Of a DNA stretch of 64,000 bases, positions 1-64,000 are shown in pieces. Source of the stretch: Parabacteroides sp. TM07-1AC (GTDB lineage: Bacteria; Bacteroidota; Bacteroidia; Bacteroidales; Tannerellaceae); contig NZ_QUKD01000006.1 in the NCBI RefSeq assembly GCF_003480915.1, positions 186,001 through 250,000 on the forward strand. Direction: 5' to 3'. A program made the translations under genes and the position numbers. Positions within the stretch are counted from its first letter, which is position 1; each line of letters starts with the position of its first letter. The notes under the pieces are model-generated. The model saw nothing but the letters and a program-made list of their open reading frames with translations. It was not told the origin of the DNA and did not search any database.

Positions 1-2142
1 GAAACATGGTTGCGAAGCACGGAATACGGACAGCCTGCTTTTTCGGAAGAAACTGTCGATGATGTCTTCGGTGCCGGGCATAAGTACACATTTACCTATG
101 CTGCACACGATGGAAAGCCGGCTCTGCAACAGTCGTTCTATTTCTATCCGGATAAAAGTTACTTTCTGACAGAAGCTTATATCGTTTCGGAGACTTCAAC
201 GTCGAGTAATTATATTGCTCCGATCGTTACTGAGACTGCCAGTTCTTTCCTGAATGCAAGTACCTCCAATCGTGTTTTATCCGTACCGTTCGACAATGAT
301 GCCTGGATCGGTTATTCCTCATTGGCATTGTCGGTAGACTCTGTCTCCTTCGAGGTCACTTCCATCTATTCTGGCGATACACGTGAAGGATTGGTGCTCG
401 GTTCCGTTGAACATGATACGTGGAAGACCGGCGTACGCTATTCAACTTCCAACAACCAGCAGTTGAACCGCCTGGAATGTTTTGGCGGGATCAGCCATCG
501 TCTTACTCACGATATCGATGCCACAGGTTCAAAACCTCATGGCAGCATTTCCGGTACGAAACTGAAATCTCCGAAGCTCTTGGTCGGTATGTTCGACGAC
601 TGGCGCAAAGGGCTCGAAGCATACGGTGAAGCGAATGCGTTGGTTGCTCCTCCCCGTAAATGGGCAAAAGGAAATATTTTCGGATGGAACAGTTGGGGTG
701 CAATGGCCGAGAAACTGAATTTTACCGGTGCTCTCGATGTCTCCGACTATATCAGCACGAACCTACAACCGAATCATTTCAATAATGACGGTACGGCTTA
801 TGTGATCCTCGATTCTTACTGGGATAACCTGAATGATTACCAGTTGAAAGCATTTGCCAAACAATGTGTCGATAACGGGCAGGTTCCGGGTATCTATTGG
901 GCACCGTTCTCCGACTGGGGAGAAGACGGTAGCCGCACGATGGATGGCAGCCAATACAGATACGGAGAGGCTTACCTGTATGTGAACGGAAAACCTAAAA
1001 AGATAGCTTCCAGGGCTTTGGATCCGACACATCCCGGAACCCGTGAACGGATGAGCTACTTTATCAACCGTTTTAAGGAACTGGGGTATAAATATATCAA
1101 ATTTGACTTCCTGAACAATGCGATCCTTGAAGCGGACTCTTATTATGATAAGAATGTTACGACCGGTGTACAGGCGTATAACAGCGGCATGAAGTATCTG
1201 ACGGAGCTGTGCGGGGATGATATGTTTATGGCTTTATCGATTGCCCCTGCTTTCCCGGCGCAATACGGAAATTCCCGTCGTATCAGTTGCGATGCCTGGG
1301 GAGCGAAAGAAGATACCGAATATGTAATGAACGGACTTTCTTATGGCTGGTGGCTCGACAAAGTCTATAATTTTAATGATGCCGACCATCTGGTACTTCA
1401 TAAAGATGCTTATAACGAAGATGAGAACCGTATGCGCATCACTTCCGGAGTCATAACCGGAACATATATTCTGGGGGATAATTTCAGCCAGAAAGGAACT
1501 TGTATCGGTGATCTTGCTGCCCGTCAGAAGGCAGAGAAGTTTACGACGAATGCCGATGTGAATGATATAGCCCGTATCGGTAAATCTTTTTATCCGGTAG
1601 AAGGTGCGAAAGCTTCAGGTAAGAATAGCTGGGGAAGAAATCGGGGGGAGAATCTCTTTATGCTGGATACGGATGATTATATGTATGTGGCTGCATTTAA
1701 TTATAATGCTCAGTCGGTATCGGAGGATATAAAGCTGTCCCGCTTGGGAATCGCTTCTTCCGATGTGAAAGGGATCAAAGAGCTGTGGACCGGTCAGGAT
1801 GTGTCATTAAAAGGGGAGGAGATTCCTTTTTCTTTGCCTGGTTGCGGCGTGAGGTTGTACAGAATAGATAAGAAAGGTTCCGGGACGGGTGTGTCCGAAC
1901 TTACTACGCCGGATAAGAAAGTATCTGGTTGGGTGAAGGATGATCATTTATTCATACAGACCGAAAAGGAGTTGAAAGATATTCTTATCTACTCACCACA
2001 GGGTACATTACTGAAAAGGCTTCCGGCTTTGTATCCTCAAACCCGCTATGACATCAATATTGCTGATCTGCCCAAAGGTGTATTCCTGGTGCAGGCGGTC
2101 ACTTCCGTACAGGATTCCGAATGTTTGAAGTTCATAAAATAA
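1..2142 (+). CDS. Clan GH-D glycosidase (alpha-galactosidase-like), 5' truncated, with T9SS-type C-terminal domain
   Basis: The reading frame is open from base 1, so the N-terminus and signal peptide lie outside the window; an internal TTG at 10 is not a credible start. The central half is a TIM-barrel glycosidase of the GH27/GH36 clan. The motif YIKFDFLNN carries the expected nucleophile Asp (codon 1105-1107), and RRISCDAWG carries the expected acid/base Asp (codon 1291-1293). The last 70 residues (from about 1920) form a small beta domain with the pattern IYSPQGTLLKRL, then ADLPKGVFLVQA, ending in a basic KFIK tail. That is the usual shape of a type IX secretion (Por) sorting domain, so the enzyme is probably secreted or surface-attached. 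Alpha-galactoside specificity is a family-level guess; other clan-D activities are possible. The neighbouring genes are on the other strand and unrelated. Confidence 0.8.
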   Translation, partial: ETWLRSTEYGQPAFSEETVDDVFGAGHKYTFTYAAHDGKPALQQSFYFYPDKSYFLTEAYIVSETSTSSNYIAPIVTETASSFLNASTSNRVLSVPFDNDAWIGYSSLALSVDSVSFEVTSIYSGDTREGLVLGSVEHDTWKTGVRYSTSNNQQLNRLECFGGISHRLTHDIDATGSKPHGSISGTKLKSPKLLVGMFDDWRKGLEAYGEANALVAPPRKWAKGNIFGWNSWGAMAEKLNFTGALDVSDYISTNLQPNHFNNDGTAYVILDSYWDNLNDYQLKAFAKQCVDNGQVPGIYWAPFSDWGEDGSRTMDGSQYRYGEAYLYVNGKPKKIASRALDPTHPGTRERMSYFINRFKELGYKYIKFDFLNNAILEADSYYDKNVTTGVQAYNSGMKYLTELCGDDMFMALSIAPAFPAQYGNSRRISCDAWGAKEDTEYVMNGLSYGWWLDKVYNFNDADHLVLHKDAYNEDENRMRITSGVITGTYILGDNFSQKGTCIGDLAARQKAEKFTTNADVNDIARIGKSFYPVEGAKASGKNSWGRNRGENLFMLDTDDYMYVAAFNYNAQSVSEDIKLSRLGIASSDVKGIKELWTGQDVSLKGEEIPFSLPGCGVRLYRIDKKGSGTGVSELTTPDKKVSGWVKDDHLFIQTEKELKDILIYSPQGTLLKRLPALYPQTRYDINIADLPKGVFLVQAVTSVQDSECLKFIK

Positions 2143-2292
2143 GATCCATGTCGATTCAATCAAATCTACTGAAATTGGGGCTTCGGGCTGTTAATTTTAG
2201 TAGAATTTGATTGTAATCTATATAGTTTTGTGTTCGGTAACAAAATTTGACTGGAACAAGTGTTATGCTTAACTTTTATTAGTCTGAAAAGA

Positions 2293-2324
2293 CTTGACAA
2301 AAGCTTGCTGCAGGCGTATCTTTG
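2293..2324 (+). promoter_or_regulatory. Bacteroidales-type promoter upstream of a non-coding stretch
   Basis: CTTG at 2293-2296 is followed after 20 bases by TATCTTTG at 2317-2324. This fits the Bacteroides -33 (TTTG) and -7 (TAnnTTTG) consensus and spacing. No plausible protein gene begins downstream on this strand, so transcription starting near 2330 would make an RNA without an obvious ORF. Confidence 0.65.
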
Positions 2325-2329
2325 TACTG

Positions 2330-2565
2330 TGGTTTTTTCATAATAGTATTAGATTTAAGGTTAACAAAGTTTGGTTAGGGCTTGTCGTGAGACAGGCTTT
2401 AATTGTTTATAGGGATATACATTGTAGTTGCCTATACAATCTTAGTTTGATTCGGGATCAGATCCTACACTGACAAAACATGGTTTTCTGACTCGGAAAC
2501 GTATGTTTTTCCTCTTAAATACGTAAGTGTTTTCTATAATCTCTCGGCAGTTTTTTTCGAACGGG
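2330..2565 (+). ncRNA. Candidate structured non-coding RNA
   Basis: About 235 bases follow a good promoter and contain no convincing ORF. Several helices can be drawn in order. GCTTGTC/GACAGGC closes on a GTGA (GNRA-type) tetraloop around 2390-2407. ATTGTA/TACAAT closes an 8-base loop around 2420-2440. An AAACAT/ATGTTT stem reinforced by GTTTTC/GAAAC spans about 2477-2510. The tail runs into a T-rich stretch at about 2550-2558, and a strong hairpin follows at 2604. The length would suit a 6S-type RNA, but I could not draw a convincing closed-stem/central-bubble 6S fold, and the signature sequences of RNase P RNA, SRP RNA and tmRNA are absent. The ends are estimates and the family is unknown. 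Confidence 0.4.
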
Positions 2566-2603
2566 TAGGCACTCTTTTTTAAGTTTTGCTACTTATAAAA
2601 TAA

Positions 2604-2634
2604 GGTGAAGCCGGAAATTATTTCCGGCTTCACC
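2604..2634. terminator. Strong 14-bp hairpin, probably bidirectional terminator
   Basis: Perfect 14-bp stem (2604-2617 with 2621-2634) around a 3-base loop, GC-rich in the stem. It lies between the candidate RNA (+) and the end of the FKBP gene (-) and could end both transcripts. The T-tracts are weak on both sides. Confidence 0.65.
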
Positions 2635-2717
2635 CGTTTGTTGTTTGAATATCAATTGATATGTCTTGTATTTTGAATGGTGATGTCGAGAATTGATAAA
2701 ACGATTTGTTTGTATTA

Positions 2718-3314
2718 TCAATACCCTTCTTTATCATCAGTACCAGCTACTTCAGATGTGCGTTCTACGACTTCTATTTCAAAGATTAGTGTAGAATAAG
2801 CAGGGATATTGTCTTGTTCTGCTGAACCGTATGCCAACTGCTGGGGAATCCATACTTCCCATATTTCTCCTACTTTCATATGTTGCAATGCAATAGTCCA
2901 GCCAAGTATAGGCTTAGGAATACCTTGTCCAGTATAACTATTATAATTGGAAGATGCAGCACTTACAGCGAATTTAACTGGTTCGGCATAAGGAACACAT
3001 TGATCGAAAGGCTCATCTTTCTTGCTGTCAATCAACCATCCTTTATAATAGACCGTGACACGGCTGTTGTAATAGATGGGGATTTGAGGTTCGTTTCCTT
3101 CTTTCAGCTTTTTGGCATAAACAAAATTGTCTCCCGCTCCTTGTATACTCATTTTTAAGAAATCCGGATCATTGCCTTTTGCCTGGAATGCTTGTTCGTT
3201 TTCCAACTTATATGCTTCAACAATTGCATCATCATTATTGTCGTCATCTTTACAGGATGTAAAAACTACGGACACACAAAAAATCATCAACGCGATTTGC
3301 AGGTACTTCTTCAT
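2718..3314 (-). CDS. FKBP-type peptidyl-prolyl cis-trans isomerase lipoprotein
   Basis: The 198-residue protein begins with a lipoprotein signal (hydrophobic core to about residue 17, then lipobox FTSC with Cys about 21) and an acidic linker (KDDDNNDD). It is expected on the periplasmic side of the inner or outer membrane. Residues about 85-185 carry the FKBP fold signatures: YYKGWLID, FDQC, LGWTIALQHMKVGE, WIPQQLAYGS and the closing STLIFEIEVVE strand. The predicted role is prolyl isomerase/chaperone activity on exported proteins. It begins 5 bases after the glyS stop and is therefore translated from the glyS transcript, an arrangement with no obvious functional logic. Confidence 0.88.
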   Translation of the reverse strand: MKKYLQIALMIFCVSVVFTSCKDDDNNDDAIVEAYKLENEQAFQAKGNDPDFLKMSIQGAGDNFVYAKKLKEGNEPQIPIYYNSRVTVYYKGWLIDSKKDEPFDQCVPYAEPVKFAVSAASSNYNSYTGQGIPKPILGWTIALQHMKVGEIWEVWIPQQLAYGSAEQDNIPAYSTLIFEIEVVERTSEVAGTDDKEGY

Positions 3315-3319
3315 TTAAT

Positions 3320-4864
3320 TTATTCAGTTATCTTTTTTAATAATGACTTCATACTTACCTTTTCAGAGATAATCTCGTGCAGCTTGTCGATGCTTACGCG
3401 TTCCTGTTCCATTGTATCACGGAAACGGATCGTTACACAATTATCTTTCAAAGTATCGTGGTCAACTGTTATACAGTACGGAGTTCCAATGGCATCCTGA
3501 CGACGGTAACGCTTACCGATAGAATCTTTTTCATCATACTGGCAACGGAAATCGAATTTCAGCATGTTAATGATCTCTTCCGCTTTTTCAGGAAGCCCGT
3601 CTTTCTTTACCAACGGCAATACGGCCAGCTTGATAGGGGCCAGCGCTGCCGGTAATTTCAATACGACGCGTGTTTCACCGTTTTCGAGTGTCTCTTCGCA
3701 GTAGGATCCCGCCATAACACTCAGGAATACACGGTCGACACCGATAGATGTTTCAATAACGTACGGGGTATAGCTTTTATTTAATTCCGGATCAAAATAC
3801 TGGATCTTCTTGCCAGAGAATTTCTCATGCTGGCTCAGGTCGAAGTCTGTACGGCTGTGGATACCTTCCACTTCCTTGAAACCGAACGGCATTTCATATT
3901 CGATATCGGTAGCAGCATTCGCGTAGTGAGCCAACTTCTCATGATCGTGGTAACGATATTTCTGATCGCCCAGTCCCATGGCTTTATGCCATTTCAGACG
4001 GGTCGATTTCCACATCTTGAACCATTCCATTTCTTCTCCCGGACGAACGAAGAACTGCATTTCCATCTGTTCGAACTCGCGCATACGGAAGATGAACTGA
4101 CGGGCAACGATTTCGTTACGGAACGCTTTACCGATCTGAGCGATACCGAAAGGCACCTTCATACGGCCTGTCTTCTGTACGTTCAGGAAGTTCACGAAAA
4201 TTCCCTGTGCAGTTTCCGGACGCAGGTAAATCTTAGATGCGCCGTCGGCTGTAGACCCCATTTCTGTAGAGAACATCAGGTTGAACTGGCGTACTTCTGT
4301 CCAGTTGCGTGTTCCGGAGATAGGACAGGCTATTTCGCAGTCAATAATGATTTGGCGGAGATCTTCGAAGTTAGAATCATTCAGCGCCTTTGCAAAGCGA
4401 GTGTGTATCTCGTCGCGTTTAGCCTGATGTTCCAGCACACGGCCGTTGGTAGCACGGAATTGAGCTTCATCGAATGCTTCACCGAACTTTTTAGCCGCCT
4501 TGTCTACCTCTTTCTGTATTTTTTCGTCGATCTTAGCCAGGTAATCTTCGATCAGCACGTCGGCACGATACCGTTTCTTTGAATCTTTATTGTCGATCAA
4601 AGGGTCGTTGAATGCGTCCACATGGCCGGATGCTTTCCAGATAGTCGGGTGCATAAAAATAGCGGAGTCGATGCCTACTACATTTTCGTGAAGCAGGGTC
4701 ATGCTGTCCCACCAGTATTTCTTTATATTGTTTTTCAGCTCTACGCCATACTGTCCGTAATCATACACTGCTCCTAAGCCGTCATATATTTCCGAAGAAG
4801 GAAATACAAATCCGTATTCTTTGCAGTGTGAAACTAATTTCTTGAAAACATCTTCTTGTGCCAT
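3320..4864 (-). CDS. glyS: Glycyl-tRNA synthetase, homodimeric class II type
   Basis: The 514-residue protein charges tRNA-Gly with glycine in the cytoplasm. It is the single-chain alpha2 type, not the alpha/beta type. It contains the substrate-binding segment RPETAQGIF (about residue 216) and the class II motif 2 region, with FRNEI followed by MREFEQMEMQFF. The motif 3 region reads ETSIGVDR, and the C-terminal anticodon-binding domain begins near APIKLAVLPL. Length and motif order fit the family. A TTACTTTG box at 4891-4898 on the minus strand, one base off the -7 consensus, lies about 27 bases before the ATG. The downstream FKBP gene is co-transcribed. Confidence 0.95.
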   Translation of the reverse strand: MAQEDVFKKLVSHCKEYGFVFPSSEIYDGLGAVYDYGQYGVELKNNIKKYWWDSMTLLHENVVGIDSAIFMHPTIWKASGHVDAFNDPLIDNKDSKKRYRADVLIEDYLAKIDEKIQKEVDKAAKKFGEAFDEAQFRATNGRVLEHQAKRDEIHTRFAKALNDSNFEDLRQIIIDCEIACPISGTRNWTEVRQFNLMFSTEMGSTADGASKIYLRPETAQGIFVNFLNVQKTGRMKVPFGIAQIGKAFRNEIVARQFIFRMREFEQMEMQFFVRPGEEMEWFKMWKSTRLKWHKAMGLGDQKYRYHDHEKLAHYANAATDIEYEMPFGFKEVEGIHSRTDFDLSQHEKFSGKKIQYFDPELNKSYTPYVIETSIGVDRVFLSVMAGSYCEETLENGETRVVLKLPAALAPIKLAVLPLVKKDGLPEKAEEIINMLKFDFRCQYDEKDSIGKRYRRQDAIGTPYCITVDHDTLKDNCVTIRFRDTMEQERVSIDKLHEIISEKVSMKSLLKKITE

Positions 4865-4937
4865 AAATATAATTAATTATTATCGACCTGCAAAGTAAAT
4901 GATTTTTTCTGTAAGTTACGGCATGTCTGATGGTTTA

Positions 4938-6467
4938 TTAACGTGGTATCTTGATTTGAACGCCTCCTTGTATCATGATTCCCTCTTCTGTATTTCCCTG
5001 AATGGAGACAGTTAATGTTTCGCTATGTAGCTGTTTGATGGGCATCCGTATGGATAATTCTCCTTGGGGAGAAAGCGGCTGTAGTGGATGGGTATATAGG
5101 ATTTTTTCATTGGAAGTGTCTGCGTATTCAGTTTGTTGGATGATCTCTTCGGTTTGTCGGGCAATGGTTTTCTTTACACGTTTTCCTTTCTTAGTCTTTA
5201 TATAGATCAAGCCGTTGAATGCTGTTGGACCTAAGACTGACCTTCTGCCACCTTTGATTACGCTGACCTCTTCTACCTCTGCCAGTTCAATATTGTCGTA
5301 GTAGCTTAAAAAATTTTCGGCATTGTATTCGTTGCCAGTTTCAATGATGATGCCATCGATTACCAATCCGACCGGCTTGTTCGTCCGATGCAGAAGTACC
5401 CGCTTGTTGCTGATATATACGCCAGGCAGACGACGTATCAGGTCGAAAATGTGAGTTGGCATCGTTCTTTCAATCTGTTTTTGTGAAAGAGTATAATCGA
5501 CAAACTGCTCGTACACGTTTGCCGGTTCTTCCTTTTGGGAGGCAGTCCCTTTGATGGAAACTTCTTCCAACTGGATGGTTTGCATATCTTGAGGGACAGT
5601 TTTGCATAACATATAAAGATCGTATAAGCGTATGTTTTGTTGTATCTTTTCCTGAAAAGCAGAAGATATATATTCAAGATTTTGTTGCATATCGTCTGTC
5701 GGGTATAAGGCAAACAATTGGTTTGATGAATGGTTTCCTGTACTTTCTGTCACATATACGCTATAAGAACCGGTTAAAGGTTGATCTTGAAAAGTCAGTT
5801 TTAATATCAGCTCCAAATGTTCTTTCTGTTTGTTGACCGTATTGGAAATAGCTATTTGATTATTATTCAATAAGAATACAGGACGTTCACTGATTCTTTC
5901 CCCTTGTTTATCGGTTAGTTCGATGCGTAGAATGCCAGAAAGGAACTTGGATTTATCGAATATCAAGTCTTGCGATTGCGGATTCCATGCTGCTTGATAA
6001 TAAATCTGTTCACCAGAGCGAAGTGTTAACCGATAAGGTGCTTGAGGATGATTTGATTTTCCGTGTACGGCTACAATCAGTTTGTTAGGAGTCTGGTTGA
6101 CGGATAGGGCATACGCATTCTCCTCTACCGGCGGTAGTTCCGTATACATCCATTGCCGGTCGTTTCCCCGGTAATAGGCATAATATCTCATTCCCTTTTG
6201 AGGAGCAAATTGTGCCAACGCATATTTCGTTGTATGAAATAACAGCGGAGCAATAGAATCTTTGTTTTCATCAACAATAAATCCGGAAACGCTGTCTTCT
6301 GTCAATACTTTACAAGCGACCTTGCAAGGTTCGTCGGGAAGTAAAAAACCTCCTTCAGGGAAGAACATCAAGGCGTTTCCCTCTTTTATGGTTTGAGAAT
6401 GTGCCAGAGATATTGTAAGAAGTATGAAGGCTATATGAAGTAACTGTTTGAGGCTATGTCTATGCAT
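4938..6467 (-). CDS. Secreted protein with macroglobulin-like N-terminus and TonB-plug-like domain
   Basis: I place the start at the ATG at 6467, which gives MHRHSLKQLL followed by a clean signal peptide ending near LAHSQ. An upstream in-frame ATG at 6515 would overlap the previous gene and only adds residues before the signal. The first 300 residues look like MG/bacterial Ig-type strands (FFPEGGFLLPDEPCKV). Residues about 325-430 resemble a TonB-dependent receptor plug: DLIRRLPGVYI, PVGLVIDGI, EVEEVSVIKGG and AFNGLIYIKTKKG. No beta barrel follows, so it is not a transporter by itself. It is the last gene of the AT-rich NVEALA cassette, 41 bases after the transglutaminase-like gene. Function unknown; a surface-exposed adaptor or binding role is an inference. 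Confidence 0.7.
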   Translation of the reverse strand: MHRHSLKQLLHIAFILLTISLAHSQTIKEGNALMFFPEGGFLLPDEPCKVACKVLTEDSVSGFIVDENKDSIAPLLFHTTKYALAQFAPQKGMRYYAYYRGNDRQWMYTELPPVEENAYALSVNQTPNKLIVAVHGKSNHPQAPYRLTLRSGEQIYYQAAWNPQSQDLIFDKSKFLSGILRIELTDKQGERISERPVFLLNNNQIAISNTVNKQKEHLELILKLTFQDQPLTGSYSVYVTESTGNHSSNQLFALYPTDDMQQNLEYISSAFQEKIQQNIRLYDLYMLCKTVPQDMQTIQLEEVSIKGTASQKEEPANVYEQFVDYTLSQKQIERTMPTHIFDLIRRLPGVYISNKRVLLHRTNKPVGLVIDGIIIETGNEYNAENFLSYYDNIELAEVEEVSVIKGGRRSVLGPTAFNGLIYIKTKKGKRVKKTIARQTEEIIQQTEYADTSNEKILYTHPLQPLSPQGELSIRMPIKQLHSETLTVSIQGNTEEGIMIQGGVQIKIPR

Positions 6468-6508
6468 GATTATAAAATTGATGTTACAAACATTATTTGT
6501 TTGAAAAC

Positions 6509-7924
6509 TTACCACCAGGAAAGTTCTCCTTTCTCATACGTAAAACATCTACCAATAGTTGTCCCTGATTTGTCTTGTAAAATAAGTAAAGAATTAGTTG
6601 GAATATGATGAAAATGTAGTGTATTATTCGTAGCAATACATTGAGATATAGCTCTCCATTTTCCTTGAATCCAACTGCATAAAATATATTTATCCCCATT
6701 TATTGGTCTTCTTCTTGATTTGTTATTAAACAAATCTGATATGAAATTATCAGGTAATTCAGTTCTATGTTGCAGACCATAAGTATATTCAATAGATAGA
6801 GAATATAAATAGTGGATGACAATATCTTCTAATACTTTTTCATTTGGAACAAGTTCTTTGCAATAACCATTGGAATTAACAATAAAAGGATTCCCGCAGG
6901 GAATATTTTTATGTTTAGTGTAATATGTTGGCATATATAGCATATCACTTTTTATATTTCTAAAAGTAACAAATCCTTCTTTTAAGTAACAAGGAACTAC
7001 GGAGGTTTTCCATTTATTAGAATATGTTGATAAATAAATTAATTTATTAGGCGTTGTATTTGGTATTTCAATAGTTACTGTTAAAAAATACTCTGTACTT
7101 ACATCTGTAACTTTACAGTCTTCTAAAATAGGAGGAATGTCTTCTACTTTAAGTCCTTCTTTCAATTTTAGTAATTCATTATTGAAAGAGAAGGTTTTTC
7201 GAAAAACTTTTGCAGGATATCTATAGATGGATTTTTTTATGTCTTGTCTATTTTCAAAAAGAATGAAAGGACTGTATATGGTTACATTGTCTTGGGTTTC
7301 CATCAATGGTCTCATTTTTCCATTTATATAGCCAACTCCCCAACAATGACTTCCTGTAGAGTTTCCCCATCCATATATGAAATCAATACTTGCAGGAATT
7401 CCTAGTGATCTATATTGATAAACGAGTAATTTTGCAATGTGAAAGCAATCACCTATTTTTGAATTTTTTAAGGCGTTCCATCCGATTGTTAAATATGAAA
7501 AATTATCTTCTCCAAACTTATAGTCGTCTTTTATTTGATAATTTAGAGTGTCACATATTTCTTGAAAGGATTTATCTGATAAATAAGCTAATTCATTTGA
7601 GCTTTCTTCTCTCCACTCTTCTATAGGTTCATTATAAATGATTGGTGGTAATAGGTATTCAAAAAAAATATCCAAAGGGATTTTATTTGTTTTTAGAACT
7701 TTTTTGTAAGTATTGCAAGCTAATTCAATATCAGATATAAATATATTTTTTGAAGCGTAACATTTATCTAATTCAAATTGTGTAGAATTTGACTTGATGA
7801 ATTGATAAGATTTAATATTTAGAGAATCTCCTTTTTGTTTGAAATAATATTCGATTGATTTCTTATTCACATCCTGTTTTGATGTGAATAAGAAAAATAT
7901 TGGTATGAAAAAATAGAATTTCAT
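6509..7924 (-). CDS. Transglutaminase-like domain protein
   Basis: The 471-residue protein has a short hydrophobic N-terminus (MKFYFFIPIFFLF), so it is probably exported. Residues about 160-220 carry a transglutaminase-core triad pattern: Cys in SKIGDCFHIAK, His in GSHCWGVGYINGK and an acidic ETQDN. The preceding segment YLLPPIIYNEPIEEWR is of a type common in Bacteroidetes transglutaminase-like proteins. Such domains can be proteases, amidases or crosslinking enzymes, and the activity cannot be assigned here. The gene is very AT-rich compared with glyS and the SusC/SusD genes, which fits recent acquisition of the cassette. It starts 5 bases after the end of the propeller gene and is followed by the plug-domain gene. 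Confidence 0.7.
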   Translation of the reverse strand: MKFYFFIPIFFLFTSKQDVNKKSIEYYFKQKGDSLNIKSYQFIKSNSTQFELDKCYASKNIFISDIELACNTYKKVLKTNKIPLDIFFEYLLPPIIYNEPIEEWREESSNELAYLSDKSFQEICDTLNYQIKDDYKFGEDNFSYLTIGWNALKNSKIGDCFHIAKLLVYQYRSLGIPASIDFIYGWGNSTGSHCWGVGYINGKMRPLMETQDNVTIYSPFILFENRQDIKKSIYRYPAKVFRKTFSFNNELLKLKEGLKVEDIPPILEDCKVTDVSTEYFLTVTIEIPNTTPNKLIYLSTYSNKWKTSVVPCYLKEGFVTFRNIKSDMLYMPTYYTKHKNIPCGNPFIVNSNGYCKELVPNEKVLEDIVIHYLYSLSIEYTYGLQHRTELPDNFISDLFNNKSRRRPINGDKYILCSWIQGKWRAISQCIATNNTLHFHHIPTNSLLILQDKSGTTIGRCFTYEKGELSWW

Positions 7925-7928
7925 AATT

Positions 7929-8925
7929 TTATAGAGATAAATTATATTTTATAATAAAGTCCTCGTGTTGAAAATTGTAACCATACATATAATTATTTTC
8001 TTCATCAATATCAAACAAAATAGGAGCAATATCTAACTTGTATTTCGCTATGGGATTACCATTGTAGTCATATTTTTCTAGTGTATAATAAGATTTGGGA
8101 TTACTTCGTGAGAATCCCATGTATAAAGCGTAAAAATATTTTCCCCCAGCCACTATATTTATATAATGTTTGACATTGTTTTCTATATCACCAATAACAA
8201 TATCGTTTTTGGGAATATTACTTACTATTTTACTTTTTAAATTTATTAACAGAATATATATCTATTTGCTTTTTATATACATATGCATATATGATACACG
8301 AATCATTAGCAGCAACCCATCCCCTGTTTTTATAAAAATAAGTTTCTTTATGACGGTCTCTTTTTATTTTTATTTTTCCTAATTGTTTTTTATTTATTAA
8401 ATCATATTTTTTAATTGCAAATTCATCGGGTATAGCACTATATATTAGAATAGAGTCTTTTATGATATGCATTTGATTAAAAGATTCGTATTCTTCTAAA
8501 AATAGTCTTCTTTTTTGCTGTAATTTGAAATTGTTTATGTCGAATTCTCTAATTTCAAAAGGGGTATATCCCCAAATATACAAATTGTCCGTTTGTGTAT
8601 TACAAAATACAGGGTATAGTTGAAATTCATCATGTCCATAGCCTTTTGTATCTGTGCTATCAATACATTTTAGTTCTGGAATTTTGTACTGATATAGCAT
8701 ATTAGAATTGACATCATTGCATGATATAAATAATGAATTTTTTTTTATCTTTAAGAAGATAGGACTAATAATACTATTTAAGGAATCTTTTTGTGCAAAA
8801 AGATTCCTTTCTTCCTCGAAGTGGTCTGATAATGTTAGTACATTAAACTCTGTGCATGAATATAATATTGATGCACAAAGAATAAATGATATTTGATTAT
8901 AAAGAACCCTTACATTCACCTTCAT
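7929..8925 (-). pseudogene. TolB-like 6-bladed beta-propeller lipoprotein (BF3164-like), frameshifted
   Basis: Two reading frames join into one protein of about 330 residues. The first starts at the ATG at 8925 with a lipoprotein signal (lipobox ILYSC) and stops at 8230 after SVNKFKK. Read one base further on, the same DNA continues as SKIVSNIPKNDIVIGDIENN and then VAGGKYFYALYMG to the stop at 7929. The switch point is a run of five A on the minus strand (8234-8238 on plus); four A would restore one frame. The repeated blade-like strands (FEIREFDINNF, YTLEKYDYNG) suggest the propeller family that accompanies NVEALA peptides. It may be a true mutation or a homopolymer sequencing error. The start overlaps the end of the NVEALA gene by 29 bases. 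Confidence 0.75.
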
Positions 8926-9196
8926 AAGCCCAAAATGTTGCTGGCATATAACTACAACTACCACATTGTCTAATGTTTGTTGTGGTTTCAAATTCTGTAT
9001 GTTTCTCTATATATGTATAACAAGGATATAACCAAGAATTTCCTTCAGGTTCTTTTTCTGTATCCCATGATAAGGCTTCTATATTACTTTTAGTAAGGTC
9101 AGATATGGGAGTTGCATTTACTTGTTGATTAAAATTCCATTTGATAAAGGAACATGTAGCTATTGTAATAACTAAATAGGCGATTTTTTTATTCAT
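8897..9196 (-). CDS. NVEALA-family exported peptide
   Basis: The 99-residue protein has a basic N-terminus and a hydrophobic segment (MNKKIAYLVITIATCSF), then the family motif, here LTKSNIEALS, around residues 34-43. A Cys-containing C-terminal half follows (YPCYTY, RQCGSCSYMP, EGECKGSL). NVEALA proteins are a Bacteroidetes family of small exported proteins of unknown function, typically next to a 6-bladed propeller lipoprotein, as here. The five Cys after the signal segment suggest disulfides or metal binding (inference). It is the first gene of the four-gene AT-rich cassette. An inverted repeat at 9274-9295 lies about 80 bases upstream. Confidence 0.75.
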   Translation of the reverse strand: MNKKIAYLVITIATCSFIKWNFNQQVNATPISDLTKSNIEALSWDTEKEPEGNSWLYPCYTYIEKHTEFETTTNIRQCGSCSYMPATFWAYEGECKGSL

Positions 9197-9273
9197 ATTA
9201 TATTTATTTTATTTGTTTGCAATAAAGAAATTTGAAGATGAGAAATACAATAATTCTAATCTCTTTTAATTTT

Positions 9274-9295
9274 TGATCGATGATAAAATCGATCA
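9274..9295. promoter_or_regulatory. Inverted repeat upstream of the NVEALA gene
   Basis: TGATCGAT (9274-9281) and ATCGATCA (9288-9295) are perfect inverted copies separated by 6 bases. The site is about 80 bases upstream of the NVEALA start codon and could be an operator. No clear TAnnTTTG box was found nearby. Confidence 0.35.
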
Positions 9296-9349
9296 CTCTC
9301 TTGTTTTATCTTGTCTTGTTGGATTTTTATGTATTTTAAGTAATTTATT

Positions 9350-9380
9350 AAGAGAGGTGACCATTGCGGTCACCTCTCTT
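9350..9380 (-). terminator. Terminator of the SusC/SusD transcript
   Basis: A perfect 13-bp stem (9350-9362 with 9368-9380) closes a 5-base loop about 40 bases beyond the SusD stop. The AT-rich flank on the minus strand is consistent with intrinsic termination. Confidence 0.7.
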
Positions 9381-9419
9381 CTTTCATCAATTATGTTGAA
9401 TACTTAGTTTTGGGTTTCT

Positions 9420-11081
9420 TTAGTTTTCCCACCAAACACGGCCATGTTCGCTATCCAAACGACCGAAGTTAGATTCCTTTTGCATATCTTCCAAGCGTTT
9501 TACCTGGTTAGCATAGTTAGGAGAACCATCTGCCGGCATAGTGAATTTTTTGCGGCGTGGAACTTGCTGTAATTCGCCGTATACATGGATCGGTTCCCAA
9601 GTGACCAGAGTAGAGGTTGTACTCGGATAGCCTACGCGTTTGTACATCGCCCACGATTCATTGTTGTTCTTGAAGTGTTCTATCCAAGTCTGGCAATAAA
9701 TCTGTTCTTTCGCCATAGACGGGTTCCAAGCGATACCTTCTTGTGCCATGTACTCCTCGATTTCAGCATCTGTAATAGCTTCGTAATTGTTGATTTTGCA
9801 ATAGTCAGCTATCTTGCTCCAGAATTTCAAAGAAGCTTTTACTCCTTCTTCATACCATTCCTGGGCAGTCTTGCCACTGGCAACACCTTCCAATGTAAAT
9901 TCGGCAGCCATGAAACAGAAGTCTGCGTATGTTACCAATGGTACCCAACCGCCTGCTGTACCTTCGTCTTGTGCTCCCTTCCACAGACGGGTCTGCGGAC
10001 GATTCATCGGACGCATGTCGATATCATCCAGATAACGCGAAGTACGGCAAACGTCTTCTGCCTGCAAATCATAACTTACATGACCACCTTCCCAACGGCT
10101 CAAATCAGTCGGAATGATTTGTTTAGGAGTTGTTGTTTCCAGTGCATTGAATGCAGCGACATTTTCCGGAGTCAAGTTGTTGATCTGGAAGAACAGACGT
10201 TTACGCGGGTCGTTGTACTTTTTCAGATAATTCATGAAGCAAACAGAGGCACGGTCCATGTCTATGACCGAATGCCAGTCACCCAATGTAGTCCAGTGAT
10301 TATCGAAATAAAGGACGAAGCTATCATCGATGTTGTCGAATATATTACCGGATGACAATACTTCTCGTGCAATGGCTTTAGCTTCTTCCGGTTTCCGGTT
10401 CAACAGGCGCAAAGCCAGGCGTAGGCGGACAGCATTAGTCGCTTTCACCCATTTGGACATGTCGCCACCATATGCCAAGTCGTAATTTTTGAAAGAAATC
10501 TGGCTTGTAGCGGTCGCTAGTTTATTGGCCGCTTCTTTCAGCTCCTGATTCCAGATGGTGTACAACTCTTCTTGTGTTTGAAATGCCGGTTCGAGGATTT
10601 CCGGACGTCCGTTACGTGTTCCCCAGGCGTCTGTATAAGCCAATGAACCGTATACGTCGGAGGTTTGGATACCTTTGGTGATCAGCAGGACACGGGCTAC
10701 TTCTATCAAGTTGCTGTAAGCTGCTTCCTGTTCCGGTAAATTTGCCTGGATGTAATAAGGGATATGTGTTGCGTACTTTCCTGCAGTATTGTAGTTACTG
10801 TAGACTGTACCTCCCCATCCGGCACACTCTGTAAAGTTTACCGTTCCATAGCCCCAGATACCTGTACAATACTGCATCCAGCGTAAGCGGCAGGCATAAG
10901 AATCTGCCCAAGTTTCTCCGGCATTGAGCATGGCGTTTTCTACCTGATAGAGGTATACTTCCGGATCGACCTCATACACCGTATCGGGATTCTTGTTGAT
11001 TTCGGTAAAATCTGCATCGCAGGAGGTCAATGCAGTTATAGATGCTAAAGCACCGAAAATATAATATTTAATCTTTTTCAT
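9420..11081 (-). CDS. SusD/RagB-like nutrient-binding lipoprotein (SusD-like_2 type)
   Basis: The start chosen is the ATG at 11081, giving MKKIKYYIFGALASITALTSC with a lipobox (LTSC). An in-frame extension to 11153 would run into the SusC gene and spoil the signal. The mature start DADFTEINKNPDTVYEVDPE and the tryptophan-rich SYACRLRWMQY segment match the SusD-like_2 branch often seen with smaller or non-classical ligands. It should form the surface lid on the SusC channel encoded just upstream, with a 16-base gap. No glycosidase accompanies the pair, so the ligand cannot be inferred; this branch also includes importers of peptides and other compounds. Confidence 0.88.
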   Translation of the reverse strand: MKKIKYYIFGALASITALTSCDADFTEINKNPDTVYEVDPEVYLYQVENAMLNAGETWADSYACRLRWMQYCTGIWGYGTVNFTECAGWGGTVYSNYNTAGKYATHIPYYIQANLPEQEAAYSNLIEVARVLLITKGIQTSDVYGSLAYTDAWGTRNGRPEILEPAFQTQEELYTIWNQELKEAANKLATATSQISFKNYDLAYGGDMSKWVKATNAVRLRLALRLLNRKPEEAKAIAREVLSSGNIFDNIDDSFVLYFDNHWTTLGDWHSVIDMDRASVCFMNYLKKYNDPRKRLFFQINNLTPENVAAFNALETTTPKQIIPTDLSRWEGGHVSYDLQAEDVCRTSRYLDDIDMRPMNRPQTRLWKGAQDEGTAGGWVPLVTYADFCFMAAEFTLEGVASGKTAQEWYEEGVKASLKFWSKIADYCKINNYEAITDAEIEEYMAQEGIAWNPSMAKEQIYCQTWIEHFKNNNESWAMYKRVGYPSTTSTLVTWEPIHVYGELQQVPRRKKFTMPADGSPNYANQVKRLEDMQKESNFGRLDSEHGRVWWEN

Positions 11082-11097
11082 TTGACTATACGTTTGA

Positions 11098-14000
11098 TTA
11101 GAATGAAACATTAACACTGAAACCGATGTTGCGAGAGAATACCGCACCACCACTTTCCATATATTCGGAACTGTAAGTTGTGTTCAAACCTTCCGGATGA
11201 ATGTTGTCGGGCAGACTGTTGTACAGGAAGCCTAAGTTACGTGCCATCAAACCGACGCTTACATTCTGCATATATGCTTTTTCTACCCATTTTTTAGGTA
11301 ATTGCCAATGTACGGAAACTTCACGCAAAGCAATCCATGAGCATTTGTGGATACCTTCTTCACGGATACCGCTTGACCAACTATATACATTGTCGTAATA
11401 CTTGTAAGCCGACAGCGGTTCAACCAATCCTTTTTCGTAAGCAGCCTGATAGCTCATACCGGAAACGTCCACACCTTTGATTTCTGTGCCAGGCATGAAT
11501 ACGCCTTCCGGAATGACACCGTCGTTCACTGTTCTTCCATCGGCCAATGTACGAGGTAGACCGCCATATTGCGTATCGCGACCGGCCAGTGAAGACTTGA
11601 TATTACCGGAATTCATACCATAGTAATAACTAGCAGAGAAGATATCACCACCGAAGCGGGCATCGATTACTGCATTTACTGTAACACCTTTCCAGCTTAC
11701 GGAAGTATTGGCACCCCACAAGAACTTGGGTTGCAGAGAACCGATTTTTACACTCTTGTTTGAACGAGGATAAGAACCGTCTGCATTCAGTAATTTTTCA
11801 CCCTTTTCGTTGCGTGTGTAACCATACGAAGTATAGATATCACCGTAAGAACCACCTACGGTAGCCCATCCTTGTGTATCTGTACCACCACCTAACAACT
11901 GATATTTGTCAACACCTTCAAACAGGGAAACGATTTTATTTGTATTGCGTGTCAAGTTGAATGACAAGTCCCAACGCCAATCTTTCGTTTCAATCGGAGT
12001 ACCGGTGATCAATAATTCGATACCTTTGTTCTGGATGTCACCGGCATTGATCCAACGCTTGCCTACACCCGATTCAGATGCGATTGGCAAACCTAAGATT
12101 TGGTTCTTTGTATTGGTCTTATACCAAGCAAAGTCGAAACCTAAACGGTTCTTTAAGAAACGCATATCCAAACCAACTTCGATGGAGTGCTGTTTTTCTG
12201 GTTTCAAATTTAAATTAGGTAATTCATCCTTATCGAATTTGTAATACGGATAGGTTCCGCTATTCAATTGATTATCGAATGTGTTGTCGAAAGCATAGTA
12301 ACCAGTACCGGTCGTTAAATACGGTGAACAGTCATTACCTACAATGGCGTAAGAAGCTCTTAACTTACCGAAAGAGATGAACTCCGGCATGTGTTCGCGC
12401 AGGCCTTCAACAAATAACCAAGAGGCACCTACCGACGGATAGAAGTAAGAAGTATTACCTGTACCGTTTTCGTAGATCAATGCAGACGACCAGTCGTTAC
12501 GTCCGGTGATATCCAGGAAGTAAACGCCTTTATAGTCCATATTGGCGAAAGCATAGATAGAATTGATACGTTTCCGATTGGTGTTGTATCTTACTTCTGT
12601 TTCAGCTCGTTGTACAGAGTTGGTCATGTCAAACAGACCAGGCACACGCAAACCGTTCTTTGAATCGGTTTTATGATAACCACTCTTTGTGTCCCACTGC
12701 TCAACAGCCACACTACCACTAATGTTGAAGTCGTCGAACGAATGGTTGGCAGTCAACATACCAGTAATCTTGTACTGGTCTTTCTTATTTTCATGAATTT
12801 TGTAAGCTGCCCCGTCATATTTACTGGCGCCTGTTGCCATTACTTTTGACTCGTTGGTAGTGTACAATTTATAGATGTCACCTTTTACCTTTACAGACAA
12901 CCAATCCAATAATTTCAGATCCAGATTCAAGTATCCGCGTACACTCATTTCATCTTGTGTGTAGATGTTTTCCAGGTAATCGTAGATGGTTTTAGAGTAA
13001 CCGTACGGGTCCATTGAGTTGTAACCGTCGCCTGCCGGACTGATATAACGTTTGTCTTTCAGCCAATAGTCTGTATCATATTCACGGGCGATGCTGTACA
13101 TGAAGTCGTAGATCGGAGATCCTGAGCCACCCTGCCGAGTCGGGTTTTGTGCCGTTGATTCAATATAAGAGAAACCACCTTCTGCTTTCAAACGAGAACT
13201 AATATCGTGTGACGCGTTTAAGCTGAATGAATTACGTTTAAACTCGTTGTTGAAAGTCAAACCATCGGAATTCAGATTAGAATAAGAAAAGCGGAATGCA
13301 CTTTTTTCAGAACCACCTTGCAATGCCACGTTCGTGTTCATGTAACGACCGGTCTTATACAAATTTTGCAAGTTGTTTGTTTTGGCAGAATAGTTCATTT
13401 CCTGACCGTCTACATAGAACGGCTTGCCGTCGAAACGCGGTCCGAAACTACGTCCGGCTGAGGTATAACGGTTTTCTGTGCCATCCTCGTTCAATGCCCA
13501 CACAGGTGATGAACCCGAACCGAATTCATTTTGTAAATCGGGGGTTGCATAAATCTTTTCCCATTGTTGTGTGTGAGAAACGGAAATACCGATACCTTCA
13601 CCTTTGCGCCCTTTCTTAGTAGTAATCAAGATTACACCATTGGCAGCACGCGAACCGTACAAGGCGGTAGCGGCAGCACCTTTCAAGACAGACATAGACT
13701 CGAAGTCATCGGAGTTCAAGTTCTTCAAATCGTTACCCCAGTCTTGACCTTGACCGGTTTTTGTTACTTCATTGTCGATGATAATACCGTCGATCACGAA
13801 AATCGGCTGGTTATTACCTCCTAAAGAAGTGTTACCACGGATGATGATACGTTGTGAAGATTGCGGACCGGAGTTACCCATGTTGATTTGTACACCGGCC
13901 ACTTTACCTTGCAAACCGTTGATCGGGTTAGGAGAGTTTACTTTGGCGATTTCATCTCCTTTCAGTTCGGTCATGGAGTAACCCAGTGATTTTTTGTCAC

Positions 14001-14388
14001 GTGACATACCCAAGGCAGTTACTACAACTTCATCCAAAGCCTGTGAGTCTTCTTCCAGAAAGATTTTCAGCGTTGCCTGTCCGTTGTAAGCAACTTCCTT
14101 TGTTTTATATCCGACAAAAGAAATTTGTAATACCTGTCCTTTTTTGACATTTTCCAGTGTGAATTTGCCATCGAGGTCAGTCATAATACCATTAGTGGTG
14201 CCTTTGATTACTACGGAGGCTCCGATTACAGGACCCAATGCGTCCTCTACGATTCCTGTAAGTTTCCCACTCTGTTGGGAAATGTTTACACTTTGCTTGT
14301 CGGGCAATAAGTCAGCGTAGGCTCCTACTGGAGAAGCTAATGCGCCGGCAAGCAAAATTAAGCTCGGAAATTTCAATCTTTTAGACAT
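11098..14388 (-). CDS. SusC/RagA-family TonB-linked outer membrane transporter
   Basis: The 1096-residue protein has a signal peptide to about residue 25, then a carboxypeptidase-regulatory-like domain (residues about 43-115; GIVEDALGPVIGAS, TDLDGKFTLENV, ISFVGYKTKEV). A TonB box with the plug onset (LDEVVVTALG) follows, then the plug (NPINGLQGKVAGVQI, VIDGIIIDNE, SVLKGAAATALYGSRAANG) and a long barrel ending in the aromatic terminus FSVNVSF. It imports a ligand across the outer membrane together with the SusD partner, using TonB energy. There is no STN domain, so direct ECF/FecR signalling is not expected. The 520-base upstream region carries two copies of a GTTCTAnTAGAAC palindrome that probably bind its regulator. 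Confidence 0.93.
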   Translation of the reverse strand: MSKRLKFPSLILLAGALASPVGAYADLLPDKQSVNISQQSGKLTGIVEDALGPVIGASVVIKGTTNGIMTDLDGKFTLENVKKGQVLQISFVGYKTKEVAYNGQATLKIFLEEDSQALDEVVVTALGMSRDKKSLGYSMTELKGDEIAKVNSPNPINGLQGKVAGVQINMGNSGPQSSQRIIIRGNTSLGGNNQPIFVIDGIIIDNEVTKTGQGQDWGNDLKNLNSDDFESMSVLKGAAATALYGSRAANGVILITTKKGRKGEGIGISVSHTQQWEKIYATPDLQNEFGSGSSPVWALNEDGTENRYTSAGRSFGPRFDGKPFYVDGQEMNYSAKTNNLQNLYKTGRYMNTNVALQGGSEKSAFRFSYSNLNSDGLTFNNEFKRNSFSLNASHDISSRLKAEGGFSYIESTAQNPTRQGGSGSPIYDFMYSIAREYDTDYWLKDKRYISPAGDGYNSMDPYGYSKTIYDYLENIYTQDEMSVRGYLNLDLKLLDWLSVKVKGDIYKLYTTNESKVMATGASKYDGAAYKIHENKKDQYKITGMLTANHSFDDFNISGSVAVEQWDTKSGYHKTDSKNGLRVPGLFDMTNSVQRAETEVRYNTNRKRINSIYAFANMDYKGVYFLDITGRNDWSSALIYENGTGNTSYFYPSVGASWLFVEGLREHMPEFISFGKLRASYAIVGNDCSPYLTTGTGYYAFDNTFDNQLNSGTYPYYKFDKDELPNLNLKPEKQHSIEVGLDMRFLKNRLGFDFAWYKTNTKNQILGLPIASESGVGKRWINAGDIQNKGIELLITGTPIETKDWRWDLSFNLTRNTNKIVSLFEGVDKYQLLGGGTDTQGWATVGGSYGDIYTSYGYTRNEKGEKLLNADGSYPRSNKSVKIGSLQPKFLWGANTSVSWKGVTVNAVIDARFGGDIFSASYYYGMNSGNIKSSLAGRDTQYGGLPRTLADGRTVNDGVIPEGVFMPGTEIKGVDVSGMSYQAAYEKGLVEPLSAYKYYDNVYSWSSGIREEGIHKCSWIALREVSVHWQLPKKWVEKAYMQNVSVGLMARNLGFLYNSLPDNIHPEGLNTTYSSEYMESGGAVFSRNIGFSVNVSF

Positions 14389-14455
14389 AAGCGTTTGATT
14401 TATAAGTAAAAATAGATGTGTGTATAATTTGTTTAAGTATGATTGAATTAATCGT

Positions 14456-14470
14456 AGTTCTAGTAGAACT
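14456..14470. promoter_or_regulatory. Palindromic operator candidate, copy 1
   Basis: AGTTCTAGTAGAACT is a perfect 7-bp inverted repeat with a one-base centre, 68 bases upstream of the SusC start. The same core recurs at 14665. Confidence 0.6.
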
Positions 14471-14559
14471 CTTTCATAATTTCTTCAAAAACCAGATTAG
14501 CAGTTAACATTTCACTTTTTGATTATATTATTTAATAACTAATTACAACTAATTTGAGA

Positions 14560-14567
14560 CAAAATTA
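14560..14567 (-). promoter_or_regulatory. Possible -7 box for the SusC/SusD genes
   Basis: On the minus strand this reads TAATTTTG, fitting TAnnTTTG, about 172 bases upstream of the SusC ATG. It lies between the two palindromes. No convincing -33 element is visible at the expected spacing. Confidence 0.35.
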
Positions 14568-14664
14568 ACCTTTTTAGCGCACACACTCATCTTATTAATC
14601 TTCCTAAATTAAATTTAGTCTATTTTAAGCCTGTATATCAGCTTTCTTTTTGACAGAATTCCAT

Positions 14665-14679
14665 AGTTCTACTAGAACA
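14665..14679. promoter_or_regulatory. Palindromic operator candidate, copy 2
   Basis: AGTTCTACTAGAACA shares the GTTCTAnTAGAAC core with the copy at 14456 (13-bp core perfectly palindromic around the centre base). The two centres are 209 bases apart, roughly 20 helical turns, so both face the same side of the DNA and could be bridged by one protein. Confidence 0.55.
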
Positions 14680-14911
14680 ATATCATAATAAAAAACATTA
14701 TAATGTAACTATATATTTAAAAATCACTATGTTGTATTTGAATTTAATCGAAAGACACTCTTTTTCTATAATTGTTTTTATATGTTAAAATATGGCGTCT
14801 CGCTATTTTTTCTTGATCCTCAAAAATCCTTTCTTTGTAATTAGTTGTTATTTAAGTAATAAGGTGAAAACATAACAGGAATACAACTTTACATTATAAA
14901 AAAGCAATAAT

Positions 14912-15466
14912 ATGAATGACGGTTCGAAAAAAGTAGTAATTCTTCTGGCTCATCCTAACCTGAAAGAATCACAGGCAAACAAAGCTTTAGCCGATGCAGT
15001 AAAGGATATTGACGGTGTGATGGTATACGATCTGTATGAATATCAGGATCAGTCTTTTGATGTAAATCGGTGGAGTACGATCATCTCTGATGCTTCAATG
15101 GTTATTTTTCAGTTCCCTTTTCATTGGATGTCGGCTCCTTCGCTTTTGAAAAGGTGGTTGGATGAAGTTTTCACTTCGTTGGCGAAGACACCTGCCGTAG
15201 CCGGTAAACCGTTGCAGATCGTCACGACAACTGGGTCGGAATATGCAGCTTACCGCAGTGGCGGACGAAATTGTTTTACAATGGATGAACTTTTGCGTCC
15301 TTATCAGGGATGTGCGATACATGCCGGAATGGTCTGGAATACACCGTTGGTTGTCTATGGAATGGGTAGTGGAGATGCTTCCAGAAATATAGTGGCAGGA
15401 GCTGAAGCCTATAAGCAGCGGGTAGAAGAAGTATTGACCAGTCATACAACGCAGAATATCTGGTGA
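14912..15466 (+). CDS. NAD(P)H-dependent flavodoxin-fold oxidoreductase (KefF/MdaB-like)
   Basis: The 184-residue cytoplasmic protein matches the flavodoxin-like NAD(P)H:quinone reductase family in size and pattern. It has the N-terminal strand-loop KVVILLAHPNLKESQANKAL, FQFPFHWMSAPSLLKRWLDEVF at residues about 66-87, and the TTTGSE and YRSGG loops that contact flavin and nicotinamide. Typical activity is two-electron reduction of quinones or other electrophiles with FMN or FAD. It is transcribed divergently from the SusC/SusD genes and shares their 520-base regulatory region, so the GTTCTAnTAGAAC sites may control it too. The start ATG is the first in frame. Substrate unknown. Confidence 0.85.
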   Translation: MNDGSKKVVILLAHPNLKESQANKALADAVKDIDGVMVYDLYEYQDQSFDVNRWSTIISDASMVIFQFPFHWMSAPSLLKRWLDEVFTSLAKTPAVAGKPLQIVTTTGSEYAAYRSGGRNCFTMDELLRPYQGCAIHAGMVWNTPLVVYGMGSGDASRNIVAGAEAYKQRVEEVLTSHTTQNIW

Positions 15467-15498
15467 TTATAATGTAATGTGACTTGAATAACTATACG

Positions 15499-15520
15499 TG
15501 GCAACCAGAATCAGTTGCCA
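15499..15520 (+). terminator. Small hairpin after the oxidoreductase gene
   Basis: TGGCAAC (15499-15505) pairs with GTTGCCA (15514-15520), 33 bases past the stop. There is no T-tract, so it may act together with the large palindromic repeat that follows. Confidence 0.35.
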
Positions 15521-15529
15521 ATCTAATCG

Positions 15530-15617
15530 CCTGTCGATAATTGTGGGCAAGCCTGTTGATAATTGTCAGCAAACCTGCCCACAATTGTCAACAGGCTTGT
15601 TCATAATTATCGACAGG
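15530..15617. repeat. Four 22-bp palindromic units forming one large inverted repeat
   Basis: Four consecutive 22-base units (15530, 15552, 15574, 15596) share the plan C(C/T)TG-n5-7-AATT-n. Each is roughly self-complementary about its central AATT. Units 1 and 4 are also inverted copies of each other (19 of 22 bases), and so, less closely, are units 2 and 3. The 88-base block can therefore fold as one long hairpin or four small ones. It looks like a REP/MITE-type intergenic element and may also terminate transcription. Confidence 0.75.
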
Positions 15618-15736
15618 TAAAAAAGACAGGAGTTTTCAATCTTATTGTGCGGACGAAATTATTGGATGAAGGCAATTGTATTGGATTAATTTAAGAACTT
15701 TCTTCTACAAACCCTTTTATATCAGTAAAAAATATC

Positions 15737-15744
15737 TATTTTTG
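15737..15744 (+). promoter_or_regulatory. -7 promoter box for the Tat oxidoreductase gene
   Basis: TATTTTTG fits TAnnTTTG and lies 57 bases before the ATG at 15801. The -33 region is only T-rich (around 15715). The start of transcription would be near 15750, giving a leader of about 50 bases. Confidence 0.5.
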
Positions 15745-15762
15745 CGAAGTTGATGTTTTTAA

Positions 15763-15776
15763 TGTTTGCGCAAACA
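15763..15776. promoter_or_regulatory. 14-bp palindrome in the leader of the Tat oxidoreductase gene
   Basis: TGTTTGCGCAAACA is a perfect palindrome just downstream of the predicted transcription start and 25 bases before the ATG. The symmetric GC centre is reminiscent of LacI- or TetR-type operators. The regulator is unknown. Confidence 0.45.
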
Positions 15777-15800
15777 ATTAATTATCTAATATAAAATACC

Positions 15801-17237
15801 ATGAAATCAGAAGACATCTCACGCCGCTCGTTTCTGAAGCGGGCATTGGCTTTATCGGCAGCAACTGCAGTTCCTTCGTTTTGGATCCCTTCGAAGGCGG
15901 GTGCAATGCCGGGCGTACCGTTCGTAAGTGCGAACGAAAAAGTAAATATTGCATTTATTGGCATTGGTAACCGGGGAGGTGAGATTGCCAAAGAATTGTA
16001 TAAAACCGGATTGTGTAATGTCGTAGCCCTTTGTGATGTAGACATGGGTGCGGCGCATACACAGGAACTGATCTCTATGTTCCCCAAAGTGCCCCGTTAC
16101 CAGGATTTCCGTAAGATGTTCGACCAAATGGCGGATAAGATCGATGCTGTAACGGTAGGCGTTCCCGACCATGCTCATTTCCCGATTACGATGGAAGCAA
16201 TGGCTCATGGCAAACATGTATATGTAGAAAAGCCGATGGCCCGTACTTTCCAGGAAATAGAACTGATGATGCGGGGTGAAAAGAAATATGGTGTTGTTAC
16301 ACAAATGGGTAACCAGGGACACTCGGAAGCAAATTACTTCCAGTTCAAAGCCTGGAAAGAAGCCGGATTGATCAAGGATGTGACAGCTATCACAGCTCAT
16401 ATGAACTCTCCGCGCCGTTGGCATGGCTGGAATCCGAATATCAAACATATGCCGATGGGTGAACCGATTCCTGAAACAATGGATTGGGATACCTGGCTGG
16501 GTGTAGTGCAGCACCATGATTATAATCATGATTATCATATGGGACAGTGGCGTTGCTGGTATGATTTCGGTATGGGCGCGCTGGGAGATTGGGGAGCACA
16601 TATCCTCGATACGGCTCATGAATTTCTGGATATGGGATTGCCCTCGGAAGTGAATCCTTTATATCTGAAAGATCATAATCCATTCTTCTTCCCGATGTCT
16701 TCCACGATCCTGTTCAAATTCCCTGAAAGGGGAAATATGCCGGCAATAGATGTGACCTGGTATGATGGTTTGGATAATATTCCTCCTGTACCGGAAAACT
16801 TCGGTTCCTCTGATGTCGACCCGAATATACCGACTGTAGCCGGAGGTAAACTTCAATTGATGAAGTTGAACCCGGGTAAGGAGATTTATACGAAAACGTT
16901 GACGTTCAAAGGTGGTTCTCATGGCAGTACCTTGTCTGTCATTCCGGATAAGATTGCGAAGGATTTGAATCCGGCTCTTCCTGAATATCAGAAAAGCCCG
17001 TCGAATCATTATGCCAACTTCCTGCTGGCTTGCCAGGGAAAGGAAAAGACACGTTCACCGTTCTCCATTGCCGGTCCGTTAAGCCAGGTCTTCTGTCTCG
17101 GAGTATTGGCTCAGCGCTTGAATCGTAAGCTGGTGCTCGATCGTGAGACGAAAGAGATCGTCAATGACGATTTTGCTAACCGGATGCTTTCCGGCCAGCC
17201 TCCGCGTAAAGGATGGGAAGAATATTATACTATTTAG
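15801..17237 (+). CDS. Tat-exported Gfo/Idh/MocA-family oxidoreductase
   Basis: The 478-residue protein opens with a twin-arginine signal (SRRSFLKRA plus hydrophobic stretch to about residue 35), so it folds with its cofactor before export to the periplasm. Residues about 46-165 are a Rossmann NAD(P) domain: VNIAFIGIGNRGGEIAKEL, then VALCDVD, and EKPMARTFQEIE with the family Lys-Pro. The C-terminal half is the usual alpha/beta substrate domain, rich in His and Trp (HMNSPRRWHGWNPN). Exported relatives include sugar dehydrogenases and NAD-dependent glycosidases of the GH109 kind. Which applies here is not decidable, but the adjacent mannosidase locus makes a sugar substrate likely. A terminator follows 30 bases after the stop. 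Confidence 0.87.
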   Translation: MKSEDISRRSFLKRALALSAATAVPSFWIPSKAGAMPGVPFVSANEKVNIAFIGIGNRGGEIAKELYKTGLCNVVALCDVDMGAAHTQELISMFPKVPRYQDFRKMFDQMADKIDAVTVGVPDHAHFPITMEAMAHGKHVYVEKPMARTFQEIELMMRGEKKYGVVTQMGNQGHSEANYFQFKAWKEAGLIKDVTAITAHMNSPRRWHGWNPNIKHMPMGEPIPETMDWDTWLGVVQHHDYNHDYHMGQWRCWYDFGMGALGDWGAHILDTAHEFLDMGLPSEVNPLYLKDHNPFFFPMSSTILFKFPERGNMPAIDVTWYDGLDNIPPVPENFGSSDVDPNIPTVAGGKLQLMKLNPGKEIYTKTLTFKGGSHGSTLSVIPDKIAKDLNPALPEYQKSPSNHYANFLLACQGKEKTRSPFSIAGPLSQVFCLGVLAQRLNRKLVLDRETKEIVNDDFANRMLSGQPPRKGWEEYYTI

Positions 17238-17267
17238 TAAAAAACTTTTTATTGATATTGATTGAAG

Positions 17268-17300
17268 AGACAAGCCTGTAGGAGCAGGCTTGTCTTTTTT
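17268..17300 (+). terminator. Intrinsic terminator after the Gfo/Idh/MocA gene
   Basis: A perfect 11-bp stem (17268-17278 with 17285-17295), a 6-base loop and a run of T immediately after. Confidence 0.9.
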
Positions 17301-17333
17301 TATGCAAAAAACGTATCTTATAGAATAATTCTA

Positions 17334-17341
17334 TACTTTTG
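17334..17341 (+). promoter_or_regulatory. -7 promoter box for the ECF sigma operon
   Basis: TACTTTTG fits TAnnTTTG, 43 bases before the sigma gene ATG and just after a terminator. No clear TTTG -33 element is visible. Confidence 0.45.
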
Positions 17342-17383
17342 TCTGGATGAGATCAACTTTCTAACAAATATCATAGACTTCAC

Positions 17384-17950
17384 ATGCAAAAGGATGCCAT
17401 ATATAGAAATGCCCCTGATTTTTCAAAAGTATATTCGATATACTTTCCGAAACTGGTCCGCTTTGCCCGTGAGTTTGTTTTGTCGACGGAAAATGCTGAA
17501 AATATAATTCAGGATATCTTTATCTACTTGTGGGAGCATCAGGAGGTATTGGGAAACCTTTCCAATCTGAACGCTTTTCTTTTTGTGCTGGTGAAAAACA
17601 GATGTATTGATTTTATCAGACAGAAGAAATTGGTGGAACGGAAGAGGGAAGAGTTCGAAATGGTGATGGATAAAGAGTTACAACTGAAAATGTATGCCCT
17701 CCAGCAATTTGATGAAAATGCTCTTTCTACAGATGATATTGAAGTCATTTTAAATAATGCCATCAATAGTCTGCCGGAGAAATGTCGTGAAGTTTTTATC
17801 CTGAGCCGGATGGAGGGACTAAAATACAGGGAGATCGCCGAGCGACTGAATATATCGACTAAAACCGTAGAAAATCAGATAATTACAGCACTAAAAAAAC
17901 TTCGTGTCGAACTGAAAGATTACCTTCCTTTATTTATCTTTATTATTTAG
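17384..17950 (+). CDS. ECF-type RNA polymerase sigma factor
   Basis: The 188-residue protein has sigma region 2 at residues about 20-90 (YFPKLVRFAREFV, IIQDIFIYLWEHQ, FLFVLVKNRCIDFIRQ) and region 4 at about 128-180 (INSLPEKCREVFILSRMEG, KYREIAERLNISTKTVENQI). Only regions 2 and 4 are present, as expected for an extracytoplasmic function sigma factor. With the FecR-like gene 94 bases downstream and an STN-domain SusC beyond it, it forms the standard Bacteroidetes trans-envelope circuit. The SusC, when loaded, signals FecR, which releases the sigma factor to transcribe the locus. Confidence 0.94.
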   Translation: MQKDAIYRNAPDFSKVYSIYFPKLVRFAREFVLSTENAENIIQDIFIYLWEHQEVLGNLSNLNAFLFVLVKNRCIDFIRQKKLVERKREEFEMVMDKELQLKMYALQQFDENALSTDDIEVILNNAINSLPEKCREVFILSRMEGLKYREIAERLNISTKTVENQIITALKKLRVELKDYLPLFIFII

Positions 17951-18043
17951 CAGTTACTTTTTTTCAAAAAAAGTTAGTTTTCATCTAGGGGTGTTTTTTA
18001 TTTATTTCGTCGTATTTATGAAATCAATAATATTCTGGAGTTC

Positions 18044-19006
18044 ATGGATGAACAAATAAATAAATATTTCACAGATGAACTTTCTCTGAAGGAGAAGGAT
18101 CAGCTTCTTGACCAGATTAATGCCAGCGAGGAAGAAAAGAAGGAGTACGCTCGTATGCAAATATCGGTGGCGTTGTCTTCTATGGCTCGTCAGAAAGGGG
18201 ATGAAGTGTGGAGTTCCCGGAAAATGGAGGAATTGCAGACCCGAATAAGAAGGAAGAGATTCCGCTCTTTTTCCATATATGCGTTAAGATACGCGGCTGT
18301 TGCAGCTATAGCCATCATCGGTACATGGTTTGCATTTACGCAATATAGCGGATTGGAAGATACAACGGGTACATTGATCGATGTTCCCAAAGGACAACGT
18401 GTTTATATAACGTTGGCTGACGGAACAGAAGCGTGGCTTAGTCCGCGGACGAAAGTAAAAGTTCCGAACCAGTTTAATAAAAAGAACCGTGTGATAAAAC
18501 TTGACGGAGAAGGATATTTCTCGGTGGCAAAAGATGCAAAACATCCTTTTATAGTCCAGACGAAAAAGTATGATGTAAAAGTACTGGGTACGAAGTTCAA
18601 TGTTTTTGCCTATTCGGAATCACCTCGGTTCGAAACGGATCTGGTAGAGGGATCGGTTCAGGTATATGACAGGGAGAACCAGGAAAATAATGTGATCCTT
18701 TCTCCCAATGAAAAAGCCTATTTGGAGAATAACCGGCTTATAAAGACCGGTTGTGTTTTTGACAATGAGGAGTATCTGAAAAACGGGATATTCAGTTTTA
18801 CAGGTGTTCCTTTCTCTGAAATACTTAATTATCTTTCATTGTGGTACAATGTAAAGTTTGAGCTGAAGGATGCAACCTCATTGAATCATAAAGTTTCAGG
18901 AAAGTTCCGGCAGAACGATGAAGTAAAAGATATTTTGAAAGCGCTTCAGGGAGTACATCGTTTTAATTATAAGATAGAGAATGAGAGTCTCATAGAGATT
19001 TACTAA
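18044..19006 (+). CDS. FecR-family anti-sigma factor
   Basis: The 320-residue inner-membrane protein has a cytoplasmic anti-sigma segment (residues 1-80), one transmembrane helix around 84-101 (YAAVAAIAIIGTWFAF) and a periplasmic FecR domain. The domain carries GTLIDVPKGQRVYITLADGTEAWL, LDGEGYFSVAKDAKHPF, VKVLGTKFNV and, towards the end, a DUF4974-type module (FSFTGVPFSEILNYLSLWY). It is expected to hold the sigma factor encoded upstream until its periplasmic part contacts the STN domain of the SusC at 19171. Confidence 0.93.
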   Translation: MDEQINKYFTDELSLKEKDQLLDQINASEEEKKEYARMQISVALSSMARQKGDEVWSSRKMEELQTRIRRKRFRSFSIYALRYAAVAAIAIIGTWFAFTQYSGLEDTTGTLIDVPKGQRVYITLADGTEAWLSPRTKVKVPNQFNKKNRVIKLDGEGYFSVAKDAKHPFIVQTKKYDVKVLGTKFNVFAYSESPRFETDLVEGSVQVYDRENQENNVILSPNEKAYLENNRLIKTGCVFDNEEYLKNGIFSFTGVPFSEILNYLSLWYNVKFELKDATSLNHKVSGKFRQNDEVKDILKALQGVHRFNYKIENESLIEIY

Positions 19007-19057
19007 ATAATGTTTCACTTAAATCTATTGCCTATGACGTATTAAAAATCAACCTGG

Positions 19058-19122
19058 GAATAGTAAAAAAACAGGGACAAGTGGTGGTACACCTGTCCCC
19101 AAAGTCGTACTATTCTTTCTTT
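19058..19122 (+). terminator. Nested hairpin with T-rich tail between fecR-like and susC-like genes
   Basis: The outer stem GAATAGTA/TACTATTC (19058-19065 with 19108-19115) encloses an inner GGGACA-aGTG / CAC-cTGTCCC stem (19074-19099). A T-rich run follows. It may terminate the sigma/anti-sigma transcript or attenuate read-through into the transporter genes. Confidence 0.6.
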
Positions 19123-19170
19123 TTTGCACTCAGATAAAAACAGTATTAACTTTAAATTAGAAGCAAAGTT

Positions 19171-22100
19171 ATGAAAAAAAACTTATTGCTATTCGTTGAC
19201 TTTATTAAAGATATTGAAATTAAGCATCTTATTCGTATTATGAGATTATCCGTCTTTTTAATTCTTGTGGGTATCCTTAGTACTCACGCAACGATCTCTA
19301 ATTCGCAGAATATTCGGATCACAATTACAGAGAAAACAATCTCATTGGATAAACTGATCAATGAGATCGAGCAACAAACAAATTATCTTTTTGTATATGG
19401 GGAGAGTGACATTGATTTGCAACAGAAAGTGAAAGTCGATGCTCGTAATAAACCAATATCCGAAGTACTTGATAAAACGTTGAGAAATTTAGGTATTACG
19501 TATGAGTTCTCAAAAAACTATATTTCTCTTCGCAGGGTAGATACGGATAAAACTAGCCTGACCGGACCACAACAGACCAGAAAAGTTTCGGGGGTTATTA
19601 CCGATATGAATGGTGAGCCGATCATCGGTGCTAATATCCTGGTTAAAGGCACCGTACAGGGAACTACGACAGATCTGGATGGTAACTATACGTTGGAAGT
19701 TCCGTCTAATGCAGTCCTTCAGTTCTCTTATATCGGATATTTGACTCAGGAAGTGACCGTTAAAGACAAGGCTGTCATTAATGTAAGTATGAAAGAAGAT
19801 ACAAAGAGTCTTGAGGAAGTTGTGGTGATCGGTTACGGTACGGTTAAGAAAAGTAACCTGACCGGCGCAATCACTCAGGTTAAAGCAGACGATTTACCCC
19901 AGGCCGGGAATATGTCTTTAGGACAGATGCTGACTGGGAAGGCTGCCGGTATGCAAGTCTCTTTACAAAGTGCACAACCCGGTGGAGGTGTTTGGATGCA
20001 GATCCGTGGTAATGCGTCCGGTGGTGCCGGGAATAGCGGACCTCTTTATGTAATCGACGGTTTCCCTATATCTACGGAAAACATGGAGCCGGGAAGTGGT
20101 AACAGATATGAATCAGGGAGTAAATCACCTCTGAATAATTTGAATCCGGCAGATATAGCTTCCATTGAAATTCTGAAAGATGCATCTGCAACTGCTATCT
20201 ATGGAGCCCGGGCTGCCAATGGTGTTGTATTGATCACAACAAAACGGGGAAAACAAGGTGAAAAGCCGAAAGTACAGTATTCCGGTTCCGTCTCTTTTCA
20301 AAAGAGAGTCAAACAGATTGATATGCTGGATGCACAAGGCTTTATGACAGAGACAAACCGGGTTCTTTATGAAGATTATTTGTCAGAAAACAAATTAGGA
20401 GTTTATGGCAACACCGATCCGTCTGCGGTGGCTCCTTTTAGTCCGAAATACTCGAATGATCAGATAGCAAATGCCCAGACAACGGATTGGCTGGGAGCCG
20501 TGGAAAGAAACGGTGTCATTACACAGCACAATTTGTCGTTGACCGGAGGTACGGACAAGACTTCTTATTATATTTCCGGAAATTATTATGATCATCAGGG
20601 AGTAGTTAAGAATAATGGTATTCAGCGTTATTCCGGTCGTGCAAATTTCGATCAGAAGTTAGGTAAATATATTAAAACCGGTATTAACTTCAATGTTAGT
20701 CAGGTGAAGAGTGATAACGTGGCATTAGGTAGTGGGCAAAATGAGAATGCCGGAGTTATCAGAGCTGCGATGAATGCAAACCCGTCTCTTCCGATTTATG
20801 ACGAGGAGGGTAATTATACCTTGGACCCGGATCAGCCGTATTTGGCAAATGCCGTTTCTCTGTTGGATATGGCGGATGAAAGTACGGTTAACCAGCTATT
20901 AGGAAACTTCTATCTGATCGTTACTCCGTTCGAAGGGCTGGATCTGAAAATGAATGCCGGTTTCCAGCAAGAGAAAGGTGAACGTAATACATACGTGCCT
21001 AAAACTACATTGTATGGACAAAAGGCTGGTGGTGAGGCTTCTAAATCGTATTCGAACCGTTCAAGTAAATTATTTGATTTGACAGCTTCTTATACAAAAA
21101 CGTTTAATGAAGTACATAATTTTTCTGCAATGGCCGGCTATTCTTATCAGCATTTTAATTCAAATGGTTTCAATGCGGGTAACAGCCGTTTTATTACGGA
21201 TGCTTTTAAATGGAATAACCTGGCTGCCGGTGAAAATACGAAACCGTCTGTCGGTTCGTTTGATAATGAAGAAGTGCTGGGATCTGTTTTTGCTCGTTTG
21301 AATTATAACTACGCTGACCGTTATCTGATCTCTGCCACTATGCGTGGTGATGCATCTTCTAAATTCGCGGAAAACCATAAATGGGGATATTTCCCTTCTG
21401 TCGCTTTGGCATGGCGTATGATCAATGAACAATTTATGTCGGAACAACAGATTGTTTCTGATTTGAAATGGCGTGTCAGCTTGGGACAAACCGGTAACTC
21501 GAATATTGGAAATAATGCATTGGCTCTTTATTCTACAGGTGATAATTACAATTTTGGCGACCAACAGTCTGTCGGTGTGGCACAAAGCCAGCTGGCAAAT
21601 CCTAATTTGAAATGGGAGACTACGACTGAATTGAATGTGGGTCTTGATTTCGGATTTCTCCAGAATAGGATTACCGGTTCTATGGAATTCTTTACCCGCC
21701 GTGTTTCTGACTTGTTGGACGAAAAGGTCCTTATGCAGTATAATCCGATCAGTAAAGTGATGGCAAATATCGGAGCGAAGGGCAGTAAAGGTTTTGAATT
21801 GGGTATTACTTCCCGTAATCTGATCGGTGAGTTTTCCTGGTCGACAGATGTCGTGTTCTCTTTGTATCGTGACCGTTGGCTGGAAAGAAATCCCCAATGG
21901 AAAAAAGCGATTTATGAGAATGAAAAGGATATGTTGAATTCCTACTATCTGTATATTTCTGATGGTTTGGTACAGCCGGGCGATATGAATCCGGACGGTA
22001 CATGCAAATTGCCTCATATGCCGAATGCCAAGCCTGGTATGATCAAGTATAAGGATTTGAACGGACGTGATGAAGACGGAAACTTAGTGGAAGGACCGGA

Positions 22101-22617
22101 CGGTAAGCTGGACGATGCGGATGTTATTTACCTGGGAACAAAAACATCCAAGTTCTATCTGGGCTTTGGTAATACCTTTGCTTATAAAGGTTTTGACCTG
22201 AATATATTCTTCTATGGTTATTTTGGCAGACAATTGGAAAACCCGGCTTACGACTGGTATCTGAAACGTTCCTGGTTCCTGAAGAACGGCGTGAATATGG
22301 CTACGGCCGTAAGAGATCGTTGGGCTCATGATAATCAGACTGGTAAATATCCGACCAGTATAATGAATCCGTACGATCGGAGTTCTGATTTTTGGCTGGA
22401 GAACGCAAACTTCCTGCGTTGTAAGAATATCACATTAGGATATACATTGCCTAAGATTAAAAATTTGGATAAAGTTATACAGAATCTTCGTGTTTACGGA
22501 GATGTTCAAAATCCATTCGTTATTACAAAGTATAGCGGTGTGGATCCTGAAATGGACGGTATGGCTGCTTATCCGACTCAATTGACAGTTTCATTTGGTG
22601 TAGATATAACTTTCTGA
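19171..22617 (+). CDS. SusC-family TonB-linked transporter with STN signalling domain
   Basis: The 1148-residue protein has a signal peptide region (residues about 20-45) and then an STN (secretin/TonB N-terminal) domain at about 50-115 (IRITITEKTISLDKLINEIE, LRNLGITYEFSKNYISL). Next come a carboxypeptidase-regulatory-like domain (VSGVITDMNGEPIIGAN, SYIGYLTQEV), the TonB box/plug onset LEEVVVIGYGTVKKSNLTG, the plug, and the barrel ending in FGVDITF. The STN domain fits signalling to the FecR at 18044. It is the import channel of locus 1, followed after 12 bases by its SusD partner. The downstream GH38-like and GH92 enzymes suggest an alpha-mannose-containing glycan. Confidence 0.94.
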   Translation: MKKNLLLFVDFIKDIEIKHLIRIMRLSVFLILVGILSTHATISNSQNIRITITEKTISLDKLINEIEQQTNYLFVYGESDIDLQQKVKVDARNKPISEVLDKTLRNLGITYEFSKNYISLRRVDTDKTSLTGPQQTRKVSGVITDMNGEPIIGANILVKGTVQGTTTDLDGNYTLEVPSNAVLQFSYIGYLTQEVTVKDKAVINVSMKEDTKSLEEVVVIGYGTVKKSNLTGAITQVKADDLPQAGNMSLGQMLTGKAAGMQVSLQSAQPGGGVWMQIRGNASGGAGNSGPLYVIDGFPISTENMEPGSGNRYESGSKSPLNNLNPADIASIEILKDASATAIYGARAANGVVLITTKRGKQGEKPKVQYSGSVSFQKRVKQIDMLDAQGFMTETNRVLYEDYLSENKLGVYGNTDPSAVAPFSPKYSNDQIANAQTTDWLGAVERNGVITQHNLSLTGGTDKTSYYISGNYYDHQGVVKNNGIQRYSGRANFDQKLGKYIKTGINFNVSQVKSDNVALGSGQNENAGVIRAAMNANPSLPIYDEEGNYTLDPDQPYLANAVSLLDMADESTVNQLLGNFYLIVTPFEGLDLKMNAGFQQEKGERNTYVPKTTLYGQKAGGEASKSYSNRSSKLFDLTASYTKTFNEVHNFSAMAGYSYQHFNSNGFNAGNSRFITDAFKWNNLAAGENTKPSVGSFDNEEVLGSVFARLNYNYADRYLISATMRGDASSKFAENHKWGYFPSVALAWRMINEQFMSEQQIVSDLKWRVSLGQTGNSNIGNNALALYSTGDNYNFGDQQSVGVAQSQLANPNLKWETTTELNVGLDFGFLQNRITGSMEFFTRRVSDLLDEKVLMQYNPISKVMANIGAKGSKGFELGITSRNLIGEFSWSTDVVFSLYRDRWLERNPQWKKAIYENEKDMLNSYYLYISDGLVQPGDMNPDGTCKLPHMPNAKPGMIKYKDLNGRDEDGNLVEGPDGKLDDADVIYLGTKTSKFYLGFGNTFAYKGFDLNIFFYGYFGRQLENPAYDWYLKRSWFLKNGVNMATAVRDRWAHDNQTGKYPTSIMNPYDRSSDFWLENANFLRCKNITLGYTLPKIKNLDKVIQNLRVYGDVQNPFVITKYSGVDPEMDGMAAYPTQLTVSFGVDITF

Positions 22618-22629
22618 TAATTATAGAAT

Positions 22630-24123
22630 ATGAAAAGACTTATTAAAAAAAATGCGATATCATTATTGGCTGTTTGTTCTTTAGGACTAACATCTTGTTT
22701 GGATTTGGATCCAGTTGTGAATGATAAAATTATTCCGGAAAACTATTTCCAGAACGAAGACGATGCCCGTGCGGCAGTAACAGCTATATATCGTCCGTTT
22801 ATAGCCGGTTGGAGCGGTAGTATATTTAGTGCTCATGTGGCTAGTTATTTTATGGAATCCAATTTGGTTACGGATGAGATGGGATTAACAAGAAATGACC
22901 TGGAGGTCGTTGAACGTTTTTTATGGTCATCAACAGAGAGTAATGTAACGAAGCATTATACAAACTTCATTAAACATGTGAGTCGGGCTACTCTTTTAAT
23001 GGATGATTTGCAACGTACTCCGATGAATGAGGATCGTAAAAATGAACTGATAGCCCAAGTACAATGTGCTAGGGGGCAGTATATGTTCATGTTGTACGAT
23101 TTTTATGGTACAGCAGGAGTGGTCACCGATCCGGAAATACTTCGAAATCCGGAAAATGAAGTTATTCTTGAACGTCTTTCTAAAGAGGAATTTGTTAAAT
23201 TGATAGAAAGTGATTTGAAGAGTGCAGCGTCTGTTTTACCGTCAACTTATGCTGCAAACGACTGGGGGCGTTTTACGAAAGGGGCAGCCTATGCCATATT
23301 GGTGAAATTGTACATGCAGGAAAAGCGTTGGCAGGATGCTGAAGCCGCTTGCCGGGAAATTACGAAGCTGGGATACGCTTTGCAGCCGAGCTATTCTTCT
23401 GTTTTCTCAGTTGAGAATGCAAAGAATAATGAGATTATATGGGCTATACCTTGTCTTGCAGAAGGAGGAGAGGGTAATATGTGGTTAACACATATTGTTC
23501 CTCCGGGATATCCTTTGGCAAACAATAAAATTCAGCGGTGGTATGTTCATAATACTCCATGGAGTTTTTACGATAAATATGAAAAGGGAGATGACCGTTT
23601 GAATTCTCTGGTCGGAGAGTTTAAATATTTGCCTGAAGGGGCTACGGACTCTGTGTTGGCTACTCGTGATAATTTCGAACACTTGAAGAAAGGTGCTCTT
23701 CCAATAAAATATCCCGAAGATCCAAAGCAAACAACCGAGTATTCAGGAAACGATGTCGTTGTTCATCGTTATGCGGATGTCTTACTGGAGTTGGCAGAGG
23801 CTATAAATGAACAAAATGGTCCTACGGCAGAAGCAATTTCTTATGTAGAACAAATTCGTGCCCGGGTAGGTTTGTCTAACTCCATACCGGCAGCTGCTAC
23901 TGCGAGTAAAGAGGCATTCCGTGATTTCATTTTGGATGAAAGAGGCAGGGAGTTATTCTGTGAAGGGCATCGCCGTCGGGATTTGATTCGTCATGACAAG
24001 TTAATTTCTACAGCTCATGAAGAAGGATATACGACTGCTCAACCACATATGGTGTTATTCCCTATTCCACAGAATATCATAGATGAATCTCAGGGGAAAA
24101 TTAAGCAAAATCCCGGATACTAA
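22630..24123 (+). CDS. SusD/RagB-family glycan-binding lipoprotein
   Basis: The 497-residue protein has a lipoprotein signal ending in LTSC (Cys about 23). SusD hallmarks follow: PENYFQNEDDARAAVTAIYRPF near the N-terminus, TPR-like helices (ARGQYMFMLYDFYG), and the C-terminal RYADVLLELAEAINEQNG, DERGRELFCEGHRRRDLIRH and LFPIPQNIIDES blocks. It is a surface lid and glycan-binding partner of the SusC at 19171, co-transcribed with a 12-base gap. Confidence 0.94.
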   Translation: MKRLIKKNAISLLAVCSLGLTSCLDLDPVVNDKIIPENYFQNEDDARAAVTAIYRPFIAGWSGSIFSAHVASYFMESNLVTDEMGLTRNDLEVVERFLWSSTESNVTKHYTNFIKHVSRATLLMDDLQRTPMNEDRKNELIAQVQCARGQYMFMLYDFYGTAGVVTDPEILRNPENEVILERLSKEEFVKLIESDLKSAASVLPSTYAANDWGRFTKGAAYAILVKLYMQEKRWQDAEAACREITKLGYALQPSYSSVFSVENAKNNEIIWAIPCLAEGGEGNMWLTHIVPPGYPLANNKIQRWYVHNTPWSFYDKYEKGDDRLNSLVGEFKYLPEGATDSVLATRDNFEHLKKGALPIKYPEDPKQTTEYSGNDVVVHRYADVLLELAEAINEQNGPTAEAISYVEQIRARVGLSNSIPAAATASKEAFRDFILDERGRELFCEGHRRRDLIRHDKLISTAHEEGYTTAQPHMVLFPIPQNIIDESQGKIKQNPGY

Positions 24124-24161
24124 TATGAATTGGTATTTTAGAGATTGATTGTAGAAATCGG

Positions 24162-24238
24162 AACAGCATACAGGGTACATCGATAGATCTCAGAAAATAT
24201 ATTCTGCTATTAATAGTTTCTGTATGCTGTTTTTTTTA
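24162..24238 (+). terminator. Long hairpin with T-tract after susD-like gene
   Basis: AACAGCATACAG (24162-24173) pairs perfectly with 24220-24231, directly followed by a run of T. The 46-base loop is long. It probably gives partial termination, lowering enzyme expression relative to SusC/SusD. Confidence 0.65.
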
Positions 24239-24260
24239 TGAATATAATTATCATTTACAC

Positions 24261-26249
24261 ATGAAACGAATTTTAATTTCTCTCTTAATTATATCTTTGG
24301 GAATAGTCCAGCTCAATGGACAGGAAATAAATACATCTGTCGAGAAAGTGTATGTTGTTTTCAAAACGCATCTGGATGTCGGTTTTACCGATTTGAGTTC
24401 CGTGGTAACCCAGCGTTATATAACGGAATTTATACCGAAGGCATTGGATGTATCGGAAAAGTTACGTGCCGAGAATGCTAGTGAAAAATATGTTTGGACA
24501 ACGGGAGCATGGTTGATCTGGAAATACCTCCATACGGCATCGCCCAAAGAAGTGGAACGTTTGGAAACGGCTATCCGGCGAGGGGACATTGTTTGGAATT
24601 CAGTGCCCTATACCGTCGAGTCGGAATCGATGAATCGGGATTTGTTTGAGACTTGCTTGCTTTTGTCACATAAGCTGGATGAAAAATACGGAAAGAAAAC
24701 GATTGCAGCAAAGATGACAGATGTACCGGGGCATACACGCAGTATTGTGGCTCCGATGAGCCGTGCCGGTATTCGTTTTCTGCATATAGGCGTGAATCCG
24801 GCTTGTCCCATTCCTTCCGTACCTGAGTTTTGCTGTTGGAGAGATACGGATGGCAGTGAATTGATTTTGGTCTATCAGCAGGATTATGGCTCTGAGAATA
24901 TACTTCCGGGAGGAAAAGTGGTAATCTCGATTAATTTTACTGGAGATAATCATGGACCTCACCCCTATGAAAAAGTGAAGGCAATTTATGCCGATTTACA
25001 TAAACGTTATCCGAAAGCCCGTTTGATAGCCTCTTCTTTCAATGAAATAGCGGAAGAGCTGATTGCTATGCAGGACCAGTTGCCGATAGTTACATCAGAA
25101 ATAGGGGATACCTGGATTTACGGTTATGGAAGTGCTCCGATACGAATGGCAAAATTCAGGGCGTTGTCCGAACTCTATTCTCAGTGGTTGCGTGAAAAGA
25201 AAATCGACAAGAACAGCGATGCGGCACTTGATTTTGCTTTGGAACTAGGATTGATAGCCGAACATACACAGGGTGTTGATGTGAAAACACATCTTCATAA
25301 TTGGGACAAATATGATACGGATCTTTTCTTACCGGCTCGTTCTACCGCACCTTTCCGGAAAGCGGAAGCATCGTGGAAGGAATTGGATGATTATATTTAT
25401 AATGCGATTCAATACCTGCCTCAGAATTTGCAGGTAGAGGCGTTGGCCAAAATGAAAGAGATTGACGAGCCGGTTGTTCCTTCATTTACGGAGAAATCCC
25501 AATCGGTGGCTTCAACGCCTTGGCAAGCTGCTGTATTGAAAAATGACATTTTGAAGATAGAAGGATTATCATATCAAATGTATGATGCCGCTGATTATCA
25601 GCATTATCTGGATAACTACTTGCGTGCTCATTATGGATGGGCTTTGGCTGATATAGGTAAACCGGAACTGGATAAATCGAAAGCCATAAGTGTCTCTCTC
25701 CCTGCACAGACCATCAGGCAGGAGGTTCGTAAAGAGAAGAAAGGAATACGGACGGTGAATGAGCTTGTTTTCCCGGAGCGTCCTGAAGTTGACCGGCGGG
25801 TATATCCTGAAAAGATGTATGTGGATGTGTTGGAATATAAGAATGGAAAGAAAGCGGAAGTCACTTTGACTATAAAAGATAAACCTGCGGTCCGCTTGCC
25901 GGAGGCCTATTGGTTGTCTTTTAATACGGATGATATTCTTTCGATCGTAGCAGAGAAAGTCGGTGAGCGTGTCGATCTGTTCGATGTGGTAGAAAAAGGG
26001 AATCGTCAGCAGCACGGTATCGACCGTTATGTGGATTTGGTGACTTCATCCGGAACCATCCGCATATGGAGTGAAGCCGCTTTCCTGGTTAATGTAGGTG
26101 AGGCGAGAGGTATAAACTACTCATTGGAATACCCCGACAAAAAGGGCGGTATTCATTTTAATCTGAGTAATAATCTTTGGAATACAAATTTCCGTATGTG
26201 GAATGAGGGATCGTTAACTTATCGTTTCACGATCGAACGGATAGATTAA
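24261..26249 (+). CDS. GH38-superfamily protein (DUF5054-like), exported
   Basis: The 662-residue protein has a signal peptide of about 20 residues. The catalytic-like N-terminal half keeps the GH38 pattern: KTHLDVGFTD with metal ligands His37 and Asp39, and KMTDVPGHTRS with the candidate nucleophile Asp154. It is shorter than a classical GH38 alpha-mannosidase and resembles the DUF5054 group, whose substrates are poorly known. It sits between the SusD and GH92 genes of locus 1, so it probably trims the same mannose-type glycan in the periplasm. Alpha-mannosidase activity is an inference from the fold and neighbours. Confidence 0.75.
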   Translation: MKRILISLLIISLGIVQLNGQEINTSVEKVYVVFKTHLDVGFTDLSSVVTQRYITEFIPKALDVSEKLRAENASEKYVWTTGAWLIWKYLHTASPKEVERLETAIRRGDIVWNSVPYTVESESMNRDLFETCLLLSHKLDEKYGKKTIAAKMTDVPGHTRSIVAPMSRAGIRFLHIGVNPACPIPSVPEFCCWRDTDGSELILVYQQDYGSENILPGGKVVISINFTGDNHGPHPYEKVKAIYADLHKRYPKARLIASSFNEIAEELIAMQDQLPIVTSEIGDTWIYGYGSAPIRMAKFRALSELYSQWLREKKIDKNSDAALDFALELGLIAEHTQGVDVKTHLHNWDKYDTDLFLPARSTAPFRKAEASWKELDDYIYNAIQYLPQNLQVEALAKMKEIDEPVVPSFTEKSQSVASTPWQAAVLKNDILKIEGLSYQMYDAADYQHYLDNYLRAHYGWALADIGKPELDKSKAISVSLPAQTIRQEVRKEKKGIRTVNELVFPERPEVDRRVYPEKMYVDVLEYKNGKKAEVTLTIKDKPAVRLPEAYWLSFNTDDILSIVAEKVGERVDLFDVVEKGNRQQHGIDRYVDLVTSSGTIRIWSEAAFLVNVGEARGINYSLEYPDKKGGIHFNLSNNLWNTNFRMWNEGSLTYRFTIERID

Positions 26250-26409
26250 CTATTGTATACAGAAAACATTAATAATCCACGGAATAAACAGCTATTTGCT
26301 ATTGCGTGGTACTGATGGTTGTTTTTATTTTGTAATCTGTTAGACTGGATGGCTCCGGTTAATATTGCCAGGAAACCATGAGTGTTAATTTGAAATAAAG
26401 CTAAAGATC

Positions 26410-29400
26410 ATGAAACATCTATTCTTAATTCTTTTTATTCTTCTATCGCCTCCCGGTATATACGGAGGAAATAAAGTCCTTTTCGAAATAGGAAAGCAGG
26501 ACAATTCCGCTGCGGAGTTTGCCCTCTATCCCGATAATTACAAAAGTTTTCTGGCGAACTTCGGGGGAGAGAAATCTTTTTATGTAGGATATTCTACTCC
26601 TGGAAAACACTGGTCGTATGTTTTGCCGGGACCGTTGGATGGTTGGGCTGGCGGTGGGTACTGGGCCGGATTTCATCCGAGACATTTCCCTTCTATCTAT
26701 TTTAATTTGGATAAAGTTTCCGGAAAAGGGGAATGTTCTCTTACTTTCTTTTTCACCGGGGCACATAATAGTAAGCCGATCAAAATACGGGTCGAGATCA
26801 ACGGTCATCGGTTCGAAGAAGAACTGAACGGGGAGAATGCTGCGGAGTTTCTGGAAAATAAGGGGACAGGAAAAGCGAAAGAGATACATATACAATTCCC
26901 CTCTTCATGGCTTACTCCCGGTATGAATAAGATCCAATTGGGAACCATAAAAGGCACATGGGCTATTTTCGATTGTATCCGGTTGGAAACACCGGTTTCT
27001 GTACAACTTGGGAAAGCGTTTTCTTCGTTGATACGTTCCGTAAAAGCTGCACCTTTTGAATATCAAAAAGAGAATGGAGAACGTATGTTGCCGGTTTTGG
27101 TGGATATGAGCCAGTTTGATGCACCCCGGGAGTTGACTTTTGCAGTAGAGGGATGTGCTCCTGTTTCACGTACGATCGAAGTAGGGGAGAGTATCCAGGA
27201 AATATTGATGCCGGCTGCACAGGCTAAAGGCAAACAAGAAAAGCTGCAATTTACAATTCGGGATGGCAAAGATGTTATTTATAAAGGTGAAGTGATTCGT
27301 AGCCCGCAACCGCTGCATACCTATTCAGACGATGTAGACTTGCTAATGGGTACGGGTAATTCCCGTTGGATGTTCAAACCCGGACCAAGTCTCCCTTTGA
27401 GCATGGTGCAGATCGCTCCCGATAACCAGGACGAGATATGGAAAGCCGGATACGAATATACCATAGAAAACATCATGGGCTTCAACCATTTCAGCGACTG
27501 GACGATGACCGGCTTTCTGATGCAACCGACCTGCGGCGAACTGAAAGTTAATCCCGGCAGGGAAGATTTTCCGGATGAGGGTTATCGTTCGCGGATTGAC
27601 AAATCGTCGGAAAAGGCAGAAATAGGTAAATATTCCGTGTATATGACGGATACGAAGATACAAGCGGACATAACGGCAACCCGCCGTGCAGCTTTACAAC
27701 GATATATTTTCCCTGCCAGGGAAGATGCGCGTATCCTGATCGATATGTTCACTCCTAACGAGTATCCGCATAATCTGGTCAATACCCGTGTAACGAAAGT
27801 CAGCGATACGGAAATAGAAGGTTATGCCACTTATTATAATGCATTTACCGGATATACATTGGAGCAGAGTTATACATTGTATTTCGTCCTCCAGTTCAGC
27901 AAACCTTTCGATTCGATGGGCGGATGGGTGAATGAAGGTGTTCAGCCGGTAACCGGTTATATCCCCGGATGGAACAGGAATCACGAGTTTGAAACCCCTG
28001 CGGAAATCAGGCAGAATATCACCATGATAGAAGGCAAAGGCGATGTCGGTATATTCCTGAATTATAAGACGAAAGAGAACGAAGAAATCTTAGTCCGTTC
28101 CGGTGTTTCTCTGGTAGATATGGCAGGGGCACGCAACAACCTGAAGCAGGAACTGGCTGATCCTTTTGGATGGGATTTTGAGAAAGTAGTGAACAATGCC
28201 CGTGCCGTTTGGGATGAATACCTGGGAAGAATAGCGATTGAAACGGACGATTATCTGCAAAAGAAGAAGTTCTATACCAACCTTTACCGCGCGTTAGCAG
28301 CCAAAGCAACCTGGAGCGATGTCGACGGTCGTTTTGTGGATGAAGATGAAAGGATCAGGCAGTTGGAGAAACCGGACGATTGTATCGTAAGCGGTGAATA
28401 TTGGAATACATTCTGGAATAATCAGCAGTTATTCAATCTGATGGCTCCGGAAATATCCAGCAAATGGGCACGTTCGGCCATTCAGCTTTATCAGAATAGT
28501 GGGTGGTTCAATACGGATCCTGCCGGGATAGAACATACCGGTGTGATGGTTGCCATGCATCCGATTTCCCAGATACTGGGAGCCTGGCAAAGCGGTATAC
28601 GTGACTTTGACTTGAATATAGCGTATGACGGTTTGAAAAAGATGATGACAACACCTCCTCAGAAGTATGAAGGTGGTGGAACTGTCGGAGTAGAGAACCT
28701 GGTTCCTTATATGAAGTATGGGTATATTCCCGCAGGGAAAGGAACTGTCTCCAATACGATGGAGTATGCTTACGACGACTGGTGTCTGGGACAGATGGCT
28801 AAAGTGTTGGGAAAGACCGATGACTTTAAACTGTTTGATGAACGTTCGAACAATTGGTCTAATTTGTTTGATCCGAAGTCCGGCTTTATACGTCCTAAGG
28901 ACGAACACGGCAATTGGGTAGAGCCTTTCGATCCGTATCATACACCCGGGTTTACCGAAGGAAATGCCTTCAATTATTCCTGGTTCGTACCTCATAATCC
29001 GGATAAATTGATCGGTATGGTCGGTAAAGACCGTTTTATAAGCCGTTTGGATAAAGCGATGGAGCAGTCGGCGCATGCCAATTTTAATGCGGCAGGTGAT
29101 AACTTTTCTGCTTTCCCGATCAACCACGGAAATGAAACCTCTATGGAAGTTGCCTATCTCTTTAACTGGGCAGGTGCTCCCTGGCTGACGCAGAAATGGG
29201 TACGGGCAATACAGGAGCAGTATTACGGAACCACTCCTTACGATGCTTATCCGGGGGATGAGGATCTGGGACAGATGAGTAGTTGGTTTGTCATGAGTGC
29301 TCTCGGTTTGTTCCAGATGGATGGCGGATGTTCTGAAAAGCCGTACTATGAATTGGCTTCTCCGCGTTATCCCAAAATCACGATCCGGCTGGATGGAAAA

Positions 29401-29574
29401 TATAATCGCGGCGAGACTTTCGTGATAGAAGCTCCCGACGCATCCAAAGAGAATAAATATATTCAATCGGTTACCTTGAACGGTAAACCGGTAAATGGTT
29501 TCCGGATTTCGCAGGAAGAGGTATTGAAAGGAGGGAAGATTGTGATCGAAATGGGGAAAGAAGCCAAACAATAA
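26410..29574 (+). CDS. GH92-family alpha-mannosidase-type enzyme with N-terminal carbohydrate-binding-like domain
   Basis: The 1054-residue exported protein begins with a signal peptide (to about residue 20). A beta-rich domain at about 25-195 resembles the C-terminal domain of rhamnogalacturonan lyases (VGYSTPGKHWSYVLPG, FTGAHNSKPIKIRVEING). The GH92 catalytic region runs from about 300 to the end: GTGNSRWMFKPGPSLPLSMVQ, GFNHFSDWTMTG, and near the end NHGNETSMEVAYLFNWAG and YPGDEDLGQMSSWFVMSALGLF. The acid Glu and base Asp residues of the family are therefore present, although the common GNEPS is GNETS here. GH92 enzymes are calcium-dependent exo-alpha-mannosidases. It is the last gene of locus 1, followed by a terminator. 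Confidence 0.88.
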   Translation: MKHLFLILFILLSPPGIYGGNKVLFEIGKQDNSAAEFALYPDNYKSFLANFGGEKSFYVGYSTPGKHWSYVLPGPLDGWAGGGYWAGFHPRHFPSIYFNLDKVSGKGECSLTFFFTGAHNSKPIKIRVEINGHRFEEELNGENAAEFLENKGTGKAKEIHIQFPSSWLTPGMNKIQLGTIKGTWAIFDCIRLETPVSVQLGKAFSSLIRSVKAAPFEYQKENGERMLPVLVDMSQFDAPRELTFAVEGCAPVSRTIEVGESIQEILMPAAQAKGKQEKLQFTIRDGKDVIYKGEVIRSPQPLHTYSDDVDLLMGTGNSRWMFKPGPSLPLSMVQIAPDNQDEIWKAGYEYTIENIMGFNHFSDWTMTGFLMQPTCGELKVNPGREDFPDEGYRSRIDKSSEKAEIGKYSVYMTDTKIQADITATRRAALQRYIFPAREDARILIDMFTPNEYPHNLVNTRVTKVSDTEIEGYATYYNAFTGYTLEQSYTLYFVLQFSKPFDSMGGWVNEGVQPVTGYIPGWNRNHEFETPAEIRQNITMIEGKGDVGIFLNYKTKENEEILVRSGVSLVDMAGARNNLKQELADPFGWDFEKVVNNARAVWDEYLGRIAIETDDYLQKKKFYTNLYRALAAKATWSDVDGRFVDEDERIRQLEKPDDCIVSGEYWNTFWNNQQLFNLMAPEISSKWARSAIQLYQNSGWFNTDPAGIEHTGVMVAMHPISQILGAWQSGIRDFDLNIAYDGLKKMMTTPPQKYEGGGTVGVENLVPYMKYGYIPAGKGTVSNTMEYAYDDWCLGQMAKVLGKTDDFKLFDERSNNWSNLFDPKSGFIRPKDEHGNWVEPFDPYHTPGFTEGNAFNYSWFVPHNPDKLIGMVGKDRFISRLDKAMEQSAHANFNAAGDNFSAFPINHGNETSMEVAYLFNWAGAPWLTQKWVRAIQEQYYGTTPYDAYPGDEDLGQMSSWFVMSALGLFQMDGGCSEKPYYELASPRYPKITIRLDGKYNRGETFVIEAPDASKENKYIQSVTLNGKPVNGFRISQEEVLKGGKIVIEMGKEAKQ

Positions 29575-29641
29575 AATTTTTTACAAAAGAGTGACTAAAA
29601 CCAATAGGTATATTCTTACAGATTATAATTAACAAGTTTAG

Positions 29642-29688
29642 AAGAGCTATATCATTACTCAATATAGAGTTTGATATGGCTCTTTTTT
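29642..29688 (+). terminator. Terminator of locus 1
   Basis: AAGAGCTATATCA (29642-29654) pairs with TGATATGGCTCTT (29672-29684), followed by a T run. It lies 68 bases after the GH92 stop. Confidence 0.8.
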
Positions 29689-29694
29689 GATGAT

Positions 29695-29723
29695 AGAATA
29701 CAATATCATTAAAGTTGTATTCT
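29695..29723. repeat. 9-bp inverted repeat after the locus 1 terminator
   Basis: AGAATACAA (29695-29703) and TTGTATTCT (29715-29723) are perfect inverted copies. The function is unknown; it may be an operator for the downstream promoter region or a second hairpin. Confidence 0.35.
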
Positions 29724-29803
29724 GAGATAAAAAAACGTAATCGTAAGATTGTGTAAGAAAATAGTATGATAGTATAATAATAATAGTTAAGAATATTGCT
29801 TGC

Positions 29804-29835
29804 TTTGCATTGTTTTAATCGGTTAAATAGTAAAA
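29804..29835 (+). promoter_or_regulatory. Operator of the AACCG palindrome family within a promoter-like spacer
   Basis: TTTAATCGGTTAAA at 29814-29827 is the exact reverse complement of the site at 30045. TTTG at 29804-29807 stands 20 bases before TAGTAAAA (29828-29835), a weak -7 match, so the palindrome fills the -33/-7 spacer. The LacI-family protein at 44140 is the likely ligand. Confidence 0.6.
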
Positions 29836-29846
29836 CTATATACATT

Positions 29847-30044
29847 ATGGCTTTAAAAGAACAATTTTTAACAACGATGCTGGTTGGAAAGCCAGATCGT
29901 GTTCCTATTACAGTATGTTTATTCAGTCAGGAATTTTCACAAGAAGTATTAGGAGATTACATCATTTTGTATGATGGTAGAGTACAAGCCCAATTGAAAT
30001 CAATTAGGCACAGATGGTTTATGGATTCTAATTATAATAAATAA
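29847..30044 (+). pseudogene. N-terminal fragment of a UroD/MtaA-family methyltransferase gene
   Basis: The 65-residue ORF starts MALKEQFLTTMLVGKPDRVPITVCLF, which aligns in pattern with the N-termini of the UroD/MtaA proteins at 40201 and 49237 (ERM-ALL-GK--DKVP and ERCMAVLNGETPDRLPIV). After about 35 residues the similarity stops. There is no barrel, no His-x-Cys motif and no substrate pocket, so it cannot be a methyltransferase. It most likely remains from a deletion of a full gene. It begins just after one AACCG-type operator and ends one base before another. It could still be translated as a leader peptide for the GH38-like gene that starts 18 bases later. Confidence 0.6.
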
Positions 30045-30058
30045 TTTAACCGATTAAA
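30045..30058. promoter_or_regulatory. Operator of the AACCG palindrome family, overlapping the ribosome-binding region of 30063
   Basis: TTTAACCGATTAAA ends 4 bases before the ATG of the GH38-like gene. It is a near-perfect inverted repeat with a central CG, as in LacI-family operators. There is no TTTG/TAnnTTTG promoter around this copy. A bound repressor would block elongation from the upstream promoter. Confidence 0.6.
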
Positions 30059-30062
30059 TACC

Positions 30063-32945
30063 ATGAAACATCAATTTATTGCAGGGTTGCTTTTATGGAG
30101 CACAGCAGCGTTAGGAACTGTTCAGCCGGATTTACTGGATGTTCGAGTGTGTAACCATTATAAATACCGGTCTGATAAAGAGGCTGGTCGTGAAATCGTT
30201 TTGACTTATCGGGGAAATAAGAATATAACCGGTGCAAAAGTTGAAATATTCTCAAAGAAAGGTAATGAAACAACTGTGTTACGGGCATCCCGGCCTGATT
30301 CTATTCCGGTTCTATTATTACCTCAGATCGGTTTGGCGAAAACCGATACGATTATTGCCAGTTTGCAAATCGAAGGGGAAAAAGTATCCCGAGAAGTAGT
30401 CATTCCGGCAATGAGACATTGGACTGTTTATATTTATCCTCATTCTCATGTAGACATAGGCTATACAAATACGCAGGAAAATGTGGAGTTCATTCATAAA
30501 CGAAATCTGGATGTAGCGATGGATTTAGCTGAAAAGACGGCTAATTATCCGGAAGATGCCCGTTTCCGTTGGAATCCGGAAGTCACCTGGCCGATCGAAC
30601 GTTACCTGAATAGCGAATCACCGGAAAAGAAAAAGAAGCTGATTGAGGCAATAAAGAAAGGCTATATATCTGTCGATGCCGGTTATGTCAGTACAAATAC
30701 AAGTGCCAGTAGTGATGAGGAATTGTTGCAACTCTTCTCTTTCGGTAAAAAAATGGAGAAAGAGACGGGTAAAGAGGTAAAAACAATGGTTCAGGTGGAT
30801 ATACCCGGTGTATCCTGGGGAGTTGTCTCTGCAGCTAATCAATTGGGTATTTCCTATTGCTTATCCCTATTTAACGGTTATGACCGGACAGGGCTTTCTC
30901 CGGAAATGAATTTCAAACCTTTTTGGTGGATAGGTCCGGATGGAAAGTCGAAAGTATTATTTTTACAACCAGGTGCTTATACTCCAGGAGCTTTGGCTAA
31001 GGGTAAATATTTCTGGCCTAAACTGGCAGGGCAAACCGATCGGTCTAAACTGATTCCTGTTGTTAAGACAGATAATCCAAGAGAAAACTTCATCGATTCT
31101 TATTTGGCAGATATGTTGCCTAAGCTGGAGAAAGATAAAGATTATCCGTATGATGTTTTCCCGATGACTTGGTGTATGGCCGATAACACGCCTATTGATG
31201 TGGATCTTCCCGATGCCGTCAAAAGCTGGAATGAAGAATATGCTTTTCCACATGTGAAAATCTGTACGGCAACGGAAATGATGCAAGCTTTTGAAAAGTA
31301 TGCAGACCAATTGCCTACTTTACAGGGGGATTACACGGAATACTGGACGGACGGTCTGGGTACTAGTGCGGAAAAGACAGGAGAAAGTCGTGAGGTAAAA
31401 GACAAGTTGGTACAGGCCGAAATTTTATGGGGCATGTTACAACCAGGCAAAGAAGAACCTACTGATTTAATTCAGGAAGCATGGCGCAATATTATTTTAA
31501 GCACGGAACATACCTGGGCGTATATGGCACCGGCTCAACAGCCGATCAGTGATAATATCTTGGCTACCAAATTGGGTTATTTCGATAAAGCAAAAGAGTT
31601 GACCGATCAGGTAATGGAGATGGCTTATAATAATATAGAAGATAAAAGCTCGGATATTGTTACCGTATTCAATACCAATACATGGACACAAAGCGGATTG
31701 GTTACATTATCAAAAGAGATTGCAAACTCTTTTCAGTCGTTGCAGGATGCGAATGGTAAGTATGTTGTATCTCAAAAGCTATCTACTGGAGAATTGGTAT
31801 TCATGGCAGAGGAAGTTCCGGCCTTGGGTAATAAAACATTCAAATTGAAAAAAGAATCGCACTCTAATCGTTTATCAGAATCGTCTGGTACAACATTGGA
31901 TAATGGCATTGTAAAAGTTATTGTCGATCCCATAACAGGAGACGTGATTAACCTGGTATATAAAGGAGAAGAATTTGTTGATTCGCAGGCTCTTTCGGCC
32001 CTGAATAGTTTTCGGTATTTGGAAGGAGGTAATACTTCTGCTCGCGCATTAAAAGATACGGAGATAAAGGTTTCCGTCGGGGAAAGAGGTGAGCTGGTCA
32101 ATTCATTGATTGTTACATCCAAAGCGAAAGGTTGTAATAGCCTGATACGTGAGATCCGGCTGACAAAAGGTTCTGCAAGTGTTGAGTTTAATAATGTAGT
32201 TGACAAGCAGGCCGTTTTAGAGAAAGAGGGTATTCATTTCGGTTTTGCGTTTGATGTTCCTCAAAGCAAGGTCAGAGTCAATATTCCTTGGGGAGTTATG
32301 GAGTTGGAAAAAGACCAGCTGAAGGCTGGAAACCGAAACTGGATTACTTTGCAGCGTTGGCTGAACATATCCAATGAGAATAAAGGTATAACTTGGTGTT
32401 CAATGAATGCATGTGCATTTGAAAGCGGAGACATCACGGCTAACATTATTGGTGGAGCTGATGGTTCTCCGAAATGGATCCGGGAAATCCAACCCAGTTC
32501 AGTAATTTATTCATGGGCTTTAAATAATCATTGGCATACGAATTTCCGTTTAAGCCAGGATGGTAAGATCAGCTATAAATATCGTGTTTTACCTCATATC
32601 GGTGCGTATGATGTAGTTCGTTCGAATCGGTTTGCGATGGAACAATATCGTCCGTTGATTGCTGTGCAGACTCAAAAAGAGTTTAGGTCTAAAAATGCTT
32701 TCTCTATTAGCGGTAGTGATAAAATTGTATTGTCTAATTATCAGGTAATCAATAAAGGAAAGTCCAATACGATTCGTTTGTTGTCTCTTTCTGACAAAGA
32801 AGAACAAGTTGTTTTGCAATGGGCTATAAGACAGCCTAAATCTATTTATTACTATGAAAATGGTAAAAAGGTCAAATTGCCCAATAAAGAAAATCAGATA
32901 ACTGTTCCTGCTAAAGGAATTATGGCTTTGAATATAGAGTGGTAA
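30063..32945 (+). CDS. GH38-superfamily alpha-mannosidase-like protein, exported
   Basis: The 960-residue protein has a signal peptide (to about residue 19) and a beta-rich N-terminal domain of about 115 residues. A GH38-type catalytic domain follows, with PHSHVDIGYT giving metal ligands His129 and Asp131, and VQVDIPGVSWG giving the candidate nucleophile Asp246. The C-terminal 400 residues are the beta-sandwich domains of the family (DNGIVKVIVDPITGDVINLVYKG, WALNNHWHTNFRLSQDGKISY). The canonical HHDAITGT segment is not evident, so the specificity may differ from alpha-mannosidase. It is the first gene of locus 2, sits under two AACCG-type operators and is followed by SusC/SusD. Confidence 0.8.
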   Translation: MKHQFIAGLLLWSTAALGTVQPDLLDVRVCNHYKYRSDKEAGREIVLTYRGNKNITGAKVEIFSKKGNETTVLRASRPDSIPVLLLPQIGLAKTDTIIASLQIEGEKVSREVVIPAMRHWTVYIYPHSHVDIGYTNTQENVEFIHKRNLDVAMDLAEKTANYPEDARFRWNPEVTWPIERYLNSESPEKKKKLIEAIKKGYISVDAGYVSTNTSASSDEELLQLFSFGKKMEKETGKEVKTMVQVDIPGVSWGVVSAANQLGISYCLSLFNGYDRTGLSPEMNFKPFWWIGPDGKSKVLFLQPGAYTPGALAKGKYFWPKLAGQTDRSKLIPVVKTDNPRENFIDSYLADMLPKLEKDKDYPYDVFPMTWCMADNTPIDVDLPDAVKSWNEEYAFPHVKICTATEMMQAFEKYADQLPTLQGDYTEYWTDGLGTSAEKTGESREVKDKLVQAEILWGMLQPGKEEPTDLIQEAWRNIILSTEHTWAYMAPAQQPISDNILATKLGYFDKAKELTDQVMEMAYNNIEDKSSDIVTVFNTNTWTQSGLVTLSKEIANSFQSLQDANGKYVVSQKLSTGELVFMAEEVPALGNKTFKLKKESHSNRLSESSGTTLDNGIVKVIVDPITGDVINLVYKGEEFVDSQALSALNSFRYLEGGNTSARALKDTEIKVSVGERGELVNSLIVTSKAKGCNSLIREIRLTKGSASVEFNNVVDKQAVLEKEGIHFGFAFDVPQSKVRVNIPWGVMELEKDQLKAGNRNWITLQRWLNISNENKGITWCSMNACAFESGDITANIIGGADGSPKWIREIQPSSVIYSWALNNHWHTNFRLSQDGKISYKYRVLPHIGAYDVVRSNRFAMEQYRPLIAVQTQKEFRSKNAFSISGSDKIVLSNYQVINKGKSNTIRLLSLSDKEEQVVLQWAIRQPKSIYYYENGKKVKLPNKENQITVPAKGIMALNIEW

Positions 32946-32966
32946 AAGTATAAATTTTAACAATAC

Positions 32967-32992
32967 AGGTTGCCTCAAAACTGGGGCAACCT
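32967..32992 (+). terminator. Hairpin between the GH38-like and susC-like genes
   Basis: AGGTTGCC (32967-32974) pairs with GGCAACCT (32985-32992), extendable inward by two pairs. No T-tract follows, so it is more likely an RNA-processing or stability hairpin than a full terminator. Confidence 0.5.
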
Positions 32993-33009
32993 CCTTAAAT
33001 TCTATAATT

Positions 33010-36000
33010 ATGATAAGAAGAATTATGAGTGTGGCTATGCTGATAGCTACTTTGTCGCCTTTCTGTCTGGAAGGTACACATGCTGAAAATAGTAGCATGG
33101 TTGTTCATCAGAACAAGAAGCAGATCAGAGGTTCTGTTCTTGATGAAAGCGGACAGCCTCTGATTGGTGTTAATATCGGAGTGAAAGGTACCACTTCAGG
33201 AACCATAACTGATATGGATGGTAAATTTAATTTGGATGTTAGTCCTAATGCGACATTAGTTATTTCGTATATAGGTTACAAAACGATTGAAATTAAGGCT
33301 AGTGATAATTTGAAAATCACCTTAAAGGAAGATGCGGAAGCCTTGGATGAGGTTGTTGTTATTGGATATGGTGTTGCCAGAAAGTCTGATTTAACCGGTT
33401 CAGTTGGGAATGTGTCTTCTGAAAAGATAGCTGAGCGGCAAGTTGTAAATCCTATAGATGCTTTGAGTGGAAAGATTGCGGGTGTGGTTGTTAATAACAA
33501 TTCCAGTCGTCCGGGTGGATATTTATCTGTGGTTGTCAGAGGTATAGGATCTATTAAAGCGTCAATAGATCCCTTGTATGTTATCGATGGAGTTGTGGGG
33601 GCAGATATTTCTTTGATAAACCCGAATGATATAGAGTCGATGAACGTTTTAAAAGATGCTTCTTCCATTGCTATCTATGGTGCCCGTGGTGCAGCTGGGG
33701 TAATCCTTGTGACGACGAAGCGTGGTAAGTTTAGTAGCGGTACGACTGTATCTTATAATATGAATCTGGGGGTTGCCCATATGGCGAATAAACTGGATTT
33801 GTTGAACTCTTCAGAGTTTATGTCTTTATTGAATAAATCTTTTGAGAATGATGGTTTCGAACCGGTTGATTGGCATAAGGTGAACCCCAATTTATTTGAT
33901 ACAAATGGGAACCCGCTTTATGATACAGATTGGCAGGATGCTGCTACACGTACTGCTTTTTCGCATCGTCATCATGTGACATTAAATACGGGTTCTGAGA
34001 AATCTCGTACGACAGTGTCTCTGGGATATCAGAATGAGCAGGGTATTATGTTGGAAAACTTTTATACTCGTTTCAATGCAAAATTGACGAATGATACGAA
34101 GATAAATGATCATATATCATTGTCGACTTCATTGAATTATAATTATTCAGAAGAGAATCAGATCGATAACTATGCTGTGGGCGGCGTAACTCCGAATCGT
34201 TCTATGATCGAAATGTTCCCAGTTGTTCCTGATTATTATGCAGATGGTAGTTATGGAAACTTTGGTGACTTTTTATTCCCTGCGGCAAAAAAAGAAAATG
34301 GAGACTATGCTTTGAATGCAGCCGGTAAACGTGTGCTGGATTATGATAATCTGAATCCGTTTTGGGCAAGTTCAGATGGTCCGATACAAGTTGCTAAAGA
34401 GATAGATCGTCGTCATACCAACTCACATTTATTAGGGAATGCAGATCTTTCCATCAAAATTATTGATGGTTTGACTCTTAAGTCGACAGTTGCTGCCGAA
34501 GTCAAAATGGCGAGAGACCGTTTTTATTCAGGGAAGGATTTGATTGAATTTTCCTCTTCCGGAGCAAATGCCAGTATTGGAATGACTCATTATGTGTATT
34601 GGCAGTCGGAAAATTTCTTGACATGGGATAAACAGTGGGGAAAACATAAATTAAATTTGATGGGTGGTGCTTCCTGGAATGGTGCCTATTCTGAATATTT
34701 AGGTGGTTCCGGTACCGGCTTTGTTACAGATTTCTACAAATGGAATAATTTGGGAGTGGCAGAGAAAGCGGGTATACCGAGTTCCAGCTTTACCGAGTGG
34801 AGAATGAATTCTTATTATGTAAGAGGAAATTATTCATTTGATAGTAAGTACTTGTTGACTGCTACTGGACGTTATGACGGGTCTTCTGTTTTTGGTAAAA
34901 ATAATCGTTATGCATTCTTCCCGTCTATGGCGTTGGCGTGGGTGGTAAAAAATGAAGATTTTTTACAAAGTGTGAATGCAATCTCTAATTTGAAATTGCG
35001 TGCAAGTATAGGACAGACCGGTAATGCCGGAATTGGCGCTTATTCTACATTAGCCACAATCGCTAATACCAATGTTGTTTTTGGAGATAAAGAGATAAGC
35101 AAGGGTATGGTACAATCAGGAATGCCGAATGCCGATTTGAAATGGGAAACTACCACACAGTATGATTTCGGGGTAGATGTAGGTTTCCTGGATAACCGTA
35201 TTATGGCTGAATTGGATTGGTATTGGAGAGATACAAAGGATTTGTTGCTGGGCAAACCTGTTTCTTATATAACCGGTTATGGTTCGGTTATGGCTAATAT
35301 TGGACAAATCAGAAATCGCGGTTTTGAATTTACATTGAATACTCATAATATTAAAGGGAAAGACTTCAATTGGTATTCAACGTTGTTGTTTAGTATGAAC
35401 CGAAATAAGGTAGTCAAATTGACGGATGACCATTCCGATATTTGGGATGGTGGCTTTATCGGTATCAATTATAATCTGATTCGTGAAGGTGAGGCATTGC
35501 GTACAGTTTATGGTTTGAAGCGTGACGGTTCTGGAACATGGGGTACCAATGAGGCAGAAGAGGCAGCTCGTTATGGGAAAAAACCGGGCGATAAGAAGTA
35601 TATAGATCGGAATAATGACGGAAAGATCGATTATGAGAATGATGGATTTACTTTAGGAAATCTGTATCCGGATTTTGAAATGAGTCTTAGTAATACGTTC
35701 TCGTATAAAAATTTTGATTTGACTTTGGATATTCAAGGTAAAAGTGGAAATAAGGCAATCAATTTGGCCCGTATGGTATGTGAACAAAGAGGTTGGTATG
35801 CGAACAGTTATGCGAGTATCTTGAATTATTGGACACCGGATAATCAAAATACGATGATAGAACGTCCACGTACTACCATCGGTGGAAATGCTCAGGAATT
35901 GCAGATTGACGACGACCTGATTGAAGATGCTTCTTACATTCGTTTTAAGAATTTAATGGTCGGTTATACAGTTCCTGCTTCTTTTGCCAATAAATTGGGG

Positions 36001-36162
36001 GCTAGAAACCTTCGGGTATATGCAAATTTGGAAAACTTTTTGTTGATTACCGGTTATTCCGGTTATGATCCTGAAACTGCGAATATGTCAGGACAAGGAG
36101 TTGAATTCTTTTCTTATCCTAAGACAATGAATTTTAATTTCGGTTTGAATGTTACTTTTTAA
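33010..36162 (+). CDS. SusC/RagA-family TonB-linked outer membrane transporter
   Basis: The 1050-residue protein has a signal peptide to about residue 25 and a carboxypeptidase-regulatory-like domain (IRGSVLDESGQPLIGVN, TDMDGKFNLDVS, SYIGYKTIEI). The plug onset LDEVVVIGYGVARKSDLTGS and the plug segments (NPIDALSGKIAGVVV, YVIDGVVGADIS, NVLKDASSIAIYGARGAAG) come next, then a barrel ending FGLNVTF. There is no STN domain, which agrees with control by a LacI-type repressor rather than by ECF/FecR. It is the import channel of locus 2. The SusD partner starts 17 bases downstream. Confidence 0.94.
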   Translation: MIRRIMSVAMLIATLSPFCLEGTHAENSSMVVHQNKKQIRGSVLDESGQPLIGVNIGVKGTTSGTITDMDGKFNLDVSPNATLVISYIGYKTIEIKASDNLKITLKEDAEALDEVVVIGYGVARKSDLTGSVGNVSSEKIAERQVVNPIDALSGKIAGVVVNNNSSRPGGYLSVVVRGIGSIKASIDPLYVIDGVVGADISLINPNDIESMNVLKDASSIAIYGARGAAGVILVTTKRGKFSSGTTVSYNMNLGVAHMANKLDLLNSSEFMSLLNKSFENDGFEPVDWHKVNPNLFDTNGNPLYDTDWQDAATRTAFSHRHHVTLNTGSEKSRTTVSLGYQNEQGIMLENFYTRFNAKLTNDTKINDHISLSTSLNYNYSEENQIDNYAVGGVTPNRSMIEMFPVVPDYYADGSYGNFGDFLFPAAKKENGDYALNAAGKRVLDYDNLNPFWASSDGPIQVAKEIDRRHTNSHLLGNADLSIKIIDGLTLKSTVAAEVKMARDRFYSGKDLIEFSSSGANASIGMTHYVYWQSENFLTWDKQWGKHKLNLMGGASWNGAYSEYLGGSGTGFVTDFYKWNNLGVAEKAGIPSSSFTEWRMNSYYVRGNYSFDSKYLLTATGRYDGSSVFGKNNRYAFFPSMALAWVVKNEDFLQSVNAISNLKLRASIGQTGNAGIGAYSTLATIANTNVVFGDKEISKGMVQSGMPNADLKWETTTQYDFGVDVGFLDNRIMAELDWYWRDTKDLLLGKPVSYITGYGSVMANIGQIRNRGFEFTLNTHNIKGKDFNWYSTLLFSMNRNKVVKLTDDHSDIWDGGFIGINYNLIREGEALRTVYGLKRDGSGTWGTNEAEEAARYGKKPGDKKYIDRNNDGKIDYENDGFTLGNLYPDFEMSLSNTFSYKNFDLTLDIQGKSGNKAINLARMVCEQRGWYANSYASILNYWTPDNQNTMIERPRTTIGGNAQELQIDDDLIEDASYIRFKNLMVGYTVPASFANKLGARNLRVYANLENFLLITGYSGYDPETANMSGQGVEFFSYPKTMNFNFGLNVTF

Positions 36163-36179
36163 TAAATAATTGAACAATC

Positions 36180-37685
36180 ATGAAAAATATAGTTATATCT
36201 TCGTTTCTAGTTTTGAGTGCGGCTTTATTGGGTTCTTGTAATGACTTTTTGGATACACCTCCTAAGTCTACTCAAACATTGGATCAATATTATCAGAATG
36301 AGGAAGAGGCTCAAGTGGCTGTTAATGGTTTATATTCCAGGTTAGGTACACGTTTTACCTATGCCGGATACGGTGAGGCTCCTGCTTTTATGCTGGAATA
36401 TCCGACTGGTTATTGCTATTATACGGCTGGACAACAATCGTTGATTAATCCAGATTTGGAAAAGCTGAATTATTGGGATCGTAATTATGTGGATTATTGG
36501 TGGCAGTCTTGTTATTACGGAATTGAGGCTTGCAATATGTTTTTGGCAGCAGTTCCTCAACTTCCGGAAAGCAATGCTATCGACCAAATGCTGGGAGAAG
36601 CCCATTTCTTACGTGCTTACTATTATTTTCATCTAGTGCGTATATTTGGTGATGTTCCTTTGAAATTGACTCCAACAGATGCACCGGCAGATGGTATGCT
36701 GATTCCTACATCTATAAAAGAGATATACGAACAGGCAATTTTACCAGATTTGGAAGCTGCCTCTTCGTCTCCTATTTCTTATACACCATCTTCCGGTAGA
36801 GTGTCGATGGAAGCTGTTAATGCCTTATATGCACAAGTCTATTTGACAATGGCTGGAAGTCCGTTGAATGAAACCGATAAATATCAATTGGCAGCTCAAA
36901 AAGCGGAACTGGTTGTAAATTCTTCGCATCTGTCTTTGCTTCAATCGGATACAAATATGAATTGGTTTGAAAAGTTCAGAAGAAAAGAGTTTGACAATAC
37001 GGGTGAGTATATTTTTATGGCTAATTACGGAGAATCTCCTGCCCCAAGACAGCATTACTCTCAATTCTTTGTTCCGGCTGCGGCTGTGAAACTAACAGGT
37101 TTTGTCGGATTCGGTTCGATGATGCCAACTCCGGATTTTATCGATTCATTTGAAGAGGGTGATTTGCGTGCAGAAGAAAAAGGATTCTTTTTTACCTCTT
37201 ATAATAGCTGGGATAATAGTGGTACACTTAATTTTGAACCGGCTGTCTATAAATTTTTCGAACCGACATTAGTGGGACAGGGTGGTTATTGCGGAAAAAG
37301 CCTCCCTCTGATTCGTTATGCAGAAATGCTATTGACTTATGCAGAAGCAACAGCACGCTCTGGTGCGATTACGGATAAAGCGATTGATGCGGTCAATCAG
37401 ATTCGTTCTCGTGCAGGGTTGGAGCCTTTATCGACTGCTGTTACAAGCAATAAAGAAGCCTTTATTGATGCTGTAATGACAGAACGCGTACATGAACTCT
37501 GTTTCGAAAATGTCACTTTCTTTGATATGATTCGTACACAGAAAGCATATAATACGAAAACGAAGAGTTGGGTAAATCTGGAAGGATTCGTAGAACCTTC
37601 AGGGGCTGTATTCAAAACGGCAGAACATACTTATTTCCCGGTTCCATTGAGAGAAGTTCAAATTAATCCGGATTTAAGGAAATAG
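36180..37685 (+). CDS. SusD/RagB-family glycan-binding lipoprotein
   Basis: The 501-residue protein has a lipoprotein signal with lipobox LGSC. It is followed by DFLDTPPKSTQTLDQYYQNEEEAQVAVNGLYS-type residues, TPR-like helices (GEAHFLRAYYYFHLVRIFGDVPL) and the C-terminal LIRYAEMLLTYAEATARSG, TERVHELCFENVTFFDMIR and YFPVPLREVQIN blocks. All are standard SusD features. It pairs with the SusC encoded at 33010 and captures the glycan substrate of locus 2 at the cell surface. Confidence 0.94.
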   Translation: MKNIVISSFLVLSAALLGSCNDFLDTPPKSTQTLDQYYQNEEEAQVAVNGLYSRLGTRFTYAGYGEAPAFMLEYPTGYCYYTAGQQSLINPDLEKLNYWDRNYVDYWWQSCYYGIEACNMFLAAVPQLPESNAIDQMLGEAHFLRAYYYFHLVRIFGDVPLKLTPTDAPADGMLIPTSIKEIYEQAILPDLEAASSSPISYTPSSGRVSMEAVNALYAQVYLTMAGSPLNETDKYQLAAQKAELVVNSSHLSLLQSDTNMNWFEKFRRKEFDNTGEYIFMANYGESPAPRQHYSQFFVPAAAVKLTGFVGFGSMMPTPDFIDSFEEGDLRAEEKGFFFTSYNSWDNSGTLNFEPAVYKFFEPTLVGQGGYCGKSLPLIRYAEMLLTYAEATARSGAITDKAIDAVNQIRSRAGLEPLSTAVTSNKEAFIDAVMTERVHELCFENVTFFDMIRTQKAYNTKTKSWVNLEGFVEPSGAVFKTAEHTYFPVPLREVQINPDLRK

Positions 37686-37695
37686 TTTCTAAAAT

Positions 37696-37727
37696 AAAAG
37701 AGTTGTGAACTTTGTCACAACTCTTTT
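37696..37727 (+). terminator. Hairpin after the locus 2 susD-like gene
   Basis: A perfect 13-bp stem (37696-37708 with 37715-37727) closes a 6-base loop; the 3' arm ends in TTTT. It probably gives partial termination between the SusC/SusD and enzyme genes. Confidence 0.7.
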
Positions 37728-37741
37728 AAATAATCATTACA

Positions 37742-40168
37742 ATGAATAAAATCAAATTATTAGTAGTAGCTTGTGTAAGCTGTTGTACTTTGTATGCTCA
37801 AGAGTCGATAGACGCGACCAAACAGATTGAATATATTGATTTAGTGCATTTGTCGCATACAGATTACGGATATACGGACAATCCGGAGATCGCACATGAA
37901 CTCCACGAAAGATATATCGACATCGGTATCGATGCCGTATTGGAAAGTATCAACGATAAATCCAAACCAACATTCTGTTGGACGGCAGAGGCTTTGGCCA
38001 GTGTCTATGAATGGTGGCAGCATGCTTCACCTTCCCGACAGAAAGACTTGTTGAAAGCGATAAAAAGTGGACAATTTGAAATAACGGCTGCTCCGTTCAA
38101 TGTAAATCCGTTGCATAATGGTACGCAAGTGACGAAGTTATTGAACTGGGTTCCTGAGGATTTATGGAAGACTTTTCATCCGGAAGTCGCTATGCAAAAC
38201 GATGTAAACGGCTTTCCTAGAGCGTTGGTATCCGGATTGATGGAGAAAGGTGTCCGTTATTTCTGGTCAGGCTTGAACTTGCATTGGGGTGGTATTTTCC
38301 ATAACCCTCCTCATGCTTTTTGGTGGAAAATGCCGGACGGGAGGAAGGCTTTTGTTTGGTTAGGAATGCCTTATTGGACGGGTTATGGCTTTTTCAGTGA
38401 AACTGGATGGCGCTATGCCCAGCGTCCTGCCAGCAATACGCAATTCCGCACTCCGCGTCCGGATGATATATTGAAAACAGATGAAGCTTCCATGCACAAG
38501 GCGCATAAAGTGTGTCTCGACCGAATCAATCAGATGGTGAAAGAGGGCTATCCGTACGATTTTATCGCTTTGTCTTTTACTAACGAATATCGGTGCGACA
38601 ACGACGCTCCTTTCCCTGCACTGGCAGAGTTTGTTGCTAAATGGAACGAGATGGGATTTTCTCCCCGTTTGAATTTGACCACTGCTACTAAGTCAATGAA
38701 AAAGATGGAAGCTAGAATTGGTGACAAGGTGGATACTTATGAAGGAGAATGGCCCGATTGGTGGTCGTTTGGATTGGCTGCTGAACCTCGTGCTCTTTCA
38801 GCTTCCCGTCAGGCAGATATGTATTTGAAGATAGCTAAATCTCCAGCATGGGGAGCTTGCCCTTCGGCGATGGGGCGTCACGAAGATGCTGTTTTGAAAG
38901 ATATTTGTTTCTTCTATGAACACACGTTAGGAACCTGGGATTCTACTTGGGATACCTATAGCTTATGGTCGCAAGGACATTTTAATGTGACATACGGTTA
39001 TGCCTTTCGTCCTTTCGAAAGAGCTAAATGGCTGTTGGCACAGAGGGTTCGTGCGAAACTGAGTAATGAAAAAGAAGGTGTTTATCTGGCCAATTCGGGT
39101 AAAAAGCCTTATACAGGTTGGGCTAAGCTCGATCCACTGTCTTTTGTTCGGACAGCCTACAAGTCTGTATTAAATCCGGAGACAGGTGAAAAACAGAACC
39201 TGGTATTTCATGATGGTAAAGCGATGATATGGGTGAAAGACCTTCAGCCCGACCGAGTATATCGTTATGTGTTAGCCCTTGATAGTATCAGCCAACAGAA
39301 AGAAGCCAGTCGGAAACCAGAAATTCGTACTGATAAAAACGGATGGCCTATCTATATCAAATGGGCAAACAGTCCGGAACCGTTGCAAGGCGATGGTATC
39401 GGTGAGTTCTATTCGTTCAATTCATTGGTAGGCAGAAGCCTGGCACGTGATTGGCGCAATCCGGACTCTTTGGCTCGTAGGCAACAGATTGCTATGCATT
39501 CAATTGAACGACATGCTTCGTTTAAGGGGGTAGAGTGTGTGGAAACTCCTCATTCTTTCATCTATAAACAAGCATTTGAGCATAATTCGTTAAAGAGCGG
39601 TGTTCGTATTTTAGAAGTTTATAAGGAAGAACCTCGTGTCGGTGTGGATGTCAAGATCGATCGTCTCTCGAATGCAGACCCGGAGATTATGTATATCCGT
39701 TTCCCGTTTGCTGAAAGTTGCGGTGCTCCTTTGACCAGTATTGGAGGAATGCAGTTTGCACCCTATACGGATCAGATTCCGGGAACTTGCACAGATTTCT
39801 TTGCAGTTGATGATTGGATTAAGTATCCGGCAGGCGCAGGAAAAGGCTCCTGGCTGTGGTCGAGTCGCGACGTGGCTATGGTTTGTTTCGGAGGCAATCA
39901 GTTTGGTGTAAAGAGCCGTACGTTACCAGAGAAACCGAATGAGTTGTGCGCAATGGTTTATAACAATATGTGGGAAGTGAATGTATTGGACGATTGTATC
40001 GGTGAAATGGAATTTAAGTTCGATATTCAATGGAATAATGAAGAGGAGAAGACTCCTCAGCAACTTTCAGATGCTGTTCGTGGCTATTTGATGGAACCGG
40101 TTATTTTCGTCAATCCGGCTACTCGCGTAGATAAGCATTCTTATAAGCATTTGAATGAAATCAGATGA
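37742..40168 (+). CDS. GH38-superfamily protein, exported, divergent
   Basis: The 808-residue protein has an N-terminal signal (MNKIKLLVVACVSCCTLYAQ). The GH38-type pattern follows directly: HLSHTDYGYTD with metal ligands His39 and Asp41, and MQNDVNGFPRALV with candidate nucleophile Asp154. The rest is unlike the paralogues at 41443 and 45221 and rich in Trp (EGEWPDWWSFGLA, WDSTWDTYSLWSQGHFN). It is probably a glycosidase with a distinct linkage or substituent preference. It lies 32 bases upstream of a UroD-family gene, with which it is co-transcribed, and that pairing recurs in this locus. Confidence 0.72.
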   Translation: MNKIKLLVVACVSCCTLYAQESIDATKQIEYIDLVHLSHTDYGYTDNPEIAHELHERYIDIGIDAVLESINDKSKPTFCWTAEALASVYEWWQHASPSRQKDLLKAIKSGQFEITAAPFNVNPLHNGTQVTKLLNWVPEDLWKTFHPEVAMQNDVNGFPRALVSGLMEKGVRYFWSGLNLHWGGIFHNPPHAFWWKMPDGRKAFVWLGMPYWTGYGFFSETGWRYAQRPASNTQFRTPRPDDILKTDEASMHKAHKVCLDRINQMVKEGYPYDFIALSFTNEYRCDNDAPFPALAEFVAKWNEMGFSPRLNLTTATKSMKKMEARIGDKVDTYEGEWPDWWSFGLAAEPRALSASRQADMYLKIAKSPAWGACPSAMGRHEDAVLKDICFFYEHTLGTWDSTWDTYSLWSQGHFNVTYGYAFRPFERAKWLLAQRVRAKLSNEKEGVYLANSGKKPYTGWAKLDPLSFVRTAYKSVLNPETGEKQNLVFHDGKAMIWVKDLQPDRVYRYVLALDSISQQKEASRKPEIRTDKNGWPIYIKWANSPEPLQGDGIGEFYSFNSLVGRSLARDWRNPDSLARRQQIAMHSIERHASFKGVECVETPHSFIYKQAFEHNSLKSGVRILEVYKEEPRVGVDVKIDRLSNADPEIMYIRFPFAESCGAPLTSIGGMQFAPYTDQIPGTCTDFFAVDDWIKYPAGAGKGSWLWSSRDVAMVCFGGNQFGVKSRTLPEKPNELCAMVYNNMWEVNVLDDCIGEMEFKFDIQWNNEEEKTPQQLSDAVRGYLMEPVIFVNPATRVDKHSYKHLNEIR

Positions 40169-40200
40169 TATATGTTTAGCAATAAATAAAATATGAAATT

Positions 40201-41316
40201 ATGACACCAAGAGAAAGAATGTTTGCTTTATTACAAGGCAAGCAGCTAGATAAAGTGCCTTGGTTTGGCGATTTGGATTATTGGGCTAATTCATTAATAA
40301 AGAGAGGCCTTAAGCCAAATGATTTTATTACTACCGATGCCTATCTGGATTGGCATCGTTCATTAGGAGTTGGCTATTATCTTCAAGGACATTTTCCGTT
40401 TAAAGAGATATATCATGATTGTGAGGTTTCTTCGTGGACGGAAGGCAATTGCAGGTATCGTAAGGTGGTGACACCTTATGGCGAATTGAGGGAGTGCTGG
40501 GAATATTGTGATGAAACTTTTTCGGAAGCACCGGTCGAATATCTGTTGAAGTCGGAAGAGGATATACCGGCTATGATTTATCTGTACGATCATCTGAGTT
40601 ATGAACCGGATTATGTCTATGCTCTGCAAAGGAAACAGCAAGTGGGAGACCAAGGAGCCCTGTTATGCTATCTGCCGAAAAGTCCTTTTATGCATTTGGT
40701 TGCACTGGAGGCTGGGATCGTAACGGTAACGATGTTGGCTTATTCGGTTCCCGAGCAGTTTGAGGCTTTGCTGAAAAGCATGAAACGTGCTTTTGATCAG
40801 GCTGCACAAATATCAGTAGACAGTCCTGCGGAATTATTGATGATCCCGGAAAATCTTTCTTCCGAGATGGTAGGGGGAACATTTTTTGAAATGTATATGA
40901 AAGAATATCAGACAGAATGGACTACCAAGATCCGAGAAGCAGGTAAATATTCATTTATTCACATGGATGGTACGTTGCAAGGACTGCTGAAGCAGGAGTC
41001 TTTGGTCGGATTTTCCGTTTTGGAGGCACTTACTCCTTATCCGGTAGGGGATATGTCTATTGAAGAAATGATTCCTTTATTGGAGGATTCCAAAAGTATT
41101 TTTTGGGGAGGTATTCCCGGAGTTTATTTTACGGCTCATATCTCTGACGAAGAGTTTGATCGTCATGTTATAGCGGTACTTGAAATAATGCGTTCTATCC
41201 CTAGATTTGCTTTGGGCGTGGCAGACCAGGTTCCACCGGATGGTTTGGAATATAGGGTGAAGAGGGTGGGTGAATTAGTCGAGAAGTATGGAGCTTACTG
41301 TATTGCTGACCTTTGA
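40201..41316 (+). CDS. UroD/MtaA-superfamily protein lacking the zinc cysteines
   Basis: The 371-residue cytoplasmic protein starts with the family N-terminus MTPRERMFALLQGKQLDKVPW. Its overall TIM-barrel pattern (LLMIPENLSSEMVGG, EMIPLLEDSKSIFWGGIPG, ALGVADQVPPDGLEYRVKRV) is that of corrinoid methyltransferase relatives of uroporphyrinogen decarboxylase. At the zinc site it reads IHMDGT instead of His-x-Cys-Gly, and the later SSGC is replaced by GVADQ. It therefore cannot bind zinc like MtaA and is a candidate substrate-specific (methyl-donor) methyltransferase or a non-methyltransferase relative. It is not heme-pathway HemE: the RRPP/MRQAGR-type N-terminus is missing. It sits between two GH38-like genes. 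Confidence 0.72.
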   Translation: MTPRERMFALLQGKQLDKVPWFGDLDYWANSLIKRGLKPNDFITTDAYLDWHRSLGVGYYLQGHFPFKEIYHDCEVSSWTEGNCRYRKVVTPYGELRECWEYCDETFSEAPVEYLLKSEEDIPAMIYLYDHLSYEPDYVYALQRKQQVGDQGALLCYLPKSPFMHLVALEAGIVTVTMLAYSVPEQFEALLKSMKRAFDQAAQISVDSPAELLMIPENLSSEMVGGTFFEMYMKEYQTEWTTKIREAGKYSFIHMDGTLQGLLKQESLVGFSVLEALTPYPVGDMSIEEMIPLLEDSKSIFWGGIPGVYFTAHISDEEFDRHVIAVLEIMRSIPRFALGVADQVPPDGLEYRVKRVGELVEKYGAYCIADL

Positions 41317-41442
41317 GCATTAATCCTATCATGAAAAAAAAATGTTCTATGTGTAAACTTATATGACAATGCCAGGCGAACCGAATACCGCAAGAATAAG
41401 AATACGACATATAAATTATAATAACTTAAAATAAATACGAAT

Positions 41443-44043
41443 ATGAAATATTCATTGCTAATAGCATTCTGTGTCGTCTCATTTTGTACGACTGCACAAA
41501 GTAATTATCTGAAAGAAGGGCATGTGAATTTTGCTTTATCCAGCCATCAGGATATGGCCTGGATGGATGTTCCGGATAAATGTACGGAATTTCGTATAGA
41601 GAAGCTTTTAATGCCTAGTTTGCGCATGTTGGAAAAAGATAGTTCTTATTGTTTTACAATGGAATATGCTTTGACTTTGGAAGAGTTTTTAAACAAATAT
41701 CCGGAACGTAAAGATGAATTAATGCAGCTGACTGCTAAAAAGCGTTTGGACTGGGGAGCTACGTTTAATCAACCATATGAAGGTATGTTGTCCGGAGAAT
41801 CATTAATTCGTGAAACTTATTTAGGAAAACGTTGGTTACAGAAACAGTTCCCCGGATGTGAATTTGTTACGGCTTTTAATCCGGATGTGCCCGGACGTTC
41901 TTTACAGACCTCACAGATTCATGCAAAAGCGGGTATCAAATATGGTATAATCTCTCGTTTCGAACCCGGAATTTATCAGTGGTTTTCCCCGGATGGTAGT
42001 AGTATCCTTTGTAAATCAAATGGTATCTATTGTGATTACGCAAGAACGCTGGCAGGGAAAAAAGAAAAAGAAGAGAAGAAAGAGTATATACGCTCGATCG
42101 TTCATTTTTGGGATCCATATTATAAGGAAAATAAAATGCCATCTGAATTGTTTTTCCTACACACGGATGACAATGAAGAACCTTATGATTATCAGCAAAT
42201 ATTTAAAGAATTATCTGCAGAGAAGGATATGCCGGAGTTTGGATATACAACCATTTCAACGGCTATGGATAAATTAGTCAGCAAGAAGTCTAAACCTACC
42301 CGTTTGGAAGGTGAATGGCCTGATTTATGGCTTTATATACATAATCCGACACATCATGAGGCAGTTTCCATGATGAGAGATGCACAGAGGAATTTGGTCA
42401 ATGTTGAGAAATTCGGGGCAGTTAGAGGTTTGTTGACAGGTTCTTTTGCATCATACCCGCAGGACAAACTGAATGAGGCATGGAAATGTGCCATTTATCC
42501 GGATCATGGCTGGGGTGGAAACGGAGGTTATATTACCGATGAGATTTATAAAGAAAAGTTCCGTCAGTCTCAAGCGTCTGCAAATGAAATGTTGGAAGAT
42601 GTATTGGGTGAGATTGGTGGTATGATCGAACATAAACAAGAAGGTTTACCAATCGTTGTATTTAATCCGGAAAGCTGGCTTCGTAATGATATTGTGATTA
42701 CTAAAGTAAACGTTTATGGTTTAGGTCGGGGGCATTTTGTCTTAACAGACGATAAAGGTCAGCATATTCCATTCCAATATTTACCCATAAAGGGGCAAAC
42801 AAAAGATGGCGATATACAGATTGCATTTCAGGCAGATTCTATACCATCCATAGGCTATAGATCCTATTATTTGAAACATGTAAAAGATGAAATTTTTGAA
42901 GATGCTGTAACAGCTTCTAATAAAATAGATATTGATAATCCTTATTATCGTATTTCATTTGCTGCAGGAGGTATAAAAAGTATTTTTGACAAACGATTGA
43001 ATCGCGAATTACTGCGTACGGATAAATTCCTGGGAGGAGAAGTCTTCTGTACCCGATCAGTAGGTAATGGCGCTGGTGAATTTAAAGAAATTCAGCCTAT
43101 CACCATGGAAGGATTTGAAAAGAGTTCGGATTATTCTCCGTCCTGGAGTATTATTGAAAGTGGAAGGGTGAGAGAGGTTAGAGAATGTCGTTCGAAATTC
43201 AAGCATGCGACTGTCATTCAACGAATCATTGCATACCAAAATTTCCCTAAAATTGATATAGAGATTGACTTGGAAGGATTTACCGGAGAAGCCTACCAGG
43301 AGTTCCGGATGACTATGCCATTGAATCAGTCATCGTCATTAATCAGTTATGAAGTTCCGATGGGGGTTGTAGAAATAGGAAAGAACGATCTATCTATTTC
43401 TGCAGGACATGCAGGTGGATTACATTATACTACCCCACTAAATGAAACACCACTTCGTGAATGCCAAAATTGGTTTGCCTCTTCCGATGATTTGTCAAAC
43501 GTTATGCTCTCATCTAGTGTTGGCGTATTCGGATATAAGGATGCTACATCCAATCCTGTTGATTATCCGGTTTTACAACCTGTTTTGTTGGCATCCCGTA
43601 AGAGCTGCCATTGGAAAGGAAATTGGTATCTTCAGCAGGGAAACCATTCGTATCGTTTCTCCTTGCATTCGTCTGATGGTGACTGGAAAAAAACTCATCA
43701 GTTAGGTACACAATCTGCTCAACCTCTATTAACTGCAGTGGGGGTGAAAAACGGGAATAATAAAATATTGTCACCTTTACAGTCGTTCTTTAGTGTGGAT
43801 AAGAAGAATGTAATGGTCAGTACGATTAAGAAGTGTGAGGATGATGACAATGTGGTTGTTCGATTATTTGATATAGAGGGCATGGATAGCGATGTCTCTT
43901 TGTGGTCTTTCAAGCCTATAAAGAAAAGCTGTCAAACCAATATCATTGAAGAACCTCAGAAACTTATTGATAACAAGGGGGATATCTTACCTGTTAAAAT
44001 CGGACATCATTCGATTGAGACTTATAAATTAGAGTATAAATAA
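41443..44043 (+). CDS. GH38-superfamily alpha-mannosidase-like protein, exported
   Basis: The 866-residue protein has a signal peptide ending near TTAQS. The catalytic pattern is SSHQDMAWMD with metal ligands His35 and Asp37, and FNPDVPGRSLQ with the candidate nucleophile Asp148. The motifs WGATFNQPYEG, WFSPDGS, EGEWPDLWLYIHNPTHHEA and YPDHGWGGNGG recur in the paralogue at 45221. The C-terminal half is the beta-rich GH38 tail (NPYYRISFAAGGIKSIFDK). The two proteins are clearly duplicates, but this one lacks the extra N-terminal beta domain of the 45221 protein. A 126-base gap without recognisable signals separates it from the UroD-like gene. Confidence 0.78.
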   Translation: MKYSLLIAFCVVSFCTTAQSNYLKEGHVNFALSSHQDMAWMDVPDKCTEFRIEKLLMPSLRMLEKDSSYCFTMEYALTLEEFLNKYPERKDELMQLTAKKRLDWGATFNQPYEGMLSGESLIRETYLGKRWLQKQFPGCEFVTAFNPDVPGRSLQTSQIHAKAGIKYGIISRFEPGIYQWFSPDGSSILCKSNGIYCDYARTLAGKKEKEEKKEYIRSIVHFWDPYYKENKMPSELFFLHTDDNEEPYDYQQIFKELSAEKDMPEFGYTTISTAMDKLVSKKSKPTRLEGEWPDLWLYIHNPTHHEAVSMMRDAQRNLVNVEKFGAVRGLLTGSFASYPQDKLNEAWKCAIYPDHGWGGNGGYITDEIYKEKFRQSQASANEMLEDVLGEIGGMIEHKQEGLPIVVFNPESWLRNDIVITKVNVYGLGRGHFVLTDDKGQHIPFQYLPIKGQTKDGDIQIAFQADSIPSIGYRSYYLKHVKDEIFEDAVTASNKIDIDNPYYRISFAAGGIKSIFDKRLNRELLRTDKFLGGEVFCTRSVGNGAGEFKEIQPITMEGFEKSSDYSPSWSIIESGRVREVRECRSKFKHATVIQRIIAYQNFPKIDIEIDLEGFTGEAYQEFRMTMPLNQSSSLISYEVPMGVVEIGKNDLSISAGHAGGLHYTTPLNETPLRECQNWFASSDDLSNVMLSSSVGVFGYKDATSNPVDYPVLQPVLLASRKSCHWKGNWYLQQGNHSYRFSLHSSDGDWKKTHQLGTQSAQPLLTAVGVKNGNNKILSPLQSFFSVDKKNVMVSTIKKCEDDDNVVVRLFDIEGMDSDVSLWSFKPIKKSCQTNIIEEPQKLIDNKGDILPVKIGHHSIETYKLEYK

Positions 44044-44102
44044 TTTAGAGATTCATAAAATATACTAAATCGCTTTACTATAATTCTATTTATAGAGTTG
44101 AT

Positions 44103-44134
44103 TTAGTATATTTGAACCGATTAAATAACTTTGT
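44103..44134 (+). promoter_or_regulatory. lacI-type gene promoter with embedded AACCG operator
   Basis: TTTAG at 44103-44107 and TAACTTTG at 44127-44134 match -33 and -7 elements with 20 bases between 44106 and 44127. The palindrome TTGAACCGATTAAA (44113-44126) fills the spacer and abuts the -7 box, a layout for direct repression and autoregulation. The start codon at 44140 is only 5 bases past the -7 box, so the message may have almost no leader. Confidence 0.65.
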
Positions 44135-44139
44135 AAACA

Positions 44140-45156
44140 ATGAAAGTTTCTCTTAAAGATATTGCTCAGGCACTGAATTTATCAAAAGCTACTATCTCAT
44201 GGATTTTGTCCGGACAGGGTGAGGCCAAAGGTTTTAGTGAAGCGACAATCAAACGTGTAAAAGAATATGCCGATTCGGTTAATTATCGACCGAATCAGGT
44301 GGCTCGTAGCTTATCTTTGGGAACATCTAATACATTGGGGTTGATAATACCGTTCATTGGGGATACATTCTACGCTCAATTGGCTCAAGCTGTTGAAACA
44401 GAGGCAGCACGTAATAACTATGCATTGTTTGTGTGTAGCTCGGAAGGGGATGGAGATAAAGAATATAAATTGATACAGATGTTGAAGTCAAAGCAGGTTG
44501 ATGGCATTATTGTTGCTCCGACTAAAGTTTCCAGAAAAGGGATTGACCTTTTGACTAAAGATTCTTTACCATTTGTGTTGGTGGACCGTTATTATCCGAA
44601 TGTTCCGACTAATTATGTCATTGTTAACAATAGTCAGAGTTGTTATGACCTTGTTTACCATATAGGTAAAAAAGGAGCCAAGAATATAGCATTGTTAACT
44701 ACGGATGTTCATCTATATGTGATGAAACAACGTATAGAGGGTTATCGTAAAGCATTGAGAGATTTGAATTTGTCGAATGACTTATCTTTGGAGGTGTTTG
44801 TTGATAGACAAAATTACAAAATGGACATAGTTGACAAACTAGATTATTTGTTCAGTGAACTTCCGAATGTGGATGGCTTTTTCTTTTCTACTCACTATTT
44901 AGCTTTGGAGGCTATTCGCTATTTTATAGAACGGAATATCGATTATAAGACTAAATTCCAAATGGGTTGTTTCCATGAAACTACTTCTTTGGATATTTTG
45001 GCACCTCGAATGAGTATCTCTAGAATGCCTATTCATGAAATGGGCGTAGAGTCGGTTAAGATATTGTTGGAAAATATTCAGGATAAAGAAGCTGATTACA
45101 AGGCTGTTGTTCTTGATAATGAATTGCTTCCTTCCGGATATTCAAAAGATCCATGA
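44140..45156 (+). CDS. LacI-family transcriptional regulator
   Basis: The 338-residue cytoplasmic regulator has a helix-turn-helix at residues 3-24 (VSLKDIAQALNLSKATISWIL). The hinge-helix region YRPNQVARSL follows, then a periplasmic-binding-protein-like sensor domain (LGLIIPFIGDTFYAQLAQAVE, VDGIIVAPTK, PFVLVDRYYP, VILDNELLPSG-type ending). It likely binds a sugar released from the locus 2 glycan. Its own promoter and those at 29814, 30045 and 45176 contain a shared palindrome with a central CG, typical for LacI proteins, which points to a local regulon including the B12 operon. The last bases overlap the regulatory region of the next gene. Confidence 0.9.
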   Translation: MKVSLKDIAQALNLSKATISWILSGQGEAKGFSEATIKRVKEYADSVNYRPNQVARSLSLGTSNTLGLIIPFIGDTFYAQLAQAVETEAARNNYALFVCSSEGDGDKEYKLIQMLKSKQVDGIIVAPTKVSRKGIDLLTKDSLPFVLVDRYYPNVPTNYVIVNNSQSCYDLVYHIGKKGAKNIALLTTDVHLYVMKQRIEGYRKALRDLNLSNDLSLEVFVDRQNYKMDIVDKLDYLFSELPNVDGFFFSTHYLALEAIRYFIERNIDYKTKFQMGCFHETTSLDILAPRMSISRMPIHEMGVESVKILLENIQDKEADYKAVVLDNELLPSGYSKDP

Positions 45157-45163
45157 TCTTTTT

Positions 45164-45197
45164 TTTGGAGAATATTTGAACCGGTTAAGTAGTTGTG
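45164..45197 (+). promoter_or_regulatory. Promoter and operator of the GH38/B12 methyltransfer operon
   Basis: TTTG at 45164-45167 and TAGTTGTG at 45190-45197 (one mismatch to TAnnTTTG) flank the palindrome TTGAACCGGTTAAG (45176-45189). The operator again directly precedes the -7 box. The seven-gene operon begins 24 bases further on. Confidence 0.6.
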
Positions 45198-45220
45198 TTA
45201 ACATATATAATTTATATATC

Positions 45221-48073
45221 ATGAAAGAATTAATTATAACGAGCATGCTATATGTTGCAGTTGGAACTATGGCGCAGACAACAACTGCTGTCATAAATCC
45301 AATAGAGCCCGTACAGTATAAAAATGAGAACGGTAAGTTCCAAATTCTATCTTATATCCAAGAGGACTGTCTATCCCAAACTTCCCTGAAATGTTATGTA
45401 AACGATCAATCTGTTGATCTTGTTAAGACAGAACGAAGTGATAGCGTATTGGTTTGGTTACCAATGATTGGAGGAGAAGAACAGTTGAAGGTCGTCGCTG
45501 GTAAAAAGATTATTTTGGATCAGACGTTTCAAACGTTTATTCCGGCTGATTGGGGCTATTTTAAGAATGGTGTGATCCATATTATTCAATCATCCCATCA
45601 AGATATTGCCTGGATGGATACACCGGAGTACTGCCGAGAAGATCGTATCAATAACATCATTTTGCCTGCTCTTGATATGATGAAGCAGAATAAAGACTTC
45701 ACTTTTGAAATGGAGCAGACTATGTATTTGATGGAGTTTTTGGAAGAACATCCGGAGCGGAAAGATGAATTGATACAATTATATAAAGAGAAAAGATTTA
45801 CGTGGGGAGCCACCTATAACCAACCATACGAAGGTTTATCCAGTGGCGAACAACTGATACGTCAGTCTTATTACGGACGGAAGTGGGTTCATGAAAATAT
45901 GCCGGGGTGCGATGATTTGGTTGCGAATAATATGGATGTACCTGGTCGTACGCTGCAGATGTCTCAAATATTGGCTAAAAGTGGTATTCCTAATTTATTT
46001 GTCAGTAGAATGGCTGAAGGTTTATACGATTGGTATAGTCCGGATGGTTCTAAGGTTTTAACTTTCACTCCTGGGAATTATGGTTGGCCTTCTCTTATTT
46101 GGAAGTTTTTCGATAAAGATGCTGCTACGGCATTTCATAAATTGCACCATCGTACACAATTATGGAGCAATTATTATGAAAAACATCAGATTCCGCCGCA
46201 TTATGCTATTTTAATAAGTTGTGACGCGACTAAACCGGTGGATTTCCAGAATGTAATCGATGAATGGAATAAGATTGCAGAAGAGTCAGAGGTGCCTTTA
46301 CCACGTTTAAAGGCTTCTACGAGTGAAGAGTATTTTGATTTGGTTCGCGGAAAAACAACTCAATTTGAGAAAATATCCGGAGAACGTCCTGATTTATGGC
46401 TCTATATTCATGGTCCGGCCCATTATGAGGCTACAAAATATAAGCGTGAAGCTGGTGTATTATTACCGGCAGCAGAGTCATTTACTACTTTCTCAAAACT
46501 ACAAACAGGAGACTTACAAAAGTATCCGCGAAAGTCTTTTGACCGTGCCTGGATGGCTTCTATATATCCGGATCATGGCTTAGGTGGGAAAAATGGAGAA
46601 ATTACAGATTCTATTTTCGAAGATAGTTTAAGAGTAGGTTATACATTGGGTAAGGAACTGTTGTCTGAGGCGTTGAAACAACTCACCGAACAGGTAAAGA
46701 CAAAAGAAAATAATTATGTTGTATTTAACGATTTGACATGGGAAAGAAATGGGCTGGTAACTGTTGAAGTCCCCAACGAAAAGATCTCAGTCAAAGATGA
46801 ACAAGGAAATACTGTCAATACACAGATTAAGAAAGATAAGGATGGAAAACAATATGTGACATTTGAAGCACAGGATATACCATCTATGGGATATCGCAGT
46901 TATTCGATTCAGCGTGGAAAGACTCCGAAAGCATCCAATTCGGTAAATCATTCTTCCAATCAAATAGAAAATGACTACTATAAGGCAGTATTAGGAAATG
47001 GCGGTATCGTTTATTTGTACGACAAACAATTGGGCAAAGAACTCATTCATACTTCTAAATTTGCATGTGGGGATGTCATCGAGTTAGGATATACAGGAAA
47101 CGGAGCCGGTGAGTTTACCCGTATCACGGATGTAGTTCCCGGAGATATCACTTCGTTAAGCTCTTTCGTTTCAAAATGGGAAGTTGAAGAATCGGGGGCA
47201 CTGTATACACGTTTCAAAAGCTTACAACCGACAAAACATGCAACTATAGTACAAAATATAACATTCTATCATACCAGTAAGAAAATAGACTTTGGCATTA
47301 CCTTACAGGATTTTGACGGTACGCATAACCGGCAATATCGTATTGCATTTCCTGCCAATATGATGGGAGAACGTACTATAAACTATGAGATACCAATGGC
47401 TGTAGCCGAAGTCGGGAAAGATGAATTGAAGAAGCAACCCGGTGGTTGGGCATGGGGAGGAACCTATGTACATCATCCGGAAGATTCCCACCCTCGTGAA
47501 ATACAGAATTTTATATCAGCGAATGGTAATGGCTTTGGATTGACTATGTCATCCTGTGTTGCTGTAGCAGATTGGATCGATCCTTCCCGTGAACAAGCTG
47601 TTTATCCGGTTTTGCAGGGAATTCTTCTCTCATCACACAAAAGTTGTCATGGTGAAGGTAACTGGTATCATCAAAAAGGAACCCACAATTTCCATTTCTC
47701 TATAACTTCTCATCCGGAAGGATGGAAAAACGGATATAATTCTGCCATCGCGAATAATCATCCTTTATTCGTACAACAGAAAAACAATAAAGAGGGAAAA
47801 CTTGAAGGAAGCAATAGCTTTTTCAAACTTTCAGATCCTTTTACTGCACTTTCTTTAATTAAAAAGGCAGATAATGATAACAACCTGATTATCCGTTTGA
47901 CAGAAATGGAAGGGAAGGATAAAGAGGTTATGATAACATTACCAGTATCCGTTAAAAAAGTGATCCGAACCAATTTGATTGAAGAGGAGCAAAAGGTACT
48001 TCCGGTATCCGGTAATCAGTTTGCTTTGCCTTTAGGTCATCATGCTATTGAAACATATAAATTAGTACTATAA
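45221..48073 (+). CDS. GH38-superfamily alpha-mannosidase-like protein, exported
   Basis: The start is taken at the ATG at 45221, giving MKELIITSML and a signal ending near GTMAQ. An upstream in-frame ATG at 45107 lies inside the lacI gene and upstream of the promoter. The 950-residue protein has an N-terminal beta domain of about 110 residues, then SSHQDIAWMD with metal ligands His126 and Asp128, and NNMDVPGRTLQ with candidate nucleophile Asp239. It shares many motifs with the 41443 protein (WGATYNQPYEG, SGERPDLWLYIHGPAHYEA, YPDHGLGG). It is the first gene of the operon that continues with the sugar transporter and the methyltransfer genes. That is the main reason to link the methyl chemistry to a glycoside. 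Confidence 0.8.
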   Translation: MKELIITSMLYVAVGTMAQTTTAVINPIEPVQYKNENGKFQILSYIQEDCLSQTSLKCYVNDQSVDLVKTERSDSVLVWLPMIGGEEQLKVVAGKKIILDQTFQTFIPADWGYFKNGVIHIIQSSHQDIAWMDTPEYCREDRINNIILPALDMMKQNKDFTFEMEQTMYLMEFLEEHPERKDELIQLYKEKRFTWGATYNQPYEGLSSGEQLIRQSYYGRKWVHENMPGCDDLVANNMDVPGRTLQMSQILAKSGIPNLFVSRMAEGLYDWYSPDGSKVLTFTPGNYGWPSLIWKFFDKDAATAFHKLHHRTQLWSNYYEKHQIPPHYAILISCDATKPVDFQNVIDEWNKIAEESEVPLPRLKASTSEEYFDLVRGKTTQFEKISGERPDLWLYIHGPAHYEATKYKREAGVLLPAAESFTTFSKLQTGDLQKYPRKSFDRAWMASIYPDHGLGGKNGEITDSIFEDSLRVGYTLGKELLSEALKQLTEQVKTKENNYVVFNDLTWERNGLVTVEVPNEKISVKDEQGNTVNTQIKKDKDGKQYVTFEAQDIPSMGYRSYSIQRGKTPKASNSVNHSSNQIENDYYKAVLGNGGIVYLYDKQLGKELIHTSKFACGDVIELGYTGNGAGEFTRITDVVPGDITSLSSFVSKWEVEESGALYTRFKSLQPTKHATIVQNITFYHTSKKIDFGITLQDFDGTHNRQYRIAFPANMMGERTINYEIPMAVAEVGKDELKKQPGGWAWGGTYVHHPEDSHPREIQNFISANGNGFGLTMSSCVAVADWIDPSREQAVYPVLQGILLSSHKSCHGEGNWYHQKGTHNFHFSITSHPEGWKNGYNSAIANNHPLFVQQKNNKEGKLEGSNSFFKLSDPFTALSLIKKADNDNNLIIRLTEMEGKDKEVMITLPVSVKKVIRTNLIEEEQKVLPVSGNQFALPLGHHAIETYKLVL

Positions 48074-48079
48074 TAAAAA

Positions 48080-49240
48080 ATGAACACAATCATCTTTAAA
48101 CTAATACCCGTCTTGTTTGCCTTCTTTATAATGGGTTTTGTAGATATTGTTGGTGTTTCCACAAGCTATGTAAAACAAGATTTCGAATTGAACGATACGT
48201 TGGCAAACCTATTGCCTATGTTGGTTTTTATTTGGTTTGCAGTATGTTCTTTACCGACCAGTTTACTAATGGGGCGAATCGGAAGGAAAAAAACAGTATT
48301 ATGCAGTTTAAGTATAACAAGTATATCGTTGTTGATTCCATTGGTTTATTATTCTTTTGCTACGGTTCTTTTAGCTTTTACTTTATTGGGAATTGGAAAT
48401 ACGGTATTGCAGGTCTCTCTGAATCCTTTATTGTTGAATGTTGTAGCTAAAGACAAGTTTACCAGCACATTGACACTGGGGCAATTTATCAAAGCAATAT
48501 CGTCTACTTTGGGACCGGTTATTGCCAGCGCAATGGTTGGTATTTGGGGAAATTGGCATTTGATTTTTGTAGTATATGCTATTACATCTTGTTTGTCTTG
48601 TTTGTGGCTGGCTATGACTCCGATAACAGAAATGCCAAATACGCAAGCTGGTCAGAATATTGGACATATTTTCTCTTTATTCCACAACTCAAAGTTGATA
48701 ATTGCTTTCTCTGTGATTCTATTGATAGTCGGTTTTGAGATAGGGTTGATGACAGCAGTTCCTAAATATTTATCAGAACAATGTGGTCTTCCCATAGAAA
48801 AGGGAAGTCTAGGTTGCAGTTTGTATTTTGCTGCTCGTACATTGGGAACATTTTTAGGGACATTCATCTTGGCTCGGTATTCTGCCGGTAAATTTTTGAC
48901 AATAAACATGATATTGGCAATTGTTGTATTTGCAGTTTTCATGTTGGTTTCCGATACAACAATTTTATTGATTGCTTTATTCCTGATAGGCTTAAGTTGT
49001 GCAAATGTTTTTCCTATCATATTCTCACAAGCTATCCAATCGGAACCGGATAAAGCAAATGAGATATCTGCTTTGATGATAATGGGTGTGGCAGGAGGTG
49101 CAATCTTACCGGTTATTATGGGATTGGTTGCAGATAACAGTAGCCAGTTAGTCAGTCTGTTGATTCCTTTCGGTGCCTTAATTTACATCCTGATCGTATC
49201 TATACAACAGAATAAAACACATAAAAATATTCAAATATGA
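48080..49240 (+). CDS. FucP-like major facilitator sugar transporter
   Basis: The 386-residue inner-membrane protein has about 12 hydrophobic helices. The MFS loop motif GRIGRKKTVL follows helix 2. The general look is that of the FucP/glucose-galactose group (LLGIGNTVLQVSLNPLLLNVV, ANVFPIIFSQAIQ, ALMIMGVAGGAILPVIMGLVAD). It probably brings a released monosaccharide, or an O-methylated one, from periplasm to cytoplasm by proton symport. It starts 6 bases after the GH38-like gene, and its last codon overlaps the start of the next gene (ATGA), so all are one transcript. Confidence 0.88.
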   Translation: MNTIIFKLIPVLFAFFIMGFVDIVGVSTSYVKQDFELNDTLANLLPMLVFIWFAVCSLPTSLLMGRIGRKKTVLCSLSITSISLLIPLVYYSFATVLLAFTLLGIGNTVLQVSLNPLLLNVVAKDKFTSTLTLGQFIKAISSTLGPVIASAMVGIWGNWHLIFVVYAITSCLSCLWLAMTPITEMPNTQAGQNIGHIFSLFHNSKLIIAFSVILLIVGFEIGLMTAVPKYLSEQCGLPIEKGSLGCSLYFAARTLGTFLGTFILARYSAGKFLTINMILAIVVFAVFMLVSDTTILLIALFLIGLSCANVFPIIFSQAIQSEPDKANEISALMIMGVAGGAILPVIMGLVADNSSQLVSLLIPFGALIYILIVSIQQNKTHKNIQI

Positions 49241-50304
49241 AAAGTATGAATTCATTGGAACGCTGCATGGCCGTTCTAAACGGGGAAACCCCTGACAGAT
49301 TACCGATTGTCCCTCAATGCTTCATGCTAGCTGTTGAGACAGCTGGAATGAAAATTGGTGATGTAAATAAGAATGGCCGCAAGATGGCACAAGCCCACAT
49401 CATTTCGCAAGAAAAGTATGGTTATGATGGATGCGTTATCGATTTTGATGATGCCACCATTGCAGAGGCTGTTGGGGCCAAGGTTATTTTTCGAGAGGAT
49501 GAACCGGCTATTGTTGATGAAGAACAGCCTGTATTGAAAGACTTACGGGATGTCTATGATATGCCGATCCCTGATCCGGCGAGTTCCGGTCGTCTGAACG
49601 AGTGGTTGGAAGCGACACGTACGTTGTCTGAAGCTATTGGGGATCATGTATTTATCATGGGACGTGCCGATCAGGGTCCTTTCAGTATTGCTTGCCTGTT
49701 AAGAGGAACGACTCAATTCATGATGGATTTATTGACTGAAGACAAACAACTTATAGATGATGTATTGGAGTATTGCCGGAAAATCAGTGCCGTATTTGCC
49801 AAAGCACAAAAAGACGCAGGAGCTCATGTAACATCTATCGGGGATGCTTTTGCCGGTCCAAATCTGATTTCCCCGGACATGTACCGCCAATTTGCCTTGA
49901 TCCCGGAACAGAAACTGGCTAAAGAGGTGCAGGATTACGGTATTCCTTTCTCTATCCATATTTGTGGTAATACTAATGGAATTATTCAAGATATGGGAAC
50001 GACAGGAGCCAAGATACTGGAGGTTGACTGGATGCTTGATATCAAAGAAGCCAGAAGATTAGTACCGGAAGATACTGTCTTAATGGGAAATATCGATCCC
50101 AGTAGTCCGCTCGTTATTGGGACACCTTCCGACGTAGATGCCGCTGTCAAAAGATTGATAGAAGCAACAAAGGGCAAACGTCATATTATTAGTTCCGGAT
50201 GTGCAATGGGACGTAATACGCCTCCTGAAAACTTCAAGGCTTTTATTGAAGCAGCACATCGTTATGGGTCTTATGAAGAAATTATGAAATTACAAAATCT
50301 ATAA
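49237..50304 (+). CDS. UroD/MtaA-family corrinoid methyltransferase with intact zinc motif (first copy)
   Basis: The 355-residue cytoplasmic TIM-barrel protein belongs to the uroporphyrinogen decarboxylase superfamily, methyltransferase branch. It begins SLERCMAVLNGETPDRLPIV. The zinc-site residues of MtaA/MtbA-like enzymes are present: His241 and Cys243 in IHICGN and Cys322 in SSGCAMGRNTPPEN. In that family zinc activates a thiol or binds the methyl donor while methyl moves to or from a corrinoid protein, here probably the product of the next gene. It also has GRADQGPFSIACLLRG in the substrate pocket region. Whether it is the demethylating (MT1) or acceptor (MT2) enzyme is undecided. The start overlaps the transporter stop by 4 bases. 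Confidence 0.85.
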   Translation: MKSMNSLERCMAVLNGETPDRLPIVPQCFMLAVETAGMKIGDVNKNGRKMAQAHIISQEKYGYDGCVIDFDDATIAEAVGAKVIFREDEPAIVDEEQPVLKDLRDVYDMPIPDPASSGRLNEWLEATRTLSEAIGDHVFIMGRADQGPFSIACLLRGTTQFMMDLLTEDKQLIDDVLEYCRKISAVFAKAQKDAGAHVTSIGDAFAGPNLISPDMYRQFALIPEQKLAKEVQDYGIPFSIHICGNTNGIIQDMGTTGAKILEVDWMLDIKEARRLVPEDTVLMGNIDPSSPLVIGTPSDVDAAVKRLIEATKGKRHIISSGCAMGRNTPPENFKAFIEAAHRYGSYEEIMKLQNL

Positions 50305-50310
50305 AATATC

Positions 50311-50949
50311 ATGGCAGATTTAAATAAATTATTTGATTCAATTGTTGCCGGAAAAATGGAACCGGCTGTCGAGGTAACAGAGCAAATCATCGAAGAAAAG
50401 TTAGACATACAGTCTATTATCAATGATTATATGATCAAGGCAATGGAAGAGATAGGCGATCGTTTCCAGAACCATAAGGCTTATGTTCCTGAATTATTGA
50501 TGGCTGCCCGCGCCATGAAAGGTTCTTTGGATCTTTTGAAGCCACACATGAAGGATGAAAGCATACAAACTGTCGGAAAGATCGTGATTGGAACTGTATT
50601 TGGAGACTTGCATGACATCGGAAAAAATTTGGTTGCTTCCATGTTTGAAGGTTGTGGCTTTGAGGTAATCAATTTGGGAGTTAATATACCTGACAGCAAA
50701 TTTATAGAAACAGTCAAACAAGAGAAACCGGATATTTTATGCTTGTCTGCTTTGTTGACAACAACGATGACCAATATGAAAGGAGTAATTGAAGCATTGG
50801 ATAAAGCCAGACTTCGGGACCAGGTGAAAGTGATGGTCGGAGGAGCACCTGTCAATGAAACATTTGCCAAAGAAATTGGAGCAGACGGATATAGTAGTAA
50901 TGCCAATGCCGCTGTAATCAAAGCAAAAGAATTATTAGCCATCGCATAA
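50311..50949 (+). CDS. Corrinoid (cobalamin-binding) methyl carrier protein
   Basis: The 212-residue protein has the two-domain layout of MtaC/MtbC/MtmC. A helical cap occupies residues 1-85 (LFDSIVAGKMEPAVEVTEQI, MEEIGDRFQNHKAYVPELLMAARAM). A Rossmann B12-binding domain occupies residues 88-212. The cobalt-ligand motif DxHxxG is Asp99-His101-Gly104 in GTVFGDLHDIGKNLV. The nucleotide-tail pocket residues follow in LSALLTTTM and VMVGGAPVNETFAKEIGADGYSSNA. It carries the methyl group on cobalt between the methyltransferases encoded on either side. No signal peptide, so it acts in the cytoplasm. It is placed 6 bases after the 49237 gene and 12 before the 50962 gene. Confidence 0.93.
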   Translation: MADLNKLFDSIVAGKMEPAVEVTEQIIEEKLDIQSIINDYMIKAMEEIGDRFQNHKAYVPELLMAARAMKGSLDLLKPHMKDESIQTVGKIVIGTVFGDLHDIGKNLVASMFEGCGFEVINLGVNIPDSKFIETVKQEKPDILCLSALLTTTMTNMKGVIEALDKARLRDQVKVMVGGAPVNETFAKEIGADGYSSNANAAVIKAKELLAIA

Positions 50950-50961
50950 AAATATAATCTT

Positions 50962-51972
50962 ATGAAAATAGACATGAAAAACTGGATAGCATCCGTTATT
51001 GCTTCTCCACAACGGGTGGCTGTCCCTATAATGACTCATTCCGGTATTGAATTGCTAGGACATACTGTTAATGATGCAGTTACAAACGGTGAAGTACATT
51101 ATCAGGCGATTAAAGTTTTATCAGAGAAATACCCCTCAGAAGCATCTTCCGTTATAATGGATCTGACAGTTGAGGCTGAGGCTTTTGGTGCTGAAATCTA
51201 TTTTTCGGAAAATGAAGTTCCGAGTGTTGTAGGGCGCTTGGTGTCAACTCCGGAAGAAATAGAGAAGTTGGAAATTCCTTCATTAGATACAGCTCGTCTG
51301 CCGGAATATATCAAGGCCAATCGGCTAGTGGCAGCAGAAGTAACCAAGCCCGTCTTGGCTGGATGTATCGGACCCTATTCTTTAGCCGGAAGACTATATG
51401 ATATGTCTGAGATTATGATGGCTATGTATATTGATCCGGATAGTATTAAGTTGTTGTTATCTAAATGTACGGAGTTTATAACAAAATATTGCCAGGCTTT
51501 AAAAGAGGCTGGGGCAAACGGGGTGTTAATTGCAGAACCGGCAGCAGGCTTATTGTCGAATGATGCATGTATGGAGTTCTCTTCCTTGTATGTAAAACAG
51601 ATCGTTGATAAAGTTCAGGATGATTTCTTCTCCGTCATTTTGCATAACTGTGGAAATACGGGACAATGTACTGAAGCAATGGTTTATACAGGTGCTGCAG
51701 GCTATCATTTTGGAAATGGAATCGATATGATCTCTGCTTTGAATGATTGTCCGAAAGATGCATTAGTTATGGGTAATATTGATCCTGTTTCAGTTTTGAA
51801 AATGGCATCTTCTCAGCAGGTGTATGAGCAGACTATGCAATTGTTGACAGACACGGCTGCATACCCGAATTTTGTATTATCATCGGGATGTGATACTCCG
51901 CCTGAGATCCCTTTTGCGAATATAGAGATGTTTTACCAGGCATTAAATGACTACAACTCAACGTTAAAATGA
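50962..51972 (+). CDS. UroD/MtaA-family corrinoid methyltransferase with intact zinc motif (second copy)
   Basis: The 336-residue cytoplasmic protein is only distantly similar to its neighbour at 49237 but has the same fold plan and metal site: His228 and Cys230 in LHNCGNTG and Cys310 in SSGCDTPPEIP. Other family marks are VPIMTHSGIELLGHTVNDAV near the N-terminus, MDLTVEAEAFGAEIYFSENEVP and GCIGPYSLAGRLYDMSEIM. With two zinc methyltransferases around one corrinoid protein, the set contains both halves of a relay: methyl donor to cobalt and cobalt to acceptor. The acceptor may be a thiol such as homocysteine, or folate. The last codon overlaps the cupin gene start by 4 bases. Confidence 0.85.
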   Translation: MKIDMKNWIASVIASPQRVAVPIMTHSGIELLGHTVNDAVTNGEVHYQAIKVLSEKYPSEASSVIMDLTVEAEAFGAEIYFSENEVPSVVGRLVSTPEEIEKLEIPSLDTARLPEYIKANRLVAAEVTKPVLAGCIGPYSLAGRLYDMSEIMMAMYIDPDSIKLLLSKCTEFITKYCQALKEAGANGVLIAEPAAGLLSNDACMEFSSLYVKQIVDKVQDDFFSVILHNCGNTGQCTEAMVYTGAAGYHFGNGIDMISALNDCPKDALVMGNIDPVSVLKMASSQQVYEQTMQLLTDTAAYPNFVLSSGCDTPPEIPFANIEMFYQALNDYNSTLK

Positions 51973-52376
51973 TAGAAACATATAACTATGAAGGTAAAGG
52001 TTACCATCCTTTCCTCATCAGAGAGGGATGGCAGGTCGCCCAACTTAATTATGTAGAGAAGCATGGTCTGGATGATATTGACCAGATAGAAGTTCATAAC
52101 CAGTCAGATGAAGCATTCATTTTGTTTAAAGGGAAAGCGGTATTGGTTGAAGTGCAGATTGAACAAGAGGATATTCATTTCAATTGCCAATACATGAAAC
52201 CGGGAGTGACCTATAATATTCCAGCTGGCACCTGGCATGAAATAGCCATGGACCGGGATGCAGAAATTATTATTGTAGAACGGGCGAATACCCATAAGCA
52301 AGATTGTTCATATTCCAAACTGACAGAATCTCAGAAACAAATCTTATATTCTAAAATCAAGGATCAATTATCATAG
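51969..52376 (+). CDS. Small cupin-fold protein
   Basis: The 135-residue protein has a single cupin barrel: HNQSDEAFILFKGKAVLVEV in the first motif and PAGTWHEIAMDRDAEIIIVE in the second. The His and Glu residues could hold a metal or a sugar. Its tight placement inside the B12 operon (4-base overlap with 50962, 4-base gap to 52381) says it serves the same pathway. A role in handling or isomerising the sugar, or in binding an intermediate, is inference; the family alone does not define a reaction. Confidence 0.72.
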   Translation: MIETYNYEGKGYHPFLIREGWQVAQLNYVEKHGLDDIDQIEVHNQSDEAFILFKGKAVLVEVQIEQEDIHFNCQYMKPGVTYNIPAGTWHEIAMDRDAEIIIVERANTHKQDCSYSKLTESQKQILYSKIKDQLS

Positions 52377-52380
52377 AAGT

Positions 52381-53964
52381 ATGAAGAAAGTGTATGTACT
52401 ATGGGGCTTTTTAGGAAGCGGAAAGACAACGCTGATCAATCATCTTTTACTTACCCATTTAAAAGATAAAAATGTTGTAATCATTGAAAATGAATCCGGA
52501 AAAGAATCTATAGATGGGATAGAGTTGCAGAACCGACATTATTCCGTTGTGGATTTAAAATCCGGATGTGTTTGTTGTACGCTTCGTTTAAAGCTGGCAG
52601 AGGTATTGGAAGAAATCAAGCAGTCACTCAAGCCGGACTGGGTATTAATGGAACCTTCCGGCTTGGCATCGCTGGAAGATTTGTTGCAGATTCCCAATCT
52701 CTGTATCGATGGTGCTATTACTTTGCTGGATGTAAAGATGTATGATTTTCTGATGAAACTAAATCCCGATTTTTATCGTCGTCAGTTTTACTTATCTTCT
52801 GTTTTGTTTCTGACGAAGACGGAATCGATAAGTTCAGAAGAAGTCAAACAAATTGTTGATAAGCTATTATCCATTCAGCCTCAGCTGCAAATTATTGAAG
52901 ATTATCGTTTGCTGGATGAAGCTGAATGGATAACCATATGGGAGAAAAGTAGTCTTCAGAAAAGAGTATTCTTGCCATTTACATCAAAGGCTGCACCTCC
53001 TCTATTTTCTACAGAAACTATCGTATTGGAGTCTCCGATAGACAGGACTTTTTTCAAGACGGAGTTTTCCAGGATGAATACCCTGTTTGGCAATCAGATT
53101 GTTCGTACAAAAGGTTTACTTCAACAGCAGGATGGAACATGGTCCAGATTTGATGTTACCGGAAGTGATTATTCGGAAAAACCAATCCCCGATTTAGAAA
53201 GAGAAGAGAAAAGTACTATTTCTGTCTGGTGGAAAGATAAAGAAGGTCTCAGTCCTTTAGGCTGGATTTCCCCCTTTCTAAATGCAGAAGAACAACGCTG
53301 CTCCATCGATGATCTGATAATCTCAGATGAGGAGTTGTTTCTATACATGGGATTCAAAGGAAGCACGCCTGATGCATATACCTATGAGATAATACAAACT
53401 TTAAAAAAAGAGGCTTTGGAAATTTGTCAGCCTCGCTTAGGATATCGCTTTCTAACCGGAAGCAAACTGGATAAACAACATTTGGTTGTAGGCAATTATA
53501 TTTTCAAGCCTGATTATACTATTACAAAGTATCTTCAGGATGCTGATATATATGCAATACTGGTTGCTTCTGTCGGTGCAGAGCTAGATGCCTGGATTCA
53601 AGAAAAACGTTTGGCAAATGATATAATGGAAGCTTTTATTGCCGATGCATTGGGTTCACTTATTGTTGAAGCAATCGTTTCCTATGGTCTGTCATCGTTA
53701 ACCGAAAAAATGAAATTCTACCAATTGAATACCAGTAACTCTTATAGTCCGGGCTATTGTGGCTGGAACGTACGTGAACAACAACTTCTTTTCTCATTGT
53801 TACCCCACGCTTTTTGCGGCATTTCACTGACAGATTCCAGTCTGATGCTTCCTATCAAATCTGTTAGTTCCTTAATAGGAATAGGTAGAAATATTGAAAG
53901 AAAGCCTTATGGATGCTCAATCTGTCAGAGAAAAGATTGTTTTAAGAAGAAAGAAGTTTTATAG
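52381..53964 (+). CDS. CobW-type GTPase fused to a MetH-type B12 reactivation domain
   Basis: The 527-residue cytoplasmic protein has two recognisable parts. Residues 1-about 285 are a CobW/COG0523 GTPase: Walker A GFLGSGKT (9-16), metal-binding SGCVCCTLR with Cys63, Cys65 and Cys66, EPSGLA, and a CobW C-terminal domain (IVRTKGLLQ, TWSRFDVTG). Residues about 315-527 match the vitamin-B12-dependent methionine synthase activation domain: LYMGFKGSTPDAYTYE, IADALGSLIVEAIV, YSPGYCGWNVREQQLLF, GISLTDSSLMLPIKSVSS and a terminal Cys cluster (GCSICQRKDCF). In MetH this domain binds AdoMet and helps remethylate inactive cob(II)alamin. Here it would reactivate the corrinoid protein encoded at 50311, with GTP hydrolysis as a gate. 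It is the last gene of the operon, and the fusion is unusual. Confidence 0.85.
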   Translation: MKKVYVLWGFLGSGKTTLINHLLLTHLKDKNVVIIENESGKESIDGIELQNRHYSVVDLKSGCVCCTLRLKLAEVLEEIKQSLKPDWVLMEPSGLASLEDLLQIPNLCIDGAITLLDVKMYDFLMKLNPDFYRRQFYLSSVLFLTKTESISSEEVKQIVDKLLSIQPQLQIIEDYRLLDEAEWITIWEKSSLQKRVFLPFTSKAAPPLFSTETIVLESPIDRTFFKTEFSRMNTLFGNQIVRTKGLLQQQDGTWSRFDVTGSDYSEKPIPDLEREEKSTISVWWKDKEGLSPLGWISPFLNAEEQRCSIDDLIISDEELFLYMGFKGSTPDAYTYEIIQTLKKEALEICQPRLGYRFLTGSKLDKQHLVVGNYIFKPDYTITKYLQDADIYAILVASVGAELDAWIQEKRLANDIMEAFIADALGSLIVEAIVSYGLSSLTEKMKFYQLNTSNSYSPGYCGWNVREQQLLFSLLPHAFCGISLTDSSLMLPIKSVSSLIGIGRNIERKPYGCSICQRKDCFKKKEVL

Positions 53965-53978
53965 TCTTTTGTTGGAAA

Positions 53979-54452
53979 CTAATTGCACTTGCAGAATCTG
54001 TTTGCCCCGCAGGTACAAGTCGGTCCTCCATCGCCATTGAGTATTTCATCGGTGTAAAAGTCGTACATCTTTGTTTTAATCTGTATGCATATCCGGCGGA
54101 ACTCGCTTTCTATAAATTCGGGTGTGCCTGTGGCACGTGAAGGATCATAGAAGCCGATATGTAATTTGTGGCGAACTTTTCCCCTGAATACCGGACAGTT
54201 CTCGTTTGCATCTCCACAAACCGTAATCACATAATCCCAAGGTTCATCCAGATATTGATCGGCCGGTTTGGGAGTATGGCCACTGATATCTATTCCTGAA
54301 TTTTCCATCGTTTTGATGGCAAGAGGATTTACTTCATCGGCAGGATTTGTTCCTGCTGAACAAACAATCAAGTTCTTGTCAAAAGATTGTAGCCAACCCT
54401 GTGCCATCTGACTGCGGCAACTATTACCGGTACATAAGATTAATATTTTCAT
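53979..54452 (-). CDS. arsC: ArsC-type low-molecular-weight phosphatase-fold protein (arsenate reductase-like)
   Basis: The 157-residue cytoplasmic protein has the P-loop CTGNSCRS (Cys7 to Arg13) near the N-terminus, as in thioredoxin-coupled arsenate reductases. The second and third redox cysteines fit VCGDANENCP. The catalytic DPSRATG loop is also present. The expected reaction is reduction of arsenate to arsenite using a disulfide relay. Unusually, the C-terminus ends in a Cys-rich tail (CTCGANRFCKCN) that could bind metal. No arsenite pump or ArsR gene is adjacent. The gene converges on the B12 operon with a 14-base gap and no visible terminator. Confidence 0.8.
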   Translation of the reverse strand: MKILILCTGNSCRSQMAQGWLQSFDKNLIVCSAGTNPADEVNPLAIKTMENSGIDISGHTPKPADQYLDEPWDYVITVCGDANENCPVFRGKVRHKLHIGFYDPSRATGTPEFIESEFRRICIQIKTKMYDFYTDEILNGDGGPTCTCGANRFCKCN

Positions 54453-54472
54453 ACTTGTTTGTCGTTTAGTTT

Positions 54473-55672
54473 TTATCCTGGAATGATTTTGTATCCTGCC
54501 GCCGTCAGCGTATATTGTATCTGGTCGATATGATCCTGGTTGCGGGTTTCCATTTCCAGGCGGAGGTAACAGCCGTTAATATCTGCGGTGTGGCTTACCC
54601 GTTCATGGTGGACAGATACTACATTTGCCCCTGTGGAGGCTATGATTTCAGAAACGTGTTGTAATTGTCCGGGCTTGTCTACCAATTCAATCGTCATGGT
54701 GTAAGAACGGCCGGATTTCTGCAAACCTCGTCCGATCACACGTGACAGAATCGTTACGTCGATGTTACCGCCCGATACCAGGCAGATCGCCTTTTTCCCT
54801 TTGATAGGTACTTTGTTGAACATCGCAGCTGCAACGGCTACGGCGCCGGCACCTTCGGCAATGAGTTTGTGCTGTTCGATCAATGCCAGGATAGCTGTCG
54901 ATATCTCGTCATCATTGACCGTAACGATTTCATCCACATACTTACGGCAGTACTCGAAGGTATGTTCGCCCGGCTCTTTTACGGCAATACCGTCGGCGAT
55001 GGTGCGAACGAATCCCATCCGTTCTATCTTGTTATGTTCGATCGAGTTCAGCATGCTCGGGGCACCACTGGCCTGTACGCCATATATTTTTACATTCGGA
55101 TTCAAATGCTTGATGGCAAAAGCAATCCCGGAGATCAGTCCGCCACCGCCGATCGGAACGATCACGGCATCCAGGTCGGGTAATTGTTCCAATAGTTCCA
55201 ATCCTATGGTTCCTTGTCCGGCAATGACATCTTCATCGTCGAAAGGATGAACAAAGGTATATCCCTTTTCATCTCGTAATTTTAAGGCTTTCTGGTAAGC
55301 GTCGTCGTACACGCCTTCTACCAGGCAGACATCTGCTCCATACCATTTGGTGGCTTCTATTTTAGAGATCGGAGCATTATCCGGCAAACAGATAAGAGAT
55401 TTGATGCCATGAGTGGTTGCTGCCAGTGCAACTCCCTGAGCATGGTTGCCGGCAGAACAGGCAACAACACCTTTTGCTTTCTCTTCTTCCGTAAGTTGTG
55501 AGATTTTGAAGCAGGCACCACGGACTTTAAATGATCCTGTGATCTGTAAGTTCTCCGGTTTCAGATAGATATGTGACTCCGGATTGATATTGGGCGCACT
55601 GATCAAGTCCGTGCGACGGATAACCGTTTTCAGGGCAAAAGATGCCTGATAAATCTTATCGAGTGTGAGCAT
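54473..55672 (-). CDS. ilvA: Threonine ammonia-lyase (threonine dehydratase) with C-terminal ACT-like domain
   Basis: The start is placed at the ATG at 55672 (MLTLDKIYQASFALK); a longer form from 55720 adds no conserved residues. The 399-residue enzyme is a PLP fold-type II protein converting threonine to 2-oxobutanoate and ammonia. It has the PLP lysine in GSFKVRGACFK (about residue 50), the phosphate-binding Gly-rich loop VPIGGGGLISG and SGGNIDVT. Residues from about 320 (MTIELVDKPGQLQHVSEIIA) form an ACT-like regulatory domain. Length fits the ~400-residue class. The arsC gene follows after 20 bases. Confidence 0.9.
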   Translation of the reverse strand: MLTLDKIYQASFALKTVIRRTDLISAPNINPESHIYLKPENLQITGSFKVRGACFKISQLTEEEKAKGVVACSAGNHAQGVALAATTHGIKSLICLPDNAPISKIEATKWYGADVCLVEGVYDDAYQKALKLRDEKGYTFVHPFDDEDVIAGQGTIGLELLEQLPDLDAVIVPIGGGGLISGIAFAIKHLNPNVKIYGVQASGAPSMLNSIEHNKIERMGFVRTIADGIAVKEPGEHTFEYCRKYVDEIVTVNDDEISTAILALIEQHKLIAEGAGAVAVAAAMFNKVPIKGKKAICLVSGGNIDVTILSRVIGRGLQKSGRSYTMTIELVDKPGQLQHVSEIIASTGANVVSVHHERVSHTADINGCYLRLEMETRNQDHIDQIQYTLTAAGYKIIPG

Positions 55673-55829
55673 GAATGTAATTTTGAGGGAGCAAATATAG
55701 CCAGAATTCACATATCTCACTGAAACTGGGTTGCTTTTTTATTATCTCGCCAATATTTCGTATATTTACACGCTGGAAATTGTTTTCCGGTCAGAGGCTG
55801 AAAAAGAAGAAAGAGCACCATATAAGTAT

Positions 55830-58547
55830 ATGAAACCAGAGGATATTGAAGATTTCACAGAGGAAAACGAAAACGAGGAAATAGAGCAAACAAATACGGA
55901 TTCTCAATCGAATGAGCAATCTGATGCTGCTACGCATTCGGAATATAAAATACCCGGGAAGGGCGAAGGCCGTGTATCCTATCATCTGTCAGGGATGTAT
56001 CAGGATTGGTTTTTGGATTACGCTTCTTACGTGATCCTGGAACGTGCTGTACCGCATATCAATGACGGACTGAAACCGGTTCAGCGTCGTATTCTTCATT
56101 CGATGAGGCGTTTAGATGATGGTCGGTATAATAAGGTCGCAAATATTGTCGGGCATACTATGCAGTTCCACCCTCACGGTGATGCATCTATTGGAGATGC
56201 ACTTGTGCAGTTAGGACAGAAAGATCTTCTGATTGACTGCCAGGGAAACTGGGGGAATATTCTAACCGGTGACGGTGCGGCGGCTCCGCGTTATATCGAA
56301 GCTCGTCTCTCTAAATTTGCTCTTGAAACGGTATTCAATCCCAAGACGACCCTTTGGCAACTCTCTTATGACGGACGTAATAAAGAACCGGTCACTTTAC
56401 CGGTGAAATTCCCCTTGTTGCTGGCTCAGGGGGTGGAGGGTATTGCGGTCGGTCTTTCTTCCAAAATACTTCCGCATAATTTCAATGAATTGCTGGATGC
56501 TTCGATAGCCTATCTGCGGGGAGAAGAATTTACTTTATATCCGGATTTCCAGACAGGTGGTTTTATCGATGTTTCAAAATATAACGATGGTGAACGTGGT
56601 GGTTCAGTAAAGGTCCGTGCTAAAATAACCAAGCTGGATAACAAGACTTTGGTTATTAGTGAGATCCCTTACGGAAGAACAACCTCTTCCCTGATCGAGT
56701 CGATCCTGAAAGCGAACGACAAGGGGAAGATCAAGATCCGGAAAGTGGATGATAATACGGCTAAGGATGTAGAGATCCTTGTGCACCTGGCTCCGGGCGT
56801 GTCTTCGGATAAAACGATCGATGCGCTGTATGCCTTTACGGATTGTGAGATCAGTATTTCACCCAACTGTTGTGTGATCATGGACAACAAACCTCACTTC
56901 CTGAAAGTGAGTGATGTGTTGCGCCATTCAACGGACGATACGCTGCATCTGTTGCGTACGGAACTTCAGATCCAGAAGGCGGAACAGGAAGAAACCTTGT
57001 TCTTTGCTTCTCTTGAAAAAATATTCATCGAAGAACGCATCTATAAAGATGCCGAGTTCGAAAACTCAAAGGATATGGATGAGGCGGTCGCTCATATCGA
57101 CATGCGCCTGACCCCGTTCAAACCTGATTTTATCCGTGAAGTGACCCGCGATGATATCCTCAAGCTGATGGAGATCAAGATGGGACGTATCCTAAAGTTC
57201 AATTCGGAAAAGAGCAATGCGTTGATCGCACAGATTCGTGAGGAGATAGAGCGTATCAATCATCATTTGGATAATATTGTCGATTATACGATCAACTGGT
57301 TTGCTATGTTGAAAGAAAAGTATGGCAAGAACCATCCGCGTATGACCGAGGTCCGTAATTTCGATACGATCGAAGCAACGAAGGTGGTGGAAGCGAACGA
57401 AAAGCTATACATCAACCGTGCAGAAGGCTTTATGGGTATGAGCCTTAAAAAGGATGAGTATGTTTGTAACTGCTCGGATATAGACGATATCATCCTGTTC
57501 TACCGGAACGGAACATATAAGATCGTGAAAGTCAGCGACAAGATGTTTGTCGGAAAAGACGTTTTGTATGTGAATGTCTTCAAACGGAACGATACCCGTA
57601 CTATATATAATGTTATTTATCGTGACGGAAAAGTCGGCTATAACTATATCAAGCGTTTTGCCGTGACCGGAGTGACGCGTGATAAGGAATATGACGTGAC
57701 GAAAGGAACGGAAGGTTCGCGTGTGCTGTATTTCAGCGCGAATCCGAATGGAGAAGCTGAAACGGTCAAAGTAATCCTGAAGCCGAAGCCCCGCCAGAAG
57801 TTGCTTGTCTTTGAAAAGGACTTCAGCGAGATTGCCATTAAGGGACGCGGCTCGATGGGTAATATCCTGACCAAAGCGGATGTACATAAGATCAGCCTGA
57901 AACAGAAAGGTAGTTCCACTCTCGGAGGACGCCAGGTTTGGTTCGACTGGGATGTGCTGCGTCTGAATTATGACGGACGTGGAGATGAACTGGGTGAATT
58001 TCAGAGTGACGATCTGATCCTGGTCATCTTGCGTAACGGTGATTTCTATACGACGAACTTCGATTTGAGTAACCATTACGACGATAATATACAGGTTATT
58101 GAGAAGTTCAATTCAAATAAAGTCTGGACGGCGGCCTTGTATGATGCCGACCAGAAATATCCTTACCTGAAACGTTTTGTGCTGGAGGCTGGAAGCAAGA
58201 AGCAGAACTTCCTGGGTGATAACCCGAAGAGCCGTTTGTTGTTGCTTACCGACGAGACTTATCCGCGCATTGAAGTGGTGTTCGGCGGCCATGATGCTTT
58301 CCGTGAACCGCTGGTGTTGGATGCCGAAGAGTTTATCGGCGTGAAAGGTTTCAAAGCGAAAGGTAAACGCATCTCTACATTCGAGGTAGAAACGGTCAAC
58401 GAACTGGAACCAACCCGTTTTGCCCCGGTGGAACAACCGTCAAGGGATGATGGAGAAGACTCCGATACGAATGATACCGGACAGAATGAAAGCGATTCGG
58501 ATATTATAGACGAGATAACGGGGCAGATGAAGCTTTTTGACGAATAG
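55830..58547 (+). CDS. parC: DNA topoisomerase IV subunit A (GyrA/ParC family)
   Basis: The start is set at the ATG at 55830 (MKPEDIEDFTEE); the open frame upstream to 55731 overlaps the ilvA promoter region and is not family-like. The 905-residue protein is the DNA-cleaving subunit. It has KPVQRRILHSMRRLDDG, the HPHGDASIGDALVQLGQ segment and the catalytic tyrosine in AAPRYIEARLSKFA. Beta-pinwheel repeats form the C-terminal third (FVLEAGSKKQNFLGDN, FGGHDAFREP). Acidic tails at both ends are unusually long. The ParC-type assignment over GyrA follows the IPGKGEGRVSYHLSGMYQDW start and the domain spacing typical for Bacteroidales. The neighbouring ilvA is divergent. Confidence 0.88.
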   Translation: MKPEDIEDFTEENENEEIEQTNTDSQSNEQSDAATHSEYKIPGKGEGRVSYHLSGMYQDWFLDYASYVILERAVPHINDGLKPVQRRILHSMRRLDDGRYNKVANIVGHTMQFHPHGDASIGDALVQLGQKDLLIDCQGNWGNILTGDGAAAPRYIEARLSKFALETVFNPKTTLWQLSYDGRNKEPVTLPVKFPLLLAQGVEGIAVGLSSKILPHNFNELLDASIAYLRGEEFTLYPDFQTGGFIDVSKYNDGERGGSVKVRAKITKLDNKTLVISEIPYGRTTSSLIESILKANDKGKIKIRKVDDNTAKDVEILVHLAPGVSSDKTIDALYAFTDCEISISPNCCVIMDNKPHFLKVSDVLRHSTDDTLHLLRTELQIQKAEQEETLFFASLEKIFIEERIYKDAEFENSKDMDEAVAHIDMRLTPFKPDFIREVTRDDILKLMEIKMGRILKFNSEKSNALIAQIREEIERINHHLDNIVDYTINWFAMLKEKYGKNHPRMTEVRNFDTIEATKVVEANEKLYINRAEGFMGMSLKKDEYVCNCSDIDDIILFYRNGTYKIVKVSDKMFVGKDVLYVNVFKRNDTRTIYNVIYRDGKVGYNYIKRFAVTGVTRDKEYDVTKGTEGSRVLYFSANPNGEAETVKVILKPKPRQKLLVFEKDFSEIAIKGRGSMGNILTKADVHKISLKQKGSSTLGGRQVWFDWDVLRLNYDGRGDELGEFQSDDLILVILRNGDFYTTNFDLSNHYDDNIQVIEKFNSNKVWTAALYDADQKYPYLKRFVLEAGSKKQNFLGDNPKSRLLLLTDETYPRIEVVFGGHDAFREPLVLDAEEFIGVKGFKAKGKRISTFEVETVNELEPTRFAPVEQPSRDDGEDSDTNDTGQNESDSDIIDEITGQMKLFDE

Positions 58548-58578
58548 CCTGACATTACGAAAAAAATTCTTCTGAATA

Positions 58579-58608
58579 TTGCAAATTAATAAAAAATACT
58601 TACCTTTG
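58579..58608 (+). promoter_or_regulatory. Promoter of tRNA-Leu
   Basis: TTG at 58579-58581, a spacer of 19 bases, then TACCTTTG (58601-58608). This is a close fit to the Bacteroides consensus, with the tRNA starting 16 bases later. Confidence 0.8.
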
Positions 58609-58623
58609 CACCGCAAACCAAAT

Positions 58624-58705
58624 GCGGCTGTGGTGTAATTGGTAGCCACGCCAGACTTAGGATCTGGTGCTTCACGGCGTGGGGGTTCGAGTCCCTTCAG
58701 CCGCA
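58624..58705 (+). tRNA. tRNA-Leu (anticodon TAG)
   Basis: The acceptor stem GCGGCTG pairs with CAGCCGC (58698-58704) with A as the discriminator base. The anticodon stem CCAGA/TCTGG holds the loop CTTAGGA, giving anticodon TAG for CUA leucine codons. The long variable arm is of class II type, and the T-loop GTTCGAGTC is intact. CCA is not encoded. Confidence 0.95.
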
Positions 58706-58716
58706 CAAAATGCAAA

Positions 58717-58749
58717 ATCCTTCTGAATTCGTTCGGAGGGATTTTTTGT
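58717..58749 (+). terminator. Terminator of the tRNA-Leu transcript
   Basis: An 11-bp stem (58717-58727 with 58732-58742, including G-T pairs) closes a TTCG loop and is followed directly by a T run. Confidence 0.85.
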
Positions 58750-58799
58750 TTTGTGCTGTTTTGGTTTGTGGATAATTGGAAAAGAAGCCGGTATCTTTT

Positions 58800-58907
58800 T
58801 TATCGGGTAGGTTTTAACCAATCAATAAAATCAAGTTTGATAAGTTGCTCCCTACTCAATAATAAGCCGGGATGAACGCCTTTCAATATTTCTAACAGAT
58901 CTTTCAT
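58800..58907 (-). CDS. 35-residue hypothetical ORF with its own promoter
   Basis: The ORF encodes a peptide beginning MKDLLEILKGVHPGLLLSRE and ending DWLKPTR. Its pattern weakly recalls the N-terminus of an acyl carrier protein (EILK-V-P, then LI-LDFID), so it may be a remnant, but the Ser attachment site is absent. A promoter matching consensus lies at 58915-58945 on the minus strand. Its -7 box is only 7 bases from the ATG, so the message would have almost no leader. It may instead be an RNA gene. Confidence 0.3.
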   Translation of the reverse strand: MKDLLEILKGVHPGLLLSREQLIKLDFIDWLKPTR

Positions 58908-58914
58908 ATCACTA

Positions 58915-58945
58915 CAAAAATAAACAAATTTGTTTAGAAATGCAA
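58915..58945 (-). promoter_or_regulatory. Consensus-like promoter reading leftward
   Basis: On the minus strand TTG (58943-58945), then 20 bases, then TATTTTTG (58915-58922), matching -33/-7 spacing. It points at the 35-residue ORF. Confidence 0.5.
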
Positions 58946-59070
58946 TGCATTAGTGTATCTTAATATTTATCCAATCGCTATTAATCAAAAAGTCAGACAC
59001 CGACAATTTCTCTATAGCATCCTATGTTTTTTGCCCAACTATAGCACTTTTTTTCATGGAAGTAGTGACT

Positions 59071-59165
59071 TCTTCCTCTTGAAACCCCCATTTGGGGCCA
59101 TTTTACATCCGGATGTAAACGATGCTAAGACCCGGGTGTGAAGGTGCCTGAGACCCGGATGTCAA
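59071..59165. repeat. Imperfect repeats with a 16-bp palindrome around ACCCGGATGT
   Basis: TTACATCCGGATGTAA at 59103-59118 is a perfect palindrome. It is followed by two imperfect copies of a unit of about 22 bases containing GAnACCCGG(G/A)TGT (about 59119-59141 and 59142-59164). No coding potential is evident. This resembles a short intergenic repeat element. Confidence 0.5.
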
Positions 59166-59236
59166 GAAGAAAATGTAGCTATATGATTGAAAATAAGTCC
59201 TATATCTTGCCATTTTTGTCTAGCTGTTTTGTGATA

Positions 59237-59333
59237 GTATGATAGTTGAAAATGGAACTATCATACGAACTATCATTGCTTATATGCATTGAATTACAAA
59301 ATGTTTGAACTTGTGGATGATAGAATGATAGTT
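59237..59333. repeat. Cluster of ATGATAGTT half-sites with an 11-bp inverted repeat
   Basis: GTATGATAGTT (59237-59247) and AACTATCATAC (59256-59266) are perfect inverted copies 8 bases apart. A third half-site AACTATCAT lies at 59268-59276 and a fourth ATGATAGTT at 59325-59333. They may be operators or the relic of a mobile element. Otherwise the 58908-59461 stretch holds nothing I can recognise. Confidence 0.55.
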
Positions 59334-59427
59334 GGTTTTGAATATTACTCTTGATATTTGATAAGAAAATCAGGTGCACGTTACTTTATAAAAAGCCTAT
59401 ACTGAATGATATTTGAGTTCTAAAAGT

Positions 59428-59435
59428 TATCTTTG
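59428..59435 (+). promoter_or_regulatory. Possible -7 box before the 50-residue ORF
   Basis: TATCTTTG fits TAnnTTTG, 26 bases before the ATG at 59462. No -33 element is seen at the proper distance. Confidence 0.3.
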
Positions 59436-59461
59436 GGGAATTAAACAGAATACCTTTTGCG

Positions 59462-59614
59462 ATGACAGCCATAATTAGTACTGACGGTAAAGATATTGAT
59501 TCTGAGAATAGCGAACAATATAAAGAAATGACCGGATCTGCCTGTACGCAGAAAATCTTAGCCGGAAATGAAGTTGATAGCAAAACTGAAGTAACGTCTC
59601 CTGACATGATTTAA
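59462..59614 (+). CDS. 50-residue hypothetical ORF, weakly supported
   Basis: The ORF encodes a hydrophilic peptide starting MTAIISTDGKDIDSENSEQY and ending in SPDMI, with a single Cys and no signal, membrane segment or recognised motif. Its only support is a TATCTTTG box at 59428. It ends 10 bases before the 3' end of the convergent response regulator gene. A 73-residue frame on the opposite strand covers the same bases and is less likely. Confidence 0.25.
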   Translation: MTAIISTDGKDIDSENSEQYKEMTGSACTQKILAGNEVDSKTEVTSPDMI

Positions 59615-59624
59615 CTTGTCTTCC

Positions 59625-60377
59625 TTACCTATCCATCCACCCCTTAAACTCCGTTACCCGTTCCCGGCTGACGAGCATGTCCTCTTTCTCTGTCTGATTG
59701 TTGAGAATGAGTTTGAGTCTGCTTGAAGAATAAGCTATAATGTCCCGGATAGCAGAATAATTTACAATGCAATTCCGGTTGATGCGGAAGAAAATTCCGG
59801 GGTCGACCAGTTGCTCTATTTTATCGAGGGAATGATCGATGGCATAATTCTTTCCGGTAGCGGTTTGGATAAAAGTGCTTCTTTCCAGGATGAAAAAGCT
59901 ATCGATGGAAGAGGTTGGTATCGACCGGTAATGGTCACCGACTTTAATAAGGAAACGCTCCTTTGTTTTGGGCTGTAGCTGGTTTATGATGGATTCCAGT
60001 CTGGAATAATTTACCGGCTGCCTGTGGAACGTGTTGAACTTTTCCAATGCGGCTTTCAGATCTTCCGGGGCTATTGGTTTCAGAAGATAATCGACACTAT
60101 TGACTTTGAATGCTTTCAAGGCATAAGCGTCGTAGGCTGTCGTAAAGATCACAGGTGTTTGTATCCGGCAAGTCTCAAAAATTTCGAAACTGATCCCGTC
60201 TTCCAGTTGGATATCCATAAAGATCAGCTCGGGAGCCGGATGATTGGTGAGCCAGTTTATTGCCAGTTCTATTGAGCCGAGCACGTCGAGGACTTCTGTC
60301 TGTTTATCTGCCTCCTGCAATAAACGGATCAGCTTATGTGCTGCAGGTTGTTCGTCTTCAATGATCAATACTCTCAT
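59625..60377 (-). CDS. LytTR-family response regulator
   Basis: The 250-residue protein has a receiver domain (residues 1-118) with acidic pocket IIEDE, phospho-acceptor Asp54-55 in LIFMDIQLEDG, the Thr/Lys positions in VIFTTAYDAYALKAF and the ending YLLKPI. A LytTR DNA-binding domain follows (about 145-250; RFLIKVGDHYRSIPTSSI, INRNCIVNYSAIRDI). It is the cognate partner of the histidine kinase encoded one base upstream. Such pairs often regulate the ABC permease genes beside them, here 61430-63805. Confidence 0.93.
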   Translation of the reverse strand: MRVLIIEDEQPAAHKLIRLLQEADKQTEVLDVLGSIELAINWLTNHPAPELIFMDIQLEDGISFEIFETCRIQTPVIFTTAYDAYALKAFKVNSVDYLLKPIAPEDLKAALEKFNTFHRQPVNYSRLESIINQLQPKTKERFLIKVGDHYRSIPTSSIDSFFILERSTFIQTATGKNYAIDHSLDKIEQLVDPGIFFRINRNCIVNYSAIRDIIAYSSSRLKLILNNQTEKEDMLVSRERVTEFKGWMDR

Positions 60378-60378
60378 A

Positions 60379-61413
60379 TTATATAATGTTGATTGGTAAT
60401 TTTACTGTAAATTGATTCTGTTCAGTCTCTATCGTCATTTCTTTCCCCATGATCAGTCTGACCCTTTCTTTCAGATTGGATAATCCTGTTCCGGGAGAGT
60501 TACTCCATGTGCTTCGCTTTTGTATGTTGTTGGAAATTACAATAAACGGATCGTTTTCATTCTGAATAATGATTCGCAGAGGATTCTTTTCGGATGCCGA
60601 ATTGTGTTTGAGGGCATTCTCGACTAATATCTGTAAGGATATGGGGACGATGCTGTATCTTTCGACTTGCTGGATATTTATTTCTAACTGGATTTTCTCT
60701 CCGTCGCGTTCTTTCTGAAGGCTGAAATACCGGTTGACAAATCTTATCTCTTCTTTCAGCGGGATAAGGTCGGTCTCTTCGTTATCCAGGATATACCGGT
60801 AGATGGAGGCAAGCTGTTGAATGTAATTGTCTGCTTTCCTGGTATCTTCATAAATAATTTCCGATAATGTATTCAGGCTGTTGAACAGAAAATGAGGATT
60901 GACCTGTGTTTTAAGTGTCCGGTATTTATATTTCAGGTTTTCTTCTCTTAGTTGCTGTTCACGGTCGACCGCTTGCTGCCAGATACTGTAAAAGAAGAAA
61001 GCGGAAGCAATCAAAGCGCAGACTGAATAATATTTGATGGTTTGGGGAAACTCCACTTCAAACAAGTTGTTTATAAAATGAGTGGTATCCAGTCCCATGA
61101 TCAGATGAAACAGGTAGATCTGCACGCCGATGACCATAAGAGATATCAGTAAGATAATGACCATAAAAAGGAGGAAGGCTGGTATAATAACCATCTTTAC
61201 CTTTTTTATCGGCATCGCGAGGAAGTAGCCGAAAAAAGTGTTGCTGATGCTCAGTGAGATCAGGATAATGGTAAATATGATGGTGCCGAAAAGTATAGTA
61301 GTTGAATGGAACGGATTGCCGGTAGTCCACCATTTAAAAAGCAATGCAAATAGAATACTGAATATCAGCGTTCCGATAAATACTTTTAGTTTCTTGTTCT
61401 TTTCCATATCCAT
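60379..61413 (-). CDS. LytS-type sensor histidine kinase
   Basis: The 344-residue inner-membrane kinase has four hydrophobic segments in the first 145 residues (about 10-28, 38-66, 76-105, 126-142) and no obvious extracellular sensor domain. The His_kinase family motif NPHFLFNSLNTL carries the phospho-acceptor His (about residue 194). The N-box ILVENALKHN and G-box GTGLSNLKERV follow in the ATPase domain. With the short loops, it probably senses a membrane state or acts with the ABC permease encoded 17 bases upstream. It phosphorylates the LytTR regulator encoded next. Confidence 0.92.
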   Translation of the reverse strand: MDMEKNKKLKVFIGTLIFSILFALLFKWWTTGNPFHSTTILFGTIIFTIILISLSISNTFFGYFLAMPIKKVKMVIIPAFLLFMVIILLISLMVIGVQIYLFHLIMGLDTTHFINNLFEVEFPQTIKYYSVCALIASAFFFYSIWQQAVDREQQLREENLKYKYRTLKTQVNPHFLFNSLNTLSEIIYEDTRKADNYIQQLASIYRYILDNEETDLIPLKEEIRFVNRYFSLQKERDGEKIQLEINIQQVERYSIVPISLQILVENALKHNSASEKNPLRIIIQNENDPFIVISNNIQKRSTWSNSPGTGLSNLKERVRLIMGKEMTIETEQNQFTVKLPINII

Positions 61414-61429
61414 ACAAACTTAATCTTTT

Positions 61430-63805
61430 TTATTCACTTTTCAGCGAATGTACAGGATCGCTTGTTGCCACCTGCCAACTCTGTAAAGTTACTGTAACAA
61501 ATGTAATTATCAGAACGATAAGCAATGATAAGATGAATATCCAGCCTTGTAGTGTGGTCCGGTAAGCAAATGCCTGTAACCATTTATTCAGTCCATACCA
61601 GGTAACCGGTGCTGCAAGGAGAAAGCTGACAAATATTATCCAGGCAAACTTTTTATAGAATATGACAAGGATTTCCGTTACCGTAGCCCCCATAATCTTT
61701 CGGATGCCTATTTCTTTCTGCCGGTATTGAGTTTCAAATGTAACCAGTCCGAATACTCCCATGAGCGAGATGATGATCGTCAGCAAGCTGAACATGCTTA
61801 TCTGAACAGACGTGTTCCGTTCTTTTTGGTAGGCCTGCTCGAATAGTTGGTCGTAAAACTTGATTTCAACCGGGTATAGCGGATCGATTTCTGCGATACA
61901 GTCTTTGATCTTTTTGACAGCGGTGTAAGCATTTCCCGTTGTGCGTATATATAGGGTTGGCTGTAAAATCGGATTCTGAGACTGTCCGGATGTAAGTGCC
62001 ATCGGTTCGATCTTCTTCCGGAGATTCATAAAGTGGAAGTCTTTGATAATACCGATAACCTGACTGCCGTTTGCAAGCTTGTCGCCGGGTTTTACATTAA
62101 ACTGCCGGGCTGCCAATTCGTTCAGCAGCAGTTTCTCTCCGGGAGCAGTCTGATCTGTTTTGTCGAAGTTGCGGCCTTCAATGATTTCAATGCCCATCAT
62201 CTCTGTGAAGTTATAAGAGACAGGAATGAAGTAATACATGATATCTTCATCCTGCGGAGATTTACTATACGTATAAAGATAATAATCCAAAAAACCGACA
62301 GGCCAGTCCGAAGTGGCTACATCTGCTATCGACGGAGTTGACTTCAGTTTCCCGATCAACATATCTCCATGTCCGGACATGATCTCTTTATCCAGTGTGA
62401 CCGTTGCGATCCGGCTGTTGTTGATTATCCCTTCCATATGATACATGTACCTGTTTTGCAGCCATATAAAAAGGGAAGATATAATGAGCCCGGTTGATAT
62501 CAGAAACTGGAACCCAGTTAACGCTATCCGGATTGTACGACCGGTCGGACTCATGCCGAATGTACCTTTCAGGATCAGTGCCGGGTGGAAGGAAGTCATG
62601 TAGAATGCCGGATATATCCCTGTTACTATACCTGCGGTTCCTGCCAGAAGAAACGTGTGCCAAAGTACTCCCGTATTCTTTAGAAGTTCAGCTGGTGCGA
62701 GAAGTATGGATGAAAGACCAGCCTTATGGAAAAGCCATACCCAGCATAAAGCCAGAAAAAATGCGAGCAGATAGATACCCAGAGCTTCGAAAATAAGAGC
62801 GAAGCGGAGTGACGTGGTCGATTCTCCCAACACTTTCCGTATGTTTATGCTTCTTATCCGTGCCGGAGTGAGTGCCGCAGAGAAATTCAGAAAATTGACG
62901 GTGGCGATAGCGACAACCAGTAATGCGATGGATAACAGGATATATGTTATCATGCGGTTTCCTTTGGGCGTAATATCAAGGTTTATATCGTGCCGGTAGT
63001 AAATACTTTCTATCGGGTCAAGCCGGAAAGTTACCGGTTGGGTAAATCCCATCTGTTTCCCCAATCCTGTTTTCTCGAAGAAATCTGTCAGTTGTCCGGC
63101 TGCTTCTTCCGGAGATGCTTCCGGTGACAGCGCTACGAAAAGGGTTAACGCCCAGTCTGTCCAGTCGTTTTTATATGCGTCTGCCAGGTTGATCTTTATA
63201 TCGTTCACTATGCTGGTGTTTTCCGGAAAATCTTTGTAGACGGCACCTATCGTGAAGAAAGTACCATCCGGTAAGAAGATTTGCCTGCCGACAGGAGAGG
63301 CTTGTCCGTACATTTTTTGTGCCAGGCTTTCAGGTAACAATGCTTTACCCGGTTCAGACAGGGAACCGGCTGTGCCTTCAAGTATTTCCATATCAAATAC
63401 ATCTGTAATACCCGCTGATACTTTGCGTATCGGAAGGATCATTCCTCGTTCTTCTCCCTCTGCCGTTTTGTATTTAGCATATATTTCGGATGATGCTCCG
63501 TACATGATGGAATAAGCCTCTATCCGGGGAGCGGAGGGAAGTAACATCTCAATCAGCGGTCGTGCTAAAAAGGAGGAATATGCTTCCCGGGAGGAAAGAT
63601 TCGATTCGGTAGGTATCAATGTTGACTCGATGCGATAGATGCGGCCGGACTTCTTATAAGAGGTATCGAAAGTACGTTCATACCGCACTTGAATCAGAAT
63701 AATGATAAAGGCGGCAAATGCAACACTCAATCCAAGTAGGTTTAGTATGGAAGCCAGTCTGAACCGTTGGAGTGTGACCAGGAAATTTCGGAAGATTGCT
63801 TTCAT
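61430..63805 (-). CDS. FtsX/MacB-like ABC transporter permease
   Basis: The start is at the ATG at 63805 (MKAIFRNFLVTLQRFRL), preceded by AAGAGAAAC; the upstream ATG at 63853 has no family support. The 791-residue permease has the duplicated FtsX layout: an N-terminal helix, a large periplasmic MacB_PCD-like domain, three helices (MITYILLSIALLVVAIATVNFL and following), then a second helix/periplasmic domain/three-helix set ending near the C-terminus. The segment KEIGIRKIMGATVTEIL is typical. No ATPase gene lies within the window on this side. The family exports lipids or peptides or acts in mechanotransmission; with the kinase and regulator pair it suggests an envelope-stress or peptide-resistance module. 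Confidence 0.87.
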   Translation of the reverse strand: MKAIFRNFLVTLQRFRLASILNLLGLSVAFAAFIIILIQVRYERTFDTSYKKSGRIYRIESTLIPTESNLSSREAYSSFLARPLIEMLLPSAPRIEAYSIMYGASSEIYAKYKTAEGEERGMILPIRKVSAGITDVFDMEILEGTAGSLSEPGKALLPESLAQKMYGQASPVGRQIFLPDGTFFTIGAVYKDFPENTSIVNDIKINLADAYKNDWTDWALTLFVALSPEASPEEAAGQLTDFFEKTGLGKQMGFTQPVTFRLDPIESIYYRHDINLDITPKGNRMITYILLSIALLVVAIATVNFLNFSAALTPARIRSINIRKVLGESTTSLRFALIFEALGIYLLAFFLALCWVWLFHKAGLSSILLAPAELLKNTGVLWHTFLLAGTAGIVTGIYPAFYMTSFHPALILKGTFGMSPTGRTIRIALTGFQFLISTGLIISSLFIWLQNRYMYHMEGIINNSRIATVTLDKEIMSGHGDMLIGKLKSTPSIADVATSDWPVGFLDYYLYTYSKSPQDEDIMYYFIPVSYNFTEMMGIEIIEGRNFDKTDQTAPGEKLLLNELAARQFNVKPGDKLANGSQVIGIIKDFHFMNLRKKIEPMALTSGQSQNPILQPTLYIRTTGNAYTAVKKIKDCIAEIDPLYPVEIKFYDQLFEQAYQKERNTSVQISMFSLLTIIISLMGVFGLVTFETQYRQKEIGIRKIMGATVTEILVIFYKKFAWIIFVSFLLAAPVTWYGLNKWLQAFAYRTTLQGWIFILSLLIVLIITFVTVTLQSWQVATSDPVHSLKSE

Positions 63806-63897
63806 AAGTTTCTCTTTTTTCTGTAAAGTAAAGAGGAAAGAATTGATTCGCATAAGGATAGTTGCAGAGCTGCGGTTTCGTCTTGCAGAATCGTTTT

Positions 63898-63914
63898 ATG
63901 TGATCCGATCACAT
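63898..63914. promoter_or_regulatory. 17-bp palindrome upstream of the ABC permease operon
   Basis: ATGTGATC and GATCACAT flank one central base. It resembles a CRP/FNR-type TGTGA-n-TCACA site but with a 5-base instead of 6-base spacer. It lies 93 bases upstream of the permease start. The remaining bases to 64000 are AT-rich with no recognised promoter. Confidence 0.4.
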
Positions 63915-64000
63915 TTTATATTCTAAAATAAATAAACGATATTCTATATTTCATTTATGAGGCTAAAAGCTTTGTCGTCTTTGTGTAATTAGTTTTAAAT

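Follow-up and report, generated by a model that had tools for sequence, protein, structure and literature searches.

Can the methyl ether of a sugar be removed without oxygen, and does the locus described here hold the enzymes for it? To our knowledge, only oxygen-dependent P450 systems are known to remove methyl ethers from sugars. A 2025 paper on methyl-galactose considered the anaerobic route of such demethylation still unknown, and no report of anaerobic sugar demethylation by corrinoid enzymes was found in the open-licence PMC literature, as judged from titles and abstract openings. The stretch of DNA analysed in the present study (the window; 64,000 nucleotides from Parabacteroides sp. 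TM07-1AC) carries an operon in which a sequence-only reading had seen cobalamin-dependent methyl transfer built into a glycan-utilisation locus, with an O-methylated sugar as candidate substrate. Judged by gene families and gene context, there is about an even chance that the apparently exported mannosidase-family enzyme, the predicted sugar transporter and the corrinoid set of this operon serve the intracellular, oxygen-free demethylation of a methylated mannose-type sugar.

Organisation of the locus

The features of the locus, with their positions in the window and strand, are as follows:

17384..19006, +, ECF sigma factor and FecR anti-sigma genes (Pfam Sigma70_r4_2 4.3e-17, FecR 5e-17)
19171..24123, +, SusC-like/SusD-like pair 1 (Pfam Plug/CarbopepD_reg_2, SusD_RagB)
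24261..26249, +, DUF5054 protein (Pfam DUF5054 1.8e-26)
26410..29574, +, GH92 family enzyme, alpha-mannosidase family (Pfam GH92 1e-142; TIGR01180 439.8 bits, above cut-off)
30063..32945, +, GH38 family enzyme a (Pfam GH38N 1.3e-19)
33010..37685, +, SusC-like/SusD-like pair 2 (Pfam TonB_dep_Rec_b-barrel, SusD_RagB)
37742..40168, +, GH38 family enzyme b (Pfam GH38N 5.6e-14)
40201..41316, +, UroD0, divergent UroD-family protein, His254-x-Asp256...Asp342, O-type ligand set (Pfam URO-D 5.7e-6)
41443..44043, +, GH38 family enzyme c (Pfam GH38N 4.8e-20)
44140..45156, +, LacI-family regulator, predicted for the operon (Pfam LacI, Peripla_BP_1)
45221..48073, +, GH38 family enzyme d, signal-like N-terminus (Pfam GH38N 1.2e-26, GH38C2)
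48080..49240, +, MFS sugar transporter, GluP/FucP-like, predicted (Pfam MFS_1 2e-30)
49237..50304, +, UroD1, MtaA-like UroD-family protein, His241-x-Cys243...Cys322 (Pfam URO-D 5.7e-71)
50311..50949, +, corrinoid carrier protein, DLHDIG (Pfam B12-binding_2, B12-binding)
50962..51972, +, UroD2, UroD-family protein, His228-x-Cys230...Cys310 (Pfam URO-D 8.3e-57)
51969..52376, +, small cupin-like protein (no Pfam match; relatives by tblastn)
52381..53964, +, fusion of CobW/G3E GTPase and MetH-type activation domain (Pfam cobW 7.1e-32, Met_synt_B12 1.1e-6)

Upstream of the operon, the two SusC/SusD pairs together with the GH92 and three GH38 enzymes present the combination that marks a polysaccharide utilisation locus—SusC/SusD with glycoside hydrolases—and the locus is predicted to digest mannose-type glycans. 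Food contains methylated mannose glycans, such as the N-glycans of Chlorella, described with 3-O-methyl and 3,6-di-O-methyl mannose (PMC6344472). A relative of the DUF5054 protein at locus L189 matches GH38N and, weakly, DUF5054.

The operon consists of seven ORFs, all open and on the + strand (45221-53964), separated in order by 6, -4, 6, 12, -4 and 4 bases, with the LacI gene 64 bases upstream; a LacI gene also lies upstream of the cassette in L119 and L187. The tight seven-gene operon of the sequence-only reading is thus borne out by coordinates, gaps (-4 to +12) and Pfam families, and so are its DxHxxG carrier and zinc-motif UroD pair, the motif DLHDIG being located at residue 99 of the carrier and the UroD ligands at residues 241/243/322 and 228/230/310.

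Concerning the individual proteins, the GH38 enzyme d is apparently exported, its N-terminus having been judged by eye, and its relatives adjoin UroD1 in L119, L001, L002, L188 and L189/L190. The earlier description of the transporter as FucP-like was fair but weak, the NCBIfam scores (gluP 71.8 bits, fucP 47.9 bits) each being below cut-off. The name cupin, likewise taken over from that reading, reflects the appearance of the sequence, because Pfam gave no match and the NCBIfam match was weak; relatives of this protein were found by tblastn in five of the six other UroD1 loci, L188 being the one without it. The carrier, encoded in the same direction as both in-operon UroD proteins, matches MtgC/MtbC-type NCBIfam models below cut-off.

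No RamA or other Ram/RACE reductive activase was present among the nine proteins at 41443-53964, no sulfur or selenium gene was recognised in the operon, and no H4folate methyltransferase or MtrH-type protein was seen among the window ORFs scanned, the window ending 10 kb downstream. Folate was rejected as the methyl acceptor, there being no MtrH-type protein among the proteins scanned, and demethylation of methylamines, betaine or aromatics was rejected as well, no such partner gene having been recognised in the operon or its annotated neighbours. The pattern named beforehand as one that would speak against a role in glycan use—B12 genes sitting usually near amine or aromatic genes—did not appear among the annotated part of the neighbours.

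Ligands and relatives of the UroD proteins

According to a preprint (PMC10418091), His-Cys-Cys ligands go with sulfur/selenium methyl transfer, and the ligand set of a UroD-type O-demethylase has a Cys replaced. The UroD1 ligands are unchanged across 23 sequences, and His-Cys-Cys occurs in 7/7 UroD1 and, as HxC...C, in 14/14 UroD2 rows, the count leaving out L237, L241 and L243 (no ORF match) and G406_3724 (a wrong, partial ORF); none of the 13 other-type UroD proteins examined in related genomes has it. By this rule, UroD1 and UroD2 fall outside the O-demethylases, while UroD0 (His-Asp-Asp) falls among them.

The best solved relative of UroD1 is MtaA (4ay7, a methylcobalamin:CoM methyltransferase; E 5.5e-33), and the MtaA/CmuA model scored the in-operon UroD proteins at 179.4 and 129.2 bits (cut-off 235.4). 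A hemE identity was rejected, both proteins scoring far below the hemE cut-off. UroD2 forms one clade over 16 rows (support 100/100), and UroD1 and UroD2 form a group separate from the other UroD types (99/99, the tree carrying long-branch warnings). From family and context, UroD1 is predicted to be the substrate-specific methyltransferase I and UroD2 the common methyltransferase II, its predicted acceptor being a thiol. A UroD1 99% identical is listed under Parabacteroides and one 86% identical under P. distasonis.

The third UroD gene of the window, UroD0, lies outside the operon and had been overlooked by the sequence-only reading; O-type ligand sets occur both in this protein and in the other-type UroD proteins of related genomes. 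Its H254, D256 and D342 are invariant in 34 aligned sequences and at least 98% conserved in 121. The AlphaFold model (pLDDT 86.4) has MtaA 4ay7 as its best PDB match (E 8.1e-11, TM 0.60-0.65), which places UroD0 in the UroD fold, and it is predicted to be a second methyltransferase I. Searching PDB sequences with UroD0 and with a partner UroD gave nothing useful, and profile comparison of UroD0 or X354 (a protein found beside related genes, see below) with UroD2 or each other stayed below 4% probability, one partner UroD group reaching 61%; X354 was thus not connected with UroD at profile level.

At E 1e-80, UroD0 was found in 0/198 sampled genomes of the order, G196 included, the set having no positive control; UroD0 therefore seemingly stands outside the conserved cassette, and it was rejected on the same count as the only methyltransferase I. 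The URO-D members of G196, G001 and G002 are UroD1 and UroD2 only, although a member scoring as low as UroD0 (26 bits) might escape, so that UroD1 works in these genomes without an O-type partner unless a divergent UroD0-like one was missed. Together with the His-Cys-Cys set of UroD1—the sulfur/selenium set of PMC10418091—this counts against demethylation of a sugar ether.

The CobW–MetH fusion

Structures matched by the AlphaFold model of the fusion (pLDDT 87.0) include YjiA, a G3E GTPase, as well as TM0269 (1j6r), MetH 1msk and fragments of MetH, each half being assigned to its structures from the Pfam coordinates. The TM score is 0.84 (target length) against the stand-alone MetH-type activation domain TM0269 and 0.49 against 1msk; a MetH-type activation-domain fold is indicated by the 1j6r/1msk structure match together with the Met_synt_B12 match above cut-off, and the SPGY motif of the fusion is invariant in 38 sequences. 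The protein is predicted, from sequence and model, to be a corrinoid reactivator combined with a metal chaperone. A scan of genome contigs gave, among the matches listed, mostly CobW-only relatives beyond about the first 18. Each of the 11 genomes tested has a full-length MetH and, in addition, a carrier and an activation-domain protein that both stand alone.

Conservation of the cassette

The close UroD1 loci found elsewhere all contain an alpha-mannosidase family gene (6/6; five with GH38, one with GH92 only), compared with GH38/GH92 in 1 of the 21 surveyed UroD2 loci that lack UroD1 (p 2.4e-5 in a one-sided Fisher test, the loci not being phylogenetically independent). UroD2 was found in 22/393 sampled genomes of the order, and the 21 comparison loci are this survey set minus G196; the UroD2 loci outside the tblastn comparison (L003, L004, L005, L208-L210) bear no GH38/GH92 label in the ORF annotation. 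These counts support the link of the corrinoid methyl-transfer system to glycan use, the core also being found in other CAZyme loci.

The cassette is kept in L119, L187, L001 and L002, where, as in the window, UroD1, carrier, UroD2 and activator form one run, L001 having only the activation part with no adjacent CobW part. Since the cassette recurs in other genomes, its grouping in one operon is not a matter of chance. In L187, GH92 takes the place of GH38, and ilvA and parC follow downstream as in the window. UroD1 also accompanies mannosidase-family genes in L189/L190 and in L188 (genome G405), in the latter amid GH38/GH92 with no corrinoid gene adjoining, the carriers of G405 being at L207 and L208. 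The more distant UroD1-like proteins have GH38/GH92 nearby in only 4/10 loci, some on short contigs; three such genes (L244, L245, L248) have no recognised carrier gene, and in 2/8 of the genomes sampled for these proteins (G234, G366) no stand-alone carrier was seen, MetH or a 300-aa B12 protein aside. It should be noted that absent neighbours mean little at L199 (3.6 kb) and L205 (6.3 kb) and, among the distant UroD1-like loci, at L250 and L253, because these contigs are short. The ORFs of the relatives were called by a custom composition-based caller, antisense frames being possible, and some activator genes that it missed (L193, L194) were caught by tblastn instead.

The core of UroD2, carrier and activator recurs in further glycan loci of Bacteroidales (GH31, GH106+GH29, GH28, GH92), and the protein beside it varies with the CAZymes: X354 with GH31 in L143, L120 and L195, and others with GH106+GH29 in L197, with GH92 and GxGYxYP in L124 and with GH28/CE2 in L128. 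In L005, X354 and a corrinoid protein make up a single fusion. UroD2 is also found away from recognised CAZymes, namely near SecA and a phosphodiesterase-type gene in L191 and L192, and with an activator match in L193 and L194, the former also having a fucose-pyrophosphorylase/kinase-type gene. It is conceivable, with chances slightly short of even, that gut Bacteroidales possess a modular oxygen-free sugar-demethylation machine, in which a shared core of UroD2, carrier and MetH-like reactivator is combined with swappable methyltransferases (UroD1, UroD0, other UroD types or X354), each sitting in the locus for a differently methylated glycan, with B12 gating access to such sugars.

Proposed pathway and its alternatives

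In the proposed pathway, the GH38/GH92 enzymes would free a methylated sugar, which the MFS transporter would take into the cell. There, UroD1 would transfer the sugar methyl to the cob(I)alamin of the corrinoid protein—UroD0 doing the same for another methyl position—and UroD2 would hand it to a thiol, e.g. homocysteine. The MetH-like domain of the fusion would restore corrinoid that has become oxidised, S-adenosylmethionine and an electron donor being the probable requirements, and the CobW part of the fusion may load zinc; in other glycan loci, the first role beside the core would fall to other UroD-type proteins.

The operon could instead act in sulfur/selenium (thioether) methyl transfer, a reading that we regard as unlikely. 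It is suggested by the His-Cys-Cys ligands in every UroD1 and UroD2 row, by the grouping of both proteins apart from other UroD types despite long-branch warnings, and by the likeness of two MtaA-like proteins and a corrinoid protein, in an operon without H4folate methyltransferase, to type 1 mlp clusters (PMC10418091). The RamA-type activase that defines activation in the mlp cluster is, however, absent, no sulfur or selenium gene was recognised in the operon, and GH38/GH92 stand alongside UroD1 in all six close loci. We know of no methylthio-mannosides common in the diet; mycobacterial lipoarabinomannan bears a methylthio-xylose cap. Of the claims made from sequence earlier, the tie of corrinoid methyl transfer to glycan use is supported (6/6 versus 1/21; core in CAZyme loci), whereas specificity for an O-methyl group is not, given the ligands of UroD1 and UroD2, which PMC10418091 links to S/Se methyl transfer.

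A methyl-salvage or methionine-supply module with a non-sugar donor, shuffled into glycan loci, would account for UroD2 apart from recognised CAZymes (L191-L194), but it appears quite improbable given the mannosidase-family genes with UroD1 in all six close loci, the full-length MetH in 11/11 genomes tested and the change of the UroD-type protein next to the core with the CAZyme set. That UroD1 and its glycan-locus relatives have some other, B12-independent sugar activity on a UroD fold, rather than being corrinoid methyltransferases, is very improbable: UroD1 in L188 and the distant genes in L244, L245 and L248 do occur without a carrier nearby, yet in the window and four other loci UroD1 belongs to a single run of genes that also includes carrier, UroD2 and activator, its nearest solved relative is a methylcobalamin:CoM methyltransferase and its zinc ligands are intact.

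If the B12-dependent demethylation of sugars is true, it would couple competition for vitamin B12 in the gut to glycan use and could be a source of methyl groups for symbionts common in humans; the locus supplies concrete enzyme candidates for anaerobic sugar demethylation.

Comparison with known systems

The type 1 mlp gene clusters (Kountz and Balskus, PMC10418091) are recognised by a minimum of two MtaA-like proteins, of the kinds Mlp2 and Mlp3 and sharing >25% identity with a characterised enzyme, together with a codirectional corrinoid protein and a Ram/RACE activase, and by having no gene for an H4folate methyltransferase in a range of 20 kb. The present operon shares with them two MtaA-like UroD proteins with His-Cys-Cys and one corrinoid protein, and no H4folate methyltransferase was found in it; it differs in having the CobW–MetH-activation fusion in place of the Ram activator, and in its SusC/D mannosidase locus, its own MFS transporter and no recognised sulfur/selenium genes.

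The methoxy-aromatic O-demethylases Mtv/Odm/Mto, as described in PMC8630106 and PMC13222342, likewise have a UroD-superfamily methyltransferase I, a corrinoid protein, an activator and an MFS transporter in the operon. Their pterin/folate-type acceptor enzyme (MtoA, MtrH-related) and ATP-dependent activase were, however, not found in this operon, the context of which is the digestion of glycans. The P450 system for oxidative demethylation of 6-O-methyl-galactose (Reisky 2018, cited in PMC12316285) has the purpose proposed here, namely to rid a sugar of its methyl ether as part of a polysaccharide locus; it needs oxygen, whereas the B12 route would be anaerobic. Finally, COG0523 subfamily 13, as outlined in PMC2770081, resembles the present case by gene context in that a CobW-type GTPase adjoins corrinoid methyltransferase genes, but here the CobW part is fused to a MetH-like activation domain.

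Organization of the operon and its surroundings

The sequence-only reading had described one compact operon joining a mannosidase-type gene and a sugar transporter to two UroD/MtaA-family proteins, a corrinoid protein and an activator, and this observation holds. Seven co-directional genes occupy positions 45221-53964, separated by gaps of 6, -4, 6, 12, -4 and 4 bases and identified by Pfam and NCBIfam, in this order, as GH38, MFS, URO-D (UroD1), B12-binding (the stand-alone carrier), URO-D (UroD2), cupin-like—a gene without a clear family in either database—and cobW plus Met_synt_B12 (the activator fusion). The operon is preceded by a LacI gene, and upstream of it lie an ECF sigma/FecR pair, two SusC/SusD pairs, a DUF5054 protein, a GH92 and three GH38 genes. 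The following features were also recorded:

40201-41316, UroD0, a divergent UroD-family gene upstream of the operon, outside the stretch singled out by the sequence-only reading
downstream, - strand, low-molecular-weight phosphatase-type gene
downstream, - strand, PLP enzyme with an ACT domain
downstream, after the PLP enzyme, + strand, topoisomerase IV A-type gene

GFO/IDH/MocA oxidoreductases, which might be connected with the sugar chemistry, occur in several loci with UroD-family or X354 genes (window 15801-17237; L120:2027-3088; L244:15436-16800). The source organism is probably a Parabacteroides: a UroD1 with 99% identity is assigned to that genus, and the best topoisomerase match among 129 sampled genomes, that of G111, is 87% identical, followed by one at 76%.

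UroD1 and its mannosidase-family neighbours

The only close UroD1 among 393 sampled genomes of the order is that of G196 (91% identical), the other eight matches being 34-38% identical. Close homologues are also present in three of the 38 genomes from the genus of G111 and, among the matches listed, in a Bacteroidales MAG from goat omasum (L001) and an Alistipes MAG (L002). The set of mannosidase-family gene, MFS, UroD1, carrier, UroD2, cupin-like gene and activator is repeated in L119 (genome G196), L187 (G419), L001 and L002. In L187, GH92 occupies the place of the window's GH38, no GH38 match being found on its 14.7-kb contig; the genes that come next, ilvA and parC, are those of the window. 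It should be noted that in this locus (L187:1318-9401) the GH92 gene is split between two reading frames and the CobW fusion gene is broken, either truly or through an assembly error. Concerning genome G406 (L189/L190), UroD1 and the cupin-like gene adjoin GH38, the same run containing another carrier, two UroD proteins with ligands other than His-Cys-Cys, and GH95- and GH120-type genes. In L188:4088-14260 (genome G405), UroD1 is flanked by GH38 and GH38/GH92 genes; no carrier gene was found near it, the carriers of this genome being located in L207 and L208.

The glycan link proposed for the B12 operon proved stronger than could be known from the window: GH38 or GH92 accompanies UroD1 in all six other close loci found versus one (L124) of the 21 surveyed UroD2 loci lacking UroD1 (p 2.4e-5, a value that overstates independence because the loci share descent). 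For distant UroD1-like genes the proportion is 4/10 (p 0.027 versus the UroD2 loci). A stand-alone carrier was not found in two of the eight genomes holding such genes, and a third, G028, has candidate carrier frames of 293-295 aa. Two distant genes (36-40% identical; L244:3131-10489 and L248:5709-10423) lie near GH38, with no recognized carrier gene nearby.

UroD2 and the B12 core

UroD2 was present in 22 of the 393 genomes. In at least six of these loci, where part of the neighbours are annotated, the stretch around UroD2 contains a glycoside hydrolase named by Pfam or a gene closely homologous to one:

Hydrolase-type neighbours of UroD2 by genome
G196: GH38
G365: GH92, GxGYxYP
G025: GH31, rhamnosidase-like
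G115: GH28 with CE2
G114: GH31, GH2
G263: GH106, GH29

As a raw count in the Bacteroidales, which are rich in glycoside hydrolase genes, this association is suggestive only. In G225 and G306, the neighbours of UroD2 are a phosphodiesterase-type gene and SecA (identified by Pfam on L191; genes of equal lengths in L192), and the carrier and activator are located elsewhere (L120, L121), among GH31, GH2 and further genes of hydrolase type. In G217 and G363, UroD2 is accompanied by an activator match and by a gene of 924 aa whose L193 copy is of the fucose-pyrophosphorylase/kinase type; there (L193:10819-13590) UroD2 lies near an M16 peptidase, with no obvious glycan locus. Stand-alone carriers and stand-alone activation-domain proteins, one or more of each, accompany a full-length MetH in all 11 genomes tested.

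In the tree, UroD2 forms one clade (16 rows, support 100/100) spanning loci with differing hydrolases and UroD1 a separate one (7 rows, 100/99), with long-branch warnings on the other UroD types. These clades fit a common step for UroD2 and a substrate-specific one for UroD1. In G196, G001 and G002, no URO-D member beyond UroD1 and UroD2 was found by a search that might overlook a protein scoring as low as UroD0 (26 bits). The wider pattern, apparently interchangeable partners on one B12 core, is in our view the more interesting outcome.

One such partner may be X354, a 354-residue family with an HLDG motif, whose L143 copy has no Pfam or NCBIfam match:

L143:5573-6634, X354 with GH31 and a symporter-like gene
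L120:3166-4227, X354 with GH31 and a symporter-like gene
L195:7145-8206, X354 with GH31 and a symporter-like gene
L005:12445-13896, X354-corrinoid protein fusion, start lost at the contig edge

The L005 and L143 copies are 63% identical over the shared part, and the fusion suggests that X354 may hand methyl groups to the carrier.

Activator fusion

The residues invariant across 38 aligned fusion proteins include key ones of the P-loop, the cysteines of CxCC and an SPGYC segment. The AlphaFold model (pLDDT 87.0) matches Thermus MetH, YjiA, MetH activation domains and TM0269, the Thermotoga methionine synthase activation domain that binds AdoMet (TM 0.84 by target length). G001 encodes the two parts in separate adjoining genes, and the L001 operon has the activation part only. 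CobW-type GTPases adjoining corrinoid methyltransferases are on record as COG0523 subfamily 13 (PMC2770081), an arrangement found likewise in the window. The fusion would both reactivate the corrinoid and load metal.

Zinc ligands and the nature of the substrate

According to a preprint (PMC10418091), His-Cys-Cys ligands mark S- and Se-methyltransferases, one or both cysteines being replaced in O-methyltransferases. The His-Cys-Cys set is found in 14/14 rows of UroD2, 7/7 of UroD1 and two distant UroD1-like proteins, and in 0/13 other-type UroD proteins of related genomes, some of them not beside a carrier gene, which have His-Cys-His, His-Asp-His, His-Cys-Asn or His-Asp without the third cysteine; two further proteins in locus L128 likewise lack the His-Cys-Cys set. 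UroD0 has His-Asp-Asp (His254, Asp256 and Asp342, invariant in 34 aligned sequences), and the best PDB match of its model is MtaA. The ligand rule weighs on the choice between O- and S-methyl substrates but does not decide it, since it derives from a preprint and some O-demethylases act without zinc (PMC13222342). Together with the carrier-less L188, the 4/10 distant loci and the two of eight genomes, the UroD1 ligands mean that this protein may instead act on a sulfur compound or serve some other function.

Proposed mechanism

Judging from genes, motifs and context, sugar demethylation would most likely proceed as follows: the hydrolases would release a methylated mannose-type sugar, the MFS protein would import it, UroD1 or UroD0 would load the methyl group onto Co(I), UroD2 would pass it to a thiol, and the fusion would repair the oxidized carrier. 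Known sources of such sugars are Chlorella N-glycans with 3-O-methyl and 3,6-di-O-methyl mannose (PMC6344472) and the Aquifex O antigen capped by 3-O-methyl-mannose (PMC9445017); mollusc N-glycans (PMC8699351) may be a further one. It may be guessed that loci with two to three UroD-family enzymes (window, L132, L189) would serve for sugars carrying methyl groups at several positions. PMC12316285 describes methyl-galactose demethylation in anaerobic bacteria as not elucidated, P450 systems serving aerobes. Among titles and abstract openings listed from the open-licence PMC literature, none reporting a polysaccharide locus with a corrinoid system was found. Two loci with divergent UroD genes encode, between two such genes and the corrinoid gene, a conserved protein of ~895 aa (L132:6650-9337; L128:11315-13999), the L132 copy having almost no Pfam match.
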